A program made the translations under genes and the position numbers. Below the pieces are notes generated by a model, which saw only the letters and a program-made list of their open reading frames with translations, ran no database searches and had not been told where the DNA came from. This document shows, in pieces, positions 1-64,000 of a DNA stretch of 64,000 nt (its first letter is position 1; every line of letters starts with the position of its first letter). Source of the stretch: an uncultured Ramlibacter sp. (GTDB lineage: Bacteria; Pseudomonadota; Gammaproteobacteria; Burkholderiales; Burkholderiaceae_C). The stretch covers positions 62,001-126,000 of the forward strand of contig NZ_CAKZHQ010000022.1 in NCBI RefSeq assembly GCF_936925435.1. Reading direction: 5' to 3'.

Positions 1-343
1 GGGTGTTCTGGCGCTTGCCGTCTACCAGGATCAGGGTGTACTCGCCGGGCATGCCGCGGATGGAGATGTCGGTTTCGTTCGGGCTGCCGCCGACGATGCT
101 CACGCCTTCGAGTTCGCGCACCACCTCCTGCAGGCTGGTGTAGGGCTTCTTGTCCAGGTCTTCCCGCGTAATCACGCTGACGCTGGCCGGCGCGTCCTTG
201 ATGGCCTGCTCATGGCCGCTGGCGGTGACGACCACGGGGCTGAGCATGGGCTGGACCTGCTGCGCAAGCACCGGGGCCATGCAGGCCGAGGCGGCCAGGG
301 CAATGACGGAGCGCGACAGATGGAAGGGATGAAGTTGGAGCAT
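1..343 (-). CDS. TonB-dependent siderophore receptor, N-terminal part (runs off the window)
   Basis: Outer-membrane receptor for ferric siderophores; only the first 114 residues are inside the window. The start at 343 is followed by a signal peptide ending near MAPVLA-QQ, then the TonB-box-like segment PVVVTASGHEQ and the plug domain (DAPASVSVITREDL, VSIVGG, DISIRGMPGEYTLILVDG), as is usual for this family. The gene lies next to an AraC regulator and a siderophore ABC transporter and has a Fur-box-like sequence 11 bases before its start, so iron-repressed expression is likely. The ligand cannot be told from the plug alone. Confidence 0.9.
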   Translation of the reverse strand, partial: MLQLHPFHLSRSVIALAASACMAPVLAQQVQPMLSPVVVTASGHEQAIKDAPASVSVITREDLDKKPYTSLQEVVRELEGVSIVGGSPNETDISIRGMPGEYTLILVDGKRQNT

Positions 344-353
344 GGAGAGCCTG

Positions 354-372
354 AAGAAGAATTATTCGCATT
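354..372 (-). promoter_or_regulatory. Fur box upstream of the TonB receptor
   Basis: On the minus strand the 19 bases read AATGCGAATAATTCTTCTT, which follows the classical AATGAGAATNATTCTCATT Fur pattern closely in the core GAAT-N-ATTC. It sits directly before the receptor start, where repressor binding would block transcription. Inference from sequence only. Confidence 0.6.
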
Positions 373-460
373 TGCAAGCTCGGCAATTCTTCCACCCGGT
401 CCGGCGCGCTTTGTTTGCGCGGCCAACAAAATCGTTTGCGCCGCGGCGCGGCGCCGGGCT

Positions 461-1411
461 TCAGACGCGGCTGCGCGCCAACTTGGGCGAGATGCCGAAA
501 CGGCGGCGGTAGGCCGTGGAGAAGTTCGCCGCGCTGGAATAGCCGGCGCAGATGGCAGCCTGGCCCACGGTGACGCCGTCGCTTTCCAACGCCTGGCGGG
601 CACGCTGCAGCCGGCTCTCGCGCACGAATTCGAATACCGTCATGCCGTACAGCGCGCGGAACTGCTTTTGCAGCGTGTTGGCATTGGTGCAGGCCTGACG
701 GGCCAGGCTGTCCAGGCTGATGTCGTCGTCCTCGCAATGCGCCAGGTAGTCCCGCAGCTCGCGCATGCGGCGGTGTTCCTGCGGCCGCAACTGCGCGGGC
801 ACGGCCATGCCGGGGGCAGCGCCCGGAACCGCGGCCAGCGCGTCGGAAACGATCTCCAGCGCCCGGCTCTCCAGGTAGAGGTGCTGCATCAGCGGCTCGA
901 ACTGGGGCGGGCGCACGATCTGTTCGGCCACCGCAGCAATGCGCGGAGAGACGCGCCATTGGTGGACCGACAGGTGTTCGCGCATGAAGTCCGCGATTGC
1001 GCTGGAAGCGCCCTCGCCCGCCGCCTGGTCCAGCCAGGGCGCCCCCAGGCCCAGGCTGACACGGCGCGCGTAGCCGCCGCCGCGCGCGCGCCGCACGAAC
1101 ACGTCGGGCTCGGCCACCGAGATCAGGGCCGCGCAGGCGCCGCCGTCACGGGTGGCCAGGCGCATGTTCCGGGCGCCGTAGGACACGTCAACCGCGCCTT
1201 CGAGCAGCACCACGATGCGCAAGCCCTCGCTCATCTCGCCCTGGGCGGTCAGGTCGTGCATGTCACGCGCGTCGTCGGCGTGCAGGTGCAGGCCGGGCCG
1301 CAACTGGCGCATACGCTGGAAGTGGGCGTGCAGCGTGGAATCGGTGGGAACCGGTCCGTGCCGGCTGTAAGCCGGGGCATCGCTTGCGTGATTCGACGAT
1401 GGATCAAACAT
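461..1411 (-). CDS. AraC-family transcriptional regulator of siderophore uptake
   Basis: A 316-residue regulator with a C-terminal AraC DNA-binding domain: the first helix-turn-helix is around ISLDSLARQACTNANTLQK, the second is around VGQAAICAGYSSAANFS, and it ends in the usual YRRRFGISPKLAR. The N-terminal half carries no recognisable enzyme domain and probably senses the ligand, as in PchR/AlcR-type regulators found in siderophore loci. The reading frame is open upstream to 1570, but ATG at 1411 was chosen because an earlier start would run across the promoter and Fur box of the divergent gene. It lies between the receptor gene and the ABC transporter, and probably activates them when ferric siderophore is present. 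Confidence 0.85.
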   Translation of the reverse strand: MFDPSSNHASDAPAYSRHGPVPTDSTLHAHFQRMRQLRPGLHLHADDARDMHDLTAQGEMSEGLRIVVLLEGAVDVSYGARNMRLATRDGGACAALISVAEPDVFVRRARGGGYARRVSLGLGAPWLDQAAGEGASSAIADFMREHLSVHQWRVSPRIAAVAEQIVRPPQFEPLMQHLYLESRALEIVSDALAAVPGAAPGMAVPAQLRPQEHRRMRELRDYLAHCEDDDISLDSLARQACTNANTLQKQFRALYGMTVFEFVRESRLQRARQALESDGVTVGQAAICAGYSSAANFSTAYRRRFGISPKLARSRV

Positions 1412-1473
1412 CTTTGTTGGTGCCGCAAACGTCCACGGCCAGGGGTGTGAAATGCTAGCAGTTACACTTCTTG

Positions 1474-1492
1474 AATGCAAATGATTCTCAAT
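1474..1492 (+). promoter_or_regulatory. Fur box upstream of the siderophore ABC operon
   Basis: AATGCAAATGATTCTCAAT matches the 19-base AATGAGAATNATTCTCATT pattern at nearly all positions. It lies in the 96-base gap between the AraC regulator and the binding-protein gene, so it could control both directions. It overlaps an in-frame ATG at 1475, which argues that the true start of the binding protein is the later ATG at 1508. Confidence 0.75.
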
Positions 1493-1507
1493 AAGCAGGC
1501 CCTCGGC

Positions 1508-2641
1508 ATGTGGCTGAAGCGGTACAGCGCCCTGCTGTTTGCAGGCCTGGCCATGGCCTGCACGGCCCATGCACAGGCCGACAGCGTGCTGGTCCAGGAC
1601 ATCGCCGGCCGCAGCGTGCGCATCCCTGCCAAGGTCGAGCGCGTCCTGCTGGGCGAAGGCCGCCTGCTACCGGCGCTGGCCGTCCTGGACAAGGACGATC
1701 CGGCCCGCCGGCTGGTCGGCATGATGGGCGAGTTCGAGAAGCTCGATGCGCCCGGCTACGGCCAATGGCGCGCCCGCTTCCCGAACATCGACAAGGTGCC
1801 GCGCGTCGGCCGCACCTCGGGCGGCAGCTTCAGCGACGAGCAGGCCATCGCGCTCAAACCCCAGGTGGCAATCTTCAGCATCGACAGCGGCCACGGCCCG
1901 GGCGCGCGCGACCGCGAAACCCTGGCGCGGCTGGAAGCCGCCGGCACGGCCATCGTCTTCATCGACTTGCGCCAGCAGCCCCTGAAGAACACGACGCGCA
2001 GCATGGAGATCCTGGGCGAGGTGCTGGGCAAGCGCGCCGAGGCCGCGGCCTTCAACACCTACTGGCGCCAGCAGCTGGACACCGTGACCCAGCGCCTGGC
2101 CAGGGCCAGACCCGAAGCGCCCACCGTCTTCCTGGAAAACCGCGTGGGCCTGAACGAGGGCTGCTGCGACACCATGGTGGGCCTGGTCGGCGTGCTGCTG
2201 GACGCCGCCGGCGCGAAGAACGTGGCCAAGGGCCTGATCCCCGGCGAACACGGCACGCTCAACCCCGAGCTGCTGATCGCCCAGCAGCCGCAGATCTACA
2301 TCGGCACCGGCATCGGTTCCATGGCCGAAGCCAAGGCCACGCCGATGCGCATCGTCCTGGGCGCGGGCGCTACGCCCCAGGCAGCGCGTGAATCGCTGCA
2401 GCGCGCCGTGCAGCGCCGCGGCATCGGCCAGCTCAAGGCTGTGCAGGAAGGCCGGGCCTACGCGGTCTGGCACCATTTCTACAACTCGCCCTTCAACGTG
2501 GTGGCGGTGCAGGCGTTCGCCAAATGGCTACACCCCCAGTTGTTTGCCGACCTGGACCCGCGCGCCACCCTGCAGACCATGTACACCCGCTTCCAGCCGA
2601 TCCCGCTGGACGGCACCTACTGGACCGGGCTGCAACCGTGA
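1508..2641 (+). CDS. ABC transporter periplasmic binding protein (ferric siderophore type)
   Basis: A 377-residue periplasmic binding protein of the helical-backbone class used for ferric siderophores and cobalamin. It starts with a signal peptide (MWLKRYSALLFAGLAMACTAHAQA), followed by the typical opening VLVQDIAGRSVRIPAKVERVLL and a C-terminal segment rich in FYNSPFNVVAVQAFAKWL. ATG 1508 was preferred to ATG 1475 because 1475 lies inside the Fur box and 1508 gives a clean signal peptide. It is the first gene of an operon whose members overlap by four bases, and should deliver the siderophore to the FecCD permease encoded downstream. Confidence 0.85.
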   Translation: MWLKRYSALLFAGLAMACTAHAQADSVLVQDIAGRSVRIPAKVERVLLGEGRLLPALAVLDKDDPARRLVGMMGEFEKLDAPGYGQWRARFPNIDKVPRVGRTSGGSFSDEQAIALKPQVAIFSIDSGHGPGARDRETLARLEAAGTAIVFIDLRQQPLKNTTRSMEILGEVLGKRAEAAAFNTYWRQQLDTVTQRLARARPEAPTVFLENRVGLNEGCCDTMVGLVGVLLDAAGAKNVAKGLIPGEHGTLNPELLIAQQPQIYIGTGIGSMAEAKATPMRIVLGAGATPQAARESLQRAVQRRGIGQLKAVQEGRAYAVWHHFYNSPFNVVAVQAFAKWLHPQLFADLDPRATLQTMYTRFQPIPLDGTYWTGLQP

Positions 2642-3555
2642 GCACCGCTCCCGGACGCAGGTCCCTGCTGGGATGGGGCCTGGGCATGGGCCTGGCAGGC
2701 GCGCTGCCGGGCTGCGCCAGTGCGCCGACAGCGGTCGTGAGCCTGCCCAACACGCGGCAGATCGACACCAAGATGGCGGACGGGCGCGTGCGGCGCATCT
2801 TCGTCCTGCTGCCGCAAACACCGGCACCGCCACAAGGCCATGCGGTGCTCTATCTGCTGGACGGCAACGCAATGTTCCCGTTCGCGGCGCAATTGGCCCG
2901 CATGCGCGCAGGCCGGCCCGACGCGGCGACGGCCGCCAGCCTCGTGGTCGTCGGCATCGGCTACCCGACGGACGCCTTGTACGACATGAGCGCGCGCGCC
3001 CGCGACCTGACACCGCCCGCGCTGCCGCCCGGCAGCGATGCGCCCAACGAAGGCGGCGCCGACCTGCTGCTCGACGACATCGCACAGCAGATCCGCCCGA
3101 TGGTCGAGCGCATCGTCCAGACCGATCCGGCCCGCCAGACGCTGTGCGGCCACTCGTATGGCGGCCTGTTCACGCTGCATACGCTGTTCACCCGGCCCGC
3201 GATGTTCACCCGCTATGTCGCCGCCAGTCCCTCGGTCTGGTGGCGCCAGCACGCCATCCTGGCAACGCGCGACCGCTGGCTGGCGCAGCAGCGCGCCGGC
3301 ACGGGCGCGGCAACAGGCGAACTGCTGGTGACGGTGGGCTCGCTGGAACAGCAGGCACTGATTCCTGCGCGCGCAGCCCTGGTGCGCGAGCGACGCATGG
3401 TCGATGGAGCCCGTGAACTGGCCGCCAGTCTGCAGGGCGTGGCCGGCTGGCCGGTGCGCTTCCAGCTGTACGACGGCGAAGACCACGGCGGCGCCATGGT
3501 GCCGGCAGTGGCCCAGGCCGTTCTGATGGCGCAACGCAGCGGCCCGCCCCAATGA
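2638..3555 (+). CDS. Putative siderophore esterase, lipoprotein (alpha/beta hydrolase, Fes/IroE-like)
   Basis: A 305-residue member of the putative esterase family (PF00756 type). The nucleophile elbow GHSYGG has Ser173, and a C-terminal YDGEDHGGAM supplies the likely catalytic His. It begins with GTG overlapping the stop of the binding-protein gene (GTGA), so translation is coupled. The N-terminus GRRSLLGWG resembles a twin-arginine signal and is followed by a lipobox LPGC (Cys26), pointing to a lipid-anchored periplasmic or inner-membrane enzyme. In this operon it probably hydrolyses an ester-type ferric siderophore. The exact substrate is unknown. Confidence 0.75.
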   Translation: MSTAPGRRSLLGWGLGMGLAGALPGCASAPTAVVSLPNTRQIDTKMADGRVRRIFVLLPQTPAPPQGHAVLYLLDGNAMFPFAAQLARMRAGRPDAATAASLVVVGIGYPTDALYDMSARARDLTPPALPPGSDAPNEGGADLLLDDIAQQIRPMVERIVQTDPARQTLCGHSYGGLFTLHTLFTRPAMFTRYVAASPSVWWRQHAILATRDRWLAQQRAGTGAATGELLVTVGSLEQQALIPARAALVRERRMVDGARELAASLQGVAGWPVRFQLYDGEDHGGAMVPAVAQAVLMAQRSGPPQ

Positions 3556-4586
3556 CATCGCTGGCATCGCGCTACCGGCGCTTCGCGCTGCGCCGCATGG
3601 CCGTGCTTGCGCTGCTGGCCAGCGTGCTGGTGCTGGCGCTGGCCATCGACATCGCCACCGGCCCCTCGGTTTTCGCATTGCGTGACCTCTGGACGGGCCT
3701 GCTCGATCCCGGCGCACTGCCGGTCGGCCAGCAGGTGATCCTCTGGCAGGTGCGCCTGCCCTATGCGGTGATGGCTGTTCTGGTCGGTGCTTCGCTGGGC
3801 CTGGCCGGCGGCGAGATGCAAACGGCGCTGAACAACCCGCTGGCCAGCCCTTTCACCCTGGGCCTGTCCGCCGCGGCGGCCGTCGGCGCCTCGGCGGTGG
3901 TGGTCAGCGGCATCACCTGGACGGCCTTCGGTGAGAACCTGGCCGTGCCCCTGGGCGCCTTCCTCGTCGCCTGCCTGGCCACACTGCTGATCCAGGCCCT
4001 GGCCTGGCGCTTCGGCGCCAGCGTCGATTCGGTCGTGCTGTTCGGCATCGCCCTGCTCTTCACCTTCGAAGCGCTGCTGTGGCTGCTGCAGTTCGTGGCC
4101 GACAGCAATGCGCTGCAGCAGATCGTCTTCTGGACCATGGGCAGCCTGGGCCGTTCGACCTGGAACAAGATCGCCATCGTGGGGGTCGTGCTTGCCGTCT
4201 GCGCGGCCTGGACGGCACGCAGCACCTGGGCGCTCACGGCCTTGCGGGCGGGCGAGGACCAGGCCCGAAGCTTCGGCGTGCCGGTGGAACGCCTGCGCCT
4301 GCTCACGCTGCTGCGGGTCAGCCTGCTGGCCGCCACGGCGCTGTCCTTCGTCGGCACCATTGGTTTTGTCGGCCTGGTCGGGCCGCACATCTCGCGCATG
4401 CTGCTGGGCGAAGACCACCGGTTCTACCTGCCTGGCGCGGCCCTGGCCGGAGCGCTGATGCTCTCGGGCGCGTCCATCCTGAGCAAGACCCTGATTCCCG
4501 GCGTGGTGCTGCCAATCGGCATCATCACCGCGCTGGTGGGCGTGCCCATGTTCATGCTGCTGATCCTGCGGCGGCCCAGAACATGA
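3552..4586 (+). CDS. FecCD-family iron-siderophore ABC transporter permease
   Basis: A 344-residue inner-membrane permease with about ten hydrophobic segments. Family signatures are LPYAVMAVLVGASLGLAGG and ALNNPLASPFTLGLS near the start, WTMGSLGR in the middle, and FVGLVGPHISRMLLGEDHR plus the C-terminal TLIPGVVLPIGIITALVGVP. It overlaps the esterase stop by four bases (ATGA) and is followed by the matching ATPase. It forms the transmembrane channel of the siderophore importer. Confidence 0.92.
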   Translation: MTSLASRYRRFALRRMAVLALLASVLVLALAIDIATGPSVFALRDLWTGLLDPGALPVGQQVILWQVRLPYAVMAVLVGASLGLAGGEMQTALNNPLASPFTLGLSAAAAVGASAVVVSGITWTAFGENLAVPLGAFLVACLATLLIQALAWRFGASVDSVVLFGIALLFTFEALLWLLQFVADSNALQQIVFWTMGSLGRSTWNKIAIVGVVLAVCAAWTARSTWALTALRAGEDQARSFGVPVERLRLLTLLRVSLLAATALSFVGTIGFVGLVGPHISRMLLGEDHRFYLPGAALAGALMLSGASILSKTLIPGVVLPIGIITALVGVPMFMLLILRRPRT

Positions 4587-5410
4587 GCGGCGCCGGTCTC
4601 TCACTGCAAGGTCTGACGGCGGGTTACGCCCAACGCAGGGTGATCGACGCGCTGGACTTGCCGCTGGTGGAACCGGGGATGCTGGTCGCCGTGGTCGGGC
4701 CCAACGCCGTCGGCAAGTCGACCCTGCTCAAGGCCATCGCCGGCCTGCGGCCATCCTCGGGCCGCATCCTGCTCGATGGCCAGGAACTGGGCCGGCTGCC
4801 GCCACGCGAGCGGCTGCGCCACGCCGGCTACCTGCCCCAGGCCCTGCCGCAATCGACCTCGCTGGTCGGCTACGAAGCGCTGATGAGCGCGCTGCGTTCG
4901 GGCCGGCCGGAGTTGAGCCGCGCGCAGAACGAGGCAGCCATCGAATCGGTGCTCGATGCCCTGGGCCTGCGCGAGCTGGCGCTGCGCCGGCTGGACGAAC
5001 TCTCCGGCGGCCAGCGCCAGATGATCGGCCTGGCCCAGGTCACCGTGCGCGAGCCCCGCCTGCTGTTGCTGGACGAACCCACCAGCGCGCTGGACCTGCG
5101 CTGGCAGCTGCGCGTGCTGGAAAGCGTCAAAGCGCTGTCGGCACGGCGCGGCAGCATCGCCCTGCTGGCCATGCACGATCTCAATCTGGCGCTGCGCTTT
5201 TGCGACCGCGTGCTGGTGCTGGGGCCGGGCGGTTTCGTCGCCTCGGGCGATCCGCGCGAGGTGATCGATGCGCCGCTGCTGCGCCGCGCCTGGGGCATCG
5301 AAGCGCGCATCGAGCGCTGTTCGCTCGGCCATCCGCTGGTCCTGGCCGACCGCGCCATCGACGAACAACAAATCCACGACGACACAGGACCTACACCATG
5401 CTCCAGTTGA
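4583..5410 (+). CDS. ABC transporter ATP-binding protein (FecE/FepC-like)
   Basis: A 275-residue ATPase that powers the FecCD permease. The Walker A motif is GPNAVGKST (residues 39-47), the signature is LSGGQRQ, and the Walker B is RLLLLDEPTSALDL, followed by the switch His in AMHDLNLAL. The start ATG at 4583 overlaps the permease stop (ATGA). A longer upstream reading frame exists but runs entirely inside the permease gene. The stop overlaps the start of the following DUF2218 gene by 13 bases. Confidence 0.93.
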   Translation: MSGAGLSLQGLTAGYAQRRVIDALDLPLVEPGMLVAVVGPNAVGKSTLLKAIAGLRPSSGRILLDGQELGRLPPRERLRHAGYLPQALPQSTSLVGYEALMSALRSGRPELSRAQNEAAIESVLDALGLRELALRRLDELSGGQRQMIGLAQVTVREPRLLLLDEPTSALDLRWQLRVLESVKALSARRGSIALLAMHDLNLALRFCDRVLVLGPGGFVASGDPREVIDAPLLRRAWGIEARIERCSLGHPLVLADRAIDEQQIHDDTGPTPCSS

Positions 5411-5691
5411 AAGGCCGGGTAAGCACCCCGGAGGCCAGCCGCTACATGCAGCGTCTGTGCTACCACTTCAGCAAGAAAATCCAAGTCAGCTACGACGAAC
5501 ACCAAGGCCATGCGCAGTTCCCCTGGGGTACTTGCCGGTTCACGGCGGAAAGCGAATCCCTTGGCTTCGACTGCGAAGCGGCCAGCATCGAGGAACTGGC
5601 GCGGGTGAAGTTCGCCATCGACGAACACATCAAGCTGTTTTCGCGCAAGTCCCCCTTGCAGGTCGCGTGGGAGCCGGCCATCGGGTCATGA
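5398..5691 (+). CDS. DUF2218 family protein in the siderophore operon
   Basis: A 97-residue protein of the DUF2218 family, which often accompanies siderophore uptake genes. Visible family features are a Ser/Thr-rich start (VSTPEASRYMQRLCYHFSKK), a central FPWGTCRF and a C-terminal VKFAIDEHIKLFSRK. It has no signal peptide or membrane segment, so it is cytoplasmic. The gene begins inside the end of the ATPase gene and is the last of the operon. Its biochemical role is not known; a part in intracellular iron release is only a guess from context. Confidence 0.75.
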   Translation: MLQLKGRVSTPEASRYMQRLCYHFSKKIQVSYDEHQGHAQFPWGTCRFTAESESLGFDCEAASIEELARVKFAIDEHIKLFSRKSPLQVAWEPAIGS

Positions 5692-5696
5692 CAGCC

Positions 5697-5714
5697 GCCG
5701 GCCACACGGCCGGC
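5697..5714 (+). terminator. GC-rich hairpin after the siderophore operon
   Basis: GCCGGCC, a four-base loop and GGCCGGC form a 7-bp hairpin six bases after the last stop codon of the operon. There is no T-run, so it may be a weak or factor-dependent end. Confidence 0.35.
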
Positions 5715-5956
5715 GCCAAGCGCCTACAATGGACCGTGTCTGCAGTGCATGCCGGGCTTTATATTTCCTTGAACCAATGCTCTCTGAGCAAGGGCTGGGA
5801 ACATCCCCTGGTGAGCGTGATCGTCTCGCGTCAGACGAACCCAACGCCAGGTTGACCCGGTCCGACCTGAACCCTGGTTCAGGATGCCGGTCCGGTGGCA
5901 ACTGCAGACACCTTTTTTCTCCGCTTCCTTCCGCCATCGGGCCCCGCCCGGCCCGC

Positions 5957-6757
5957 ATGCTGCTCGAACCCCAGCTCATCGCCGAACTCCTCTTGCTGGG
6001 CGCCTGCACCGGCTTTCTCGCCGGCCTGCTGGGCATCGGCGGCGGCATGCTGATGGTGCCGTTCATCACCTTCATCCTCACGGCCAAGGGCTATCCGGCC
6101 GAACACGTGGTGAAGATGGCGGTGGCCACCTCACTGGCGACGATCTGCTTCACCTCGCTGTCCTCGGTGCGCGCCCACCACAAGCGCGGCGCCGTGCTCT
6201 GGCCCATCGTCTGGGTGCTGGCGCCGGGCATCGTGCTGGGCTCGCTGGTGGGCGCGCAAGTGGCCGTGGCCCTGCCCGGGCGCGTGCTGTCGGTGCTGTT
6301 CGCCGTGTTCGTGGCCTTCTCGGCCACGCAGATGTTCCTGGACCGCAAGCCCAAGCCCACGCGCACCCTGCCCGGGCGCCTGGGCACCTTCGGCATGGGC
6401 TGGGCCATCGGCATGCTGTCGGCTCTGGTGGGCGCCGGCGGCGCCTTCGTCTCCGTGCCCTTCATGACCTGGTGCAACGTGAAGATCCACGATGCCGTGG
6501 GCACGTCGTCGGCGCTGGGCTTCCCCATCGCCCTGGCCGGCACCCTGGGCTACATCTGGGCCGGCCAGGGCCTGCCGCAGATGCCGCCGGGCTCGCTGGG
6601 CTACCTGTACCTGCCGGGCCTGGTCGTGATCGCCCTGGCCAGCATGAGCACCGCGCCGCTGGGCGCTCGCACCGCCCACCGCATGGACATCCGGCCGCTC
6701 AAGAAGGTGTTTGCGCTGGTGCTCTACGTTCTCGCGGCATACTTCCTGCTGCGCTGA
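5957..6757 (+). CDS. TSUP (TauE/SafE) family inner-membrane permease
   Basis: A 266-residue protein with about eight hydrophobic segments. The two internal repeats each carry the glycine-rich family motif: GLLGIGGGMLMVPFI near the start and ALVGAGGAFVSVPFM after the middle. TSUP proteins move small organic or sulfur-containing anions across the membrane, but the substrate cannot be read from the sequence. The start at 5957 precedes the first membrane segment; upstream in-frame codons are not membrane-like. It is followed 21 bases later by a formyltransferase-fold gene and may share a transcript with it. Confidence 0.85.
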   Translation: MLLEPQLIAELLLLGACTGFLAGLLGIGGGMLMVPFITFILTAKGYPAEHVVKMAVATSLATICFTSLSSVRAHHKRGAVLWPIVWVLAPGIVLGSLVGAQVAVALPGRVLSVLFAVFVAFSATQMFLDRKPKPTRTLPGRLGTFGMGWAIGMLSALVGAGGAFVSVPFMTWCNVKIHDAVGTSSALGFPIALAGTLGYIWAGQGLPQMPPGSLGYLYLPGLVVIALASMSTAPLGARTAHRMDIRPLKKVFALVLYVLAAYFLLR

Positions 6758-6778
6758 GGCAGCGCCACACGGAGACAA

Positions 6779-7702
6779 ATGAGAATCGCATTCATCGGCC
6801 AGCAGGAGTTCGGCAAGGCAGCGCTGCAGGCCTTTCTGGCGCGCGGCGACGAGGTCGCCGGGGTTTTTTGCGTGCCGGAGAAAGCCGGTGCCAAGCCCGA
6901 CGCCCTGCGCGAGGCCGCGCAGGCCCTGCACCTGCCGGTGTTCCAGTTCAGCAGCCTCAAGAGCGAGTTCGCCGAACACGCCATGCGCGAGCTCAACGCC
7001 GACATCGGCGTGATGGCCTATGTGGTGCAGTTCGCGCCGCAGGCCTTCGTCAGCATCCCGCGCTGCGGCACCATCCAGTTCCATCCATCGCTGCTGCCGC
7101 GGCATCGCGGGCCGTCGTCGATCAGCTGGCCGATCGCGCTGGGCGCGCAAGAGACCGGCATCACCATTTTCCGGCCCACCGACGGCCTGGACGAAGGGCC
7201 GGTCATCCTGCAAAAGGCCTGCCCCATCGGAGCCGACGAAACCCTGGGCGAGCTGTACTTCAACAAGCTGTTCCCCATGGGCGTGGCGGCGCTGCTGGAG
7301 GCGGCCGACCTGGTGGTGGCCGGCCGCCACCAGGAAACGCTGCAGGACGAGTCGCAGGCCAGCTACGAGGGCTGGGTCCATGAGGAGGAGTCGCGGGTGC
7401 GCTGGGCCGGCCCGGTCGATCATGCCTACAACCTGATCCGCGCCTGCAACCCGGCGCCCGGCGCCTGGACCACGCTGGACGGCGTGCGGGTCTGGCTCTA
7501 CGACTGCCGCAAGCACCCGGCGCGCCGCTTTGCCGACGTGGCGGGCAAGCCCGGCACCATCGCCGCCGTCACGCCCAACTCCATCATCATCAACGCCCAG
7601 GGCGGGCAGATCGAGGTCTTCAAGCTCAAGCCCGAGGGCGGCAAGAAGATGGGGGCCGGCGACTACGCGCGCGAGCGCGCCCCGCTCACTTCCGCCGAGT
7701 AG
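6779..7702 (+). CDS. Formyltransferase-fold protein resembling the hydrolase domain of 10-formyl-THF dehydrogenase
   Basis: A 307-residue formyltransferase. The opening (MRIAFIGQQEFGKAALQAFL, VFCVPEKAG), the catalytic loop FHPSLLPRHRG, GLDEGPVILQK and YEGWVHEEESRVRW resemble the N-terminal hydrolase domain of animal ALDH1L1 more than tRNA formyltransferase. The catalytic His and Asp of the family are present, but the Asn usually two residues before the His is Gln. It ends at the length of the isolated N- plus C-lobe and has no aldehyde dehydrogenase domain. A good SD (GGAGA) precedes ATG. Role inferred: hydrolysis or transfer of the formyl group of 10-formyl-THF. The end overlaps the convergent LysR gene by 17 bases. 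Confidence 0.7.
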   Translation: MRIAFIGQQEFGKAALQAFLARGDEVAGVFCVPEKAGAKPDALREAAQALHLPVFQFSSLKSEFAEHAMRELNADIGVMAYVVQFAPQAFVSIPRCGTIQFHPSLLPRHRGPSSISWPIALGAQETGITIFRPTDGLDEGPVILQKACPIGADETLGELYFNKLFPMGVAALLEAADLVVAGRHQETLQDESQASYEGWVHEEESRVRWAGPVDHAYNLIRACNPAPGAWTTLDGVRVWLYDCRKHPARRFADVAGKPGTIAAVTPNSIIINAQGGQIEVFKLKPEGGKKMGAGDYARERAPLTSAE

Positions 7703-8630
7703 GCCGGCGCGGCCTGGCCCCTATCGTCTGCTCGATCAGGGCGGGGCCGTCGCTGAGCAGAAAGCTGCGGAAGGCCTGTGCCACCGGCGGCAGGCGCTTG
7801 GTGCGCCGGTGCACCACGTACCAGTGCAGCATCAGCGGGAAGCCCTGCACGTCCAGCACGGCCAGGCTGCCCTCTTGCAGCTCGCGGCCGATGGTGTGGG
7901 CCGACAGAAAGCTCAGCCCCATGCCGGCGATCACCGCCTGCTTGATGGTCTCGGTGCTCTTGATCTCCATGGCGATGTTCAGCCGCGCCATGTGGTCGCC
8001 GAAAGCGTCCTTCATCGAGTTCCAGGTGTCCGAGCCCTTCTCGCGCACCACGAAGGGCTCGCGCGCCAGCCGTGAGACCGGGATGCGCTTGCGGCCCGCC
8101 AGCGGATGGCCGGGCGGCGCGACCAGCACATAGGGGTGCGGCGCGAACGGCTGGTTCACGGTGTCCATGTCCAGCGGCGGGCGCACCATGATGGCCAGGT
8201 CGGTGAGGTTGTCGGTGAGTTGCTCGAGCAGTTCCTCGCGGTTGACCACCTTGAAGTTGAGCGTGACGCCCTCGTGGCGGCCGGCGAACTCCACCAGCAG
8301 CCGCGGCAGGAAGTAGTCGCCGGCGCTGATCACCGCCACGTTCAGGGCGCCGCCGGCGACGCCCTTGAACTGCGTCATGGTCTGCTCGACTTCCTTGAAC
8401 TGCTGGATGATGACCCGGCTGGCGTGCAGCATCTCGACGCCGGCCGCGGTCAGGTGGATCTTCTTGCCGAACTGCTCGAACAGTGCGATGCCGGCGTGGT
8501 CCTGCAGCTTCTTGACCTGGGTGGACACCGCCGGCTGCGTCAGGTGCAGTTCCTCGGCCGCGCGCGAGAAGCTCAGGTTGCGAGCCACCGCCTCGAACAC
8601 CTTGAGCTGGCGCAGCGTTGCGTTCTTCAT
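7686..8630 (-). CDS. LysR-family regulator (CbbR-like)
   Basis: A 314-residue LysR regulator. The N-terminal winged helix is clear: LRQLKVFEAVARNLSFSRAA, LHLTQPAVSTQVKKLQ and FEQFGKKIHLTAAG. The remaining two thirds form the effector domain. The N-terminal sequence is of the CbbR/CysB-like type with the Gln-Pro-Ala-Val-Ser-Thr-Gln recognition helix. It is transcribed away from an unknown small gene, a fumarylacetoacetase-family gene and a reductase gene; inverted repeats in the gap are the expected binding sites. Its effector is unknown. Confidence 0.9.
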   Translation of the reverse strand: MKNATLRQLKVFEAVARNLSFSRAAEELHLTQPAVSTQVKKLQDHAGIALFEQFGKKIHLTAAGVEMLHASRVIIQQFKEVEQTMTQFKGVAGGALNVAVISAGDYFLPRLLVEFAGRHEGVTLNFKVVNREELLEQLTDNLTDLAIMVRPPLDMDTVNQPFAPHPYVLVAPPGHPLAGRKRIPVSRLAREPFVVREKGSDTWNSMKDAFGDHMARLNIAMEIKSTETIKQAVIAGMGLSFLSAHTIGRELQEGSLAVLDVQGFPLMLHWYVVHRRTKRLPPVAQAFRSFLLSDGPALIEQTIGARPRRPTRRK

Positions 8631-8638
8631 GGCCTTTA

Positions 8639-8660
8639 TCCATTACCTATGAGTAATGGA
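8639..8660. promoter_or_regulatory. LysR-type operator, perfect inverted repeat
   Basis: TCCATTAC, six bases, GTAATGGA: perfect 8-base arms nine bases before the LysR start. It contains the T-N11-A signature (T8643, A8655) expected of LysR binding sites. Probably the autoregulatory and activating site for both divergent units. Confidence 0.6.
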
Positions 8661-8683
8661 TAGTATCAAATACTTTAACTATC
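8659..8683. promoter_or_regulatory. Second inverted repeat in the LysR divergent promoter
   Basis: GATAGT at 8659-8664 and ACTATC at 8678-8683 form a second, shorter dyad next to the main site. LysR proteins commonly bind a recognition site and an adjacent activation site. Role inferred from position. Confidence 0.4.
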
Positions 8684-8775
8684 ATGAATCGTTCCTTCTC
8701 CTTACATTGCATTCACGCCGGTGTCACGGACCTGGCCACGCAGCCGCACCGTCAACCCGTAGAAGGAGACATCCC

Positions 8776-9093
8776 ATGCTCAAAGCCCTGCTCGACCTCA
8801 ACACAGACGCCTGCGCCGAGGCGCACCGCCACGCCTACAACGCGGCCTTCGAGACGCTGGAGCTGGCCTGGCACTGGGACGCCGCCACCTACGCGCGCAT
8901 CCAGGCCCAGGGCCCGGGCGGCATGCGCGCCTGGCTGCTCAGCGAATATCCGCACCTGCTGCGCGCCTATGACGCCGACTTCCTGGTGCAGGCCGTCGAA
9001 ACCGCCAAGGCGCGCTGCTACGCCGGCATGACCGGCAGCCGCGACATCCGCTACGTGCCGACCAGTGCCGAGCCCACCCGCCTGGCCGCCTGA
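8776..9093 (+). CDS. Small protein of unknown function
   Basis: A 105-residue, Ala-rich soluble protein with no signal peptide or membrane segment and no family I recognise. It looks mostly helical (AEAHRHAYNAAFETLELAWH, YARIQAQGPGGMRAWLLSEY). A strong ribosome site (GAAGGAG) seven bases before ATG 8776 and consistent codon use support it as real. It is the first gene of the unit divergent from the LysR regulator, 18 bases before the fumarylacetoacetase-family gene, so it probably serves the same unknown pathway. Confidence 0.7.
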   Translation: MLKALLDLNTDACAEAHRHAYNAAFETLELAWHWDAATYARIQAQGPGGMRAWLLSEYPHLLRAYDADFLVQAVETAKARCYAGMTGSRDIRYVPTSAEPTRLAA

Positions 9094-9111
9094 GCCGAAA
9101 GAAGAACCAGC

Positions 9112-9879
9112 ATGACCAGCCACTGGGTGCGCTTCATGGACGGCGGCACGCCGCGTTTCGGCACGGTCGAGGGCGACGCAGTGCGGGTCTGCGAAGGCGA
9201 CATGTTCGCCGGCGCCAGCCCCACCGACCGAATGCTGGCACTGGCCGGCCTGCAGCTGCTGGCGCCGGTGCAGCCCAGCAAGGTGCTGGCCCTGTGGAAC
9301 AACTTCCATGCGCTGGGCGAGAAGCTCAAGCTGGACGCCCCTGCCGAGCCCCTGTACCTGATCAAGTCGCCCAACTCCTATCTGGCGCCCGGCGGCGTCA
9401 TCCGCAAGCCCGCCTGTGATGGCAAGGTGGTCTTCGAAGGCGAGCTGGGCATCGTCATCGGCCGCACGGCCAGCCAGGTCAGCGAGCAGCGCGCGCTGGA
9501 GCACGTGTTCGGCTACACCTGCGCCAACGACGTGACGGTGGCCGACATCCTCAACCGCGACGCCTCGTTCGCCCAGTGGGTGCGCGCCAAAGGATTCGAC
9601 ACCTTCTGCCCCTTCGGCCCGGTGGTGGCCACCGGATTGGACCCGGCCCAACTGACAGTCAGAACCATCCTGAACGGCGATGTCCGGCAGGACTATCCCA
9701 TCAGCGACATGCGCTTTTCGGTGCAGCAACTGGTCAGCCTGATCTCCCAGGACATGACCCTGTACCCTGGCGACATCATCTTGTGTGGCACCTCCGTCGG
9801 CGTGGGGTCCATGAAACCGGGCAGCCTGGTCGAAGTCGAGATCGCCGGCATCGGCAAGCTGAGCAACCGGTTCGAATAG
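9112..9879 (+). CDS. Fumarylacetoacetate hydrolase (FAH) family protein
   Basis: A 255-residue enzyme of the FAH superfamily, which hydrolyses or isomerises C-C bonds of diketo-acids using a divalent metal. Metal-binding acids are in VVFEGELGIVIG and in FGYTCANDVTVADI, and the C-terminal LYPGDIILCGTSVGVG is typical. It is shorter than true fumarylacetoacetase and fits the 2-hydroxyhepta-2,4-diene-dioate isomerase/ureidoglycolate lyase-like group, but the substrate is not evident. It is in one unit with the preceding small gene and the following reductase. Confidence 0.85.
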   Translation: MTSHWVRFMDGGTPRFGTVEGDAVRVCEGDMFAGASPTDRMLALAGLQLLAPVQPSKVLALWNNFHALGEKLKLDAPAEPLYLIKSPNSYLAPGGVIRKPACDGKVVFEGELGIVIGRTASQVSEQRALEHVFGYTCANDVTVADILNRDASFAQWVRAKGFDTFCPFGPVVATGLDPAQLTVRTILNGDVRQDYPISDMRFSVQQLVSLISQDMTLYPGDIILCGTSVGVGSMKPGSLVEVEIAGIGKLSNRFE

Positions 9880-9902
9880 TTTTTCAACTTTGGAGAAGCG
9901 GT

Positions 9903-10910
9903 GTGAAGATAGCGATCATTGGCGCAGGCGCCATAGGAGGGTATGTGGGGGTGAAGCTGGCCCTGGCCGGGCAGGACGTCACCTTCATCGTGCGTGGTGA
10001 CAATCTGCAGGCCATCCGCCGCGATGGCATGAAGCTGGTCATGAACGACGGCACCGAGCACGTGGCCAAGGGTGTCAAGGCCACCAACGACTACACCGAG
10101 GCCGGCCCGCAGGACATGGTCATCCTGGCCATGAAGGCCCACCAGGTCGAGGCCGTGGCCAGGGACCTGCCCAAGCTGCTGGGTCCAGACACCACGGTGG
10201 TGACCATGCAAAACGGCATCCCCTTCTGGTATTTCCACAAGCACGGCGGGCCGTTCGACGGCTCGCAGGTCCACGCCGTGGACCCGTCCGGCCTGCTGGC
10301 CGAGCTGATCCCGCCGCGCCGCGTGATCGGCTGCGTGGTCTATCCGGCCTCCGAACTGGTCGCGCCCGGCGTGGTCAGGCACATCGAGGGCGACCGCTTC
10401 CCGGTGGGCGAGCTCGATGGCTCGCTCAGCGAGCGTGTCACGCGCGTTTCAGAGTGCTTCACCCAGGCCGGTTTCAAGGCGCCGGTGCTGGACGACATCC
10501 GCAGCGAGATCTGGCTCAAGCTCTGGGGCAACCTCACCTTCAACCCGATCAGCAGCCTGTCGCACTCCACCCTGGTGGACATCTGCCAGCATCCGCTGTC
10601 GCGCGCCCTGGCCGAGAACATGATGCGTGAGGCGCAGGACGTGGCACACAAGCTGGGCATCCAGTTTCGCGTCAGCCTGGAAAAGCGCATCGCCGGCGCC
10701 GAGAAGGTCGGCAAGCACAAGACCTCGATGCTGCAGGACATCGAAGCGGGCCGCGCGCCCGAGGTCGATGCCCTGGTCGGCTCGGTGGTGGAACTGGGCC
10801 GCCTGACCCAGACGCCGACGCCGCACATCGACACGGTGTATGCCCTGGTCAAGCTGCTGGCCAGCACCATGGCCAGCGAGCGCGGCCAGGTGCGCCTGCA
10901 GCCGGCCTGA
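9903..10910 (+). CDS. Ketopantoate reductase (PanE/ApbA) family dehydrogenase
   Basis: A 335-residue NADP-dependent 2-oxoacid reductase of the PanE/ApbA family. The nucleotide-binding GAGAIGGYVGVKLA is at the very N-terminus; the catalytic Lys/Asn/Asp region includes EIWLKLWGNLTFNPIS and KTSMLQDIEAGRAPEVDAL. The start is GTG at 9903, chosen because it places the Rossmann motif right at the N-terminus and has a TTTGGAGAA ribosome site. Behind the FAH gene and the LysR regulator it is more likely a catabolic 2-oxoacid reductase than the pantothenate pathway enzyme, but this is inference. Confidence 0.85.
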   Translation: MKIAIIGAGAIGGYVGVKLALAGQDVTFIVRGDNLQAIRRDGMKLVMNDGTEHVAKGVKATNDYTEAGPQDMVILAMKAHQVEAVARDLPKLLGPDTTVVTMQNGIPFWYFHKHGGPFDGSQVHAVDPSGLLAELIPPRRVIGCVVYPASELVAPGVVRHIEGDRFPVGELDGSLSERVTRVSECFTQAGFKAPVLDDIRSEIWLKLWGNLTFNPISSLSHSTLVDICQHPLSRALAENMMREAQDVAHKLGIQFRVSLEKRIAGAEKVGKHKTSMLQDIEAGRAPEVDALVGSVVELGRLTQTPTPHIDTVYALVKLLASTMASERGQVRLQPA

Positions 10911-10947
10911 TCAGCCCCCTGGCGGCGCAAGGCGCTGACCGCCAGCC

Positions 10948-11023
10948 TCAGTCACCGCCGGGCCGCCCTCAGGTGACTGAAGCCCCCTCGGGGGGCAGCG
11001 GAGCAAAGCGTAGCGTGGGGGCC
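10948..11023. repeat. Intergenic hairpin repeat between convergent genes (terminator-like)
   Basis: Two nested structures lie between convergent genes. TCAGTCACC (10948-10956) pairs with GGTGACTGA (10972-10980). Then GCCCCC (10982-10987) can pair with either of two GGGGGC copies (10991-10996 and 11017-11022), separated by a purine-rich AGCGGAGCAAAGCGTAGCG segment. From general knowledge, this GCCCCCTCGGGGGGCAGCG-type element recurs at gene ends in Comamonadaceae genomes. It could end transcription from either side. Confidence 0.6.
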
Positions 11024-11025
11024 AT

Positions 11026-11925
11026 TCAAGGGCTGGCGGTCAGCGCCTTTTTCATGGCCTGGAGGGCGGCGTCGTCCACCAGCCCGTAGTCGAAGTCCTT
11101 GCCCAGGTCCAGCGCCTTGGACAGCATCGGACTGGGCGTCTTCAGGCCGGCGAGCAGCGCCGCCGCCTTCTTCACCGCATCGGCCGGCGCCGCCGGGTGC
11201 GCGTACAGGCCGTAGCCCCAGCTCGGGTTGGAGGCCGGCACGATCACCAGCTGCGCCATGTGGATGCGCTCGTCCGTGCCGTAGTGGGTCTTCATGGTCG
11301 AGCCCTGGGCCGTCTGCAGCCGCGTGATCAGGCCCACCCAGCGGTCGGCCTGCCAGTGGAAGGCGGCCTTGGTCGGCAGATAGCTCTGGCCCAGGCCCTG
11401 CTGCGGCACCACCTCCACCACCGTGCCGCACAGGTTCTCGGCCTGCACCAGGGCGGTGGTCACACCGCTTTTCATGCCGTAGCAGTTGGTGGTCTTGAGC
11501 CTGGCCAGCACCTTGGCCCGCTCTTCGGGCGGCAGGCTCTTGAGTTCGACCGGCTTGCCGTCCTTGAGCTTGCCGACGTCGCCCAGAATCAGGATGGCCG
11601 ACTGGATGGGATCGATGTTGACCGCCACCGGCTTGTAGCCCGAGGCCAGTCCGACCACCGGGTTGCCGTAGACCCAGCAGGGCGGCGCCGGCTTCTTGAT
11701 GGCGGTCAAGACATCCTGCGTTTCCCGGATGTTGAGCACCGGAGCGGTCGACAGGCCGGTGGGCTTGATGAACTCGATCAGCTCGCGCAGCGCGCTCTCG
11801 GTCTGCGACGAGCCTTCGCCGCGGATGACCTGCGGATTGAGGTAGAGACCTCCCTCGCAGGACTGGGCCTGGACGGACAGGCCGGCAGCGGCCAGGCAGG
11901 CGAACAGCAACGGCTTCTTCATCAT
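11026..11925 (-). CDS. Orphan periplasmic binding protein (PhnD-like fold)
   Basis: A 299-residue exported protein with signal peptide MKKPLLFACLAAAGLSVQA followed by QSCEGG. The body looks like a PhnD-type (phosphate/phosphonate) periplasmic binding protein, e.g. NIRETQDVLTAIK and SAAILILGDVGKL-like strands, and it has four or more Cys residues suited to disulfides. The start at 11925 is the first of two adjacent ATGs after a GGAGA site; the second, at 11922, is also possible. No ABC permease or ATPase is nearby. It is divergent from the tripartite transporter and may share its regulator. Family call moderate; ligand unknown. Confidence 0.55.
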   Translation of the reverse strand: MMKKPLLFACLAAAGLSVQAQSCEGGLYLNPQVIRGEGSSQTESALRELIEFIKPTGLSTAPVLNIRETQDVLTAIKKPAPPCWVYGNPVVGLASGYKPVAVNIDPIQSAILILGDVGKLKDGKPVELKSLPPEERAKVLARLKTTNCYGMKSGVTTALVQAENLCGTVVEVVPQQGLGQSYLPTKAAFHWQADRWVGLITRLQTAQGSTMKTHYGTDERIHMAQLVIVPASNPSWGYGLYAHPAAPADAVKKAAALLAGLKTPSPMLSKALDLGKDFDYGLVDDAALQAMKKALTASP

Positions 11926-12236
11926 TGTCTCCAACGCTTTTGAATCTTCCGGCAATCGCTGCACACTCCGTCGCCACCGCCGGTCCAGCTGGAATCAGGA
12001 TACGTGGGGATACATTTTTTTCGTTAGGGGGATACGCTATCGCTTGACGGCGCGCAGTGAAAAGAGGCCTCAGGACAAACCCTAAAGCCCCCCGAGAATT
12101 GAGCAAACTTGATCACCGTCAAGAGTTTTTTGGCCCACTTGGGAAGACCATGTTGCCCGTGACGTCCCATCATTGGGACAGGCCCGGAGAAATACCGGAC
12201 CGCCAGCGAGATCAGCCAACACAGGAGACAACCGAA
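11926..12236. other. 311-base divergent intergenic region between the orphan binding protein and tctC
   Basis: No credible gene. It holds an FNR-like palindrome at 12109-12122 and a T-rich patch around 12011-12020. A short in-frame extension of tctC (from 12057) is rejected because it has no signal peptide and lies across the regulatory site. No convincing -10 box was found downstream of the palindrome. Confidence 0.6.
12109..12122. promoter_or_regulatory. Crp/Fnr-type operator upstream of the tripartite transporter
   Basis: TTGATCACCGTCAA has the TTGAY-N4-RTCAA form of Fnr-family sites. Its reverse complement, TTGACGGTGATCAA, differs at only two positions from the palindrome TTGACCGTGGTCAA before oxc. 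It lies 115 bases before the tctC start. The likely binder is the Crp/Fnr protein encoded at 15546-16154. Confidence 0.6.
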
Positions 12237-13262
12237 ATGAAAACCAGACTTGCACGCATCGGGAATGGATTGACCAAGGCCGCAGTCGGCGCGATCGCCG
12301 CGGCCGCCATGATGGCGACGGGCGCTGCCCACGCTGCCTGGGAGCCGACCAAGCCGGTCGAGTTCGTCGTCCCTGCCGGCACCGGCGGCGGCGCCGACCA
12401 GATGGCACGCCTGATCCAGGGCATCATCATCAAGCACAAGCTGATGAAGGAGTCGCTGGTTGTCGTCAACAAGTCCGGCGGCGCCGGCGCCGAAGGTTTC
12501 CTCTCGGTCAAGGAAGCCAAGGGCGATCCGCACAAGATCATCATCACGCTGTCGAACCTGTTCACCACCCCACTGGCCACCGGCGTGCCCTTCAACTGGC
12601 GCGACATGACGCCGGTGTCGATGATGGCGCTGGACCAGTTCGTGCTGTGGGTCAACGCCGAGAACCCCGCCAAGAACGCCAAGGACTTCTTTGCTGCCGT
12701 CAAGGCGCAGGGTCCGAGCAAGGCCAAGATGGGCGGCACCGGTTCCAAGCAGGAAGACCAGATCCTGACGGTGGGCATCGAGAAAGCCACCGGCACCAAG
12801 TTCATCTACATCCCCTTCAAAGGCGGTGGCGACGTGGCCGTGCAGCTGGTGGGCAAGCACGTCGATGCTTCCGTCAACAACCCGATCGAAGCCGTCGCCC
12901 AGTGGCGTGCCGGCCAGCTGCGCGCCCTGTGCGTGTTCGACGACAAGCGCATGCCTTACAAGACCAAGGTCACCGACACGATGTCCTGGGGCGATATCCC
13001 CACCTGCAAGGAGGCCGGCGTGTCGACCGACTACGTGATGCTGCGCGGCATCTTCGCAGCGCCTGGCATCAGCAAGGACCAGCTCGAGTACTACGGCACC
13101 CTGCTCAAGAAGGTGCGTGAGACCCCGGAGTGGAAGGAATACATGGAAAAGGGCGCCTTCAACACGACCAGCATGTCCGGCGACGAGTTCGCCAAGTGGC
13201 TGGGCAGCGCCGAGCAGATGCACCGCGAGCTCATGAAGGAAGCCGGCTTCATCGCCAAGTGA
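12237..13262 (+). CDS. Tripartite tricarboxylate transporter substrate-binding protein (TctC/Bug)
   Basis: A 341-residue periplasmic binding protein of the Bug/TctC family. A long signal peptide ends at GAAHA-AWEP, then come the family signatures KPVEFVVPAGTGGGADQMAR, VVNKSGGAGAEGF and the ligand-loop region FIYIPFKGGGDVAV. ATG 12237 has an AGGAGA ribosome site and gives a complete signal peptide. Unlike the other two Bug genes in the window, it is followed directly by tctB and tctA, so it belongs to a full transporter. Placement before oxc/frc and a shared operator type suggest oxalate or a related dicarboxylate as ligand (inference). Confidence 0.88.
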   Translation: MKTRLARIGNGLTKAAVGAIAAAAMMATGAAHAAWEPTKPVEFVVPAGTGGGADQMARLIQGIIIKHKLMKESLVVVNKSGGAGAEGFLSVKEAKGDPHKIIITLSNLFTTPLATGVPFNWRDMTPVSMMALDQFVLWVNAENPAKNAKDFFAAVKAQGPSKAKMGGTGSKQEDQILTVGIEKATGTKFIYIPFKGGGDVAVQLVGKHVDASVNNPIEAVAQWRAGQLRALCVFDDKRMPYKTKVTDTMSWGDIPTCKEAGVSTDYVMLRGIFAAPGISKDQLEYYGTLLKKVRETPEWKEYMEKGAFNTTSMSGDEFAKWLGSAEQMHRELMKEAGFIAK

Positions 13263-13268
13263 TCCAGT

Positions 13269-13290
13269 GCGGGGCCCGCTCGGGCCCCGC
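13269..13290 (+). other. Intercistronic hairpin between tctC and tctB
   Basis: GCGGGGCCCG and CGGGCCCCGC are perfect 10-base arms around a two-base CT centre, six bases after the tctC stop. There is no T-run. Such a structure can protect the upstream message from 3' decay and give more binding protein than membrane subunits, which is usual in binding-protein transporters. Confidence 0.6.
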
Positions 13291-13378
13291 CTCTTCTCCG
13301 GGACCGGCCGCCGCATCGGCCCCGTCATCTCTCCCCGCCCTGAACGGGCATTCTCAAAAAATACAGCAGGAGTTCCTG

Positions 13379-13888
13379 ATGGAAACCGAATCGGGCGTCG
13401 AGCATCGCACTGGCGTCGCCACCTACGTCGTTGAAGTCGTCGTTGCCCTTCTTATCGTGGTGCTGGGCCTGGTGGTCCTGCAGGGCAGCTGGAAGCTGGG
13501 TTCGGGCTGGACCAGCGATGGCCCAGGCGCCGGCTATTTCCCCTTCTACATCGGCATCATTCTGTGCATCTCCGGTGCCGGCGTGGCCTTCCAGGCGCTC
13601 AAGAACAAGAACATGGAAGTGTTCGTCGACAACGAGCAGCTCAAGCGCGTCCTGTCGGTGCTGCTGCCCGCCCTGGTCTATGTGCTGTTCATCCAGCTGA
13701 TCGGCATCTATGTCGCATCGGTCGTGTACATCGCGCTGTTCATGGTCATCCTGGGCAAGTACTCGCCCATCAAGAGCGTGATCACCGCCATTGCCGTGAA
13801 TGCGCTGTTCTTCATGATGTTCGAGGTCTGGTTCAAGGTGCCCCTGTTCAAGGGCATGTGGGACCCGATCAGCTTCCTGGGCTACTGA
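13379..13888 (+). CDS. Tripartite tricarboxylate transporter small membrane subunit TctB
   Basis: A 169-residue membrane protein with four hydrophobic segments, the size and shape of TctB. The segment SDGPGAGYFPFYIGIILCIS after the first membrane helix is typical of the family. ATG 13379 has an AGGAG site seven bases upstream. It is separated from tctC by a strong hairpin and is 41 bases before tctA. With TctA it forms the inner-membrane part of a proton- or sodium-driven importer. Confidence 0.9.
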   Translation: METESGVEHRTGVATYVVEVVVALLIVVLGLVVLQGSWKLGSGWTSDGPGAGYFPFYIGIILCISGAGVAFQALKNKNMEVFVDNEQLKRVLSVLLPALVYVLFIQLIGIYVASVVYIALFMVILGKYSPIKSVITAIAVNALFFMMFEVWFKVPLFKGMWDPISFLGY

Positions 13889-13929
13889 TTCTTCGCCCGC
13901 CTGCCTCAAAACCTATATAGACAAATGCC

Positions 13930-15459
13930 ATGGACGAACTAAGCGCGCTCTTTCACGGATTCAGCGTCATCCTGACGCCAATGAACATCTTGCTGATGTT
14001 CGTCGGCATCATCCTGGGGGTGCTGATCGGGGTGCTGCCCGGCCTGGGCGGCGCCAACGGTGTGGCCATCCTGCTGCCCCTGACCTTCAGCATGTCGCCG
14101 ACCTCGGCCATCATCATGCTGTCGTGCATCTACTGGGGCGCCCTGTTCGGCGGCGCCATCACCTCCATCCTGTTCAACATCCCCGGCGAACCCTGGTCGG
14201 TGGCGACAACCTTCGACGGCTACCCCATGGCCCAGAAGGGGCAGGCCGGCGGCGCCCTGACGGCGGCGTTCACCTCGTCGTTCATCGGCGCCTTCGTGGC
14301 CGTGCTGATGATCACCTTCCTGGCGCCCATGGTCGCCAAGTTCGCGCTGAAATTCGGCCCGCCTGAGTTCTTCGCGGTCTACCTTCTGACCTTCTGCAGC
14401 TTCGTGGGCATGGGCAAGGGCTCGCCGTTCAAGATCCTGGCCTCGATGACGCTGGGCTTCGCCCTGGCGGCTGTCGGCATGGACACGGTGACGGGCCAGC
14501 TGCGCCTGACCTTCGGCATCACCGAGCTGATGCGCGGCTTCGACTTCCTGATCGGCGTGATCGGCCTGTTCGGCATCGGCGAAATCCTGCAGTCGATGGA
14601 AGAAGGCCTGGAGTTCTCCGGCAAGAGCGCCAAGATCAGCCCCAAGGTGGTGCTCGAGACCTGGAAGAAGCTGCCGCAGTACTGGATGACCTCGATCCGC
14701 AGCTCGCTGATCGGCATCTGGATGGGCATCACCCCCGGCGGCGCCACCCCGGCTTCGTTCATGAGCTACGGCCTGGCCAAGAAAATGTCCAAGAACGGCG
14801 CCAACTTCGGCAAGGGCGAGATCGAGGGCGTCATTGCTCCCGAAACTGCGGCCCACGCCGCCGGCACCGCCGCCCTGCTGCCCATGCTGGCCCTGGGCAT
14901 CCCGGGTTCGCCGACCGCTGCCGTGCTGCTGGGCGGCCTGCTGATCTGGGGCCTGCAACCCGGCCCGCTGCTGTTCGTCGAGCAGAAGGACTTCGTCTGG
15001 GGCCTGATCGCCTCGATGTACCTGGGCAACCTGGTCGGCCTGATCGTGGTGCTGACCACCGTGCCGCTGTTCGCCTCGATCCTGCGCATCCCCTTCTCCA
15101 TCATCGCCCCGGTGATCGTGGTGATCTGCGCGATCGGCGCCTACACCGTGCACAACGCCATGCTCGACATCTGGCTGATGATGCTGTTCGGCGTGGTCGG
15201 CTACCTGTTCAAGAAGCTGGACTACCCGCTGGCGCCCCTGGTGCTGGCCCTGGTGCTGGGCGACAAGGCCGAGGACTCGTTCCGCCAGGCCATGCTGGTC
15301 TCGCAGGGCGAGCTGTCCATCATGTGGTCCAACCCCCTGGTCGGCGGCATCACCAGCCTGGCCCTGGTCCTGCTGCTGTGGCCGCTGATCTCCAGGCTAA
15401 TCGCCAAGGTCCGCCCGCCCAAGGTCAATGAGTTCGCCGAAGAGCAACCGGTGGACTGA
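13930..15459 (+). CDS. Tripartite tricarboxylate transporter large membrane subunit TctA
   Basis: A 509-residue, roughly twelve-segment permease. Strong family signatures: GVLIGVLPGLGGANGVAILLP and SCIYWGALFGGAITSILFNIP near the start, GMDTVTGQLRLTFG, and the repeat motif GIWMGITPGGATPASFMSYG with PETAAHAAGTAALLPMLALGIP. It is the transport channel of the system. The ribosome site before ATG 13930 is weak, so lower translation than tctC is expected. A T-rich hairpin terminator follows at 15477. Confidence 0.95.
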   Translation: MDELSALFHGFSVILTPMNILLMFVGIILGVLIGVLPGLGGANGVAILLPLTFSMSPTSAIIMLSCIYWGALFGGAITSILFNIPGEPWSVATTFDGYPMAQKGQAGGALTAAFTSSFIGAFVAVLMITFLAPMVAKFALKFGPPEFFAVYLLTFCSFVGMGKGSPFKILASMTLGFALAAVGMDTVTGQLRLTFGITELMRGFDFLIGVIGLFGIGEILQSMEEGLEFSGKSAKISPKVVLETWKKLPQYWMTSIRSSLIGIWMGITPGGATPASFMSYGLAKKMSKNGANFGKGEIEGVIAPETAAHAAGTAALLPMLALGIPGSPTAAVLLGGLLIWGLQPGPLLFVEQKDFVWGLIASMYLGNLVGLIVVLTTVPLFASILRIPFSIIAPVIVVICAIGAYTVHNAMLDIWLMMLFGVVGYLFKKLDYPLAPLVLALVLGDKAEDSFRQAMLVSQGELSIMWSNPLVGGITSLALVLLLWPLISRLIAKVRPPKVNEFAEEQPVD

Positions 15460-15476
15460 GCCTCACAGCACCCAAC

Positions 15477-15504
15477 AAAAAAGCGGCCCTCGGGCCGCTT
15501 TTTT
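15477..15504. terminator. Bidirectional rho-independent terminator between tctA and the Crp/Fnr gene
   Basis: An A-run, GCGGCC, short CTCG loop, GGCCGC and a T-run form a symmetric terminator that works in either direction. A second hairpin (ACAAGGGC 15513-15520 with GCCCTTGT 15531-15538) lies just beyond. Together they separate the convergent tctA and regulator genes. Confidence 0.85.
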
Positions 15505-15545
15505 ACTGAAGGACAAGGGCGGCAAGGGCGGCCCTTGTTTTGTCC

Positions 15546-16154
15546 TTAAATCTTTCCGCGCTGCTTGAGCCGGCTGAGCGTCTCGGCCGACAGGTTCAGG
15601 TAGGAGGCCAGCTCCTTTTTCGGGATGCGCTCGAACAGCTCGGGGTGCTTGCGCAAAAAGCGCTTGACCCGGCCCGGCGCGTCCAGCAGGTGCAGCGTGA
15701 TGGTGTGGGCCATGATTTCGCTCATCAGGAACATCACGTCGCGCTCGAACAGCTGCTTGATCTCGCTGTGCCGGTCCAGGAAAGCGACCCATTCGGGCAG
15801 CGACAGCTTGGCCACTCTGGCCTTGGTCACGCTGACGATGCTGTAGGGCGTGGGCTGGCCCAGGCGCCAGGCGGCGTAGCTGGTCTCCATCTCGCGCTCG
15901 TCGGCGAAGCGCAGGATCATTTCCTTGGCTTCCTGGTTGCTCACCACCCGCTTGAGGATGCCGTCCAGGATGAAGTACTGCTCCATCTCGTGGACGCCCT
16001 GGTTGAGCAGAAAGTCCCCCTTCTGGCAGTCCACGATGACCAGATGGGTCTCCAGTTCGGCCGCCTGCTCGGCCGTCATCCCCTTGAGAACGCCGTTCTG
16101 CGCCAGCTGGACGCGAATCACGTTTTTCTCGGGATGGTTTTGGAGTGGCTGCAT
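15546..16154 (-). CDS. Crp/Fnr-family transcriptional regulator of the oxalate genes (predicted)
   Basis: A 202-residue regulator: an N-terminal cyclic-nucleotide-binding-like beta-roll ([20 protein letters not shown]), a long dimer helix, and a C-terminal helix-turn-helix [20 protein letters not shown]. The recognition helix ETLSR matches that of Fnr (ETISR), which reads TTGAT half sites. It has a single Cys, so it cannot hold an Fnr-type iron-sulfur cluster. The protein stops right after the recognition helix and lacks most of the usual wing. It is divergent from oxc with a 16-base palindrome between them; it is the likely activator of oxc and tctCBA. Its signal is unknown. Confidence 0.85.
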
Positions 16155-16216
16155 GGGTGCGGAAGGCTGGGAGATACCCGGGAAACACGGCTTGTGGCCG
16201 CCCGAATACTACGAAA

Positions 16217-16232
16217 ATTGACCGTGGTCAAT
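16217..16232. promoter_or_regulatory. Crp/Fnr-type operator upstream of oxc, 16-base perfect palindrome
   Basis: ATTGACCGTGGTCAAT is a perfect palindrome with TTGAC half sites. Its centre (16224.5) is 29.5 bases from the first base of the TATGAT -10 box, exactly the distance found when a Crp/Fnr site is centred at -41.5. It lies between the divergent regulator gene and oxc. Confidence 0.75.
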
Positions 16233-16253
16233 GGTGGAACTCGAATCGATTCC

Positions 16254-16259
16254 TATGAT
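16254..16259 (+). promoter_or_regulatory. Predicted -10 box of the oxc promoter
   Basis: TATGAT, five of six matches to TATAAT. There is no good -35 hexamer; the palindrome takes its place, as in class II activator-dependent promoters. The predicted transcription start is near 16266. Confidence 0.6.
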
Positions 16260-16361
16260 ACCTCGGCGATGCAATGCCCCGCCCCGAGCCCTGGGGGAGG
16301 CGGCCGATCCCGGCCGCGTTGCTCGACTTTTACAGCAGTCAAACGAAGAGACATTTCATCC

Positions 16362-18092
16362 ATGACCAATGAAACGCAAACCGGCGAGATGACCGACGGC
16401 TTCAACCTCGTCATCGACGCCCTCAAGCTCAACGGCATCGACAACATCTATGCCCTGCCCGGCATCCCGATCACCGACCTGACACGCAAGGCCCAGACCG
16501 CCGGCATGCGCGTCATTTCCTTCCGCCACGAGCAGCACGCCGGCAACGCCGCCGCCGCAGCAGGCTTCCTGACGCAAAAGCCCGGCATCTGCCTGACGGT
16601 GTCGGCGCCCGGCTTCCTCAACGGCCTGACGGCCCTGGCCAACGCCACGACCAACTGCTTTCCCATGATCCTGATCTCCGGCTCTTCCGAGCGCGAGATC
16701 GTCGACCTGCAGCAGGGCGACTATGAAGAGATGGACCAGCTGGCCATCGCCAAGCCCCTGTGCAAGGCTGCTTTCCGCGTGCTGCACGCCGAAGACATCG
16801 GTGTGGGCGTCGCCCGCGCCATCCGTTCCGCCCTGTCCGGCCGCCCCGGCGGCGTCTACCTGGACCTGCCGGCCAAGCTGTTCTCGCAGGCCATGGACGC
16901 CGTGGCCGGCAAGGCCTCGCTGATCAAGGTCGTCGATCCCGCGCCCAAGCAGATTCCCGCCCCCGAGGCCGTGCAGCGCGCCGTCAACCTGCTCAAGAGC
17001 GCCAAGAAGCCCCTGATTCTGCTGGGCAAGGGCGCCGCCTACGCCCAGTGCGATGCTGAAGTCCGCGCCCTGGTCGAAAAGACCGGCATCCCCTACCTGC
17101 CCATGTCCATGGCCAAGGGCCTGCTGCCCGACAACCACGCCCAGTCCGCCTCCGCCGCCCGCTCCTACGTGCTGGCCGAAGCCGACGTCGTGGTCCTGGT
17201 CGGCGCGCGCCTGAACTGGCTGCTGTCGCACGGCAAGGGCAAGACCTGGGGCAGCAAGGACGCCAAGGAAGCCGGTGGCCAGCAGTTCATCCAGATCGAC
17301 ATCTCGCCGACCGAGGCTGACAGCAACGTGGCCATCGCCGCGCCGCTGGTGGGCGACATCGGCTCCTGCGTCTCGGCCCTGCTGGCCGGCCTGGGCTCGA
17401 ACATCGCCAAGCCGCCGGCGGAGTGGACCGGTGCGGTGTCCGAAAAGAAGGACAAGAACCTGACCAAGATGGCCGAGACCCTGGCCAAGACGCCCTCGCC
17501 CATGAACTTCCACAGCGCGCTCAACGTGGTGCGCAACCAGATCAAGGCCCATCCGGACGCCGTCCTCGTCAACGAAGGCGCCAACACACTGGACTTCGCG
17601 CGCAGCATCGTCGACATGTACGAGCCGCGCAAGCGCCTGGACGTGGGCACCTGGGGCATCATGGGCATCGGCATGGGCTTTGCCATCGCCGCCGCCGTGG
17701 AAACCGGCAAGCCGGTGATCGCCGTCGAGGGCGACAGCGCCTTCGGTTTCTCCGGCATGGAAGTCGAGACCATCTGCCGCTACAACCTGCCGGTGTGCGT
17801 GGTGGTCTTCAACAACAACGGCATCTACCGCGGCACCGACGTCAACGGCAGCGGCGGTACCGATGTGGCGCCCACGGTGTTCGTCAAGAATGCACGTTAT
17901 GAAATGATGATGCAGGCCTTCGGCGGCGTCGGTGTGGTGGCCAACACCGCAGCCGAACTCGACAAGGCCATGACCGAAGCCATCGCTTCGGGCAAGCCCA
18001 CGCTGATCAACGCGATCATCGATGAAACCGCAGGCACCGAGAGCGGGCGCATCACCAGCCTGAACCCGACCAGCGCTGCCAACAAGAAATAA
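16362..18092 (+). CDS. oxc: Oxalyl-CoA decarboxylase
   Basis: A 576-residue thiamine-diphosphate enzyme that converts oxalyl-CoA to formyl-CoA and CO2. It aligns by eye along its full length with the Oxalobacter formigenes enzyme: [21 protein letters not shown] with the catalytic Glu57, [39 protein letters not shown] and [10 protein letters not shown]. The ThDP/Mg motif runs from GDS (457-459) to NNN (484-486). The conserved [15 protein letters not shown] is in the ADP/CoA region. The start ATG at 16362 gives the family N-terminus. It is the first gene downstream of the Crp/Fnr operator and is followed 26 bases later by frc. Confidence 0.97.
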
Positions 18093-18118
18093 CCGAGTCA
18101 CCCCCTAGGAGCAATGAA

Positions 18119-19390
18119 ATGAGCAACAAACCCCTCGAAGGCATCAAGATCATCGACTTCACGCACGTGCAAGCCGGTCCTGCATGCACGCAGCTGCTGG
18201 CCTGGTTCGGCGCCGACGTGATCAAGGTCGAGCGTCCCGGCTCCGGTGACGTCACCCGCACCCAGTTGCAGGACATCCCGAACGTGGACGCCCTGTACTT
18301 CACGATGCTCAACAGCAACAAGCGCTCGCTGACGCTGGACACCAAGAAACCCCTGGGCAAGGAAGTGCTGGAAAAGCTGATCCGCGAATCCGATGTGATG
18401 GTCGAGAACTTCGGCCCCGGCGCGCTCGACCGCATGGGCTTCACCTGGGAACGCATCCAGGAACTCAACCCCAAGATGATCCTGGCTTCGGTCAAGGGTT
18501 TTTCCGACGGCCACCACTACGAAGACCTGAAGGTCTATGAAAACGTGGCCCAGTGCGCCGGCGGCGCCGCCTCCACCACCGGCTGGTGGAAGGGCGAGAA
18601 CTCGCAGCCCACCATCTCCGCGGCCGCCCTGGGCGACAGCAACACCGGCATGCACCTGGCCATCGGCATCCTGACGGCCATCATCGGCCGCCAGCAGACC
18701 GGCAAGGGCCAGAAGGTCGCCGTCTCCATGCAGGACAGCGTGCTCAACCTGTGCCGCGTCAAGCTGCGCGACCAGCAGCGCCTGGAAAAGCTCGGCTACC
18801 TGGAAGAGTATCCCCAGTACCCGCACGAGATGGATGCGTTCAAGGACAAGGTGACGCCGCGCGGCGGCAATGCCGGCGGCGGCGGCCAACCGGGCTGGAT
18901 TCTCAAGTGCAAGGGCCATGAGACGGACCCCAACGCCTACATCTATTTCACGGTGCAGGGCCACGCCTGGGCACCGATCTGCGATGCCATCGGCAAGCCC
19001 GAGTGGAAGACCGACCCGCTGTACATGACGGCCAAGGCCCGCCAGCCGCACATCAACGACATCTTCGCCACCATCGAAGACTGGCTCAAGGACAAGACCA
19101 AGTTCGAGGCCGTCGACGTGCTGCGCAAGTTCGACATCCCCTGCGCACCTGTGCTGTCGATGAAGGAAATCCTGGTCGACAAGTCGCTGATCGCGTCCGG
19201 CACCATCGCCGAAGTCAAGCACAAGACCCGCGGCAGCTACTGGACGGTGGGCAGCCCGATCAAGTTCTCCGACATGAAGCCCGAGATCACCGGTTCCCCC
19301 CTGCTGGGCGAGCACTCCGATGAAGTGCTGGCACAACTGGGCTACAGCAAGGAACAGATCGCCGACATGCACGCCAAAGAGGTGATCTGA
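18119..19390 (+). CDS. frc: Formyl-CoA:oxalate CoA-transferase (first copy)
   Basis: A 423-residue class III CoA-transferase that moves CoA from formyl-CoA to oxalate, supplying oxalyl-CoA to Oxc and freeing formate. The N-terminus [20 protein letters not shown], the catalytic Asp173 in [10 protein letters not shown], the glycine loop [19 protein letters not shown] and the C-terminal [17 protein letters not shown] are those of O. formigenes Frc and E. coli YfdW. It has a few extra residues before the catalytic loop ([10 protein letters not shown]) compared with the second copy. A TAGGAG site precedes ATG. A strong terminator follows, so oxc-frc is probably one transcript. Confidence 0.95.
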
Positions 19391-19427
19391 GGCCGCACTT
19401 CCCAGCAAAAGCTGCGGGCTAGGAAAG

Positions 19428-19456
19428 ACGGCGCCCACTCAGGCGCCGTTTTTTTT
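19428..19456 (+). terminator. Rho-independent terminator after frc copy 1
   Basis: ACGGCGCC, six-base loop, GGCGCCGT, then eight Ts. It ends the oxc-frc transcript and means the PAS gene and everything after it needs its own promoter or read-through. Confidence 0.9.
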
Positions 19457-19487
19457 CCGCCCCACCCAGCCAGGACACGAGACAAGC

Positions 19488-19931
19488 ATGCAATCGACAG
19501 TGAATTACCAACAGTTGGTCGAGGCCGTCGGCGATGCCGTCATGGCCGCCGACGCCAGCGGCGCCATCAACCTGTGGAACCCCGCCTGCGAGCGGATGTT
19601 CGGCTACACCGAAGCCGAGGCGCTGGGCAAGTCGCTGGACATCATCATTCCCCAGCGCCAGCAACAGCGCCACTGGGACGGCTATGCCCACACCATGGCC
19701 TCGGGCAAGACCAAGTACGGCACAACCGTGCTGCGGGTGCCGGCCGTGCACAAGGACGGCCACACCCTGTCCATCGCCTTTTCCGTCGCCCTGCTCTTCA
19801 CGCCGGAGGGCAAGGTGGCCTCCATCGTCGCCGTGGTGCGCGACGAGAGCGCCAAGTTCGCCGAGGAGCGGGCCCTGCGCAAACGCCTGACCGAGTTGGA
19901 AACCCAGGCTGCCGGAGTCAAAACTGCATGA
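19488..19931 (+). CDS. PAS-domain protein without an output domain
   Basis: A 147-residue soluble protein that is essentially one PAS domain (residues about 8-125: LVEAVGDAVMAADASGAINL, NPACERMFGYTEAEALGKSL, GHTLSIAFSVALLF) followed by a short charged helix (EERALRKRLTELETQ). There is no kinase, cyclase or DNA-binding part. PAS domains bind small ligands, haem or flavin, or mediate protein contacts. It sits between two frc genes, so it may sense a metabolite or redox state for oxalate use, perhaps by partnering another regulator. Function is inferred only from position. Confidence 0.8.
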   Translation: MQSTVNYQQLVEAVGDAVMAADASGAINLWNPACERMFGYTEAEALGKSLDIIIPQRQQQRHWDGYAHTMASGKTKYGTTVLRVPAVHKDGHTLSIAFSVALLFTPEGKVASIVAVVRDESAKFAEERALRKRLTELETQAAGVKTA

Positions 19932-20006
19932 ACCGCACGGGAAAGCGCCAACCCGGCCCGGTGATTACCATCGGAAGTTGAACCTTTCACTTCCAGCAGG
20001 ATTTTT

Positions 20007-21254
20007 ATGAGCAAAGCCTTAGACGGGGTCCGCATTCTCGATTTCACGCACGTCCAGTCCGGGCCGACCTGCACCCAGCTGCTGGCCTGGTTCGGCGCCG
20101 ACGTGATCAAGGTGGAGCGCGCCGGTGAAGGCGACGCCACGCGCGGCCAGCTGCGCGACATCCCCGGTGTCGACAGCCTGTACTTCACCATGCTCAACCA
20201 CAACAAGCGCTCGATCACGCTGGACACCAAGAAGCCCAAGGGCAAGGAGGTGCTGGACGCGCTGATCAAGACCTGCGACGTGCTGGTGGAGAACTTCGCG
20301 CCGGGCGCCCTGGACCGCATGGGCATCACCTGGGAGCACATCCAGAAGCTCAATCCGCGCATGATCGTCGCCTCGGTCAAGGGCTTCGGCCCCGGCCCCT
20401 ACGAGGACTGCAAGGTCTACGAGAACGTGGCGCAATGCGCCGGCGGCTCGGCCTCGACCACCGGCTTCGACGACGGCCCGCCCATGGTCACCGGCGCCCA
20501 GATCGGCGACAGCGGCACCGGCTTGCACCTGGCCCTGGGCATCATGGCCGCCCTGTACCAGCGCAACACCACCGGCCGCGGCCAGAAGGTGCTGGCGCCC
20601 ATGCAGGACGCCGTGCTCAACCTGTGCCGCGTCAAGCTGCGCGACCAGCAGCGCCTGGAGCGCACCGGCACCATGCACGAGTACCCGCAGTACCCGGACG
20701 GCAAGTTCGGCGAGGCCGTGCCGCGCGCCGGCAATGCCTCGGGCGGCGGCCAACCCGGCGCCATCCTCAAGTGCAAGGGCTGGGAGACCGATCCCAACGC
20801 CTACATCTACTTCATCACCCAGGGGGCCGTCTGGCCGGCGGTGTGCAAGGTGATCGGCGAGGAAGGCTGGATCGACGACGAGGCCTATGCCACGCCGCAG
20901 GCCCGATTGCTGCACCTCAAGCCCATCTTCGCGCGCATCGAGCAGTGGACCATGACCAAGACCAAGTTCGAGGCCATGGACATCCTCAACAAGTTCGACA
21001 TCCCCTGCGGCCCCATCCTGTCGATGAAGGAAATCGCCGAAGAGCCCGCATTGCGCGAGACCGGCACCATCGTCGAGGTCGACCACCCCACCCGCGGCAA
21101 GTACCTCACCGTGGGCAACCCGATCAAGCTGTCGGACAGTCCGACCGACGTCACGCGCTCGCCCCTGCTGGGCGAGCACACGGACGACGTCCTCCAACAA
21201 CTGGGCTACGGCGCCCAGGACATCGCCCAGTTGCGCGCCGAGCGTGTGATCTGA
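20007..21254 (+). CDS. frc: Formyl-CoA:oxalate CoA-transferase (second copy)
   Basis: A 415-residue paralogue of the first Frc, roughly two-thirds to three-quarters identical by eye. Catalytic Asp168 is in [10 protein letters not shown], and the glycine loop is [17 protein letters not shown], differing from the GGGG form of copy 1 (first Gly replaced by Ser). [20 protein letters not shown] aligns without the extra residues of copy 1, making it closer in length to E. coli YfdW (416). AGCAGGA before ATG is the ribosome site. It probably shares a transcript with the formate dehydrogenase genes 56 bases downstream. It may prefer a different acyl-CoA donor or acceptor. Confidence 0.9.
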
Positions 21255-21310
21255 GCCTTTCCTGAGACGACCAGCCCGCACCGCAAGCAAAAGAACGAGA
21301 CATCGCCTCC

Positions 21311-23008
<1,698 letters not shown>

Positions 23009-23021
23009 AGGGCTTCCGACC

Positions 23022-25862
23022 ATGAACGCAATCACCCGACAAGAACTGGCCCAGCTCGACACGCCCACCGTCAGCTTCAGCCTCAACGGCCGTGAAGTGA
23101 CAGGCCGCGCCACCGAAACCATCCTGGAAGTGGCCAAGCGCGAGGGCATCGAGGTGCCCCACCTCTGCTACAAGGAAGGCATGGAGGCCGTGGGCAACTG
23201 CCGCTCCTGCATGGTGGAGATCAACGGCGAGCGCGTGCTCGCCCCCTCCTGCTGCCGCGCCCCCACGGCCGGCATGAAGGTCACGACCGACAGCGAGCGC
23301 GCCGTCGCCGCCCAGAAGATGGTGCTGGAGCTGCTGCTGTCGGACATGCCCGAGAAGGACTACACCCGCCACAACGAAGTCGACCAGTGGGCCGCAAAGA
23401 TCGGTGTGGGCAAGCCCCGCTTCGAGGCGCGCGCACCTGTCCAGTACGACTACTCCCACCCGGCCATCGCCGTCAACCTGGACGCCTGCATCCAGTGCAC
23501 GCGCTGCCTGCGCGCCTGCCGCGACGAACAGGTCAACGACGTGATCGGCCTGGCCTTCCGCGGCGACCAGGCCAAAATCGTCTTCGACATGGACGACCCC
23601 ATGGGCGCGTCCACCTGCGTGGCCTGCGGCGAATGCGTGCAGGCCTGCCCCACCGGCGCCCTGATGCCGGCGCGCGACGCGGCCCTGGCCGTGCCGGACA
23701 AGCAGGTCGAGTCGGTCTGCCCCTATTGCGGCGTCGGCTGCCAGCTGACCTACAACGTCAAGGACGACAAGATCCTGTTCGTCGAGGGCCGTGACGGCCC
23801 GGCCAACCACGGCCGCCTGTGCGTCAAGGGCCGCTACGGCTTCGACTACGCCCACCACCCGCAGCGTCTGAAGGTGCCGCTGATCCGCCGCGCCGGCGTG
23901 CCCAAGACGGGCGACTTCATCATGGATCCGGACCGGGTGATGGACGTCTTCCGTGAAGCCACCTGGGAAGAGGCGCTGGAGTTCGCCGGCGGCAAGCTGG
24001 CCGCCATCCGCGACCAGCACGGCAAGAAGTCGCTGGCCGGCTTCGGCTCGGCCAAGGGCAGCAACGAAGAGGCCTACCTGTTCCAGAAGCTGGTGCGCAC
24101 CGGCTTTGGCAGCAACAACGTCGACCACTGCACCCGCCTGTGCCACGCCTCCTCGGTCGTGGCCCTGCTCGAGGGTATTGGTTCGGGGGCAGTCTCCAAC
24201 CCGGTGATGGACGTGACCAAGGCCGACGTGGTCGTCATCATCGGCGCCAACCCCACGGTGAACCACCCCGTGGCCGCCACCTGGATCAAGAACGCGGTGC
24301 AAAACGGCACCAAGCTGATCGTCATGGACCCGCGCCGCTCGGACCTGACCCGCATGGCCCACCGCCATCTGCAGTTCAAGCCCGACACCGACGTGCCCAT
24401 GCTCAACGCGATGATGAACGTCATCGTCACCGAAGGCCTGGTCGACAAGGAGTTCATCGAGAGCCGCACCATCGGCTACGAGGAGCTGCGCAAGAACGTC
24501 GAGGGCTACACGCCCGAGCTGATGGCCCCCATCTGCGGCATCGACGCCGACACCCTGCGCTACGTGGCCCGTTTGTTCGCCACCTCCAAGGGCTCGATGA
24601 TCCTGTGGGGCATGGGCGTGTCGCAGCACGTGCACGGCACGGACAACGCGCGCTGCCTGATCGCCCTGTCGCTGATGACAGGCCAGATCGGCCGTCCCGG
24701 CACCGGCCTGCATCCCCTGCGCGGCCAGAACAACGTGCAGGGCGCTTCCGACGCCGGCCTCATCCCCATGATGCTGCCGGACTACCAGCACGTCTCCAAG
24801 CCCGAGGTGCGCGCCAGTTTCGAGAAGGCCTGGAAGCTCTCGCCCGGCACGCTGGACGACCAAGTCGGCCTGACGGTGGTCGAGGTGATGCACGCCATCA
24901 AGAAGGGCGGCATCAAGGGCATGTACGTGCAGGGCGAGAACCCCGCCATGTCGGACCCGGATGCCAACCACGCCCGTGAAGCCCTGGCGGCGCTGGACCA
25001 CCTGGTGGTGCAGGACATCTTCCTGACCGAGACCGCCTACCTGGCCGACGTCATCCTGCCGGCTTCCGCCTTCCCCGAAAAGGACGGCAGCTTCACCAAC
25101 ACCGACCGCCTGGTGCAGATGGGCCGCAAGGCCATCAACCCGCCCGGCGACGCCCGGCAAGACCTGTGGATCATCCAGGAGATCGCCAATCGCATGGGCT
25201 GCGGCTGGACCTACAAGCATGTGAGCGAAGTCTTTGACGAGATGCGCCACACCATGCCCAGCATCGGCGGCATCACCTGGGACAGGCTGGAGCGCGAGCA
25301 TTCGGTCACCTACCCCTGCATGAAGGAAGGCGACCCGGGCGACTCGGTGGTCTTCGTCGACGAGTTCCCGCGAGAAGGCGGCCGCGCCCGCTTCGTGCCG
25401 GCCGACATCATCCCGGCCAACGAGCGGCCCGACACCGAATACCCCCTGGTGCTGATCACCGGCCGCCAGCTGGAACACTGGCACACCGGCAGCATGACGC
25501 GCCGCGCCACGGTGCTGGATGCGCTGGAACCCGATCCGGTCGCCCTGGTCCATCCGCTGGACCTGGCCGCCATGGGCGGCAAGCCGGGCGACGTGATCAC
25601 CATCGAGTCGCGCCGCGGCGAGGTGGTGCTCTATGCGCGCGCCGACGAGAACTCGCCGCGCGGCGCGATCTTCGTGCCCTTCTGCTACTACGAGGCGGCC
25701 ATCAACCGGCTGACCAACGCGGCGCTGGACCCGTTTGCCAAGATTCCGGAGTTCAAGTACTGCGCCATCCGCGCCACGCTCGGCGGCCAGCTGCAGGAGC
25801 AGGATAGCTACGGCGGCGGCCAGGCCCTGAAGAACGCCGTCGTGGCGGCTGCAGCGGCCTGA
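23022..25862 (+). CDS. NAD-dependent formate dehydrogenase, catalytic alpha subunit
   Basis: A 946-residue molybdenum- or tungsten-bis(guanylate) formate dehydrogenase. In order: plant-type [2Fe-2S] (Cys49, 60, 63, 77), two ferredoxin [4Fe-4S] sites (CIQCTRCLRAC 156-166; CVACGECVQAC 199-209), the [4Fe-4S] near the cofactor (Cys233, 236, 240, 267), and the active-site Cys374-His375 in TRLCHASSV, aligned with the Sec-His of E. coli FdhF. The C-terminal 100 residues are the molydopterin dinucleotide-binding domain. It oxidises the formate released by Frc. The start is 13 bases after the beta-subunit stop with GAAGGG as ribosome site. No fdsC/fdhD-type sulfur-insertion gene is in the window. Confidence 0.95.
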   Translation: MNAITRQELAQLDTPTVSFSLNGREVTGRATETILEVAKREGIEVPHLCYKEGMEAVGNCRSCMVEINGERVLAPSCCRAPTAGMKVTTDSERAVAAQKMVLELLLSDMPEKDYTRHNEVDQWAAKIGVGKPRFEARAPVQYDYSHPAIAVNLDACIQCTRCLRACRDEQVNDVIGLAFRGDQAKIVFDMDDPMGASTCVACGECVQACPTGALMPARDAALAVPDKQVESVCPYCGVGCQLTYNVKDDKILFVEGRDGPANHGRLCVKGRYGFDYAHHPQRLKVPLIRRAGVPKTGDFIMDPDRVMDVFREATWEEALEFAGGKLAAIRDQHGKKSLAGFGSAKGSNEEAYLFQKLVRTGFGSNNVDHCTRLCHASSVVALLEGIGSGAVSNPVMDVTKADVVVIIGANPTVNHPVAATWIKNAVQNGTKLIVMDPRRSDLTRMAHRHLQFKPDTDVPMLNAMMNVIVTEGLVDKEFIESRTIGYEELRKNVEGYTPELMAPICGIDADTLRYVARLFATSKGSMILWGMGVSQHVHGTDNARCLIALSLMTGQIGRPGTGLHPLRGQNNVQGASDAGLIPMMLPDYQHVSKPEVRASFEKAWKLSPGTLDDQVGLTVVEVMHAIKKGGIKGMYVQGENPAMSDPDANHAREALAALDHLVVQDIFLTETAYLADVILPASAFPEKDGSFTNTDRLVQMGRKAINPPGDARQDLWIIQEIANRMGCGWTYKHVSEVFDEMRHTMPSIGGITWDRLEREHSVTYPCMKEGDPGDSVVFVDEFPREGGRARFVPADIIPANERPDTEYPLVLITGRQLEHWHTGSMTRRATVLDALEPDPVALVHPLDLAAMGGKPGDVITIESRRGEVVLYARADENSPRGAIFVPFCYYEAAINRLTNAALDPFAKIPEFKYCAIRATLGGQLQEQDSYGGGQALKNAVVAAAAA

Positions 25863-27065
25863 TCAGGCGGCGGCTGCGTCGGGCGCCAGGAAGCGCTCGA
25901 CCAGCCGCGTCCAGTAGGCGGCGCCCACCGTGAGGTTGGCGTCGTTGAAGTCGTAGGCGGCGTTGTGCAGCATGGGGCTGGCCTCACCGTTGCCCAGGCG
26001 CAAAAAGCAGCCAGGCCGGTGCAGCAGGTAATGGGCAAAGTCCTCGCTGCCGGTCACCGGGCCAAAAGGCGCGACCGTCCGTTCGGACCCCACCAGTTCT
26101 TCGGCGACGCCACGTGCGAATTCGGTCTCGGCCGCGCTGTTGACCAGCACCGGATGGCCGCGGTGGTAATCGATCTCCACCGTGCCGCCGTAGCCCGCCA
26201 CATGCTGGGTCACCAGCTCGGTGATGCGCTGCTGCAGGCGATCACGCACCGCGGGGTGGAAGGAGCGCACGCTCAAGCCCATGGAGGCGCTCTCGGGAAT
26301 CACGTTGTTGGCGATGCCGGCGTTGAGCGTGCCGATGGTCACCACGGCCGTCTGCACCGGGTCGATGTTGCGCGCCACCACGCTTTGCAGCGCCATCACC
26401 AGGCTGCCGGCAATCAGGATGGGATCGACCGCTAGGTGCGGCCGCGCCGCATGGCCGCCCTTGCCGTGGATGAGAATCTCCACCGTGTCGGACGCGGACA
26501 TGAAGGGCCCGCTGCCGAACAGAAAAGTGCCGGCCGGCGCGCCCGGGTGGTTGTGCAGGCCGAAGATGGCATCGCAGGGAAAGCGCTCGAACAGGCCGTC
26601 GGCAATCATCTGCTGGGCGCCGCTGTTGCGCCCGCCCTCCTCCGCCGGCTGGAACACCAGGTTGAGCGTGCCGGAGAACTGCTTTGTCCTGGCCAGTTGC
26701 CGCGCCGCGCCCAGCAGCATGGTGGTGTGGCCGTCGTGGCCGCAGGCATGCATGGCGCCGGCCACCTGGCTGGCGTGCTGCACGCCGCTGGCCTCCAGGA
26801 TGGGCAGGGCGTCCATGTCGGCGCGCAGGCTGACTTTGCGTTGGCCATCGCCCAGCTGCATGCGCCCGACCACGCCGTGGCCGCCGACATTGCGCGTCAC
26901 CTCGTAGCCCCACTCCGTCAGCCGTGAAGCCACCATTTCGGCGGTGGCTGCCTCCTTGAATGAGAGCTCGGGGTTGCGGTGCAGCTGGTGGCGGATCTGC
27001 GTGAGGAAGTCCTGCGCATCAGCCAGGTCGCCGACCTGGCAGTAGGCCTTGTAGGCCGTGCTCAT
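25863..27065 (-). CDS. M20-family amidohydrolase (hippurate/N-acyl amino acid hydrolase type)
   Basis: A 400-residue zinc-dependent amidohydrolase of the M20D group. Metal and catalytic motifs: RHQLHRNPELSF at the start, HACGHDGHTTMLLGAA, FQPAEEGGRNSGAQ, GLHNHPGAPAG and the C-terminal TGSEDFAHYLL. ATG 27065 overlaps the stop of the upstream peptidase gene (ATGA), so the two are co-translated. With the ABC transporter upstream it probably splits an imported N-acyl amino acid or peptide. No signal peptide; cytoplasmic. Confidence 0.9.
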   Translation of the reverse strand: MSTAYKAYCQVGDLADAQDFLTQIRHQLHRNPELSFKEAATAEMVASRLTEWGYEVTRNVGGHGVVGRMQLGDGQRKVSLRADMDALPILEASGVQHASQVAGAMHACGHDGHTTMLLGAARQLARTKQFSGTLNLVFQPAEEGGRNSGAQQMIADGLFERFPCDAIFGLHNHPGAPAGTFLFGSGPFMSASDTVEILIHGKGGHAARPHLAVDPILIAGSLVMALQSVVARNIDPVQTAVVTIGTLNAGIANNVIPESASMGLSVRSFHPAVRDRLQQRITELVTQHVAGYGGTVEIDYHRGHPVLVNSAAETEFARGVAEELVGSERTVAPFGPVTGSEDFAHYLLHRPGCFLRLGNGEASPMLHNAAYDFNDANLTVGAAYWTRLVERFLAPDAAAA

Positions 27066-28459
27066 GCTGCTGCCCCGTGCGGTGTGCCTCCCGCACCCAG
27101 GTCCCAGTACAGGCCGGTCATGATGCCCAGGCCCTCGCGCAGGATCTCGGGCGGCAGGTGCTCGTTGGGCGCGTGCTGCGAGCAGCCCGGGTAAGAGTGC
27201 GGCACCCACACGGCTGTCAGGCCCAACACGTCGGTGAAGATGTCGTTGGGCAGGGAGCCGCCCAGGTTGGGCAGCACGGCCGGCTTCTTGCCACTGCTCT
27301 CGGTGATGGACGCCACGGCCCACTGCACCCAGGCGTTGTCCGGATCGATGCGTGTGGCGGCGAACATCTCATCGCGCGCCATGCTCAGTTTCACCATGGG
27401 AAAGCCCGCGGCATCCAGGTGGCGGCGCAGGGCCGGCAGGATGTCTTGCGGGTCTGGCCCCACGACAAAGCGCAGCTGGCAGCGGGCCCAGGCGCGCGGC
27501 GGGATGGCGTTGACCGGCGTGTCGGGATTGCCGGTCTTGAAGGCCAGCACCTCGAAGGAGCTCCAGCCGAACACCCGCTCGGCCGGCGACAGGCCGGGCT
27601 CGCCCCACCAGGGCTCGATCTGCGGGCCATCGGCGCCGCCATCGACCTCGCAGTCGGCCAGAGCGCGGCGCACCGAAGCCGGCAGTTCCTTGGGCACCCA
27701 TTCGGGCACGCGGATCTGGCCGGTGGGCGAGGTGATGCTGGCAATCGCATGGGCCAACTGGATGCCTGGGTTGGAGATCAGGCCACCCCAGTTGCCCGAG
27801 TGGTGGCCGCCCTTGCGTGCCTCGATGGTCAGGTCGAAGTTGCAGCAGCCGCGCGAGCCCAGGAAGATGGTGGGACGCTCGGCGCGCAGGCGCGGGCCGT
27901 CGGAAGCGAGCATGACGTCGGCGTTGAACAAGGCCTTGTTGGCCTCGCACAGCTCGCGCAGGCCGGGCGAGACCACTTCCTCGCCCATCTCGATCAGGTA
28001 CTTGGCATTGAAGCCGAGGCGGCCGCGCAGCTTGAGCACGTTGGCCATGGCCTGCATGTTGACCGAGTGCTGGCCCTTGTTGTCGGCGATGCCGCGGCCA
28101 TACCAGCGGCCTTCCGACTCGGTCAGCTGCCAGGGTGAGAGGCCAGCCTTCCATTCCGGCTCCAGGCCGCGTATCACGTCGCCGTGGCCATAGCCAAAGA
28201 CAGTGGGCAAGGCCGGGTCCTCGATGCGCTGGGCAAACAAAAAGGGCGCCTTGGCCTTGGGGTGGGTCAGCAGGCGGCACTCGAAGCCCATGGCCTCGAA
28301 GGCCGGCTGCATCTCCGCCTCCAGGTACTGCTGCAGGGCGGCGCCGCGCTCGGGATTCTGGCTCTCTGTGGGGATGGCCACACGCCGCGCCAGGGTCTGG
28401 CGGAAGTCGCCGGAGTCGAATTGGGCGTGGGCTGCTTGCAGGGCTTGGGCACGGGTCAT
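27062..28459 (-). CDS. M20-family metallopeptidase (dipeptidase type)
   Basis: A 465-residue M20 peptidase of the CNDP-like dipeptidase group, distinct from the following M20D enzyme. Visible motifs: VFGYGHGDVIRG (first metal His), WYGRGIADNKGQ (bridging Asp), IEMGEEVVSPGL (catalytic and metal Glu) and a C-terminal LGGSLPNDIF and HAPNEHLPPEI (metal His). It overlaps the ABC ATPase stop by four bases upstream and the amidohydrolase start downstream, making the hydrolases part of the transporter operon. Probable role: intracellular cleavage of imported dipeptides. Confidence 0.88.
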   Translation of the reverse strand: MTRAQALQAAHAQFDSGDFRQTLARRVAIPTESQNPERGAALQQYLEAEMQPAFEAMGFECRLLTHPKAKAPFLFAQRIEDPALPTVFGYGHGDVIRGLEPEWKAGLSPWQLTESEGRWYGRGIADNKGQHSVNMQAMANVLKLRGRLGFNAKYLIEMGEEVVSPGLRELCEANKALFNADVMLASDGPRLRAERPTIFLGSRGCCNFDLTIEARKGGHHSGNWGGLISNPGIQLAHAIASITSPTGQIRVPEWVPKELPASVRRALADCEVDGGADGPQIEPWWGEPGLSPAERVFGWSSFEVLAFKTGNPDTPVNAIPPRAWARCQLRFVVGPDPQDILPALRRHLDAAGFPMVKLSMARDEMFAATRIDPDNAWVQWAVASITESSGKKPAVLPNLGGSLPNDIFTDVLGLTAVWVPHSYPGCSQHAPNEHLPPEILREGLGIMTGLYWDLGAGGTPHGAAA

Positions 28460-29445
28460 GCGGGTTCCTCAGCGGCCACAGGGGCGGCGGCGTACAAATG
28501 ACAGGCTACTCTTCCCGGCGCGCCGGCGGAAGCCTGGAGCAGGGGCATGGCGCTGTCGCAGTGCGCCATGCGCTGCGGGCAGCGCGGGTGGAAGGCGCAG
28601 CCGCTGGGCGGGTTGAGCGGATCGGGGAAAGACAAGCCCAGGCCGGTCTCGGGCAAGCCCAGGCCGGGCTCGGGCGTGAGCACCGACGCCAGCAGGGCTC
28701 GGGTGTAGGGATGGCGCGGCCCATGGAACAGGTCGGCCGTGGGCGCCTGCTCCACCACCTTGCCCAGGTACATCACGGCGACCTGGGTGGCGATGTGCTC
28801 GACGACAGCCAGGTTGTGGCTGATGAAAACGTAGCTCAGGCCGAACTCGCGGCGCAGTTCCAGCAGCAGGTTCAGGATCTGGGCCTGGACCGACACGTCC
28901 AGCGCCGAGGTCGGCTCGTCGCAGATGACGATCTCCGGCCGCATCACCAGGGCACGGGCGATCGCCACCCGCTGGCGCTGGCCGCCCGAGAGCTGGCCCG
29001 GCGTGCTGGCCGCATAGCGCGCAGGCAGGCCCACGCGTTCGAGCATCTCCATGGACTGGCGGCGCCGCTCTGCACGTGTGCCAATGCCGTGCACTTCCAG
29101 CGGCAGGCTCACGATGTCGGCGATGCTGCGGCGCGGATTGAGCGAGGAGTACGGATCCTGGAATACAGGCTGGATGCGCCGCGCCACGGCCTTACGGTCC
29201 AGTCCTGCAACGTCCTGGCCGTCCAGGGTGATGCGGCCGCCACTGGGCGCTGTCAGGCCCAGCAGCATGCGCGCCAGGGTCGACTTGCCGCAGCCGGATT
29301 CGCCGACGATGCCCAGCACCTCGCCCTTTTTCAGTGTCAGGTCCACGCCGTTGACCGCGTGCAGCGTACGCTTGGGCTGGAAGAAGCCTCCGCCGATGGC
29401 GAAGCTGCGGCTCAGGCCATGGGCTTGCAACAGAGCTTGGCTCAT
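28456..29445 (-). CDS. Dipeptide/oligopeptide ABC transporter ATP-binding protein (DppF-like)
   Basis: A 329-residue ATPase: Walker [10 protein letters not shown], signature LSGGQRQRVAIARAL, Walker B EIVICDEPTSALD, and the C-terminal oligopeptide-transporter extension with CAFHPRCPQRM (Cys residues typical of DppD/DppF). ATG 29445 overlaps the stop of the preceding ATPase gene. A longer open frame upstream lies inside that gene and is not coding. Pairs with the DppD-like ATPase. Confidence 0.92.
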   Translation of the reverse strand: MSQALLQAHGLSRSFAIGGGFFQPKRTLHAVNGVDLTLKKGEVLGIVGESGCGKSTLARMLLGLTAPSGGRITLDGQDVAGLDRKAVARRIQPVFQDPYSSLNPRRSIADIVSLPLEVHGIGTRAERRRQSMEMLERVGLPARYAASTPGQLSGGQRQRVAIARALVMRPEIVICDEPTSALDVSVQAQILNLLLELRREFGLSYVFISHNLAVVEHIATQVAVMYLGKVVEQAPTADLFHGPRHPYTRALLASVLTPEPGLGLPETGLGLSFPDPLNPPSGCAFHPRCPQRMAHCDSAMPLLQASAGAPGRVACHLYAAAPVAAEEPA

Positions 29446-30422
29446 GCCGGCACCTCGTCGAGGATGCAACGCCAGCTCTGGCCGGCGTCCGAGGCCTTGA
29501 CCGGCACCTGCTGGGCGCAGACCGGCTGGGCGAAAGCGCAACGCTCGCGGAACCCGCAACCCTGCACCTCACCGACCAGCGAAGGCACGACGCCGGGAAT
29601 GGTGCCCAGCAGGCCGCCGGGCGCGGTGCGCCCCGGCACCGGGATGCAGGCCAGCAGGCCCCGGGTATAGGGATGGTGCGGCTCGGCGAACATCTCGCGC
29701 ACCGGGCCCTCCTCCACCACCTGGCCGGCGTACATCACGGCCACGCGGTGGGCGATGCGCGCCACTACGCCCAAGTCGTGGGTGATCAGCACCATGGCGA
29801 TGCCCAGCTCCTGCTGCAGGTCGGCCAGCAGCCGCAGGATCTGCGCCTGGATGGTCACATCCAGCGCGGTGCTGGGCTCGTCAGCGATCAGCAGCTCGGG
29901 GCCGCACATCAAGGCCATGGCGATCATCACCCGCTGGCGCAGGCCGCCCGAAAGCTGGTGCGGGTACTGGCCCAGCCGCTGCGCGGCGGAAGCGATGCCC
30001 ACCTTGCCCAGCAGCTCGATGGCACGATCGCGCGCCTCGGTGACGCTGGCCTTGCGGTGGTGCAGATAGGGCTCCATCAGCTGGTCGCCGATGGTGTAGG
30101 CCGGGTTCAAAGCCGTCATCGGCTCCTGGAAGATCATGGCCATCTTGTTGCCGCGCAGCGCGTTGATGCGCTGCGCACTGGCGGTGGCCAGGTCTTCGCC
30201 CAGGAAGGACAGTCGCCGGGCGCTGCGCTTGGCCGCCTTGGGCAGCAGGCTCATCAAGGCCAGCGAGGTGATGGACTTGCCGCAGCCCGACTCGCCGACG
30301 ATGCACAGGGTCTCGCCCCGGCGCACGCTGAAGGACACGTCGCGCACCGCGTGCAGGCTGCCGCGGCCGGTGGCGATGTCCACCGACAGGCCTTGGACTT
30401 CAAGCACCACATCGGCGCTCAT
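29442..30422 (-). CDS. Dipeptide/oligopeptide ABC transporter ATP-binding protein (DppD-like)
   Basis: A 326-residue ATPase: Walker [10 protein letters not shown], signature [15 protein letters not shown], Walker [16 protein letters not shown], and the C-terminal [12 protein letters not shown] extension. Walker A ends in Ile instead of Thr after Ser, as often seen in DppD. ATG 30422 overlaps the permease stop by four bases. One of two ATPases that drive the DppBC-like channel. Confidence 0.92.
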
Positions 30423-31270
30423 GCGCGCTCCCCCGGCGCCATCAGCTGGTGCAGGCCATCGCCCGCCAGGTTGATGGAAAAGATCAGCAGGGCCAGGGCG
30501 CTGCCGGGCAGCGCGATCAGCCAGAACGAGAAGAACATCGAGGCCTTGGCTTCCGAGATCATCAGGCCCCAGGAGGGCAGCGGCGGCTGCACGCCCAGGC
30601 CCAGAAAGGACAGGGAGGCCTCCAGCAAGATGGCACTGGCCGCCTCCAGCGTGGCCACCACGATCAGCTGCGGCAGCACATTGGGCAGCACCTCGCCCAG
30701 CAGGATACGGCGGGTGGAGGCGCCGGCCGACTGCGCGGCCGCCACGTAGTCCAGCGAGCGCACCTGCTGCGTGGCGCTGCGCATGACCACGGCGAAGCGG
30801 TCCCACTTGAGCAGGCCCAGCACCAGGATGACCACCGTGAGCGAGCCGCCCAGCAAGGCCACCGTGGCCAGGGCCACCAGGATCACCGGCATGGCCAGGC
30901 GCGTGGTGACCAGAAAGCTCACCACCATGTCGGCCTTGCCGCCGAAGTAGCCGGCCAGCATGCCCATGGTGGTGCCGATCAGGCCGGAGATCAGGGCTAC
31001 GCTGGCCCCGATCAGCAACGAGATGCGCGCGCCGTACAGCAGGCGCGACAGGTAATCGCGGCCCAGCGGGTCCGTGCCCAGCACGTGGTTCCAGGCGCCG
31101 CCCTCGTACCAGCCGGGCGGCACGTTGCGATTCGCCAGGTCTTGCGCATAGGGGTCGTAGGGTGCGAACAGCGGCGCGAAGACGGCCATGAGCAGGATCA
31201 GCAGCAACAGGCCGCCGCCGACCAGCAAGGCCTTGTTGCGCAGCAGCTTCTGGAACAAAGTGGCGTTCAT
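30419..31270 (-). CDS. ABC transporter permease (DppC-like)
   Basis: A 283-residue permease of the DppC/OppC group: an N-terminal membrane anchor, the periplasmic segment HVLGTDPLGRDYLSRLLYGAR, and the EAA loop around DYVAAAQSAGASTRRILLGEVLPNV (coupling helix) near the end. Six hydrophobic segments are expected. It overlaps the ATPase gene by four bases and lies three bases from the DppB-like gene. Confidence 0.93.
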   Translation of the reverse strand: MNATLFQKLLRNKALLVGGGLLLLILLMAVFAPLFAPYDPYAQDLANRNVPPGWYEGGAWNHVLGTDPLGRDYLSRLLYGARISLLIGASVALISGLIGTTMGMLAGYFGGKADMVVSFLVTTRLAMPVILVALATVALLGGSLTVVILVLGLLKWDRFAVVMRSATQQVRSLDYVAAAQSAGASTRRILLGEVLPNVLPQLIVVATLEAASAILLEASLSFLGLGVQPPLPSWGLMISEAKASMFFSFWLIALPGSALALLIFSINLAGDGLHQLMAPGERA

Positions 31271-31273
31271 GCT

Positions 31274-32191
31274 TCAGGCGACGCGGATGCGCGGGTCCAG
31301 CCAGGCGTTGGCGATGTCGGAAGCCAGGGTCAGCACCACGTAGATCACCGACAGCAGCAGCACGATCAGCTGCATCACAGGGTAGTCCTTGAAGGTGATG
31401 CTCTGGTAGGCCAGGTAGCCCAGGCCGTCCAGAGCAAAGATGGTTTCGATGACCACCGAGCCGCCCAGCAGAAAGCCCAGTTGCACGGCGGTCAGCGCCA
31501 CCACCGGCACCACGGCATTGCGCAGTGCGTGCTTGAAGATCACGGTGCGCACCGGCAGGCCCTTGGCGCGGGCCGTGCGGATGTAGTCGGCCTCCAGCAC
31601 CTCGATCATGCCGGCGCGAATCAGGCGCATGAAGGCCGGCGCCGCGTAATAGCCCAGGGCGATGGTGGGCATGATGAAGTGCAGCCAGCTGTCGCTGCCC
31701 GACACCGGCAGCACGGCCAGGGTGATGGAGAACAGCATGATCAGCAGCAGGGCGAAGAAGAAGTTCGGCAAGGCCTGGCCGATCACCGCGATGCCCAGGC
31801 AGAGACGGTCGATCCAGCTGTTCTTGTAGACCGCCGCCAGCACGCCCAACGGCACCGAGATCAGCAAGGCGAACAGCAGCGAGCTCAGGCCCAGCAGCAA
31901 GGTGGTGGCCAGCTTGTCCAGGATCAGCGGGCCCGCCGCCGTCTTGAAGTAGATGGACTCACCGAAGTCGCCGCGCAGGAGCTGGCCCAGCCAGCTGCCG
32001 TACTGCACGGGCAGCGGACGGTCGAAGCCGTAGGTCTTGCGAATCAGCTCGATGTCGGCCTGACGGGCACCCTCGCCGGCGATGGCGATGGCCGGGTCGC
32101 CCGAGAGGCGCAGCAGCAGGAAGGCGGCCATGGAGACGGCCAGCGCCACCAGCAGGGCCAGGCCCAGCCGTTTGAGGATGTAGGCTGACAT
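31274..32191 (-). CDS. ABC transporter permease (DppB-like)
   Basis: A 305-residue permease of the DppB/OppB group: typical N-terminus YILKRLGLALLVALAVSMAA, PLPVQYGSWLGQLLRGDFGES, and the EAA loop DYIRTARAKGLPVRTVIFKH. It forms the inner-membrane channel with the DppC-like protein. Its start is 47 bases after the stop of the binding-protein gene. Confidence 0.93.
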   Translation of the reverse strand: MSAYILKRLGLALLVALAVSMAAFLLLRLSGDPAIAIAGEGARQADIELIRKTYGFDRPLPVQYGSWLGQLLRGDFGESIYFKTAAGPLILDKLATTLLLGLSSLLFALLISVPLGVLAAVYKNSWIDRLCLGIAVIGQALPNFFFALLLIMLFSITLAVLPVSGSDSWLHFIMPTIALGYYAAPAFMRLIRAGMIEVLEADYIRTARAKGLPVRTVIFKHALRNAVVPVVALTAVQLGFLLGGSVVIETIFALDGLGYLAYQSITFKDYPVMQLIVLLLSVIYVVLTLASDIANAWLDPRIRVA

Positions 32192-32238
32192 TCAGGAGGC
32201 GGGATGCTGCTGCTGGCGGAAGGCTGGCTGCGGCAAGC

Positions 32239-33780
32239 TCACTTCCAGCCCATTTCCCAGAAGCGCACCAGTTCGTCGGGATAGGCCTTGAACGTCAGCT
32301 CCTTGCTGGCCACGTAATAGACCGGCAGCGACCACAGGGGCACGGCATGGGCGCGCTCCGCAATCAAGGCCAGGGCCGTCTTGTAATAGGCCTTGCGGGT
32401 GGTCGGGTCGACCGAGTTGTTGCCGCGGTTGAGCAGGTCGCGCACCTCGCCGTCGCGTGTGACGTCGTCCGACTCGAAGCCGAAGTACACCGGCGTGGCG
32501 GCGGAGACGTCGTTGACCGAGAACGAGCCCCAGGTCTGGTGCGTGAGCTGCGCCTTGTTGGCGCGGATCTGCTCGCGCATGGCGGCGTACTGCGGGAAGC
32601 TGAGCTTGGCGCGGATGCCCACAGCGCGCAGGTAGTTGATCAGCGCCTCGGTCTGGTTGCGCTCGCGGTAGGCCACGATTTCCGTGTCAAAGCCGTTGGG
32701 GAAGCCCGCCTCGGCCAGCAGCTTCTTGGCCAGCTCCGGGTCGTACTTGTAGCGCGCCGCACCCTCGTCCGAGCAGCCGAACTGGGCCGGGAAGCAGATG
32801 GTGTTGATCACGCGCGAGCCGCCGCCGACGATGCTCTTGCTGATGGCCTCACGGTCGATGGCATGGTTGATAGCCTTGCGCACGCGGATGTCCTTGAACT
32901 GCGGCGAGGGGCTGCCGTCCATGGCATTGAGCTGCATGAAGACGATGCGCATGGTCTCGCCACTGACCACCTGCAGCTTGGGCGCCTTGGCGGCCTGGTC
33001 GGCCTGGTCCTTGGGCACATGCATGATCAGATCCGTGCTGCCGGAGAGCACTTCGGCCATCTGGGTCTGGCGGTCCGGGATGAAGCGGATCTCGATCTTG
33101 GCGATCTTGGGCAGGGGCTTGGGCGAGTCCTTGAAGTAGGCGGTGTTGCGCTCCAGCACGATGGACTTGCCCGGCGTGTACTGCGTGACCTTGTAGGGGC
33201 CCGAGCCCACCGGCTTGAGGTTCATGCCCTTGGGGCCGGCTTCGGTGTAGTACTTGACCGGATGGATCACCACGGGGCCGGCCAGGTACTCGATGGCGGC
33301 CGGGAAGATCTTCTTGGTGGTCAGCCGCACCTTGTACTTGCCGAGTTTTTCGGCCTTCTCGATCCAGTTGACGTTGGCCTGGGTCGTGACCTTGTTGGCC
33401 GGGTCGGCGATGAAGTTCAGGGTGTAGACCACCGAATCGGCGTCGAACTCTTCGCCGTTGTGGAATTTGATGCCCTCGCGCAGGTCGAAGTCGATGACAC
33501 GCTCATTGACCTGCTTCCAGCTCTTGGCCAGCTGGCCCTTGTACTCGTTGGTCACCGGGTCGCGGTAGATCAGCGTGTCCCAGACGTTGGCGCCGATGAT
33601 GACGCCGATGCGCACGTTGTTGAAGAAGGGGTCGACGCTTTCTGGTGCCTGGTCGTAGGCGAAGCGCAGTGTGTCGTCTTTTTTGGCCGCTTGCGCCGTG
33701 CCTGCGAGGCCGGCCATGGAGAACAAAAGTGCGCAGGTGATGGACCGCGCAATGGACTTCTTTGTGACTTCGAACTTCAT
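32239..33780 (-). CDS. ABC transporter periplasmic binding protein (DppA/OppA-like)
   Basis: A 513-residue cluster-C binding protein: signal peptide ending near GTAQA, then DTLRFAYDQAPESVDPFFNN, the signature region SWKQVNERVIDFDLREGIKFHNG, and VRKAINHAIDREAISKSIVGG. First gene of a seven-gene unit (binding protein, two permeases, two ATPases, two M20 hydrolases). The coupling to peptidases suggests a dipeptide or N-acylated amino acid as ligand. Confidence 0.92.
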   Translation of the reverse strand: MKFEVTKKSIARSITCALLFSMAGLAGTAQAAKKDDTLRFAYDQAPESVDPFFNNVRIGVIIGANVWDTLIYRDPVTNEYKGQLAKSWKQVNERVIDFDLREGIKFHNGEEFDADSVVYTLNFIADPANKVTTQANVNWIEKAEKLGKYKVRLTTKKIFPAAIEYLAGPVVIHPVKYYTEAGPKGMNLKPVGSGPYKVTQYTPGKSIVLERNTAYFKDSPKPLPKIAKIEIRFIPDRQTQMAEVLSGSTDLIMHVPKDQADQAAKAPKLQVVSGETMRIVFMQLNAMDGSPSPQFKDIRVRKAINHAIDREAISKSIVGGGSRVINTICFPAQFGCSDEGAARYKYDPELAKKLLAEAGFPNGFDTEIVAYRERNQTEALINYLRAVGIRAKLSFPQYAAMREQIRANKAQLTHQTWGSFSVNDVSAATPVYFGFESDDVTRDGEVRDLLNRGNNSVDPTTRKAYYKTALALIAERAHAVPLWSLPVYYVASKELTFKAYPDELVRFWEMGWK

Positions 33781-33858
33781 GTCGCCCCTCGGTCGATGTG
33801 TGAAATTCAGTGTAAGCCAGAATCAGGCCAGCCCCTGCAGGGCAGGCCCCAGGCACGG

Positions 33859-34203
33859 TCAGCCGTGGGCTGCGCGCGAGTCCTTTGGCGCCTGCTCTCG
33901 CTCTTGCAAGCCGTAGTCGCGGGTGACTTCGGCGATGCGCAGCCGGTAGTCCTTGAACATGGTGGTGCGGCCGGCGCTCTGAGCGGCGCGGTGCGCCTCC
34001 AGGTTGCGCCAGGCCGTCAGGCAGGCGTCATCCCGCCAGAACTGCAGCGACAAGAGCTTGTCCGGATCGGTCAGGCTCTGGAAGCGCTCGATGGAGATGA
34101 AGCCATCCATCTTCAGCAGTTCGGTCTTGAGTTCGGCGGCCCAGTTCAGGTAGCCCTCGCGGTGCGCCGGGTCGGGCCAGACTTCAAAGATCACGCTCAC
34201 CAT
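33859..34203 (-). CDS. Antibiotic biosynthesis monooxygenase (ABM) fold protein
   Basis: A 114-residue ferredoxin-like dimeric alpha-beta-barrel protein: MVSVIFEVWPDPAHREGYLN, GFISIERFQSLTDPDKLLSL, WRDDACLTAWRNLEAHRAAQ is the family pattern. Members include cofactor-free monooxygenases, haem-degrading enzymes and proteins of unknown activity. It follows the P450 gene by 18 bases on the same strand and is probably co-transcribed, so it may act on the same compound. Confidence 0.8.
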   Translation of the reverse strand: MVSVIFEVWPDPAHREGYLNWAAELKTELLKMDGFISIERFQSLTDPDKLLSLQFWRDDACLTAWRNLEAHRAAQSAGRTTMFKDYRLRIAEVTRDYGLQEREQAPKDSRAAHG

Positions 34204-34221
34204 GGTGTGTCCTTTCTTCTT

Positions 34222-35289
34222 TCAATGCACAAACAGGGGGCTGCTGATGTTGGCCAGCGGCCGGAACCCTTCCTGCGCCCCGAAATACGAAGCAAACTGG
34301 CCTGTAGAGCGCATGGATATTGCGAAAGTTGCTACGATTTCAATAGCAATTGCAGCGCCGGGGCAGGCATGGCAGCCCTCGCCGAAGCCCATGCTGCGCG
34401 GCTGCGGGCGCTGCGGGTCGAAGCGCTCAGGCTCGATATTGAGCGCAGCGTCGCGGTTGGCGGCGGCCAGAACCACCAGCACGCCCTGCCCCGCCGCGAT
34501 GCGCTGGCCGGCGAGTTCCAGGTCCTGCGCGGCAAAGCGCCGCGTGTTCTGCGTGGGCGCGCACCAGCGCTCCACCTCGGTCACGAAGGAGCGCATGTGG
34601 TCCGGCGCCGGCTGCTCACGCAGCTGCAGCACTGTGTGGCCGATCAGGGCGGCAGTGGCGTCCAGCGACTGCTGCATGAACGCGATGCGGTTGGCCGCCT
34701 GCACAGACCCCAGGCCCAGGGCCTGGCCTTGTGCCATCAAGGCGGCCGCGCCCTCCACCGCCCGGCCGACCGCATCCGCCGACGCACCTGGCGCGATGCC
34801 GGCGACAAAGCTGCGCACCCACTCGCATGTGGCGTCGCGCTGCGCCGCGGGCACACCCAGCAGCAGAGCCAGGGCCCGCACCGGCAGGCGGGCCATGAAG
34901 GCGTTGGGATCTTCGACATCCGCCAGTTCCTGCGAGGCCGCGCGGGCTGCGGCCGCCACGTCGTCCAGGCTCCAGCGGCGCGCCGCCTGTTCCACTGCCG
35001 GCTTATGAGCGGCGTGGAAGTCACCATCCGTCATGCGCACCAGCTGCGCAAAGACCTCGCCCGCGGCCGTGCCCAGCAAGGCCGTTGGCACGGGCTCGGC
35101 CGGCGGCCGCACGCGCAGCTGCGGATGGGCCAGGGCCGCGGCCACGGTCGCTAGGCTGCTGGCCACCCAGAGATTCAGCGTGGGGTCGAAAAACAGCGGC
35201 TGCTCTTCGCGCAGGCGCCGGTAGTAAGGCCAGGGATCAGCGTGGGTGACGGCAGTGACAGCGTTGATAGCGGCGTTCTCAGGATGCAT
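34222..35289 (-). CDS. Cytochrome P450 with non-canonical I-helix
   Basis: A 355-residue soluble P450, short for the bacterial family (about 400). The haem loop FGEGCHACPG (302-311, Cys309 ligand) and K-helix ExxR (Glu238-Arg241) are intact. The I-helix site normally reading (A/G)G-x-(D/E)-T reads QSLDAT (207-212): Asp210 is kept but the oxygen-activating Thr is Ala211. That suggests altered oxygen chemistry or peroxide use (inference). ATG 35289 was chosen because the longer open frame would overlap the divergent regulator gene. The substrate is unknown. Confidence 0.85.
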   Translation of the reverse strand: MHPENAAINAVTAVTHADPWPYYRRLREEQPLFFDPTLNLWVASSLATVAAALAHPQLRVRPPAEPVPTALLGTAAGEVFAQLVRMTDGDFHAAHKPAVEQAARRWSLDDVAAAARAASQELADVEDPNAFMARLPVRALALLLGVPAAQRDATCEWVRSFVAGIAPGASADAVGRAVEGAAALMAQGQALGLGSVQAANRIAFMQQSLDATAALIGHTVLQLREQPAPDHMRSFVTEVERWCAPTQNTRRFAAQDLELAGQRIAAGQGVLVVLAAANRDAALNIEPERFDPQRPQPRSMGFGEGCHACPGAAIAIEIVATFAISMRSTGQFASYFGAQEGFRPLANISSPLFVH

Positions 35290-35329
35290 GGGGCAAGTGT
35301 GTTTGCCGCCTGCCGGTTTGTCGAGCCGG

Positions 35330-35355
35330 AACAGTTTGGCGGCGGGCAAACTGTT
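35330..35355. promoter_or_regulatory. Inverted repeat in the P450/ArsR divergent promoter
   Basis: AACAGTTTG, eight bases, CAAACTGTT: perfect 9-base arms between the two divergent starts, 41 bases before each of the two genes. A second related stretch, GTTTGCCGCC, lies at 35301-35310. Likely operator of the ArsR-type regulator. Confidence 0.6.
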
Positions 35356-35395
35356 GGCGCTAGCCAGGCGCTGCGCCGGGCAGTATGGTTGCACC

Positions 35396-36100
35396 ATGCC
35401 CTCCTCTGCTTCCACCACCGAACCCGACATCGCCCGCCTGGCCGCCACCGTGGGCGACGCCCGCCGCATCCAGATGCTGTGCCTGCTGATGGAGGGCCGC
35501 GCGCTCACCGCCAAGGAGCTGGCCCTGGGCGCCGGCATCGAGCCGGCCACCGCCACCGCGCATCTGAAGCGCCTGCTCGATGACGGCCTGCTGGAATCCA
35601 CCGCCCAGGGCCGCCACAAGTACTTCCGCTTTGCCTCCGAGCAGGTGGCGCAGATGGTGGAGTCGCTGATGCGCGTGGCTCCGCCGCGCAAGCTGCAACC
35701 GGCCGCCAAAGCCGATGAGCCGATTCGCCGTGCGCGCTTTTGCTACGACCACCTGGCGGGCAGTCTGGGCACGGGCTTGTTGGCGCTGCTTCTGAAGAAG
35801 GGCTGGCTGGAGACAGATGCGGAAGACCCGCGGCAACTGCTGATCACGGCCAAGGGCGACAAGGCGCTCACGGCACTAGGCCTTGATGTGGACGCCGCCC
35901 GCGCCCGCCGCCGCCAGTTTGCCTGTCGCTGCCTGGATTGGTCCGAGCGCAAAGACCATCTGGGCGGCGCATTGGGCGCGGCGCTGGCGGAGCAGTTCAA
36001 GGCACTGAAGTGGATCAGCCGGGAGAAGCACAGCCGGGTGGTGAAGGTGACGGCGCTGGGGAGGTCGCAGTTGCAACAACTGGGACTGGCGCTAGCATGA
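35396..36100 (+). CDS. ArsR-family winged-helix regulator
   Basis: A 234-residue regulator: N-terminal ArsR helix-turn-helix (DARRIQMLCLLMEGRALTAK, IEPATATAHLKRLLDDGLL) with wing (QGRHKYFRFA), followed by an extra C-terminal domain of about 130 residues with Cys228-type residues (FACRCLDW) not found in minimal ArsR sensors. This longer form is typical of one-component regulators of catabolic genes. It is divergent from the P450 gene with a palindrome in between, so it probably represses P450 and itself. Inducer unknown. Confidence 0.85.
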   Translation: MPSSASTTEPDIARLAATVGDARRIQMLCLLMEGRALTAKELALGAGIEPATATAHLKRLLDDGLLESTAQGRHKYFRFASEQVAQMVESLMRVAPPRKLQPAAKADEPIRRARFCYDHLAGSLGTGLLALLLKKGWLETDAEDPRQLLITAKGDKALTALGLDVDAARARRRQFACRCLDWSERKDHLGGALGAALAEQFKALKWISREKHSRVVKVTALGRSQLQQLGLALA

Positions 36101-36129
36101 AGCCTGCCCCTCGCCAAAGGAGAAATGCC

Positions 36130-36744
36130 ATGTGGATCCAGGCCGCCCCCGCGCTCATTGCTTTCACTACCCTCCTGCTCCCCGCCATGGCGCAAGCCCA
36201 GGTGTTCCGCTGCACCAATGCAGCAGGCCAGACCGAGTACATGGACGCGCCCTGCGCCGGCGGCAAGGGCCGCACGGTTGAGGTCGACCAGAACACCTTG
36301 CCCGGCCAGGCCGGCCGTGAGCAGGTCTTGAAGGACGAAAACGAACGCTTGCGCAACGCCCAGGCGGCCAACCAGCGCAATGCAGCGGCCGATGTCCCCC
36401 TGGGCCGCACCGAGGCCGATCTGCAGGCCGAGCGGGCCAACTCTTACGAATGCAAGCGTGCCACGCGCAGCTACGAGGTGGCGGCCAGCTCAATCCACTC
36501 CTGGCGCAACACCGAGCCGGAGGAACTGGCCATGTACAGCGCCTGCGGCATGCGCGTGCCGGACAAGACCGTGGTCAACAACGTCTACGTCAGCGGCTGG
36601 GCGCAGCCTGTGCGCATGGCCCGCTGCGACCGGCGCGACTGCCGCGATGCGCTGGGCAACCAGTACACCCGCGGTCCCGGCGGCAGCTACCGCAATGCAC
36701 GCGGCATCTGTACCCTGTCAAATGCCCGGCTTCAGTGCCCCTGA
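36130..36744 (+). CDS. Exported DUF4124-domain protein
   Basis: A 204-residue secreted protein: signal peptide ending at MAQAQ, then the DUF4124 motif VFRCTNAAGQTEYMDAPCAG, a coiled-coil-like charged stretch (KDENERLRNAQAANQRN), and a C-terminal Cys-rich part (YECKRATRSY, CDRRDCRDALG) with an even number of Cys suited to disulfides. AAGGAG lies eight bases before ATG 36130. Role in the cell envelope unknown. Confidence 0.8.
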   Translation: MWIQAAPALIAFTTLLLPAMAQAQVFRCTNAAGQTEYMDAPCAGGKGRTVEVDQNTLPGQAGREQVLKDENERLRNAQAANQRNAAADVPLGRTEADLQAERANSYECKRATRSYEVAASSIHSWRNTEPEELAMYSACGMRVPDKTVVNNVYVSGWAQPVRMARCDRRDCRDALGNQYTRGPGGSYRNARGICTLSNARLQCP

Positions 36745-36758
36745 GCGAAGGCGCGGCA

Positions 36759-36968
36759 ATGGCCTTCGGGATGTCCAAAAGCGGAACGAAAAAGCCCGTC
36801 AAGGCGCCGGCTGCCGCCAGCAAGCCCCGCCTGGTGACCGTTGAGGTGAAGCTGACGCCTGCACAGCAAAAGAAATTCCAGGCTCTGGGCGGCGATGGCT
36901 GGCTGCGCGACCGGATTGACGCAGCAGACGCCGAGTCTGCGGCCAACCCCTTCAAGCTTGAGGATTGA
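36759..36968 (+). CDS. Small basic protein of unknown function
   Basis: A 69-residue protein, basic N-terminus (SKSGTKKPVKAPAAASKPR) and a C-terminal TPAQQKKFQALGGDGWLRDR that resembles short ribbon-helix-helix-like or toxin-antitoxin type tails but is not diagnostic. GAAGG upstream fits ATG 36759; ATG 36771 is an alternative. It is 14 bases after the DUF4124 gene. Confidence 0.55.
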   Translation: MAFGMSKSGTKKPVKAPAAASKPRLVTVEVKLTPAQQKKFQALGGDGWLRDRIDAADAESAANPFKLED

Positions 36969-36991
36969 CGGCGCCTGCGGCGAGGCCTGAA

Positions 36992-37231
36992 TCAAGCCCC
37001 CGGCTCCGTGCCCACCCTGCCCGTCCCATCGCAGTCCGGACACGGCCCGCCATTGAGCATGCCGTCGCCGCCGCAGGCGCGGCAGAAATCGTTGTCTTCG
37101 TTCAGCTTGAGGGCGGCGGCCACGCCGCGCGGCGGGATGTCCAGCGAGGCACCGGGATCCTCTTCGCCGGCCACCGATTCATCGGCGATGTCAACGGGGC
37201 GGTTGGAGGCGGGAGCAGGTACGGCGGTCAT
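36992..37231 (-). CDS. Small DnaJ-type zinc-finger protein
   Basis: A 79-residue protein with CRACGGDGMLNGGPCPDCDG-like motif: two CxxCxG(x)G units (CRACGGDG and CPDCDGTG) as in the DnaJ cysteine-rich domain, enough for one zinc ion. The N-terminal half is acidic and disordered-looking. No J-domain. It may be a redox or chaperone accessory; nothing in the neighbourhood fixes its role. Confidence 0.65.
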   Translation of the reverse strand: MTAVPAPASNRPVDIADESVAGEEDPGASLDIPPRGVAAALKLNEDNDFCRACGGDGMLNGGPCPDCDGTGRVGTEPGA

Positions 37232-37287
37232 GCAGCCATCCTAAGCCCGCGCGCGCTGCGCCGGCTGTAGGACGGCGGCGTGCGCGC

Positions 37288-38076
37288 TCAGCGGTTGCGC
37301 CAGACCGGCTTGCGCTTGGCGTTGAAGGCCTGCACGCCTTCGCGGAAGTCCTCGCTGCCGTAAGCGCGGCGGATCAGGTCTTCCGCTTCCGGCAGTTGGT
37401 GCGCCACCAGGCGGCTCAAGGCCTCCTTGGTCACAGCCTGGGTCACCGGCGCCAGCGAGGCCAGTTGCTTGCAGCGCTCCTGCACGGCCGCATCCAGGGC
37501 CTGCGCCGGCAGCACCTGGGCCAGGTAGCCGCAGGCCAGGCCTTCGGCCGCCTCCAGAACCTCCGCGCCAACCAGCATGCGCTGCACGCGGCCGCGGCCG
37601 AAAGCAGCCACCAGCCGCGCCAGGTTGGCGATGGACAGGCAGTTGCCCAGGGTGCGCGCGATGGGCACGCCCAGCTTGGCGTCTGGCGTGGCGATGCGGA
37701 TGTCGCAGGCCGTGGCAATCGCCAGGCCGCCGCCCACGCACCAGCCCTCGATCACGGCCACCGTGGCCATGGGCAAGGACTCCAGCAAGGCGATGGCGGC
37801 GTCGATCTGGCGCTCGTAGGCCACGCCGTCCTCGCCGCCCGTGAAGTCCTTGAACTGCGCGATGTCGGTGCCGGCCACAAAGGCCGCGCCGCCGGCGCCG
37901 CGCAGCGTCACCACGCGCACTGCGCTGTTGGCCTTGAGCTGTTCGCAGGCCCCGCCCAGTTGCTGGTACATGGACCAGGTCATGGCGTTGCGTGCCTGCG
38001 GCCGGTCGAAGACGATGGAGGCGAAGGCGCCCTCCACTTTCAGGTGAACGGCTGCTTCGTCGTTGGTCGCGCTCAT
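37288..38076 (-). CDS. Enoyl-CoA hydratase/isomerase family protein
   Basis: A 262-residue crotonase-fold enzyme. The two oxyanion-hole segments are visible: AGTDIAQFK and GWCVGGGLAIATACDIRIA. The usual catalytic Glu positions around LGVPIARTLGNCLS are not typical of classical hydratases, so isomerase or hydrolase activity is possible. Its start overlaps the CoA-transferase stop by four bases; with it and the Bug protein it forms a unit that probably activates and processes an imported organic acid. Confidence 0.88.
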   Translation of the reverse strand: MSATNDEAAVHLKVEGAFASIVFDRPQARNAMTWSMYQQLGGACEQLKANSAVRVVTLRGAGGAAFVAGTDIAQFKDFTGGEDGVAYERQIDAAIALLESLPMATVAVIEGWCVGGGLAIATACDIRIATPDAKLGVPIARTLGNCLSIANLARLVAAFGRGRVQRMLVGAEVLEAAEGLACGYLAQVLPAQALDAAVQERCKQLASLAPVTQAVTKEALSRLVAHQLPEAEDLIRRAYGSEDFREGVQAFNAKRKPVWRNR

Positions 38077-39290
38077 GAGGAGAACGCGCCTTCCAAGCCC
38101 AGCCGGGTGCGCTCCTCAGCGCCGATGCCCAGCTCCTGCAGCACCTCGTCCGTGTGCTCACCCAGGCGCGGCGGGTACCGGCGCACCTGCTGCGGCGTGC
38201 CCGAGAGCTTCACGGCAAAGCCGATGTTGGGCACCTTGCCTTCCACCGGATGGTCGATCTCCATGCGCATCTCTCGCGCCTTGGCGTGATCGCTCTCGAA
38301 GGCCTCGGGGTAGGTCAGGATGGGGCCGGCGGGAATGCCGGCCTCCAGGAAGGTGGAGACCCAGTAGTCCTTGGGCTGCAGGCGGAATGTTTTTTCCAGC
38401 TCCACCTCCAGCGCGTGGCGGTTGGCCAGGCGCAGCGAGATGCTTGAAAAGCGTTGGTCTTCCAGCAGCTCCTTGCGGTCCATCAGATTGCACAGCTGGA
38501 TCCAGAGCTTCTGGTTGTTGGCGCCCATCACGAAGTAACCGTCGCTGCAGGCCATGGCCTGGTAAGGCGCAGTCATCTTGTTGCTGGTGCCCAGCGGCTC
38601 GGGCGGCTTGCCCGTGCCCCAGTAGTCGCAGATGTCCCAGACCGAAAACGCCAGGGCCGAGTCGAACAGGGACGCGTCCACATGCTGGCCCAGGCCACTG
38701 GCCTTGGCGCCGATGTAGGCCGACAGCGTGGCGTACACCGCGAACAGCGCACAGCCGATGTCGGCCACAGGCACGCCGGCCTTGACCGGCGGGCCGCCCG
38801 GATAACCCGTCACGCTCATCACGCCCGACATGGCCTGCGCCATCAGATCGAAGCCCGGCCTGTCCGACCAGGGCCCGGTCTGGCCAAAGCCCGAGATGCT
38901 GGTGTAGACCAGGCGCGGGTTCACCTCTTTCAAGACCTCGTAGCCCAGGCCCAACCTCTTCATCGCGCCGGGGCGGTAGTTCTCCAGCAGGATGTCGGCG
39001 TCTTTCGCCAGGCGCAGCAGCACTTCCTTGCCCGCCTTGGACTTCAGGTTCAGCGCCACGCTGCGCTTGTTGCGGTTCATGTTGAGGAAGCCCAGGCTGT
39101 CGGGGCCCTTCATCTTGAAACCCATGGCGCCGCGGGTCTGGTCGCCCGTTCCGGGCGGCTCGATCTTGATGACGTCGGCGCCCAGGTCGGCCAGCAGCAT
39201 GCAGGCATAGGGCCCGGCCATCACCTGGCTGATGTCCAGCACGCGGACACCGGCCAGGGGCAAGGGACGTTTGGCTTCGCTTGCGCTCAT
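38073..39290 (-). CDS. Class III (CaiB/BaiF) CoA-transferase
   Basis: A 405-residue CoA-transferase of the same family as Frc but a different branch: LPLAGVRVLDISQVMAGPYA, GTGDQTRGAMGFKMKG, catalytic Asp177 in PVADIGCALFAV, and YPPRLGEHTDEVLQELGI. It lacks the Frc glycine loop (GGGGQPG), so it is not a third formyl-CoA transferase. ATG 39290 overlaps the Bug gene stop by four bases, and the stop overlaps the hydratase start. Substrate probably a dicarboxylate or branched acid; not determinable here. Confidence 0.9.
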   Translation of the reverse strand: MSASEAKRPLPLAGVRVLDISQVMAGPYACMLLADLGADVIKIEPPGTGDQTRGAMGFKMKGPDSLGFLNMNRNKRSVALNLKSKAGKEVLLRLAKDADILLENYRPGAMKRLGLGYEVLKEVNPRLVYTSISGFGQTGPWSDRPGFDLMAQAMSGVMSVTGYPGGPPVKAGVPVADIGCALFAVYATLSAYIGAKASGLGQHVDASLFDSALAFSVWDICDYWGTGKPPEPLGTSNKMTAPYQAMACSDGYFVMGANNQKLWIQLCNLMDRKELLEDQRFSSISLRLANRHALEVELEKTFRLQPKDYWVSTFLEAGIPAGPILTYPEAFESDHAKAREMRMEIDHPVEGKVPNIGFAVKLSGTPQQVRRYPPRLGEHTDEVLQELGIGAEERTRLGLEGAFSS

Positions 39291-40252
39291 GCCTCTCCCT
39301 TGACTCCGCCGTCCTTGATGATCTTGGCCCACTTGATCTGCTCGGCGTGCATGAAGTCGGCAAACTTCTCGACCGAGCCGCCGCCATCCTGCGCGCCGGA
39401 AGCGTTGAGCTTCTCCACCACATCGGGCATCTGCATGGCCTTGTTGATGTCCTCGTTCATGCGCCTGGCCATGGCGGCGGGCAGCTTGGCCGGGCCGGCG
39501 AAGCCGTACCAGGTGGTGGCTTCGAAGCCGGGGAAGCCCGACTCGGCCATGGTCGGCACATTGGGATAGGCCGGCACGCGGTTCTGCCGCGTTTGCGCGA
39601 GGGCAATCGCCTTGCCGCTCTTCACATGGGGCGTGGCCGCCGTCATGGTGTCGAAGCTGTACTGGATCTGGCCGCCGATCAGGTCGGTCAGCATGGGGCC
39701 CGAGCCCTTGTACGGCACATGGATGGCCTTGACCTTGGCGGCCAGCATGAACATCTCCAGCGCCAGGTGCTGGGCGCTGCCGGTGCCGGCCGAGCCGAAA
39801 CTCACCTTGCCCGGGTTGGCGCGGCACAGTTCGACCAGATCCTTCACCGTCTTGGCCGGCTGGCTCTCGTTGCAGATCAAGAGGTTGGGCGTCACACCCA
39901 CCAGCACGATGGGCGCGAAGTCCTTGGCGGCGTCGTAGTTGACCTTCTGCAGTGCCGGCGTGATGGCCTGGCTGTTGATGTGGGCCATCAGCAAGGTGTT
40001 GCCGTCGCCGGCGGCCTTGGCCACGTAGTCGGCGGCGATGGTGCCCGAGGCGCCGGCCTTGTTCTCCACGATGACCTGGGTCTTCCACATCTCGCCCAGC
40101 TTCTGGCCGATGACGCGCGCCAGGATGTCGGTGCCGCCGCCGGGCGCGAAGCCCACGATGATGCGCACCGGCCCGCCGGGCAGGTTCTGGGCACGGACCA
40201 GGGGCGCCGCGATGGTGGCGGTCGTCGCGATGGTGAAGGTTCTACGCTGCAT
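39287..40252 (-). CDS. Bug-family (TctC-like) periplasmic binding protein
   Basis: A 321-residue binding protein: signal peptide MQRRTFTIATTATIAAPLVRA, then GPVRIIVGFAPGGGTDILAR, VENKAGASGTIAAD and IHVPYKGSGPMLTDLIGGQI. No tctA/tctB beside it, as is common for Bug proteins in Burkholderiales, which may share a remote membrane part or act as sensors. It is the first gene of the CoA-transferase/hydratase unit, suggesting its ligand is the acid those enzymes process. Confidence 0.9.
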   Translation of the reverse strand: MQRRTFTIATTATIAAPLVRAQNLPGGPVRIIVGFAPGGGTDILARVIGQKLGEMWKTQVIVENKAGASGTIAADYVAKAAGDGNTLLMAHINSQAITPALQKVNYDAAKDFAPIVLVGVTPNLLICNESQPAKTVKDLVELCRANPGKVSFGSAGTGSAQHLALEMFMLAAKVKAIHVPYKGSGPMLTDLIGGQIQYSFDTMTAATPHVKSGKAIALAQTRQNRVPAYPNVPTMAESGFPGFEATTWYGFAGPAKLPAAMARRMNEDINKAMQMPDVVEKLNASGAQDGGGSVEKFADFMHAEQIKWAKIIKDGGVKGEA

Positions 40253-40315
40253 GCTTGTCTCCTGTTATAAAAATCACAAGGACGCGTGTGCCGCAGGCAC
40301 CGCGTTATCGTCCGT

Positions 40316-41545
40316 TCATGCTGCCTTTTGCATCGGCACGTGGGCCGGATGCGAAGCGAAGAAATCCATCGCGGCCTGCACGCCCGAGCCGGCGAGCTTG
40401 ACGCCGGCGAGCTTCAGGCCCATCTCGCAGCCGGACAGGGCCGCCATCAAGGTCAGGTCATTGCAATCGCCCAGGTGGCCGATGCGGAACATGCGGCCCT
40501 TGACCTTGCCCAGGCCTGTGCCCAGCGAGCAGTCGAAGCGCTCGTAGATGATCTTGCGCACCGCGTCGGCGTCCACGCCCTCGGGCGTGATCACGCCGGT
40601 GAGCACAGGCGAATAGACCGAGGCATCGGCGCACTGGATCTCCAGGCCCCAGGCCTTGACGGCGCCGCGCACGCCCTCGGCCCAGCGCTGGTGCCGCGCA
40701 AACGTGGCTTCCAGGCCGCCGTGCGTGGGGTCCAGCAGCATGTCGCAGGCCTCGGCCAGGCCGTACAGCAGGTTGGTGCTGGGCGTGTACGGGAAGTAAC
40801 CCGTCTTGTTCATCTCGATGATCTCGTCCCAGGCCCAGAAGGCCTTGGGCAGCTTGGCGCTCTTGCTGGCCTCGATGGCCTTGGGCGAGAGCGCGTTGAA
40901 GCTGATGCCCGGCGGCAGCATCAAGCCCTTTTGCGAGCCGCTGACCGTGACGTCCACGCCCCAGTCGTCGTGCTTGTACTCGGCCGAGGCCAGGCCGGAG
41001 ATGCTGTCCACCAGCAGCAGGGCCGGGTGCTTGGCCGCATCGATGGCCTTGCGCACGGCGGCGATGTTGCTGGTGACGCCGGTCGAGGTCTCGTTGTGCA
41101 CCACGCAGACGGCCTTGATGGCGTGGCCGCTGTCGGCCTTGAGCTTCTCTTCGATCATGGAAGCCTGGACACCGCGGCGCCAGCCTTCCACACCGGGCAG
41201 GCCCACAACCTGCGCGTTCAGGCCCAGGCGACTCGCCATCTTGATCCACAAGGATGCGAAGTGGCCTGTCTCGTACATCAGCACCTGGTCGCCGGGCGAC
41301 AGCACATTGGTCAGCGCCGCTTCCCAGGCGCCGGTGCCGGACGCCGGGTAGATCACGACGGGATGCCTGGTCTGGAAGATCTGCTGGATGCCGGACAGCA
41401 CGCGCTTGCCCAGTTCGGCGAACTCCGGGCCGCGGTGGTCGATGGTGGGCAGGCTCATGGCCCGCAGGATGCGGTCGGGCACGGGCGAGGGCCCGGGGAT
41501 CTGCAGGAAATGGCGGCCGGTGGGGTGGTAATCGAGGTTGAGCAT
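40316..41545 (-). CDS. Class V aminotransferase, alanine/serine-glyoxylate aminotransferase type
   Basis: A 409-residue PLP enzyme that converts glyoxylate to glycine using serine or alanine. Motifs: HFLQIPGPSPVPDRIL at the start, YPASGTGAWEAALTN (phosphate binding), LLVDSISGLASAEY (Asp for PLP nitrogen) and Lys206 in VSGSQKGLMLPPG (Schiff base). The sequence style fits the serine-glyoxylate enzymes of the serine cycle. ATG 41545 was chosen as it begins the conserved N-terminus. It is divergent from a GntR gene and a large FAD/Fe-S dehydrogenase, with GntR-type operators between. Confidence 0.9.
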   Translation of the reverse strand: MLNLDYHPTGRHFLQIPGPSPVPDRILRAMSLPTIDHRGPEFAELGKRVLSGIQQIFQTRHPVVIYPASGTGAWEAALTNVLSPGDQVLMYETGHFASLWIKMASRLGLNAQVVGLPGVEGWRRGVQASMIEEKLKADSGHAIKAVCVVHNETSTGVTSNIAAVRKAIDAAKHPALLLVDSISGLASAEYKHDDWGVDVTVSGSQKGLMLPPGISFNALSPKAIEASKSAKLPKAFWAWDEIIEMNKTGYFPYTPSTNLLYGLAEACDMLLDPTHGGLEATFARHQRWAEGVRGAVKAWGLEIQCADASVYSPVLTGVITPEGVDADAVRKIIYERFDCSLGTGLGKVKGRMFRIGHLGDCNDLTLMAALSGCEMGLKLAGVKLAGSGVQAAMDFFASHPAHVPMQKAA

Positions 41546-41575
41546 GCTGGAAGGTCTCCGGAGAATGGGCAAATT

Positions 41576-41587
41576 TTTGCATACAAA
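41576..41587. promoter_or_regulatory. GntR operator copy 1
   Basis: TTTGCATACAAA, a near-palindrome with TTTG/CAAA arms, 31 bases before the aminotransferase start. The same 12 bases recur at 41640, 64 bases away. Fits FCD-type GntR sites (TTG-N4-CAA core). Confidence 0.65.
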
Positions 41588-41639
41588 ACTTTCTTGTCAA
41601 GAGGATCACCACTGAAGAGCCCTTTGACAAAGCAGCTAA

Positions 41640-41651
41640 TTTGCATACAAA
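41640..41651. promoter_or_regulatory. GntR operator copy 2
   Basis: An identical TTTGCATACAAA, eight bases before the GntR gene start, where binding would block its own expression. The spacing of 64 bases from copy 1 is about six DNA turns, allowing both dimers to sit on the same face. Confidence 0.65.
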
Positions 41652-41659
41652 ATCCCGCC

Positions 41660-42355
41660 ATGACAGCTGAAGTGATCTCCATCCCGCGCACCGCCCTGCA
41701 TGAGCAGGTCGCCCTGCGCCTGCGCCAGATGCTGGTGGAAAGCCGCATCCCGCCGGGCGCCAAGCTCAACGAACGTGAACTGGCCGAGGTGCTCCAGGTC
41801 TCGCGCACCCCCCTGCGCGAGGCCATCAAGATGCTGGCCGCCGAGGGCCTGGTGGAACTGCTGCCCAACCGCGGCGCCATCGCCGTGTCGCTGAGCGAGG
41901 CCGACGTGCTCAACACCTTTGAGGTGATGGCCGGCCTGGAAGCGCAGTCGGGCGAACTGGCGGCGCAGCGCATCACCGATGCGGAGCTGGCCGAGATCCG
42001 CGCCAGCCACTACGAAATGATGGCCGCCTACACCCGGCAGGACCTGTCGGCCTACTACCGGCTCAACGCCCAGATCCACAACGCCATCAACGCCGCCGCC
42101 AAGAACCCGGTGCTCACCAGCACCTACAACCAGGTCAACGCCCGGCTGCAGGCCCTGCGCTTTCGCTCCAACCAGGACGGCGACAAGTGGAAGCGCGCCA
42201 TGAAAGAGCACGACAGCATGATCGAAGCCCTGGCCGCACGCGACGGCGCCGCGATGCGCGCCGTGCTGTTGCAGCACCTGCACAACAAGCGCGACGTCGT
42301 TGTGGAGCAACTGCGCGCAGAGAACGCGCCGCAAGCCGTGGGAGGGAAGCAATGA
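41660..42355 (+). CDS. GntR-family regulator (FCD subgroup) of the glyoxylate block
   Basis: A 231-residue regulator: N-terminal winged helix (LHEQVALRLRQMLVESRIPP, LNERELAEVLQVSRTPLREA, LPNRGAIAV) and an all-helical FCD ligand domain with the metal-binding pattern (Asp/His in SAYYRLNAQIHNAIN and KEHDSMIEALAARD). It overlaps the dehydrogenase start by four bases (ATGA), so they are one unit. It probably controls itself, the dehydrogenase and the divergent aminotransferase in response to a hydroxy- or keto-acid. Confidence 0.9.
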   Translation: MTAEVISIPRTALHEQVALRLRQMLVESRIPPGAKLNERELAEVLQVSRTPLREAIKMLAAEGLVELLPNRGAIAVSLSEADVLNTFEVMAGLEAQSGELAAQRITDAELAEIRASHYEMMAAYTRQDLSAYYRLNAQIHNAINAAAKNPVLTSTYNQVNARLQALRFRSNQDGDKWKRAMKEHDSMIEALAARDGAAMRAVLLQHLHNKRDVVVEQLRAENAPQAVGGKQ

Positions 42356-45300
42356 ACGCTCCCCTGCCCTTGAAGGTGACGCGCGAAGTCGCCGGCCAGG
42401 CCTATGACGCCGTGGCCGCCGCCAGCAACGAGGTGGCCGGCAAGCTGGCCCAGCGGCTGGCGCAGGAGACCCAGGGCGAGGTGCTGTTCTCCCCCGCGGA
42501 CCGCGGCCGCTACGCCACCGACGCCTCCATCTACCAGGTGCTGCCCATCGGCGTCTTCGTGCCGCGCAGCCCCGAGGACGTGAAGCTGGCGCTGGACATC
42601 TGCCGCGACTTGGCTGTGCCCATCGTGCCGCGCGGCGGCGGCACCAGCCAGTGCGGCCAGACCGTGGGCGCCGGCCTGGTGATCGACCACGCCAAACACG
42701 TGCGCCGCGTGCTGGAGGTCGATGCCGCGCAGCGCACCGCGACGGTGGAGCCGGGCATCGTGCTGGACCACCTGAACGCGCAGCTCAAGAAACTGGGCCT
42801 GTGGTATCCGGTGGACGTCTCCACCAGCGCCCAGGCCACGCTGGGCGGCATGGCTGGCAACAACTCCTGCGGCAGCCGCTCCATCGCCTACGGCAACATG
42901 GTGCACAACGTGCTGGCGGCCCAGGCCTGGACCTCGGACGGCGCGCTCCATGCCTTCGGCCGCTACGAAGACGCCACGGGCACGGCCCGCGCCATCGGCG
43001 AGCGCGTGCGTGACCTGGCGGCCACGCTGGCACCCGAGATCGATGCACACTGGCCCAAGGTGATGCGCCGCGTCGGCGGCTACAACCTGGACATCTTCCG
43101 CAACCAGAGCGAGAAGCCCTACACGGCCGACGGCGGCGTCAACCTGGCGCATCTGCTCATTGGCAGCGAGGGCACGCTGGCCCTGACCAAGACCTTGACG
43201 CTGCAGCTGGCCGAGCTGCCCACGCACAAGGTGCTGGGCGTGGTGAACTTCCCCAGCTTCTACAAGGCCATGGACACGGCCCAGCACATCGTCGGCCAGC
43301 TCAGTGCCGGCGAAGGCACACTGACGGCGGTGGAGCTGGTGGACCGCACCATGATCGAGCTGTCGCTGCAGAACCCGGCCTTCGCGCCGGTGATCCGCAG
43401 CGCCGTCATCGGCCAGCCCGACGCCGTGCTGCTGGTGGAGTTCGCCGGCGCCGACCACGCGGCCCTGGTGCGCAAGCTGAACATGCTGGTGGAACTGATG
43501 GCCGACCTGGGCCTGCCCGGCTCGGTGGTGCGCATGACCGAGGAGGCGCCGCAGAAGAACCTGTGGGAGGTGCGCAAGGCCGGCCTGAACATCATGATGA
43601 GCCTCAAGGGCGACGGCAAGCCGGTGAGCTTCATCGAGGACTGCGCCGTGCCCCTGGCGCACCTGGCCGAATACACGGACGCGCTGACCGAGGTCTTCCG
43701 CAAGCATGGCAGCAAGGGCACCTGGTATGCCCACGCCTCGGTCGGCACCCTGCATGTGCGGCCCATCCTGGACATGCGGCGTGACGGCGCGCCCAAGATG
43801 CGGGCGATTGCCGAAGAAGCCTCCGCCCTGGTGCGCAAGTACAAGGGCGCCTACAGCGGCGAGCACGGCGACGGCCTGTGCCGCGGCGAATGGATCCACT
43901 GGCAGTTCGGGCCGAAGATCGACGAGGCCTTTGCCGACATCAAGACCTTGTTCGATCCCATCGCCCTGCTCTCGCCCCAGCGCATGGTCAACCCGCCCAA
44001 GATGGACGACACCCGGCTGATGCGCTTTGCGCCCAGCTACAAGGTCATCCCGCTGACGCCGGCGCTGGACTGGAGCGCCTGGGATGTGCAGAACGACCCG
44101 GCCACCGAGCGCACCAGCGCCCCCGGCACCGGCGGCGACCCCGCCCAGGGCCTGGCCAAGGCGGTGGAGATGTGCAACAACAACGGCCACTGCCGCAAGT
44201 TCGACGCCGGCACCATGTGCCCCAGCTACCGCGTCACGCGTGACGAGAAACATGTGACGCGCGGCAGGGCCAACACCTTGCGGCTGGCGCTGTCGGGCCA
44301 GTTGGGCCCACAAGGCCTGGTCAGCGACGCCGTGGCCGAAGCGATGGACCTGTGTGTCGGTTGCAAGGGCTGCAAGCGCGACTGCCCCACCGGCGTGGAC
44401 ATGGCCAAGATGAAGGTCGAGTACCTGCACCAGCGCAACAAAGTCCAGGGCCTGTCGCTGAAAGACAAGCTGGTCACCCGCCTGCCTGACTACGCCCGCT
44501 GGGCCGCCCGCTTCGCGCCCCTGCTGAACCTGCGCAACCGCAGCAAAGTGCTGGCCGGCCTGGGCGAGAAGCTGCTGGGCCTGTCGGCCCAACGCAGCCT
44601 GCCGGCCTGGCAGTCGCGCCACTTCTTCAACAGCCCATCGACCGCCGCCACGCGCGAGCAGGTGCTGCTGGCGGCCAAGCCCGCCGTGCTCTTTGTCGAC
44701 ACCTTCAACGGCCATTTCGAATCGGCCAACGCCCGCGCCGCGCTGCAGGTGCTGCAGGCCGCCGGCTACACCGTCCATGTGGCGACGAAACAGAAGGATG
44801 GCGGCGGCCATCTGTGCTGCGGCCGCACCTACCTGGCCGGCGGCCTGGTCGATGAAGCCCGCGCCAAGGCGCGCGAGGTGATCGAGGCCTTGCTGCCCTT
44901 TGCTCAAAAAGGCATCGCCATCGTCGGCCTGGAGCCCTCCTGCCTGCTGACGCTGCGCGACGAATACCTGTCACTGGGCCTGGGCGCGCCGGCCCAGGAG
45001 GTGGCGCGCCACGCCCTGCTGCTGGAGGAGTTCCTGGCGCGCGAGCTGGCTGCAGGCCAGTTGCAGCCCCTGCAGGAGCGCCTGCAGCCGCTGGACAAGC
45101 CTGTGCTGCTGCACGGCCACTGCCACCAGAAGGCCTTTGGCGCGGTCACGCCCATCCTGGAGGTGCTCAAGCTCATTCCCGGCTGCAAGCCGCAGCTGGT
45201 GGAGAGCAGCTGCTGCGGCATGGCAGGCGCCTTCGGCTACGAGGCCGCGCACCACGAGGTGTCGATGCAGATGGCGGAGCTGAGCCTGTTACCGGCCGTG

Positions 45301-45435
45301 CGCCAGCAGCCCGATGCCATCGTGGTGGCCGACGGCACCAGTTGCAGGCACCAGATCCACGATGGTGCGCAGCGTGAAGCAGTGCACGTCGCGGCCCTGT
45401 TGGCGGCCCAACTCAGCTCAATGACAGGACGATGA
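42352..45435 (+). CDS. FAD-linked 2-hydroxyacid dehydrogenase fused to Fe-S (CCG) domain, YdiJ-like
   Basis: A 1027-residue fusion. Residues 1-560 are a GlcD-like FAD domain (VPIVPRGGGTSQCGQTVGAG, STSAQATLGGMAGNNSCGSR, LIGSEGTLALTKTLTL, GTLHVRPILDMR, SGEHGDGLCRGEW). Residues 600-760 hold [4Fe-4S] cysteines (GHCRKFDAGTMCPSY; CVGCKGCKRDCPTG). The C-terminal part has CCG motifs (GGGHLCCGRTYL, ESSCCGMAGAFGYE). Such proteins oxidise D-lactate, D-2-hydroxyglutarate or glycolate and pass electrons to the respiratory chain. Next to a glyoxylate aminotransferase, glycolate is plausible but unproven. Confidence 0.88.
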   Translation: MNAPLPLKVTREVAGQAYDAVAAASNEVAGKLAQRLAQETQGEVLFSPADRGRYATDASIYQVLPIGVFVPRSPEDVKLALDICRDLAVPIVPRGGGTSQCGQTVGAGLVIDHAKHVRRVLEVDAAQRTATVEPGIVLDHLNAQLKKLGLWYPVDVSTSAQATLGGMAGNNSCGSRSIAYGNMVHNVLAAQAWTSDGALHAFGRYEDATGTARAIGERVRDLAATLAPEIDAHWPKVMRRVGGYNLDIFRNQSEKPYTADGGVNLAHLLIGSEGTLALTKTLTLQLAELPTHKVLGVVNFPSFYKAMDTAQHIVGQLSAGEGTLTAVELVDRTMIELSLQNPAFAPVIRSAVIGQPDAVLLVEFAGADHAALVRKLNMLVELMADLGLPGSVVRMTEEAPQKNLWEVRKAGLNIMMSLKGDGKPVSFIEDCAVPLAHLAEYTDALTEVFRKHGSKGTWYAHASVGTLHVRPILDMRRDGAPKMRAIAEEASALVRKYKGAYSGEHGDGLCRGEWIHWQFGPKIDEAFADIKTLFDPIALLSPQRMVNPPKMDDTRLMRFAPSYKVIPLTPALDWSAWDVQNDPATERTSAPGTGGDPAQGLAKAVEMCNNNGHCRKFDAGTMCPSYRVTRDEKHVTRGRANTLRLALSGQLGPQGLVSDAVAEAMDLCVGCKGCKRDCPTGVDMAKMKVEYLHQRNKVQGLSLKDKLVTRLPDYARWAARFAPLLNLRNRSKVLAGLGEKLLGLSAQRSLPAWQSRHFFNSPSTAATREQVLLAAKPAVLFVDTFNGHFESANARAALQVLQAAGYTVHVATKQKDGGGHLCCGRTYLAGGLVDEARAKAREVIEALLPFAQKGIAIVGLEPSCLLTLRDEYLSLGLGAPAQEVARHALLLEEFLARELAAGQLQPLQERLQPLDKPVLLHGHCHQKAFGAVTPILEVLKLIPGCKPQLVESSCCGMAGAFGYEAAHHEVSMQMAELSLLPAVRQQPDAIVVADGTSCRHQIHDGAQREAVHVAALLAAQLSSMTGR

Positions 45436-45451
45436 CGGCACAATCATCCGC

Positions 45452-45919
45452 ATGCCCACTCTTCCCACCACCGCCCTGATCCGCGCCGCCCTGCCCGCCG
45501 ACGAGACCGCCTGGCGCCAGTTGTGGCGTGGCTACTGTGACTTCTACAAGGTCAAGCTGTCGGACGAGGTCAGCAACCGCACCTGGAAGCGCATCCTGGA
45601 CCCCGACTCCGCCGTCATGTGCATCGTGGCCGAGGTCGACGGCCAGGTCTACGGTTTTGCCAACTGCGTGGTCCACGAGAACACCTGGGAGACCCAGCCC
45701 GTGTGCTACCTGGAAGACCTGTTCGTCATCCCCTCAGCGCGTGGCAAGGGCATAGGCAAGGCCTTGATCGAGTGGCTGCGCAACGCCATGCGCGCCGAAG
45801 GCTGGGCCCGCCTGTACTGGATGACGCGCGAAGAGAACAACGAAGCGGCGCGCGGCCTGTACGACCAGTTCGCCCAGGCCGACGGGTTTGTGCGCTACGT
45901 GGTGCGGCAGCCGCGCTGA
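45452..45919 (+). CDS. GNAT-family N-acetyltransferase
   Basis: A 155-residue acetyltransferase. The CoA-binding loop is SARGKGIGKALIEWL (R/Q-x-x-G-x-G/A), preceded by YLEDLFVIP, and the C-terminal NNEAARGLYDQFAQADGF is typical of the spermidine acetyltransferase-like group. It lies 16 bases after the dehydrogenase stop on the same strand. The substrate is not evident. Confidence 0.88.
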   Translation: MPTLPTTALIRAALPADETAWRQLWRGYCDFYKVKLSDEVSNRTWKRILDPDSAVMCIVAEVDGQVYGFANCVVHENTWETQPVCYLEDLFVIPSARGKGIGKALIEWLRNAMRAEGWARLYWMTREENNEAARGLYDQFAQADGFVRYVVRQPR

Positions 45920-45920
45920 T

Positions 45921-46193
45921 TCAGCGCCGGGCCAGCAGTCTGGCCACCATCACGGCCACGCCCCACCAGATGGCTGCCCACAGACAGCCCACCACCACCC
46001 ATCCCAGCAGCGACGGCGCCGCCCAGCCGCCTGACTGCGCCGTGGCAAACACAGGAACACCAGCTGTGTGAAAGGCCATGAGCGGCAGGTACACCGTCCC
46101 CGCCCCCGCGGGCGCAAAGGCCTGCGGCTGGAAGACCAGCACTGCGGCGTGGCAACTGGCCAACAGGGCAAAGAGAATCCAGCGAAGCGGCAT
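45921..46193 (-). CDS. Small integral membrane protein of unknown function
   Basis: A 90-residue protein with three hydrophobic stretches (residues about 4-22, 35-50 and 60-85) and a basic C-terminus (ARLLARR), consistent with two or three membrane segments. It ends one base after the convergent acetyltransferase stop. No family recognised. Confidence 0.6.
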   Translation of the reverse strand: MPLRWILFALLASCHAAVLVFQPQAFAPAGAGTVYLPLMAFHTAGVPVFATAQSGGWAAPSLLGWVVVGCLWAAIWWGVAVMVARLLARR

Positions 46194-46207
46194 GGGCGGA
46201 AGTGGGC

Positions 46208-46600
46208 TCAGGGCGCGGCCTGTGCCTTGGCGACGGGGAAGTGCAGCGGCACGACCAGCGTGACCTCGGACGGCTGACCTTCGACCAGCTTGGGTTCGAA
46301 GCGCATGGCCAGCATGGCGTCCATCGCCGACTTGTCAAAGGCCGGGCTACCGCAGCTTTGAACAAGCACGACACGCCGGACCAGGCCTTGCGCGTCGAGG
46401 TGGGCCCGCAATACCGCAGGGCCAACCAGACCCTTCTCGGCTTCCCGCCTGTTCCTGACGACGCGAAACTGCATTCGCGTCAGCGGGACGAGGTCCTCGA
46501 TGGTGACGATCTTTTCGGGCCAGCCGGCCTCTGCCCTCGCGAGCGGAGCAAGGCCCAGCAATGCCAGGACTAGCACAGCAGCGAGCAGCGGTCTGGTCAT
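46208..46600 (-). CDS. Exported TonB C-terminal-like protein
   Basis: A 130-residue protein: signal peptide ending at PLARA, then a domain like the TonB C-terminus (GPAVLRAHLDAQGLVRRVVL, DKSAMDAMLAMRFEPKLVEG, EVTLVVPLHF). It lacks the N-terminal membrane anchor and Pro-rich spacer of true TonB, so it is not an energy transducer by itself. GGGAGA precedes ATG 46600; the longer open frame upstream overlaps the divergent gene and is not used. Confidence 0.75.
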   Translation of the reverse strand: MTRPLLAAVLVLALLGLAPLARAEAGWPEKIVTIEDLVPLTRMQFRVVRNRREAEKGLVGPAVLRAHLDAQGLVRRVVLVQSCGSPAFDKSAMDAMLAMRFEPKLVEGQPSEVTLVVPLHFPVAKAQAAP

Positions 46601-46658
46601 TTGGTTCTCCCTTGTCAGCCGGGATTTATACCAGGACGGCCTGTCGCAAAATGTCTCC

Positions 46659-47282
46659 ATGGCCGCCCCCTCCCACACCATCACCACCCTGCCCCAGCTC
46701 CAAGCCCTGTACGGCGACGTCGGCGAAGCGTCCGTGCGCAAGGAGGTGGACCACATCCACCCGGCCTACCGCGCCTGGATCGAGGCCTCGCCGTTTGCCG
46801 TGCTGGCCACCAGCGGCCCGGACGGGCTGGACGCCTCGCCGCGCGGCGACCCAGCGGGCTTTGTCGTGGTGGAGGACAGCAAGACCCTGCTGCTGCCGGA
46901 CCGGCGCGGCAACAACCGGGTCGACAGCCTGCGCAACCTGCTGACCGACCCGCGCGTGGCCCTGCTGTTCATGACGCCGGGTGTGGGCGAGACCTTGCGG
47001 GTCAACGGCAAGGCCAGCATCAGCACCGACCCCGCGCTGCTGCAGCGCTTTGCCATGGACGGCAAGCTCCCGCGCTGCGTGCTGGTGATTGCCGTGGAGG
47101 CGGTGTACTTCCAGTGCGCGCGGGCCATCCAGCGCTCGAAGCTGTGGCCGCCGGCGGATGCGGATGTGAAGGCCAAGGTGCCGACCGCGGGCGCGATGCT
47201 GGCGGCGCTGACCGCCGATGCCATCGACGGCGCGGCCTACGACAAGGCGCTGCCGGAGCGGCAGCGCAACACGCTGTACTGA
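46659..47282 (+). CDS. Pyridoxamine 5'-phosphate oxidase-family flavoprotein
   Basis: A 207-residue PPOX-fold FMN protein: FAVLATSGPDGLDASPRGDP and LLPDRRGNNRVDSLRNLLTD are the FMN-binding strands of this subgroup (MSMEG_1061-like). Members are reductases or of unknown activity rather than vitamin B6 enzymes. It stands alone; ATG 46659 starts the protein because upstream codons show no domain. The stop is four bases from the convergent malonyl-CoA synthetase gene. Confidence 0.82.
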   Translation: MAAPSHTITTLPQLQALYGDVGEASVRKEVDHIHPAYRAWIEASPFAVLATSGPDGLDASPRGDPAGFVVVEDSKTLLLPDRRGNNRVDSLRNLLTDPRVALLFMTPGVGETLRVNGKASISTDPALLQRFAMDGKLPRCVLVIAVEAVYFQCARAIQRSKLWPPADADVKAKVPTAGAMLAALTADAIDGAAYDKALPERQRNTLY

Positions 47283-47286
47283 AGCC

Positions 47287-48813
47287 TCAGGCGAACAATC
47301 CCTTGTGCTGCTCGCGCAGCAAATTCTTCTGCACCTTGCCCATGGTGTTGCGCGGCAGCTCGGGCACGATGAAGCAGCGCTTGGGGATCTTGAAGTTGGC
47401 CAGTTGCGCCTTCAGGCTGGCGACGATGGCATCGCCGTCCACCTTGGCGCCGGGCTTGGCGATCACCACGGCCACACCCACTTCGCCGAAATCCGGGTGC
47501 GGCACGCCGACCAGTGCACTCTCGGCCACGCCAGGCATCTCGTTGATGTAGCCCTCGATCTCGGCCGGGTAGACGTTGTAGCCGCCGCTGATGATCAGGT
47601 CCTTGCTGCGGCCCACGATCACCACATAGCCCATGCCGTCGATCTTGCCGACGTCGCCGGTCTTGAACCAGCCGTCGGCGGTGAATTCTTCCTTGGTCTT
47701 CTCCGGCATGCGCCAGTAGCCCGGAAAGACATTGGGGCCGCGCACCTCGATGTTGCCGATCTCGTCGGTCACACACTCCTGACCGTCGTCGCCGCGCACC
47801 CGCAGGCCCACGCCGGGCAGCGGGAAGCCCACCGTGCCGCCGCGCCGCTCGCCCTGCACCGCCGCATAGGGGTTGGAGGTGAGCATGATGGTCTCGCTCA
47901 TGCCGTAGCGCTCCAGGATGGTCTGGCCGGTGCGCTCCTGCCAGGCCTGGAAGGTCTCGACCAGCAGCGGCGCCGAGCCGGCGATGAACAGCCGCATGTT
48001 GGCCACGGCGCGCCGCGTCAGGCCGGGCTCGGCCAGCATGCGCACGTAGAGCGTGGGCACGCCCATGAAGACCGTGGCCTCCTGCATGGCCTGGACCGCC
48101 TTCCTGGGGTCGAATCTGGCCATCCAGAGCATCTTGCTGCCATTGAGCAAGGCCCCATGGATGGCGACGAACAGGCCGTGCACATGGAAGATGGGCAGGG
48201 CGTGGATCAGCACGTCACCCTGCTTCCAGCCCCAGTAGTCCTTGAGCACCTGGGCGTTGGACAGCAGGTTGCCGTGCGTCAGCATCGCCCCCTTGCTGCG
48301 GCCTGTGGTGCCGCTGGTGTAGAGGATGGCGGCCAGGTCATCGGCGCCGCACACGGCGACCGCATGCTTGTCGCTGCATGTGGCGGCGCGCTCCAGCAGC
48401 GTGCCACTGCGGTCGTCGCCCAGGGTCAGGACATGGGCCGTGCCGGCGGCCTTGGCGATCTGCCCCACCCAGGCTGCGTTCTTCGGGCTGCAGACCACCA
48501 CCGAGGGCTCGGCGTTGCCCAGGAAGTAGGCCACCTCGGCGCTCTGGTAGGCGGTGTTCAGGGGCAGGAAGACATAACCGGCGCGCAGCGTCGCCAGGTA
48601 CAACAGCATCGCTTCCACCGATTTTTCCACCTGCACCGCCACCCGCGCGCCCTTGGGCAGCTTGAGCGACTTGAGCAGGTTGGCCAGCATGGCCGTGGCC
48701 CGCTCCATGTCGCGCCAGGAGTAGCGCAGGCCGTCGTCGGTCTCCACCGCCACCGCATCGAGCTCGCCGGGAAAGGCGCCGCGCAGCGCGGCAAACAGGT
48801 TGTTGTTCTTCAT
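47287..48813 (-). CDS. matB: Malonyl-CoA synthetase
   Basis: A 508-residue adenylate-forming enzyme that joins malonate to CoA with ATP. Motifs: YTSGTTGRSKGAMLTH (P-loop), HALPIFHVHGLFVA, ERYGMSET, GWFKTGDVGKIDGMGY, GRSKDLIISGGYNVYPAEIE and a C-terminal Lys in NTMGKVQKNLL. It closely resembles MatB proteins. With the malonyl-CoA decarboxylase, Bug protein and GntR regulator further upstream on the same strand it forms a malonate-use block: malonate to malonyl-CoA to acetyl-CoA. Confidence 0.88.
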   Translation of the reverse strand: MKNNNLFAALRGAFPGELDAVAVETDDGLRYSWRDMERATAMLANLLKSLKLPKGARVAVQVEKSVEAMLLYLATLRAGYVFLPLNTAYQSAEVAYFLGNAEPSVVVCSPKNAAWVGQIAKAAGTAHVLTLGDDRSGTLLERAATCSDKHAVAVCGADDLAAILYTSGTTGRSKGAMLTHGNLLSNAQVLKDYWGWKQGDVLIHALPIFHVHGLFVAIHGALLNGSKMLWMARFDPRKAVQAMQEATVFMGVPTLYVRMLAEPGLTRRAVANMRLFIAGSAPLLVETFQAWQERTGQTILERYGMSETIMLTSNPYAAVQGERRGGTVGFPLPGVGLRVRGDDGQECVTDEIGNIEVRGPNVFPGYWRMPEKTKEEFTADGWFKTGDVGKIDGMGYVVIVGRSKDLIISGGYNVYPAEIEGYINEMPGVAESALVGVPHPDFGEVGVAVVIAKPGAKVDGDAIVASLKAQLANFKIPKRCFIVPELPRNTMGKVQKNLLREQHKGLFA

Positions 48814-48956
48814 TTCTTCTGGGATGCGAGAGGTGTCGGGTGGCGTTTGCTATTGTATTTGTAGCTGATTGAGCCCTGTCTGCGCGGGCTTCAAGCCGAT
48901 TTGATGCATGAAACGGGCCGAGACAGCAGCCATGCCGTCCCGGCACCGGTGGCGTC

Positions 48957-49943
48957 CTAATCCAGTCGCGCGCCCGAGGCCGTGACCACGGCCGCCCAGC
49001 GCTTGATCTCGCTGCTGACGAAGCCGCCGAACTGCACCGGCGTCATGTTGGGGAACTCGGCGCCCTGGTTGGCCCAGACTGCCTTGAGCTCGTCCGAGCT
49101 GATGGCCTTGCGCATCTCTTCGACGATCCTGGCCTGCACGTCGGCCGGCGTGCCCTTCGGCGCCCACAGGCCGTACCAGGTGGTGACGGTGTAGTCGGGC
49201 AGGCCCACTTCGGCGGCGCAGGGGATGTCCGGGAAGGCGGCATTGCGCTTGCTGCCCGAGACCATCAGGCCCTTGATGCGGCCGCCCTTGATGTGGGCGG
49301 CGCTCGAGCCCAGGCCGTCGAACATCATGTCCACCTGGCCGCCGACCAGGTCGCGCAAGGCGGGACCGGCGCCGGTGTAGGGGATGTGGGTGATGAAGGT
49401 CTTGGTCTGCTGCTTGAACAGCTCGCCGGCCAGGTGGTGCGAGGTGCCGGCGCCGGCCGAGCCGTAGTTGTAGCGGCCCGGGCTCTTCTTCACAGCTTCG
49501 AGGAAGCCCTTGATGTCGTTGAAGGGCATGTTCTTGGGGTTGACCACCAGGATCTGCGGCACGCTTGCGGCCAGCACCAGGGGCACGAAGTCGCGGTCCA
49601 GGTTGTAGTCCAGCCGCGGATACATCGATGGCGCGATGGTGTGGTGCACAGCGCCCATGAATACGGTGTAGCCGTCCGGCGCGGCCTTGGCCGCGATGCT
49701 CGCACCCACCGTGCCGCCGGCGCCGCCGCGGTTCTCGATCACCAGGTTCTTGCCGGTCTGCTTGGCGAACTGCGCCGACAGCGGGCGGCCGAAGGCATCG
49801 GTGCCACCGCCCGCAGCAAAGGGCACGACCATGTTGACCGGTTTGGTCGGCCAGGCGCTGGCCTGGGCCCAGGCCAGCGGCGATGAGGTTGCGGCGCTGG
49901 CTGCAGCCAGGCGCATGAGGGTGCGTCGGTTCAATGCGTTCAC
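48957..49943 (-). CDS. Bug-family (TctC-like) periplasmic binding protein in the malonate block
   Basis: A 328-residue binding protein: signal peptide with RRTLMRLAAASAATSSPLAWA, then KPVNMVVPFAAGGGTDAFGR, VIENRGGAGGTVGAS, FITHIPYTGAGPALRDLVGG. The start is GTG at 49943 with AGGAGA eight bases upstream; no ATG fits before the signal sequence. No tctAB genes nearby. In this place it may bind malonate for uptake or sensing (inference). Confidence 0.88.
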   Translation of the reverse strand: MNALNRRTLMRLAAASAATSSPLAWAQASAWPTKPVNMVVPFAAGGGTDAFGRPLSAQFAKQTGKNLVIENRGGAGGTVGASIAAKAAPDGYTVFMGAVHHTIAPSMYPRLDYNLDRDFVPLVLAASVPQILVVNPKNMPFNDIKGFLEAVKKSPGRYNYGSAGAGTSHHLAGELFKQQTKTFITHIPYTGAGPALRDLVGGQVDMMFDGLGSSAAHIKGGRIKGLMVSGSKRNAAFPDIPCAAEVGLPDYTVTTWYGLWAPKGTPADVQARIVEEMRKAISSDELKAVWANQGAEFPNMTPVQFGGFVSSEIKRWAAVVTASGARLD

Positions 49944-50010
49944 TTCTTGTCTCTCCTGGTTTTCTGGTTTGGAAGGGGGATTCTCTCGGAAATCTCTCAC
50001 CGTGGCTGCC

Positions 50011-52137
50011 TCAGCGCAGCACCGCGCTGGCCTGGGCCGCCTGGAGCAGGCGCTGGGCGTCCTCGGCCAGCAAAAAGCCCTGTGTCTGGGCCTTGTCGGC
50101 CGCCTTGCGCACCGCCGCCACATAGCCCTCGTGCGAGCCATAACGCTCCTCCAGCGAGGGACGCGGGTCACCCGAGGCACGGCGCTCGGCCGCCGTCCTG
50201 GCAAACGGCAGCATGCCGCCCACGTAGTTGCAGATCTGGCCCTGGTGGAAGGGCCGCGCCCCGCCGGCCGTGATGTTCCAGCCCAGGTAGGTGCCCAGCG
50301 GCGCCTCCAGCAGCACGACGGGCACGCCACCGAGCTCATTGCCGTCGGCGTCCACCCGCGGCGCGTACATGGGCAGCACCTGGCGCACGGGCGGCGGCGC
50401 CAGCGATGCCACGCCCGAGCCGTCGGCCGGGTTGAAGCCCGGACCCCAGTCGTAGTCCAGCACCGGCATGATGAAGTCGGGCTCGGGCACGGTGGGCCGC
50501 AGTTGGGGCAGCGTGGGAAAGCCGATGCCGGCCTTGTGCGCCGGCGCCAGCGTGCCCCGTGCCTCGCCGCTGGCGGCGGCCAGGGTCGGCCAACGGCTTG
50601 CCGGCGGCTGCGTGCCCTTCATCACCCAGTTGCGCAGGTGCACGCGCAGCGCATTCACCGTTTCCGTGTGCGGCACCGGGTTGGCCGGCAGCAGGCCCGT
50701 GCCGTAGTTGTTGCCTGGGCAGACCGCGCCCGTGGTGGGCAGGCCCACGCCGGGCAGGCTGGTGTCGAAGCCGCCGGCGCCACCGCCGTGGTTGGAACTG
50801 GCGATGTAGTAGCGCCGCACATTGGACGGCAGGGGCAGGTCGGCCTTGCCGTCCGTGCCCACCCACTCGGGCGTGAGCTTGAGCGCCCAGACCTCGGCCG
50901 AACCGAAGTGCTCGAAGATCTTCGGGCAGGTCCGGCTGGCCTCGCAGCGCTCCAGGATGCCGCCGGGCGCGCCGCCGCGCAGCGGGTCGGGATGGCGCGA
51001 CCACCATTGCGGTCCCTCGCTGCCGGCCTGGTACAGCTCCAGCACGCCGTCGGGCTGGGCCCAGCGGAAGTTCAGGGCGATGCGGCGCCCGGCAATGATG
51101 GGCCACAGGCCGTCGTGCACCTGGCGGCCCGTCTCGTCCTGGTTGAAGCCCAGGTGCAGCCAGCCGCGCAGGAAATTGCCCGACTGCGAGACGCCGCGCC
51201 CGATGCTGTGGGTGACGGCGCCGGCAATCGGGTTGGGCGTGCCCGTGTCGTCGGCCTTGGCCGTCTTGAAGAACACGCCGACATCGCGCCAGGCGGCAAA
51301 GCCCACGCCCAGCAGATAGGGATCGGCCGCCTTGAACACCACCTGGTAGAGCTTGCCGGCGTCGAAGCCGCTCTTGAGGCAGATCTGCGTGGGGTCGGGC
51401 GTGCCGGGGAAGGGATTGGCCGCATCGCATTTGGCCCAGGCCCAGTCGGTGGGCGCGATCAGCGTTTCGCCGATCACCTCGCCGCGGGTGGATTCGGCCG
51501 CGCGCGACACCAGCCGCGCCTGCCGCGTGTCCAGGCTGGTGGGCTTGTAGGGCACGGGGTTGGTCTGCACGATCAGAGGCTGCGAGCCCGGCCCCGAACG
51601 GTTGACGATGCGCCCGAAGACCTCGCCGGTCACCGGCGAGCCGTCGGCGTTCTTCGCCACCGGCAGCTTGAGCCAGTGCGGCTGCTCCACCGCCGCCGTG
51701 GCACGCACCGTCGTCGCGCCGGCGTTGTCGCCCTGCCAGGCGCTGGTCAGGTCGATGTCGCCCATCGCGCGCTCCTGCACCACGTTGGGCCGCCGGTTGC
51801 CGCGGTTGGGCACCTCGTGCCAGAGCACGCCGCTGGCCTGCTTGAGGTCCACCGGCTTGGTGATGACGAAGGTGGTCACGTAACGCAGCTTGCCGTCCGC
51901 GTCCTTGCCCAGTTCGGCGTCCTGGATGATGGCGTTGACCGGCAGCTTGGGATCGAGTTCGCCGAAGGCGCGGCCGGCCAGCTGCTCGAAGGCGACACCT
52001 CCGGAGGCAGCCGCGGCCAGCGGCACCCTCTCGTCGATGACGATGCGCGTGACCCGGGCCTGGGCCGGCAAGGCCAGCAAGCCCAAGGCGGCCAGGGCCG
52101 CGGCGGCGCCGCACGCAGTGAAGCGGTGAATTGGCAT
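50011..52137 (-). CDS. Large exported alpha/beta-hydrolase domain protein
   Basis: A 708-residue secreted protein: signal peptide ending at LPAQA, an N-terminal beta-rich region (residues about 30-250), and an alpha/beta-hydrolase domain with nucleophile SIGRGVSQSGNFLRGWLHLG (GVSQSG, Ser in G-x-S-x-S-G). Tryptophan- and proline-rich C-terminal part. Long hydrolases of this type act on esters or lactones in the periplasm, but no substrate is known to me. It splits the malonate block between the Bug and decarboxylase genes and could release malonate or a similar acid from a malonyl ester (speculation). Confidence 0.75.
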   Translation of the reverse strand: MPIHRFTACGAAAALAALGLLALPAQARVTRIVIDERVPLAAAASGGVAFEQLAGRAFGELDPKLPVNAIIQDAELGKDADGKLRYVTTFVITKPVDLKQASGVLWHEVPNRGNRRPNVVQERAMGDIDLTSAWQGDNAGATTVRATAAVEQPHWLKLPVAKNADGSPVTGEVFGRIVNRSGPGSQPLIVQTNPVPYKPTSLDTRQARLVSRAAESTRGEVIGETLIAPTDWAWAKCDAANPFPGTPDPTQICLKSGFDAGKLYQVVFKAADPYLLGVGFAAWRDVGVFFKTAKADDTGTPNPIAGAVTHSIGRGVSQSGNFLRGWLHLGFNQDETGRQVHDGLWPIIAGRRIALNFRWAQPDGVLELYQAGSEGPQWWSRHPDPLRGGAPGGILERCEASRTCPKIFEHFGSAEVWALKLTPEWVGTDGKADLPLPSNVRRYYIASSNHGGGAGGFDTSLPGVGLPTTGAVCPGNNYGTGLLPANPVPHTETVNALRVHLRNWVMKGTQPPASRWPTLAAASGEARGTLAPAHKAGIGFPTLPQLRPTVPEPDFIMPVLDYDWGPGFNPADGSGVASLAPPPVRQVLPMYAPRVDADGNELGGVPVVLLEAPLGTYLGWNITAGGARPFHQGQICNYVGGMLPFARTAAERRASGDPRPSLEERYGSHEGYVAAVRKAADKAQTQGFLLAEDAQRLLQAAQASAVLR

Positions 52138-52200
52138 GTCTCTTGTCTCCTCGTTGTTATCTTTGGCTGCAGGGTTCTGCGACCCTGGCTCCGCGCTATC

Positions 52201-53670
52201 TCATGGCAGCAAGCCCTCGACGGCGGACGACACGGCGATTTTGCCCTCGGCCAGCTGGCTGCGGTGCTTGTCCAGTCGCTTCAAGTCGTAAAGGTAGTTG
52301 ACCATCAGGCCGTAGGACTGCTTGAGGCCCTTGACCGAGGGGTCGGCCGCCCAATTGAGCCGCTCGACGCGTGCGCCGTTGCCCAGGTGGAAGCGCGCCA
52401 CCGGGTCGGCCGGCTTGCCCTCGTTGGTCTCGCGGCCCAGGTACTGCGCGGCGGCGGCCAGCGCAAAGGCGCGCAGCGGCGACTTGGCGTCCAGCTCCAG
52501 CGGCTTGTCCAGCGCGGCCAGCAGCCTGTCGGGCGTGGCTTCACCCTCCAGGGCGCGGGCCAGTTCGGCGCGCGGCTTGGAGTCCATCTGCTCGAGCAAA
52601 CTGGCGGCGTTCTTGCCCAGCCAGCCGCGCAGGCCAGGGATGGGCGAGAGCGTGGCAAAGCATTTGAGCTTGGGGAACTCCAGCTTGAGCGTCTCCACCA
52701 CCCGCTTGATCAGCGAGTCGCCGAAGCTCACGCCGCGCAGGCCGGCCTGGGTGTTGCTGATGGAATAGAAGATCGCCGTCGTCGCCTTGGACAGATCGGC
52801 CGGCTCCGCTGCCTCATCAAGCAAGGGCGTGATGCTGCCGGCCATGTCATCGACCAGGGCGACCTCGACGAAGATCAGCGGCTCGCCTTCCAGCCGCGGG
52901 TGGAAGAAGCCATAGCAGCGGCGGTCGCTGTCCAGGCGGTTCTTCACGTCGGCCCAGCTGCGGATGTCGTGCACCGCCTCGTACTTGATCAATTTTTCGA
53001 TCAGCGAAGCCGGTGAATCCCAGCTGATGCGCTGCAGGTCCAGGAAGCCGACGTCGAACCAGGTGGAGAACATGTACTCCATCTCCACGTCCAGGGCCGC
53101 CAGGCGCTTGTCGGCCTTGATGTGGGGTTGCATCTCGGCGCGCATCTCCACCAGCAGGCGGATGCCGCCGGGGTTGGCGGAAAAGCGCTGCAGCAGGCGG
53201 CGCCGCGGCGAGACGGTGGCGCGGCGGTACTGCACCTCGGCGGCGGCCTCGTCGGGCGTGCCCACAGCCGCCGCGTACTGGGCCTGGGCCTTCTTGACCT
53301 TGGCCGGGTCGGCGGTGAACTGCTCGCTCATCAGCAGCCACATGTCGCGCCGCTGCTCCGGCGTGGCCTTGGCGTACCAGCGGGCCACACCCATGGCGCG
53401 GCGCCCGCCTTCGACCTCGCTGACCCGCGGGTCGACGATGGCCTGCAGTTCTTCCAGCGTGCGGCGCAGCACGCGCGGCGACAGCGCCTCCTCGCCCTTG
53501 CGCAAGGTGGCGCCCAGGCGCTCGCGGGTGGAGCGTCCATTGCCCGGCGTCGCGGCTTTGGCGTCGGTGGCGGCCCTGGCCTCGGGCCGGGCCGAGGCGG
53601 CATCGGCAGCCACCGCCAGCTTGGGGCGCAGCACGGCCACGCCCCGGGTGATCCAGGTCGGCGTGTCCAT
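52201..53670 (-). CDS. Malonyl-CoA decarboxylase
   Basis: A 489-residue single-chain malonyl-CoA decarboxylase, the MCD family shared with animals. Conserved stretches: ERLNWAADPSVKGLKQSYGL, CYGFFHPRLEGEPLIFVEVA, AIFYSISNTQAGLRGVSFGD, and FATLSPIPGLRGWLG. It converts malonyl-CoA to acetyl-CoA and CO2. A charged, Ala-rich N-terminal 60 residues precede the helical domain. The GntR gene stop overlaps its start (TGATG), so the two are translated together. Confidence 0.95.
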   Translation of the reverse strand: MDTPTWITRGVAVLRPKLAVAADAASARPEARAATDAKAATPGNGRSTRERLGATLRKGEEALSPRVLRRTLEELQAIVDPRVSEVEGGRRAMGVARWYAKATPEQRRDMWLLMSEQFTADPAKVKKAQAQYAAAVGTPDEAAAEVQYRRATVSPRRRLLQRFSANPGGIRLLVEMRAEMQPHIKADKRLAALDVEMEYMFSTWFDVGFLDLQRISWDSPASLIEKLIKYEAVHDIRSWADVKNRLDSDRRCYGFFHPRLEGEPLIFVEVALVDDMAGSITPLLDEAAEPADLSKATTAIFYSISNTQAGLRGVSFGDSLIKRVVETLKLEFPKLKCFATLSPIPGLRGWLGKNAASLLEQMDSKPRAELARALEGEATPDRLLAALDKPLELDAKSPLRAFALAAAAQYLGRETNEGKPADPVARFHLGNGARVERLNWAADPSVKGLKQSYGLMVNYLYDLKRLDKHRSQLAEGKIAVSSAVEGLLP

Positions 53671-54335
53671 CAGGCCAGCCTCGAGCGTTGGTTGCGGGCC
53701 AGCTCGCGCAGGGCCCCGCGCTGGCGCGTCAGGTGGGTGCGCATGGCCGCCTCCGCGCCCTCGGGGTCGCGCGCCTTGAGCGCCGCGAACACCGCCAGGT
53801 GCTCGGACAGGCTCTGCTCCAGCCGGCCCGGCGCGTGCAGCTGCTGCAGCCGCGCCAGCTTGACGATCTTGCGCAGACCGGTGATCACCTGGGCCAGCCA
53901 GTGGTTGGCCGCCAGCTTGATGATGGCCTCGTGGATGGCGAAGTTGGCGGCGTAGTAGTCGTTGATGCGCCTGGCCTTGGCGTGGCGGCTGAGCTTGTCG
54001 TGCAAGGCTTCCAGCGCCTGCAGGTCGGTGTCGCTGGCGTTGCGCGCGGCCTCGTAGGCGCAGCGCCCTTCCAGCAGGGCGATGACGGGAAAGATCTCGT
54101 CCAGGTCCTGCTCGGTCACCTCGGCCACGAAGCAGCCGCGCCGCGGCTCGTGGCGCACCAGGCCCTCGGCCGTCAGCACCTTGAGGGCTTCACGCAGCGG
54201 CGTGCGCGAGATTGCCAACTCGCCCGCCAGCTTGACCTCGTCGAGAAAACTGCCGGGCGCCAGCTCGCCCGCGAAGATCAGCTCGCGCAGCCGGTCGGCG
54301 ACGTCGTCGTGCAGGGAACTGTGGACCAGGCGCAT
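53670..54335 (-). CDS. GntR-family regulator (FCD subgroup) of the malonate block
   Basis: A 221-residue regulator: winged helix LHDDVADRLRELIFAGELAP, LAGELAISRTPLREALKVLT and FVAEVTEQDLDEIF, then an FCD domain (FAIHEAIIKLAANHWLAQ, SEHLAVFAALKARDPEGAEA). It is the first gene of the malonate unit, like MatR in the rhizobial matABC system. An AT-rich inverted repeat 13 bases upstream is the likely operator. Malonate or malonyl-CoA would be the expected signal. Confidence 0.9.
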   Translation of the reverse strand: MRLVHSSLHDDVADRLRELIFAGELAPGSFLDEVKLAGELAISRTPLREALKVLTAEGLVRHEPRRGCFVAEVTEQDLDEIFPVIALLEGRCAYEAARNASDTDLQALEALHDKLSRHAKARRINDYYAANFAIHEAIIKLAANHWLAQVITGLRKIVKLARLQQLHAPGRLEQSLSEHLAVFAALKARDPEGAEAAMRTHLTRQRGALRELARNQRSRLA

Positions 54336-54347
54336 GGGCTCTTGCTC

Positions 54348-54375
54348 CGTAATTTCAAGTAATTACGGGTAATTA
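54348..54375. promoter_or_regulatory. Operator of the malonate GntR regulator
   Basis: CGTAATT (54348-54354) and AATTACG (54361-54367) are perfect arms around six bases, followed by a third GTAATTA half site at 54369. The AT-rich patch stands out from its GC-rich surroundings and lies just before the GntR start. Confidence 0.6.
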
Positions 54376-54422
54376 TGAGCACCCGGCACCCAGCCGTGGG
54401 GGAAAAATCGCCGGGAGAAACC

Positions 54423-55244
54423 CTAGGGCCGGCCGACCTGTGCCCGGCCGTTGGCCCACAACCACAGGCCCATGCCGGCCAGCACCATGGGCACGCACAG
54501 CCACTGGCCCATGCTCATGCCCAGCGACAGCAGGCCCAGGTGGGCGTCGGGCTCGCGGAAGAACTCCGCGATGAAGCGGAAGATGCCGTAGCCGATCAGG
54601 AACACAGCCGAGACCTGCGCCTGCTTGCGCTGGCGGCGCGCGTACAGCCACAACAGGACGAACAGCAGCACGCCTTCGAGCAGGAACTGGTAGACCTGGG
54701 ACGGGTGGCGCGCCACCATGGAGCCGCTTTGCGGGAACACCATGGCCCAGGGCAGCAAGGGGTCGGCCGCCCTGCCCCAGAGCTCGCCGTTGATGAAGTT
54801 GCCGACCCGGCCGGCCGCCAGCCCCAGCGGCACGCAGGGCGCGACAAAGTCCATCACCTGCCAGAAGGGCTTGCCGCGCGAGCGGGCGAACCACCACTGC
54901 GAGACGATCACGCCCAGCAGGCCGCCATGAAAACTCATGCCGCCCTGCCAGACGAAGAAGATCTCCAGCGGGTGGGTGGCGTAGTACATGGGCTTGTAGA
55001 ACAGGCAGTAGCCGATGCGGCCGCCCGCGACCACGCCCAGCACGCCCAGGAACAGCATGTCCTCCACGTCCTTGGCGCTCCAGGCGCCCGGGCCGGTGAT
55101 GGCGGCATAGGGCTGGTGCTTCAGGCGCATGTGCGCCGTCAACAGGAACAAGCCAAAGGCCGCCAGGTAGGTCAGGCCGTACCAGTGGATGGACAGGGGG
55201 CCGAGCTGCAGCGCGACGGGATTGATCTGGGGAAACATCAGCAT
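54423..55244 (-). CDS. lgt: Prolipoprotein diacylglyceryl transferase
   Basis: A 273-residue inner-membrane enzyme that transfers diacylglycerol from phosphatidylglycerol to the lipobox Cys of prolipoproteins. Signatures: [28 protein letters not shown] (the Lgt signature) and [16 protein letters not shown]. Seven hydrophobic segments fit the known fold. Housekeeping gene unrelated to the malonate block beside it. Confidence 0.97.
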
Positions 55245-55292
55245 GCGGCGTATTGTGCCCGCCGCCTGTGACGCCGGAGCCGCCAGCCAGCC

Positions 55293-56222
55293 CTACTTGC
55301 GAAGCTGCTGACGGGCGAATTCGGTGAAGCGCTGCAGCGTCGCACCGGCGGGCCGGGCGCTCCACACCAGGCTGGTCTCGCAGGCCGGCGCAGCCTTCCT
55401 GCCCGTGCCCTCCAGGCTGCGGTAGACCACGCCCGGGCGCTGGAACTGGCGCACGCTCTCGGGCACCCAGGCCAGGCCCAGGCCGGCCGCCACCAGGTTG
55501 ACGATGGTCTGCATCTGGATCGCCTCCTGCGCCACCAGCGGCGCGCGGCTGGCCGCGTGGTACAGGCCGAAGATGGCGTCGTGCAGCGAGGGCAGGATGC
55601 GGCGCGGGAAGATCACCAGCGGTTCGTCCAGCAGCTTGCGCAGCAAGAGCGGCTGCGCGCCGGCCAGCGGGTGCTGCTCGGGCAGGGCCAGCACCAGCGG
55701 CTCGCGCGCGATGCGCAGCTGCTCCAGGCCCGGCGGCGCGAAGCCGGGCGAATGCAGCATGAAGCCGGCATCGATGTCGCCGCGCTCCAGCGCCTGCAGT
55801 TGCACGTCGCCCGTGGCTTCGATCAGCTCCAGCTGCACCTGCGGATGCTGGGCGCGAAAGCCCCGCACCCAGCGCGGCAGCAGGTCAAAGCCCACGGTGG
55901 AGACGAAGGCCACGCGCAAGCGCCCTGCCCCGCCCTCGGCCGCGGCCCGGGCCTGGGCCGGCAGGGCCTGGGCCCGCGCCAGCAGCGCGCGCGCCTCGGG
56001 CAGCAAGGCGGCACCGGCCTCGGTCAGCTGCACGCTGCGCTTGCTGCGGTCGAACAGGCGCACGCCCAGCAGTTGCTCCAGGTTGGCGATGGCCTGGGTC
56101 AGCGGCGGCTGGGTCATGTGCAGGCGCAGCGCGGCACGGCCGAAATGCAGCTCCTCGGCCACGGCCACGAACTGGCGCCACAGGCGCAGGTCGATCCAGG
56201 GTTCAGGGGATGCGTCACTCAT
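55293..56222 (-). CDS. LysR-family regulator divergent from ilvD
   Basis: A 309-residue LysR regulator: [57 protein letters not shown]. The recognition helix PPLTQAI belongs to the BenM/CatR-like subgroup. It is transcribed away from ilvD, so it may control branched-chain amino acid synthesis, but LysR genes of this subgroup more often govern catabolism. Its start codon overlaps a T-N11-A palindrome. Confidence 0.9.
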
Positions 56223-56235
56223 ATGCCAGACATAT
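56221..56235. promoter_or_regulatory. LysR-type box between LysR and ilvD
   Basis: ATATG, five bases, CATAT contains the T-N11-A pattern (T56222, A56234). It overlaps the first codon of the LysR gene, compatible with tight self-repression, and is 84 bases before ilvD. Confidence 0.5.
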
Positions 56236-56318
56236 TAATCGAGGCGAAAAACGGATTGGAAAGAATCAGTCGGCGGGGGCATACTTTGCCCCTTCCCCCA
56301 GAACACACCCACGAGACC

Positions 56319-58013
56319 ATGGACACCAAACCCATCGAGATCAACCGCCGCAGCAAGAACATCACCGAGGGCAAGTCGCGTGCGCCGAACCGCTCGATGT
56401 ACTACGCCATGGGCTACGAGGAGAGCGACTTCAAGAAGCCCATGGTCGGCGTGGCCAACGGCCACAGCACCATCACGCCCTGCAACTCCGGCCTGCAAAA
56501 GCTGGCCGACGCGGCGGTGGCCGGCATCGAGGAAGCCGGCGGCAACGCCCAGATCTTCGGCACGCCGACCATCAGCGACGGCATGGCCATGGGCACCGAG
56601 GGCATGAAGTACTCGCTGGTCAGCCGCGAAGTCATCTCCGACTGCATCGAGACCTGCGTGCAGGGCCAGTGGATGGACGGCGTGGTGGTGGTCGGCGGCT
56701 GCGACAAGAACATGCCCGGCGGCATGATGGGCATGCTGCGCGCCAACGTGCCGGCCATCTATGTCTATGGCGGCACCATCCTGCCGGGCCGCTACAAGGG
56801 CCAGGACCTGAACATCGTCAGCGTGTTCGAGGCCGTGGGCCAGAACGCCGCCGGCAACATGAGCGACGAAGACCTGCGCGAGATCGAGATGCGCGCCATC
56901 CCGGGCCCGGGCTCCTGCGGCGGCATGTACACCGCCAACACCATGAGCTCGGCCTTCGAGGCCCTGGGCCTGTCCCTGCCCTACTCGTCGACCATGGCCA
57001 ACCCGCACGACGAGAAGCAGAACTCGGCCAAGGAGTCGGCCAAGGTGCTGATCGAGGCCATCAAGAGGGACATCAAGCCGCGCGACATCGTCACCAAGAA
57101 GGCGCTGGAGAACGCGGTGGCCGTCATCATGGCCACTGGCGGCTCGACCAACGCCGTGCTCCACTTCCTGGCCATCGCCCACGCCGCCGGGGTGGAATGG
57201 ACCATCGACGACTTCGAGCGCGTCCGCCAGAAGACGCCGGTGCTGTGCGACCTCAAGCCCTCGGGCAAGTACCTGGCGGTGGACCTGCACCAAGCCGGCG
57301 GCATCCCGCAGGTGATGAAGGTGCTGCTGCAGGCCGGCCTGCTGCACGGCGACTGCCTGACCATCAGCGGCCAGACGATTGCCGAAGTGCTCAAGGATGT
57401 GCCGGACGCGCCGCGTGCCGACCAGGACGTGATCCGCCCCATCGACAAGCCGATGTATGCCCAGGGCCACCTGGCCATCCTCAAGGGCAACCTCTCGCCC
57501 GAGGGCGCTGTGGCCAAGATCACCGGCCTGAAGAACCCGGTGATCACCGGGCCGGCGCGCGTCTTCGACGACGAGCAGTCGGCGCTGGCCGCCATTCTGG
57601 CCGGCAAGATCGTCGCCGGCGACGTGATGGTGCTGCGCTACCTGGGCCCCAAGGGCGGCCCCGGCATGCCCGAGATGCTGGCCCCGACGGGCGCCCTGAT
57701 CGGCGCCGGCCTGGGCGAGAGCGTGGGCCTGATCACCGACGGCCGTTTCTCCGGCGGGACCTGGGGCATGGTGGTCGGCCACGTGGCGCCGGAAGCGGCA
57801 GCCGGCGGCACCATCGCCTTCGTCAACGAAGGCGACTCCATCACCATCGATGCGCACAAGCTGGTGCTGGAACTGAACGTGCCGGAAGCCGAGATCGCCA
57901 AGCGCCGCGCCGCGTGGACCGCGCCGGCCCCACGCTACACCCGCGGCGTGCAGGCCAAGTTCGCCTTCAATGCCGCCAGTGCCAGCAAGGGCGCGGTGCT
58001 GGACAACTACTGA
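56319..58013 (+). CDS. ilvD: Dihydroxy-acid dehydratase
   Basis: A 564-residue Fe-S dehydratase of isoleucine and valine synthesis, converting 2,3-dihydroxy-acids to 2-keto-acids. The cluster cysteines are Cys55 (TPCNSG), Cys128 ([10 protein letters not shown]) and Cys200 ([13 protein letters not shown]), the set seen in [2Fe-2S]-type IlvD. The C-terminal [12 protein letters not shown] and APEAAAGG contain the active-site Ser and Mg-binding residues. The chosen ATG 56319 begins the standard N-terminus. A perfect terminator follows. Confidence 0.97.
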
Positions 58014-58021
58014 AGCAAAGC

Positions 58022-58049
58022 AAAAGGGCGCCGCGCGGCGCCCTTTTTT
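58022..58049. terminator. Bidirectional terminator after ilvD
   Basis: AAAAGGGCGCC, loop GCGC, GGCGCCCTTTT with a continued T-run. Perfect 11-base stem serving ilvD and the convergent small gene. Confidence 0.92.
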
Positions 58050-58060
58050 GTGCAGGCGCC

Positions 58061-58303
58061 CTAGCGCTTGCGCCGGTTGCCCATGCCCAGGGCATCGCGG
58101 CTCTTCTCGATGCGGGCCTTCTTCCTGGCGTCTTCCTTTTCCATGGCCTTTTTCTTGGTGTAGCCCGACCAGTCGGCCCAGGCCCACCAGAGCATCGCCA
58201 GGCCGAATGGAGACAGCACCACGTACCAGGGCCACAGGGCCACGGGACCGATTTCCAGGTACCACAGGGCCAGCAGAACGATTCCCAAACCCAGCAGATA
58301 CAT
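58061..58303 (-). CDS. Small Trp-rich membrane protein (TIGR04438 type)
   Basis: An 80-residue protein: one or two membrane helices rich in Trp (LALWYLEIGPVALWPWYVVL, LAMLWWAWADWSGYTKKKA) and a highly basic tail (KKARIEKSRDALGMGNRRKR). This combination is the small Trp-rich protein found across Burkholderiales. GAAGGAA before ATG 58303 is a clear ribosome site. Function unknown. Confidence 0.8.
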   Translation of the reverse strand: MYLLGLGIVLLALWYLEIGPVALWPWYVVLSPFGLAMLWWAWADWSGYTKKKAMEKEDARKKARIEKSRDALGMGNRRKR

Positions 58304-58415
58304 CGCTATTCCTTCACCAGAGGCCGTTGGCGGCTTTACCGGGGGCTGACACAGCGGGTCAACCGCCCTCACTACAATGACGTTGAAGAATAACCCAACC
58401 CCAAGAGGATCCACG

Positions 58416-58721
58416 ATGAAACGTGCCTTGTTCGCACTTGTTGCCGCCGCCGCGGTGGCTGGCCCGGCGCTGGCTGACCAGGCTCTGGCCACGGCCAAGA
58501 ACTGCATGGCCTGCCACGCAGTCGACAAAAAGCTGGTCGGCCCCTCGTACAAGGACGTGGCCGGCAAGTACGCCGGCCAGGCCGGCGCCGCCGACAAACT
58601 GGCGGTGAAGATCCAGAAGGGTGGCTCCGGCGTCTGGGGCCCCGTGCCCATGCCCGCCAACGCCCAGGTCAGCGAAGCCGAGGCCAAGAAGCTGGCCGCC
58701 TGGGTCCTGACGCTCAAGTAA
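58416..58721 (+). CDS. Class I cytochrome c (c-551/c8 type)
   Basis: A 101-residue exported cytochrome: signal peptide ending at GPALA, haem site NCMACHAVDKKLVGPSY (Cys-x-x-Cys-His), and the distal Met in WGPVPMPANAQVSE. It carries electrons in the periplasm. AGAGGA before ATG 58416 supports this start over the ATG 39 bases upstream. It stands as a single gene with its own terminator. Confidence 0.93.
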   Translation: MKRALFALVAAAAVAGPALADQALATAKNCMACHAVDKKLVGPSYKDVAGKYAGQAGAADKLAVKIQKGGSGVWGPVPMPANAQVSEAEAKKLAAWVLTLK

Positions 58722-58736
58722 TCCGGGCGCAGTCCC

Positions 58737-58770
58737 CAACAAAAAACCCGCCGAGGCGGGTTTTTTGTTG
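58737..58770. terminator. Bidirectional terminator between the cytochrome c gene and acs
   Basis: CAACAAAAAACCCGCC, two-base centre, GGCGGGTTTTTTGTTG: a perfect 16-base symmetric stem with A/T-runs on both sides, shared by the two convergent genes. Confidence 0.93.
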
Positions 58771-58772
58771 TC

Positions 58773-60758
<1,986 letters not shown>

Positions 60759-60910
60759 TGCATTGTCTCCGCAGGTGAACTTGGAATTTCACGGGACTGT
60801 CGTGTTTGGCACTTACAGTGCACTGACTGGCGCCAAGCTTACAAAGATACCCCTTTCCGGGGCATGCCGCCGCCGAATCTACAATCGCGCTTCCTCACGA
60901 AGCCCCCCAC

Positions 60911-61519
60911 ATGCAAGACCCCAATTTCCCGCCCAAGATCTCCCCCCTGCGTCCCGTGCCCAACCTGATCTTCGCCAGCCGCTGGCTGCAGCTGCCGCTG
61001 TACCTGGGCCTGATCGCTGCGCAGGCGGTCTATGTCTTCCATTTCTGGGTGGAACTGGTGCATCTGCTGGAAGCAGCATTCGGCAGCAAGACCGCGCTGG
61101 AGGCGCTGGTCAGCAGCATCGGCTACAAGTCCACCGTACCGCTGACCGGCCTGAACGAGACCGTCATCATGCTGGTGGTGCTTGCGCTGATCGACGTGGT
61201 GATGATCTCCAATCTGCTGATCATGGTGATCGTGGGCGGCTACGAGACCTTTGTCAGCCGCATGGGCCTGCAGGGCCACCCCGACCAGCCCGAGTGGCTG
61301 TCGCACGTGAATGCCTCGGTGCTCAAGGTGAAGCTGGCGACCGCCATCATCGGCATCTCCTCGATCCACCTGCTCAAGACCTTCATCAACGCCGACAACT
61401 ACTCGGACAAGGTGCTGATCGCCCAGACGGCCATCCACATCACCTTCCTGCTGTCGTCCATCGCCATCGCCTACACCGACAAGATCATGTCGGGCATCGC
61501 CTCCAGCAAGCCCCACTGA
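60911..61519 (+). CDS. YqhA-family (UPF0114) inner-membrane protein
   Basis: A 202-residue protein with four hydrophobic segments; family features are [20 protein letters not shown] near the start, [20 protein letters not shown] and the long [12 protein letters not shown] stretch. Function of the family is not established. Its own terminator follows. TACAAT at about 60880 is a possible -10 box. Confidence 0.85.
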
Positions 61520-61538
61520 TCCGCTACGCTTTCGATAG

Positions 61539-61576
61539 CGCCGCAAGTCCTTTCCACGGGGGCTTGCGGCGTTTTT
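61539..61576 (+). terminator. Terminator after the YqhA-like gene
   Basis: CGCCGCAAG, 15-base loop, CTTGCGGCG, five Ts. The T-run reaches the stop codon of the convergent nhaA. Confidence 0.85.
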
Positions 61577-62753
61577 ACTTTGCTTTCGAAGCGCGCAGCA
61601 GGAGCAGGGTGCCGAGCACGGCGGCGACCAGCGAGCCGGCCAGCACGCCGATCTTGAGCTGCATCTCGAAGGCCGGGCCCTGCCCCTCGAAGGCCAGGGC
61701 GCCGATGAACAGGCTCATGGTGAAGCCGATGCCGCACAGCACGCAGACGCCGAAGAACTGCTGCCAGTTCGCCTGCGCCGGCAGCGCGGCGCCGCGAAAG
61801 CGGATCAGCAGCCAGGACGCGCCGAACACGCCGATGGCCTTGCCCAGCACCAGGCCTGCGGCGATGCCCAGCGGCACGCCCTGCACCAGCGAGGCCGGCG
61901 TCACGCCGGCCAGGGACACGCCGGCATTGACGAAGGCAAAAACAGGCAGCACCAGGAAGGCCACCCAGGGTTGCAGCACATGTTCGGCGCGCTTGAGTGG
62001 CGAGCCGCCGCGCGGATCGGCCAGCGGCACGGCCAGGGCGGTCACGACGCCCGCCAGTGTGGCATGGACGCCGGACTTGAGCACGCAGACCCAGACCACC
62101 AGGCCGACGATCACATAGGGCGCGATGGCCATGACACGGGCGCGGTTGAGGGCCAACAGCAATACGCTCCCCGTGGCCGCGGCCAGCAGCATGGTGAACG
62201 ACAGGTCAGCGGTGTAGAACAGCGCGATGACGACAATGGCGCCCAGGTCGTCGATGATGGCCACCGCCGTGAGAAAGACCTTGAGCGAGGCCGGCACCCG
62301 GCTGCCCAGCAGGACCAGCACGCCCAGCGCGAAAGCGATGTCGGTGGCCGCCGGGATGGCCCAGCCGCGCAGCGCCACCGGGTCGGCGTGGTTGATGGCC
62401 GCGTAGATCAGCGCCGGGACCACCATGCCGCCCAGTGCGGCGCCGGCCGGCAGCTGGGCCTGCTTGAGCGAGGACAACTCGCCCTCGAGCAGTTCGCGCT
62501 TGATCTCCAGCCCCACCAGGAAGAAGAACGCTGACATCCACAGGTCGTTGACCCACAGCAGCAGGGGCTTGGCCAGCACCAGTGAGCCGCCGATGGCCAC
62601 CTGGCCGGGCGTGCGCAGCAGGTCCTGGTACTCGTCCGCCAGCTGCGAATTGCTCACCAGCAACGCGACCAGCGCCGCCAGGGCCAGCAGGATGCCGCCG
62701 GTGGATTGCGAGGCCACGAAACGCTGGAAGTGACGGTGCAGGCGCTGGAGCAT
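61575..62753 (-). CDS. nhaA: Na+/H+ antiporter NhaA
   Basis: A 392-residue antiporter that expels sodium in exchange for protons. The diagnostic parts are AIPAATDIAFALGVLVLLGS and AIIDDLGAIVVIALFYTADL with the two adjacent ion-binding Asp residues, and GIGFTMSLFIGALAF near the end. ATG 62753 gives the normal N-terminus; the longer frame would run into fumC. Eleven to twelve membrane segments. Confidence 0.95.
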   Translation of the reverse strand: MLQRLHRHFQRFVASQSTGGILLALAALVALLVSNSQLADEYQDLLRTPGQVAIGGSLVLAKPLLLWVNDLWMSAFFFLVGLEIKRELLEGELSSLKQAQLPAGAALGGMVVPALIYAAINHADPVALRGWAIPAATDIAFALGVLVLLGSRVPASLKVFLTAVAIIDDLGAIVVIALFYTADLSFTMLLAAATGSVLLLALNRARVMAIAPYVIVGLVVWVCVLKSGVHATLAGVVTALAVPLADPRGGSPLKRAEHVLQPWVAFLVLPVFAFVNAGVSLAGVTPASLVQGVPLGIAAGLVLGKAIGVFGASWLLIRFRGAALPAQANWQQFFGVCVLCGIGFTMSLFIGALAFEGQGPAFEMQLKIGVLAGSLVAAVLGTLLLLRASKAK

Positions 62754-62778
62754 CGCCGCAGGATACACGCCGGCGGCG

Positions 62779-64000
62779 TCAGCCCTGGCCGCCGACCATG
62801 TCGCCGGGCCTGACCCAGGCGTCGAACTGCTCGCCCGTGACATGGCCCGAGGCGATGGCGGCCTCGCGCAGGCTGCTGCCCTCCTTGTGGGCCTTCTTGG
62901 CGATGAAGGCCGCCTTGTCGTAGCCGATGTGCGGGTTGAGCGCCGTCACCAGCATCAGCGAGCGGCCCACCAGCTCGCTGATGCGCTCGCGATTGGGCTC
63001 GATGCCCACGGCGCAGTTGTCGTTGAAGCTGCGCATGCCATCGGCCAGCAGGCGCACGCTCTGCTGGAAGTTGTGGGCGATCATCGGCCGGAACACATTG
63101 AGCTCGAAGTTGCCCGAAGCGCCGCCGAAGTTGATGGCCACGTCGTTGCCGAAGACCTGGCAGCACAGCATGGTCACGGCCTCGCTCTGGGTCGGATTGA
63201 CCTTGCCCGGCATGATGGACGAGCCCGGCTCGTTCTCGGGGATGGACAGCTCGCCGATGCCGCTGCGCGGACCGCTGGCCAGCCAGCGCACGTCGTTGGC
63301 GATCTTCATCAGGCTGGCCGCCAGGGTCTTGAGCGCGCCGTGGGCGTGGACCAGGGCGTCGGCCGCGGCCATCACCTCGAACTTGCTGGGCGCGCTGACG
63401 AAAGGCAGGCCGGTCAGGCGCGCCAGTTCGGCCGCCACCTTGTCGGCGTAGCCTGGCGGCGCGTTCAGGCCCGTGCCCACGGCCGTGCCGCCCAGGGCCA
63501 GCTCGCACAGATGCGGCAGGCTGGCGTGCAGGTGACGGTCGCACTGCTGCAGCTGCGCCACGTAACCGGAGAACTCCTGGCCCAGGGTCAGGGGCGTGGC
63601 GTCTTGCAGGTGGGTGCGGCCTATCTTGACGATGTCCTTGAACGCCTCGCTCTTTTGCGCCAGCGTGGCCTCGAGCTTTTGCAGCGAAGGCAGCAGGCGG
63701 TTGCGGATGGACTCCACCGCCGCCACGTGCATGGCGGTGGGAAAGACGTCGTTGGACGACTGGCTCATGTTGACGTGGTCGTTGGGATGGACCAGCCTGC
63801 CCTCGCCGCGCACTCCGCCCAGCAGCTCGCTGGCGCGGTTGGCCAGCACCTCGTTGACGTTCATGTTGCTCTGCGTGCCCGAGCCGGTCTGCCAGACCAC
63901 CAGCGGGAACTCGTCGGTGTGCTGGCCGGCCAGCACCTCGTCGGCGGCGGCGATGATGGCCGCGGCCTTGCTGTCATCGAGCAGGCCCATCAGGTGGTTG
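62779..64000 (-). CDS. fumC: Class II fumarate hydratase, 5' end outside the window
   Basis: The visible part encodes about 406 residues of FumC, which interconverts fumarate and malate in the citric acid cycle. Seen: [52 protein letters not shown] and the signature [16 protein letters not shown]. The open frame continues past 64000, and by comparison with E. coli FumC about 60 residues are missing. An ATG at 63990 is internal, not the start. Confidence 0.95.

Follow-up and report, generated by a model that had tools for sequence, protein, structure and literature searches.

A Crp/Fnr-type regulator predicted to link oxalate degradation with a tripartite transporter in Ramlibacter and other Burkholderiales

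The Crp/Fnr superfamily includes catabolic activators such as HbaR and CprK, which are encoded beside catabolic genes and act via a palindrome, while Fnr itself activates from the class II position. Going by their general descriptions, HbaR and CprK resemble the system considered here in that a family member adjoins catabolic genes and, by prediction in our case, activates through a palindrome; they differ in the pathway, which here is that of oxalate. The tripartite (TTT) transport systems, for their part, have many substrates. Among the described oxalate loci, the oxalotrophy cluster of Burkholderia phytofirmans PsJN comprises, in the accessible part of its report, a putative oxalate/formate antiporter, oxc and frc; like our locus it combines oxc and frc with a transporter, which is an antiporter in PsJN and a TTT system here (PMC3886118). 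In Cupriavidus necator, frc-oxc is found near a PanE-type CoA-acylating glyoxylate dehydrogenase, ApbA2, just as a PanE-type gene lies near them in our locus; the accessible part of that report mentions no regulator of the frc-oxc operon (PMC7486775). Our literature searches retrieved neither a Crp/Fnr-type regulator of the oxc/frc pathway nor a TTT system linked to oxalate.

The window, a stretch of 64,000 nucleotides from an uncultured Ramlibacter sp., carries on its forward strand tctC, encoding the periplasmic receptor of a TTT system (12237..13262; PF03401), together with tctB (13379..13888; PF07331) and tctA (13930..15459; PF01970), all three profiles matching above their cut-offs. Beyond a regulator gene on the opposite strand (15546..16154) follow, again on the forward strand, oxc for oxalyl-CoA decarboxylase (16362..18092; TIGR03254 above cut-off) and two genes for formyl-CoA transferase, frc1 (18119..19390) and frc2 (20007..21254), both above the cut-off of TIGR03253 and separated by a gene for a small PAS-domain protein recognized by a profile match (19488..19931). 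Next come a Nuo51-like NADH-binding subunit, recognized by its profile match and probably belonging to the formate dehydrogenase (21311..23008), and the formate dehydrogenase alpha subunit (23022..25862; TIGR01591 above cut-off). On the other side of the transporter genes lies a PanE/ApbA-family reductase (9927..10910, forward strand), which, judging from its family, may be the CoA-acylating glyoxylate dehydrogenase of the branch that assimilates oxalyl-CoA.

The regulator, a protein of 202 residues, matches PF00027 just above the cut-off (28.8 versus 27.5). Its structure model (pLDDT 91.6) shows strands between residues 39 and 118, a helix at 130-157 and two further helices at 179-185 and 190-198, corresponding to the cNMP-binding-type beta roll, dimerisation helix and C-terminal HTH of the Crp/Fnr superfamily; in a Foldseek comparison CRP/GlxR chains rank first, and the first 22 matches also include chains of DNR and FNR. 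The HTH profile PF13545 (HTH_Crp_2), which is typical of the superfamily without being universal in it, was not matched by the regulator, and its position is absent from the 22 matches of a further search. The chain ends four residues past the modelled recognition helix, so that the wing of the winged helix is missing; 77 of 80 named relatives end at the same point, the others having 199, 199 and 204 residues from the start of the match. The recognition helix reads ETLSR, as the earlier note had stated, and E191, T192, S194 and R195 are invariant in all 44 aligned regulators. The only cysteine (Cys43) is kept in 29 of the 44 aligned relatives, and none of the alignment columns is an invariant cysteine; the regulator lacks the four cysteines of the [4Fe-4S] cluster of Fnr proper, and an Fnr-type Fe-S cluster is therefore not expected. 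The score against the CRP equivalog PRK11753 is likewise far below its cut-off (21.2 versus 266). Judged from its sequence and model, the local regulator is a non-Fnr member of the Crp/Fnr superfamily.

Two palindromic operators lie where the earlier note had placed them: TTGACCGTGGTCAA before oxc (16218..16231) and TTGATCACCGTCAA before tctC (12109..12122), the latter identical to the former at 12 of 14 positions when reverse-complemented. The centre of the oxc site, at 16224.5, is 29.5 from the first base of a forward-strand TATGAT -10 element (16254..16259), which gives a class II position at -41.5 and a predicted start near 16266, in agreement with the arithmetic of the earlier note. Its description of a perfect 16-base palindrome fails, as the 16-mer ATTGACCGTGGTCAAT is symmetric at only 14 of 16 positions, with GT separating two arms of 7 bp. 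In the tctC promoter, the place at +29.5 is taken by AGACCA, which does not resemble a -10 element; a weak -10-like GACCAT, not listed previously, is found on the forward strand at +30.5 (12146..12151), with a predicted start near 12158. The pattern TTGAY-N4-RTCAA has three matches in the window as against 0.07 expected from shuffles. The third (11696-11709) was rejected as a regulon member: it falls inside a coding sequence on the reverse strand (11026-11928), and no sites were found upstream of panE (0/29) or fah (0/21) in relatives.

To assess conservation, we used 80 named relatives of the regulator locus. An exact TTGAN6TCAA site is found in all 78 gaps between oxc and the regulator gene and upstream of tctC in 60 of 68 loci; the palindromes are thus conserved in related oxalate loci, on which the earlier proposal had been staked. 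A -10-like nAnnnT stands at +29.5 or +30.5 from all 78 oxc sites (0.12 in shuffles) and from 57 of the 60 tctC sites (0.13 in shuffles). The gap before oxc ranges from 92 to 636 nt in length, yet the 14-mer and its spacing to the -10 element are kept. Control upstream regions from the same loci have no site at tctB (0/70), frc1 (0/67), pas (0/27), fah (0/21) or panE (0/29), and some at fdsB (3/41) and frc2 (5/67). Altogether 1.43 Mb of these loci contain 204 exact sites, 149 at the two expected places and 55 elsewhere, as against five for a control palindrome of equal composition, AGTTN6AACT. The eight remaining tctC loci comprise six without an exact site in 900 nt, one with a site at -564 and one on a contig offering only 135 nt; in three further loci of variant type (G428, G346 and G389) no -10 element stands at the class II spacing from the tctC site. 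The window's own tctC site, with its TTGAT half and poor -10 element, likewise fits the predicted promoter less well.

The site also follows the regulator across genomes. Of the assessable genomes in an order-level sample of 399, 65 have the regulator, and 61 of these carry a site within 400 nt before oxc; of the eight that lack the regulator, none does (0.005 in shuffles). The Fisher p of 4e-8 is optimistic because the genomes are related. The exceptions among the 65, in which those 400 nt hold no exact site, are G409, G432, G474 and G349. Where oxc and the regulator lie on different contigs, the site is kept in four of six assessable genomes of the order (G300, G306, G354 and G609), and in G197, where they are 0.68 Mb apart, it still precedes a tctC-tctB-tctA-oxc run. 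At the family level (299 genomes), the regulator occurs in 50 genomes, oxc in 51 and both in 49, while in a class-level sample of 229 genomes neither the regulator (E 1e-25) nor oxc (E 1e-150) was detected outside the window's own genome. In lineages without the regulator the operon layout differs, and tctC of the regulator-less G607 and G683 has no site in 400 nt. Two regulator-less genomes speak against our preferred explanation. In G584, one of the eight assessable ones, TTGACCAAGCTCAA lies 284 nt ahead of a partial match to tctC that is itself upstream of oxc, and G052 has sites at both oxc and an OxlT-family gene. The G052 assembly is fragmented, with oxc near a contig end, and two members of its genus, G168 and G246, do possess the regulator.

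These patterns support the proposal of the earlier note that a single regulator turns on transporter and enzymes. We consider it quite likely that one dedicated Crp/Fnr-type class II activator runs both oxc-frc and tctCBA, with TctABC importing oxalate, and we infer that it acts alone at both promoters. The regulator dimer would bind palindromes of the TTGACC-N2-GGTCAA type centred at about -41.5/-42.5 and activate at least two predicted units, oxc-frc1-PAS-frc2, probably extended by the formate dehydrogenase genes, and tctC-tctB-tctA. Oxalate, most likely brought in by TctABC, would be converted by Frc and Oxc to formate and CO2, with formate dehydrogenase gaining NADH from the formate, and an oxalate-derived compound would serve as the effector of the regulator.

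TctABC might take up another acid and be a mere neighbour, the common site reflecting co-regulation under another signal, a reading that we regard as unlikely. The breadth of TTT substrates favours it, oxalate being the substrate that we infer, as does the presence of an OxlT-family gene in seven of the 71 named loci with tct and also in L133. However, the operator and its spacing at tctC are the same as at oxc, and the window's genome has no true oxalate/formate antiporter OxlT (best score 67.6 versus a cut-off of 335 bits). OxlT-family genes are commoner in named loci where tct is missing: one lies downstream of the regulator in seven of the eight assessable named relatives whose fetched stretch lacks tct, and at an equal tblastn threshold they occur in five of eight loci without tct versus seven of 71 with it. 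The lack of OxlT in this genome together with the OxlT-family genes of the tct-less relatives suggests that this organism probably imports oxalate through TctABC.

It is rather improbable that the regulator is instead a repressor of oxc, tctC or itself, released from DNA by an oxalate-derived ligand. The operator does overlap the -35 region, and -35 matches are slightly enriched at oxc (mean 2.94/6 versus 2.50/6 in shuffles; at least four matches in 23 of 78 promoters versus 0.13 in shuffles). On the regulator side, the site edge lies a median of 62 nt from the regulator start (20-105; 78 loci) and there is no -10 element at class II distance, so that autorepression is plausible. Yet the constant distance to the -10 element at two unrelated promoters fits an activator and is not needed by a repressor, and the absence of -35 enrichment at tctC (mean 2.20/6 versus 2.50/6 in shuffles) also fits activation; by its spacing, the arrangement is that of a class II promoter, with a site near -41.5, a -10 element and no good -35.

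The local regulator shares with Fnr/Anr a TTGA-N6-TCAA operator, the E-SR recognition helix and the class II position, and a separate cysteine-rich Fnr with the helix ETISR is encoded in the same genome (G000:C3:198142-198831). The palindromes might hence belong to an ordinary oxygen-sensing Fnr, or be common to both proteins, with oxalate degradation answering to oxygen. We find this very doubtful, even though one half of the window's tctC site is an Fnr-like TTGAT and TTGAY-N4-RTCAA sites near fnr precede genes for a fatty acid desaturase, for subunit I of a cytochrome oxidase and for a P-type ATPase/UspA pair; at some of these sites a hexamer resembling a -10 element stands at +29.5. An Fnr homologue, scored irrespective of cysteines, is present in all ten genomes searched (nine without the regulator, the G584 match being partial, and the window's own), whereas oxc has no exact site in those nine regulator-less genomes (0/8 in 400 nt, and none in a 10-kb stretch of G049); Fnr as the only owner of the sites was rejected on this ground. 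Further, in every one of the 78 named loci whose stretch includes oxc, the regulator gene adjoins the site. Of the view that the regulator binds TTGAT as Fnr does, the E-SR helix and TTGA core, pointing to a predicted Fnr-type recognition, stand; TTGAT itself does not, as the relatives have C at the fifth position of the half-site in 78/78 oxc and 58/60 tctC sites. The regulator differs from Fnr/Anr in this mostly TTGACC half-site, in lacking conserved cysteines, in its chain end and in having at least two predicted local target operons, with wider targets possible. With an ETISR-bearing Fnr in the genome, Fnr cross-talk may nonetheless occur at the TTGAT half of the tctC site. That the palindromes are functionless, arisen by chance or merely inherited with a short intergenic region from a common ancestor, deserves next to no credence: the loci examined do all come from one order by names and kinship labels, but the 14-mer and -10 spacing persist across strongly varying gap lengths, and the site is missing at oxc in the eight assessable regulator-less genomes and all but missing from shuffles (0.5%).

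From the conserved operator, the regulator and the transcript starts can be predicted in many Burkholderiales, as can an oxalate importer that has so far escaped recognition; it could also serve for finding missing oxalate-pathway genes. More tentatively, and with somewhat less than even confidence, the regulator might be a Burkholderiales-wide Crp/Fnr oxalate sensor with its own ligand pocket, formed by the invariant residues MILRF, T-YAAW-L and P, governing a modular regulon in which the importer is either TctABC or OxlT and a distant ThDP enzyme controlled from the same operator can take the place of Oxc. In that case a TTT system would be a primary importer of oxalate, and there would be a second family of Oxc not recognised until now.

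The genome as a whole has 21 TTGAY-N4-RTCAA sites, three of them in the window, as against seven for a reversed-pattern control. Besides the genes named above, they precede those for an FMN-dependent dehydrogenase, a rhodanese, a DEAD helicase and TerC, and the regulon may have targets beyond oxc and tctC; the sites near fnr look Fnr-like. For instance, the desaturase gene adjoining fnr is preceded by TTGACCGAGATCAA with GACAAT at +29.5, and an nAnnnT hexamer stands at this distance in five of the nine site-gene pairs read.

Reading of the window sequence together with a pattern scan recovered both palindromes of the TTGA-N6-TCAA type proposed as operators of the Crp/Fnr-type regulator, one at 16218-16231 before oxc (16362-18092, forward strand) and the other at 12109-12122 before the tctC-tctB-tctA genes (12237-15459). 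They lie in opposite orientation and agree at 12 of 14 positions, and the centre of the oxc site stands 29.5 bases from the first base of TATGAT, all as the earlier note had it; the surrounding 16-mer, which it had called a perfect palindrome, is symmetric at only 14 of 16 positions. The pattern TTGAY-N4-RTCAA has three exact matches in the window versus 0.07 expected from shuffles, the third falling within coding sequence. The complete assembly of this Ramlibacter sp. (4.49 Mb, 57 contigs) has 21 versus seven for the reversed control pattern. Several of its further palindromes stand upstream of genes and may be owned by the regulator, by Fnr or by neither. One such palindrome, TTGACACGGGTCAA (locus L136, 3001-3014), lies ahead of an FMN-dependent dehydrogenase gene, 73 nt from its first ATG, and has no -10 at class II spacing.

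The computations establish the conservation of these sites, their spacing and their co-occurrence with the regulator. A genome-contig scan with the regulator (202 residues; 15546-16154, reverse strand) yielded 125 relatives, the best 80 of which (74-86% identity) were analysed; these belong to Polaromonas, Ramlibacter, Caenimonas, Curvibacter, Hylemonella, Herminiimonas, Oxalicibacterium, Lacisediminimonas and Rhodoferax, with others known to higher rank only. As oxc was absent from the fetched stretch in two (L095, L111), 78 oxc-regulator gaps were scored, and every one has an exact TTGAN6TCAA; their alignment gives AAAA-TTGACCGNGGTCAA, all 78 having C at position 5. Some sequence upstream of tctC was present in 68 loci: the exact site occurs within 350 nt in 60, at -564 in L083 and nowhere in 900 nt in six, while L069 offers just 135 nt. 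The palindromes are thus conserved in related oxalate loci, on which the earlier note had staked its proposal. Control regions of the same loci lack the exact site upstream of tctB (0/70), frc1 (0/67), the PAS gene (0/27, the named loci that passed the filter for upstream scoring), fah (0/21) and panE (0/29), and carry it at 3/41 fdsB and 5/67 frc2 genes. In total, 1.43 Mb of loci contain 204 exact sites, 55 of them beyond the two expected places, and five copies of the control palindrome AGTTN6AACT.

For promoter geometry, a -10-like hexamer was scored loosely as nAnnnT, its first base being measured from the site centre. At oxc it begins at +29.5 in 48 and at +30.5 in 30 of the 78 loci (shuffles 0.12), and at tctC in 40 and 17 of 60, respectively (shuffles 0.13), with the loose score admitting many tctC hexamers that match TATAAT poorly (mean 2.1 of 6 at +29.5). 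A -35 with at least four matches is somewhat enriched at oxc (23/78; shuffles 0.13) and not at tctC (2/60). On the regulator side of the site, the class II -10 spacing is absent across the 78 loci and the median distance between site edge and start codon is 62 nt; hence, autoregulation, if present, would more likely be repression.

Across genomes, the regulator and oxc travel together. In the family sample of 299 genomes, 50 carry the regulator, 51 carry oxc and 49 carry both, the exceptions being G291 (regulator without oxc; 58% complete) and G049 and G052 (oxc without regulator). The corresponding counts among 399 genomes of the order are 76, 75 and 67; since the genomes are related and the regulator-less lineages differ in operon layout, neither these counts nor the site tallies below can be treated as independent. 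In a sample of 229 genomes of the class, neither was found beyond the Ramlibacter sp. itself. Reading 400 nt upstream of the 75 oxc genes of the order sample, 73 of which are assessable (those of G618 and G439 end at a contig end), bore out the proposed link: the exact site precedes oxc in 61 of 65 genomes with the regulator (absent in G409, G432, G474 and G349) and in 0/8 without it (shuffles 0.005). Class II spacing holds at 60 of the 61, the exception being G300. In eight order genomes oxc and the regulator are on separate contigs; of the six assessable ones, four keep the site (G300, G306, G354, G609) and two lack it (G349, G474).

Fnr is unlikely to be the sole owner of the oxc site: an Fnr homologue is present in all ten genomes tested, nine of them regulator-less, so the oxc site tracks the regulator and not Fnr. 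Cross-talk between the two may occur at the window tctC site, one half of which is TTGAT. Regulator-less genomes also lack the site in 10 kb (G049) and in 400 nt upstream of tctC (G607, G683). Two genomes fit less well. In G052, a fragmented assembly whose genus-mates carry the regulator, no regulator was found, yet sites stand at oxc and by an OxlT-family gene. In G584, which belongs to the eight, TTGACCAAGCTCAA lies 284 nt upstream of a partial tctC match, itself upstream of oxc.

Nine order genomes have the regulator without Oxc at the threshold used. In seven of these (not G581 or G685), the regulator is adjoined by a gene for a ThDP enzyme with 24-27% identity to Oxc. Such a distant enzyme also adjoins the regulator in G197, where a canonical oxc lies elsewhere; canonical Oxc is accordingly missing in seven of the eight. 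All eight genes (L156:8103-9866, L157:5584-7281, L158:4703-6400, L159:6500-8218, L160:4842-6533, L161:6152-7843, L162:8707-10410 and L130:8115-9866) have the exact palindrome and nAnnnT at class II spacing upstream, G378 via the second of two sites. They are accompanied by CoA-transferase genes, and the flanks in G305 match the window frc1, PAS and frc2 products at 82%, 69% and 90%. Three of the enzymes were scanned, and none reached the cut-off of any family listed, the nearest being PRK05858 'acetolactate synthase' and 2-hydroxyacyl-CoA lyase. The simplest reading is that this would be a non-orthologous oxalyl-CoA decarboxylase, a candidate second family. The tctC sites of G428, G346 and G389 have no -10 at class II spacing.

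In the window, Oxc, two Frc proteins and the formate dehydrogenase alpha subunit (18119-25862 for the genes after oxc) score above NCBIfam cut-offs and TctC, TctB and TctA above those of Pfam. Against TIGR04259, the OxlT equivalog with a cut-off of 335 bits, this genome scores 67.6 bits at best. Nine named loci lack tctA (>60% identity) in the fetched stretch, and eight are assessable, L063 ending 611 nt past the regulator. Seven of the eight have an OxlT-family gene downstream of the regulator, recognized by tblastn at >45% (L046, L091, L094, L095, L110) or by ORF reading (L086, L109, both passing the OxlT profile cut-off, which was applied to four of the seven); L068 has no OxlT-family match. 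As the sequence past the regulator is short in L046 (3.1 kb) and L095 (6.8 kb, its OxlT gene ~4.8 kb away), tct may lie further out there. At the same tblastn threshold OxlT is also present in 7/71 loci with tct, so that one often, though not always, stands in for the other. The exact palindrome lies within 450 nt upstream of 11 of 28 OxlT-family matches in the loci searched. These observations support, short of proof, TctABC as a putative oxalate importer.

In C. necator, according to PMC7486775, frc-oxc is required for growth on oxalate and a PanE-type enzyme near it acts at an oxalyl-CoA/glyoxylate step; the window panE-type gene (9927-10910) may be its counterpart. This gene lies with a FAH-family gene and a protein without a Pfam match (11026-11928) in a stretch (9112-11928) that accompanies tct in some relatives. 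A LysR gene is found at 7686-8630, and a small stand-alone PAS protein (19488-19931) is encoded between the two formyl-CoA transferase genes. The portions consulted of PMC9476978, PMC7486775, PMC3886118, PMC10192776 and PMC4764995 name no oxc regulator.

The regulator is a member of the Crp/Fnr superfamily by fold and is neither Fnr nor CRP. Only PF00027 exceeds its Pfam cut-off, and the predicted structure, of high confidence, has the Crp/Fnr fold (Foldseek). A sequence-profile comparison with the PDB ranks 3dn7, a regulatory protein from Cytophaga hutchinsonii, first, ahead of CRP chains, with DNR lower. Among 44 aligned regulators, a chosen subset of those available, E191, T192, S194 and R195 of the recognition helix (ETLSR) are invariant, and the single cysteine of the regulator is kept in 29. 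The Ramlibacter sp. genome encodes a separate Fnr, a Cys-rich protein whose helix reads ETISR, as well as several more proteins of the Crp type. Judging from sequence, the regulator would work like a catabolic Crp/Fnr activator, with predicted binding, activation and inducer. Its C-terminus (15546-15560) comes almost directly behind the recognition helix, the usual C-terminal wing being absent, and 77 of the 80 named relatives have the same end length. The tctA and regulator genes converge on a GC-rich inverted repeat flanked by A and T runs (15477-15506, read by eye), probably a bidirectional terminator. Diverged paralogues with 40-44% identity occur at L133:13819-14415, L134:5704-6291 and L135:5494-6081; those of L133 and L134 lie close to an OxlT-family gene, and those of L133 and L135 have an upstream palindrome. 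G609 has three paralogues with 51-59% identity on separate contigs (L172, L173, L174).
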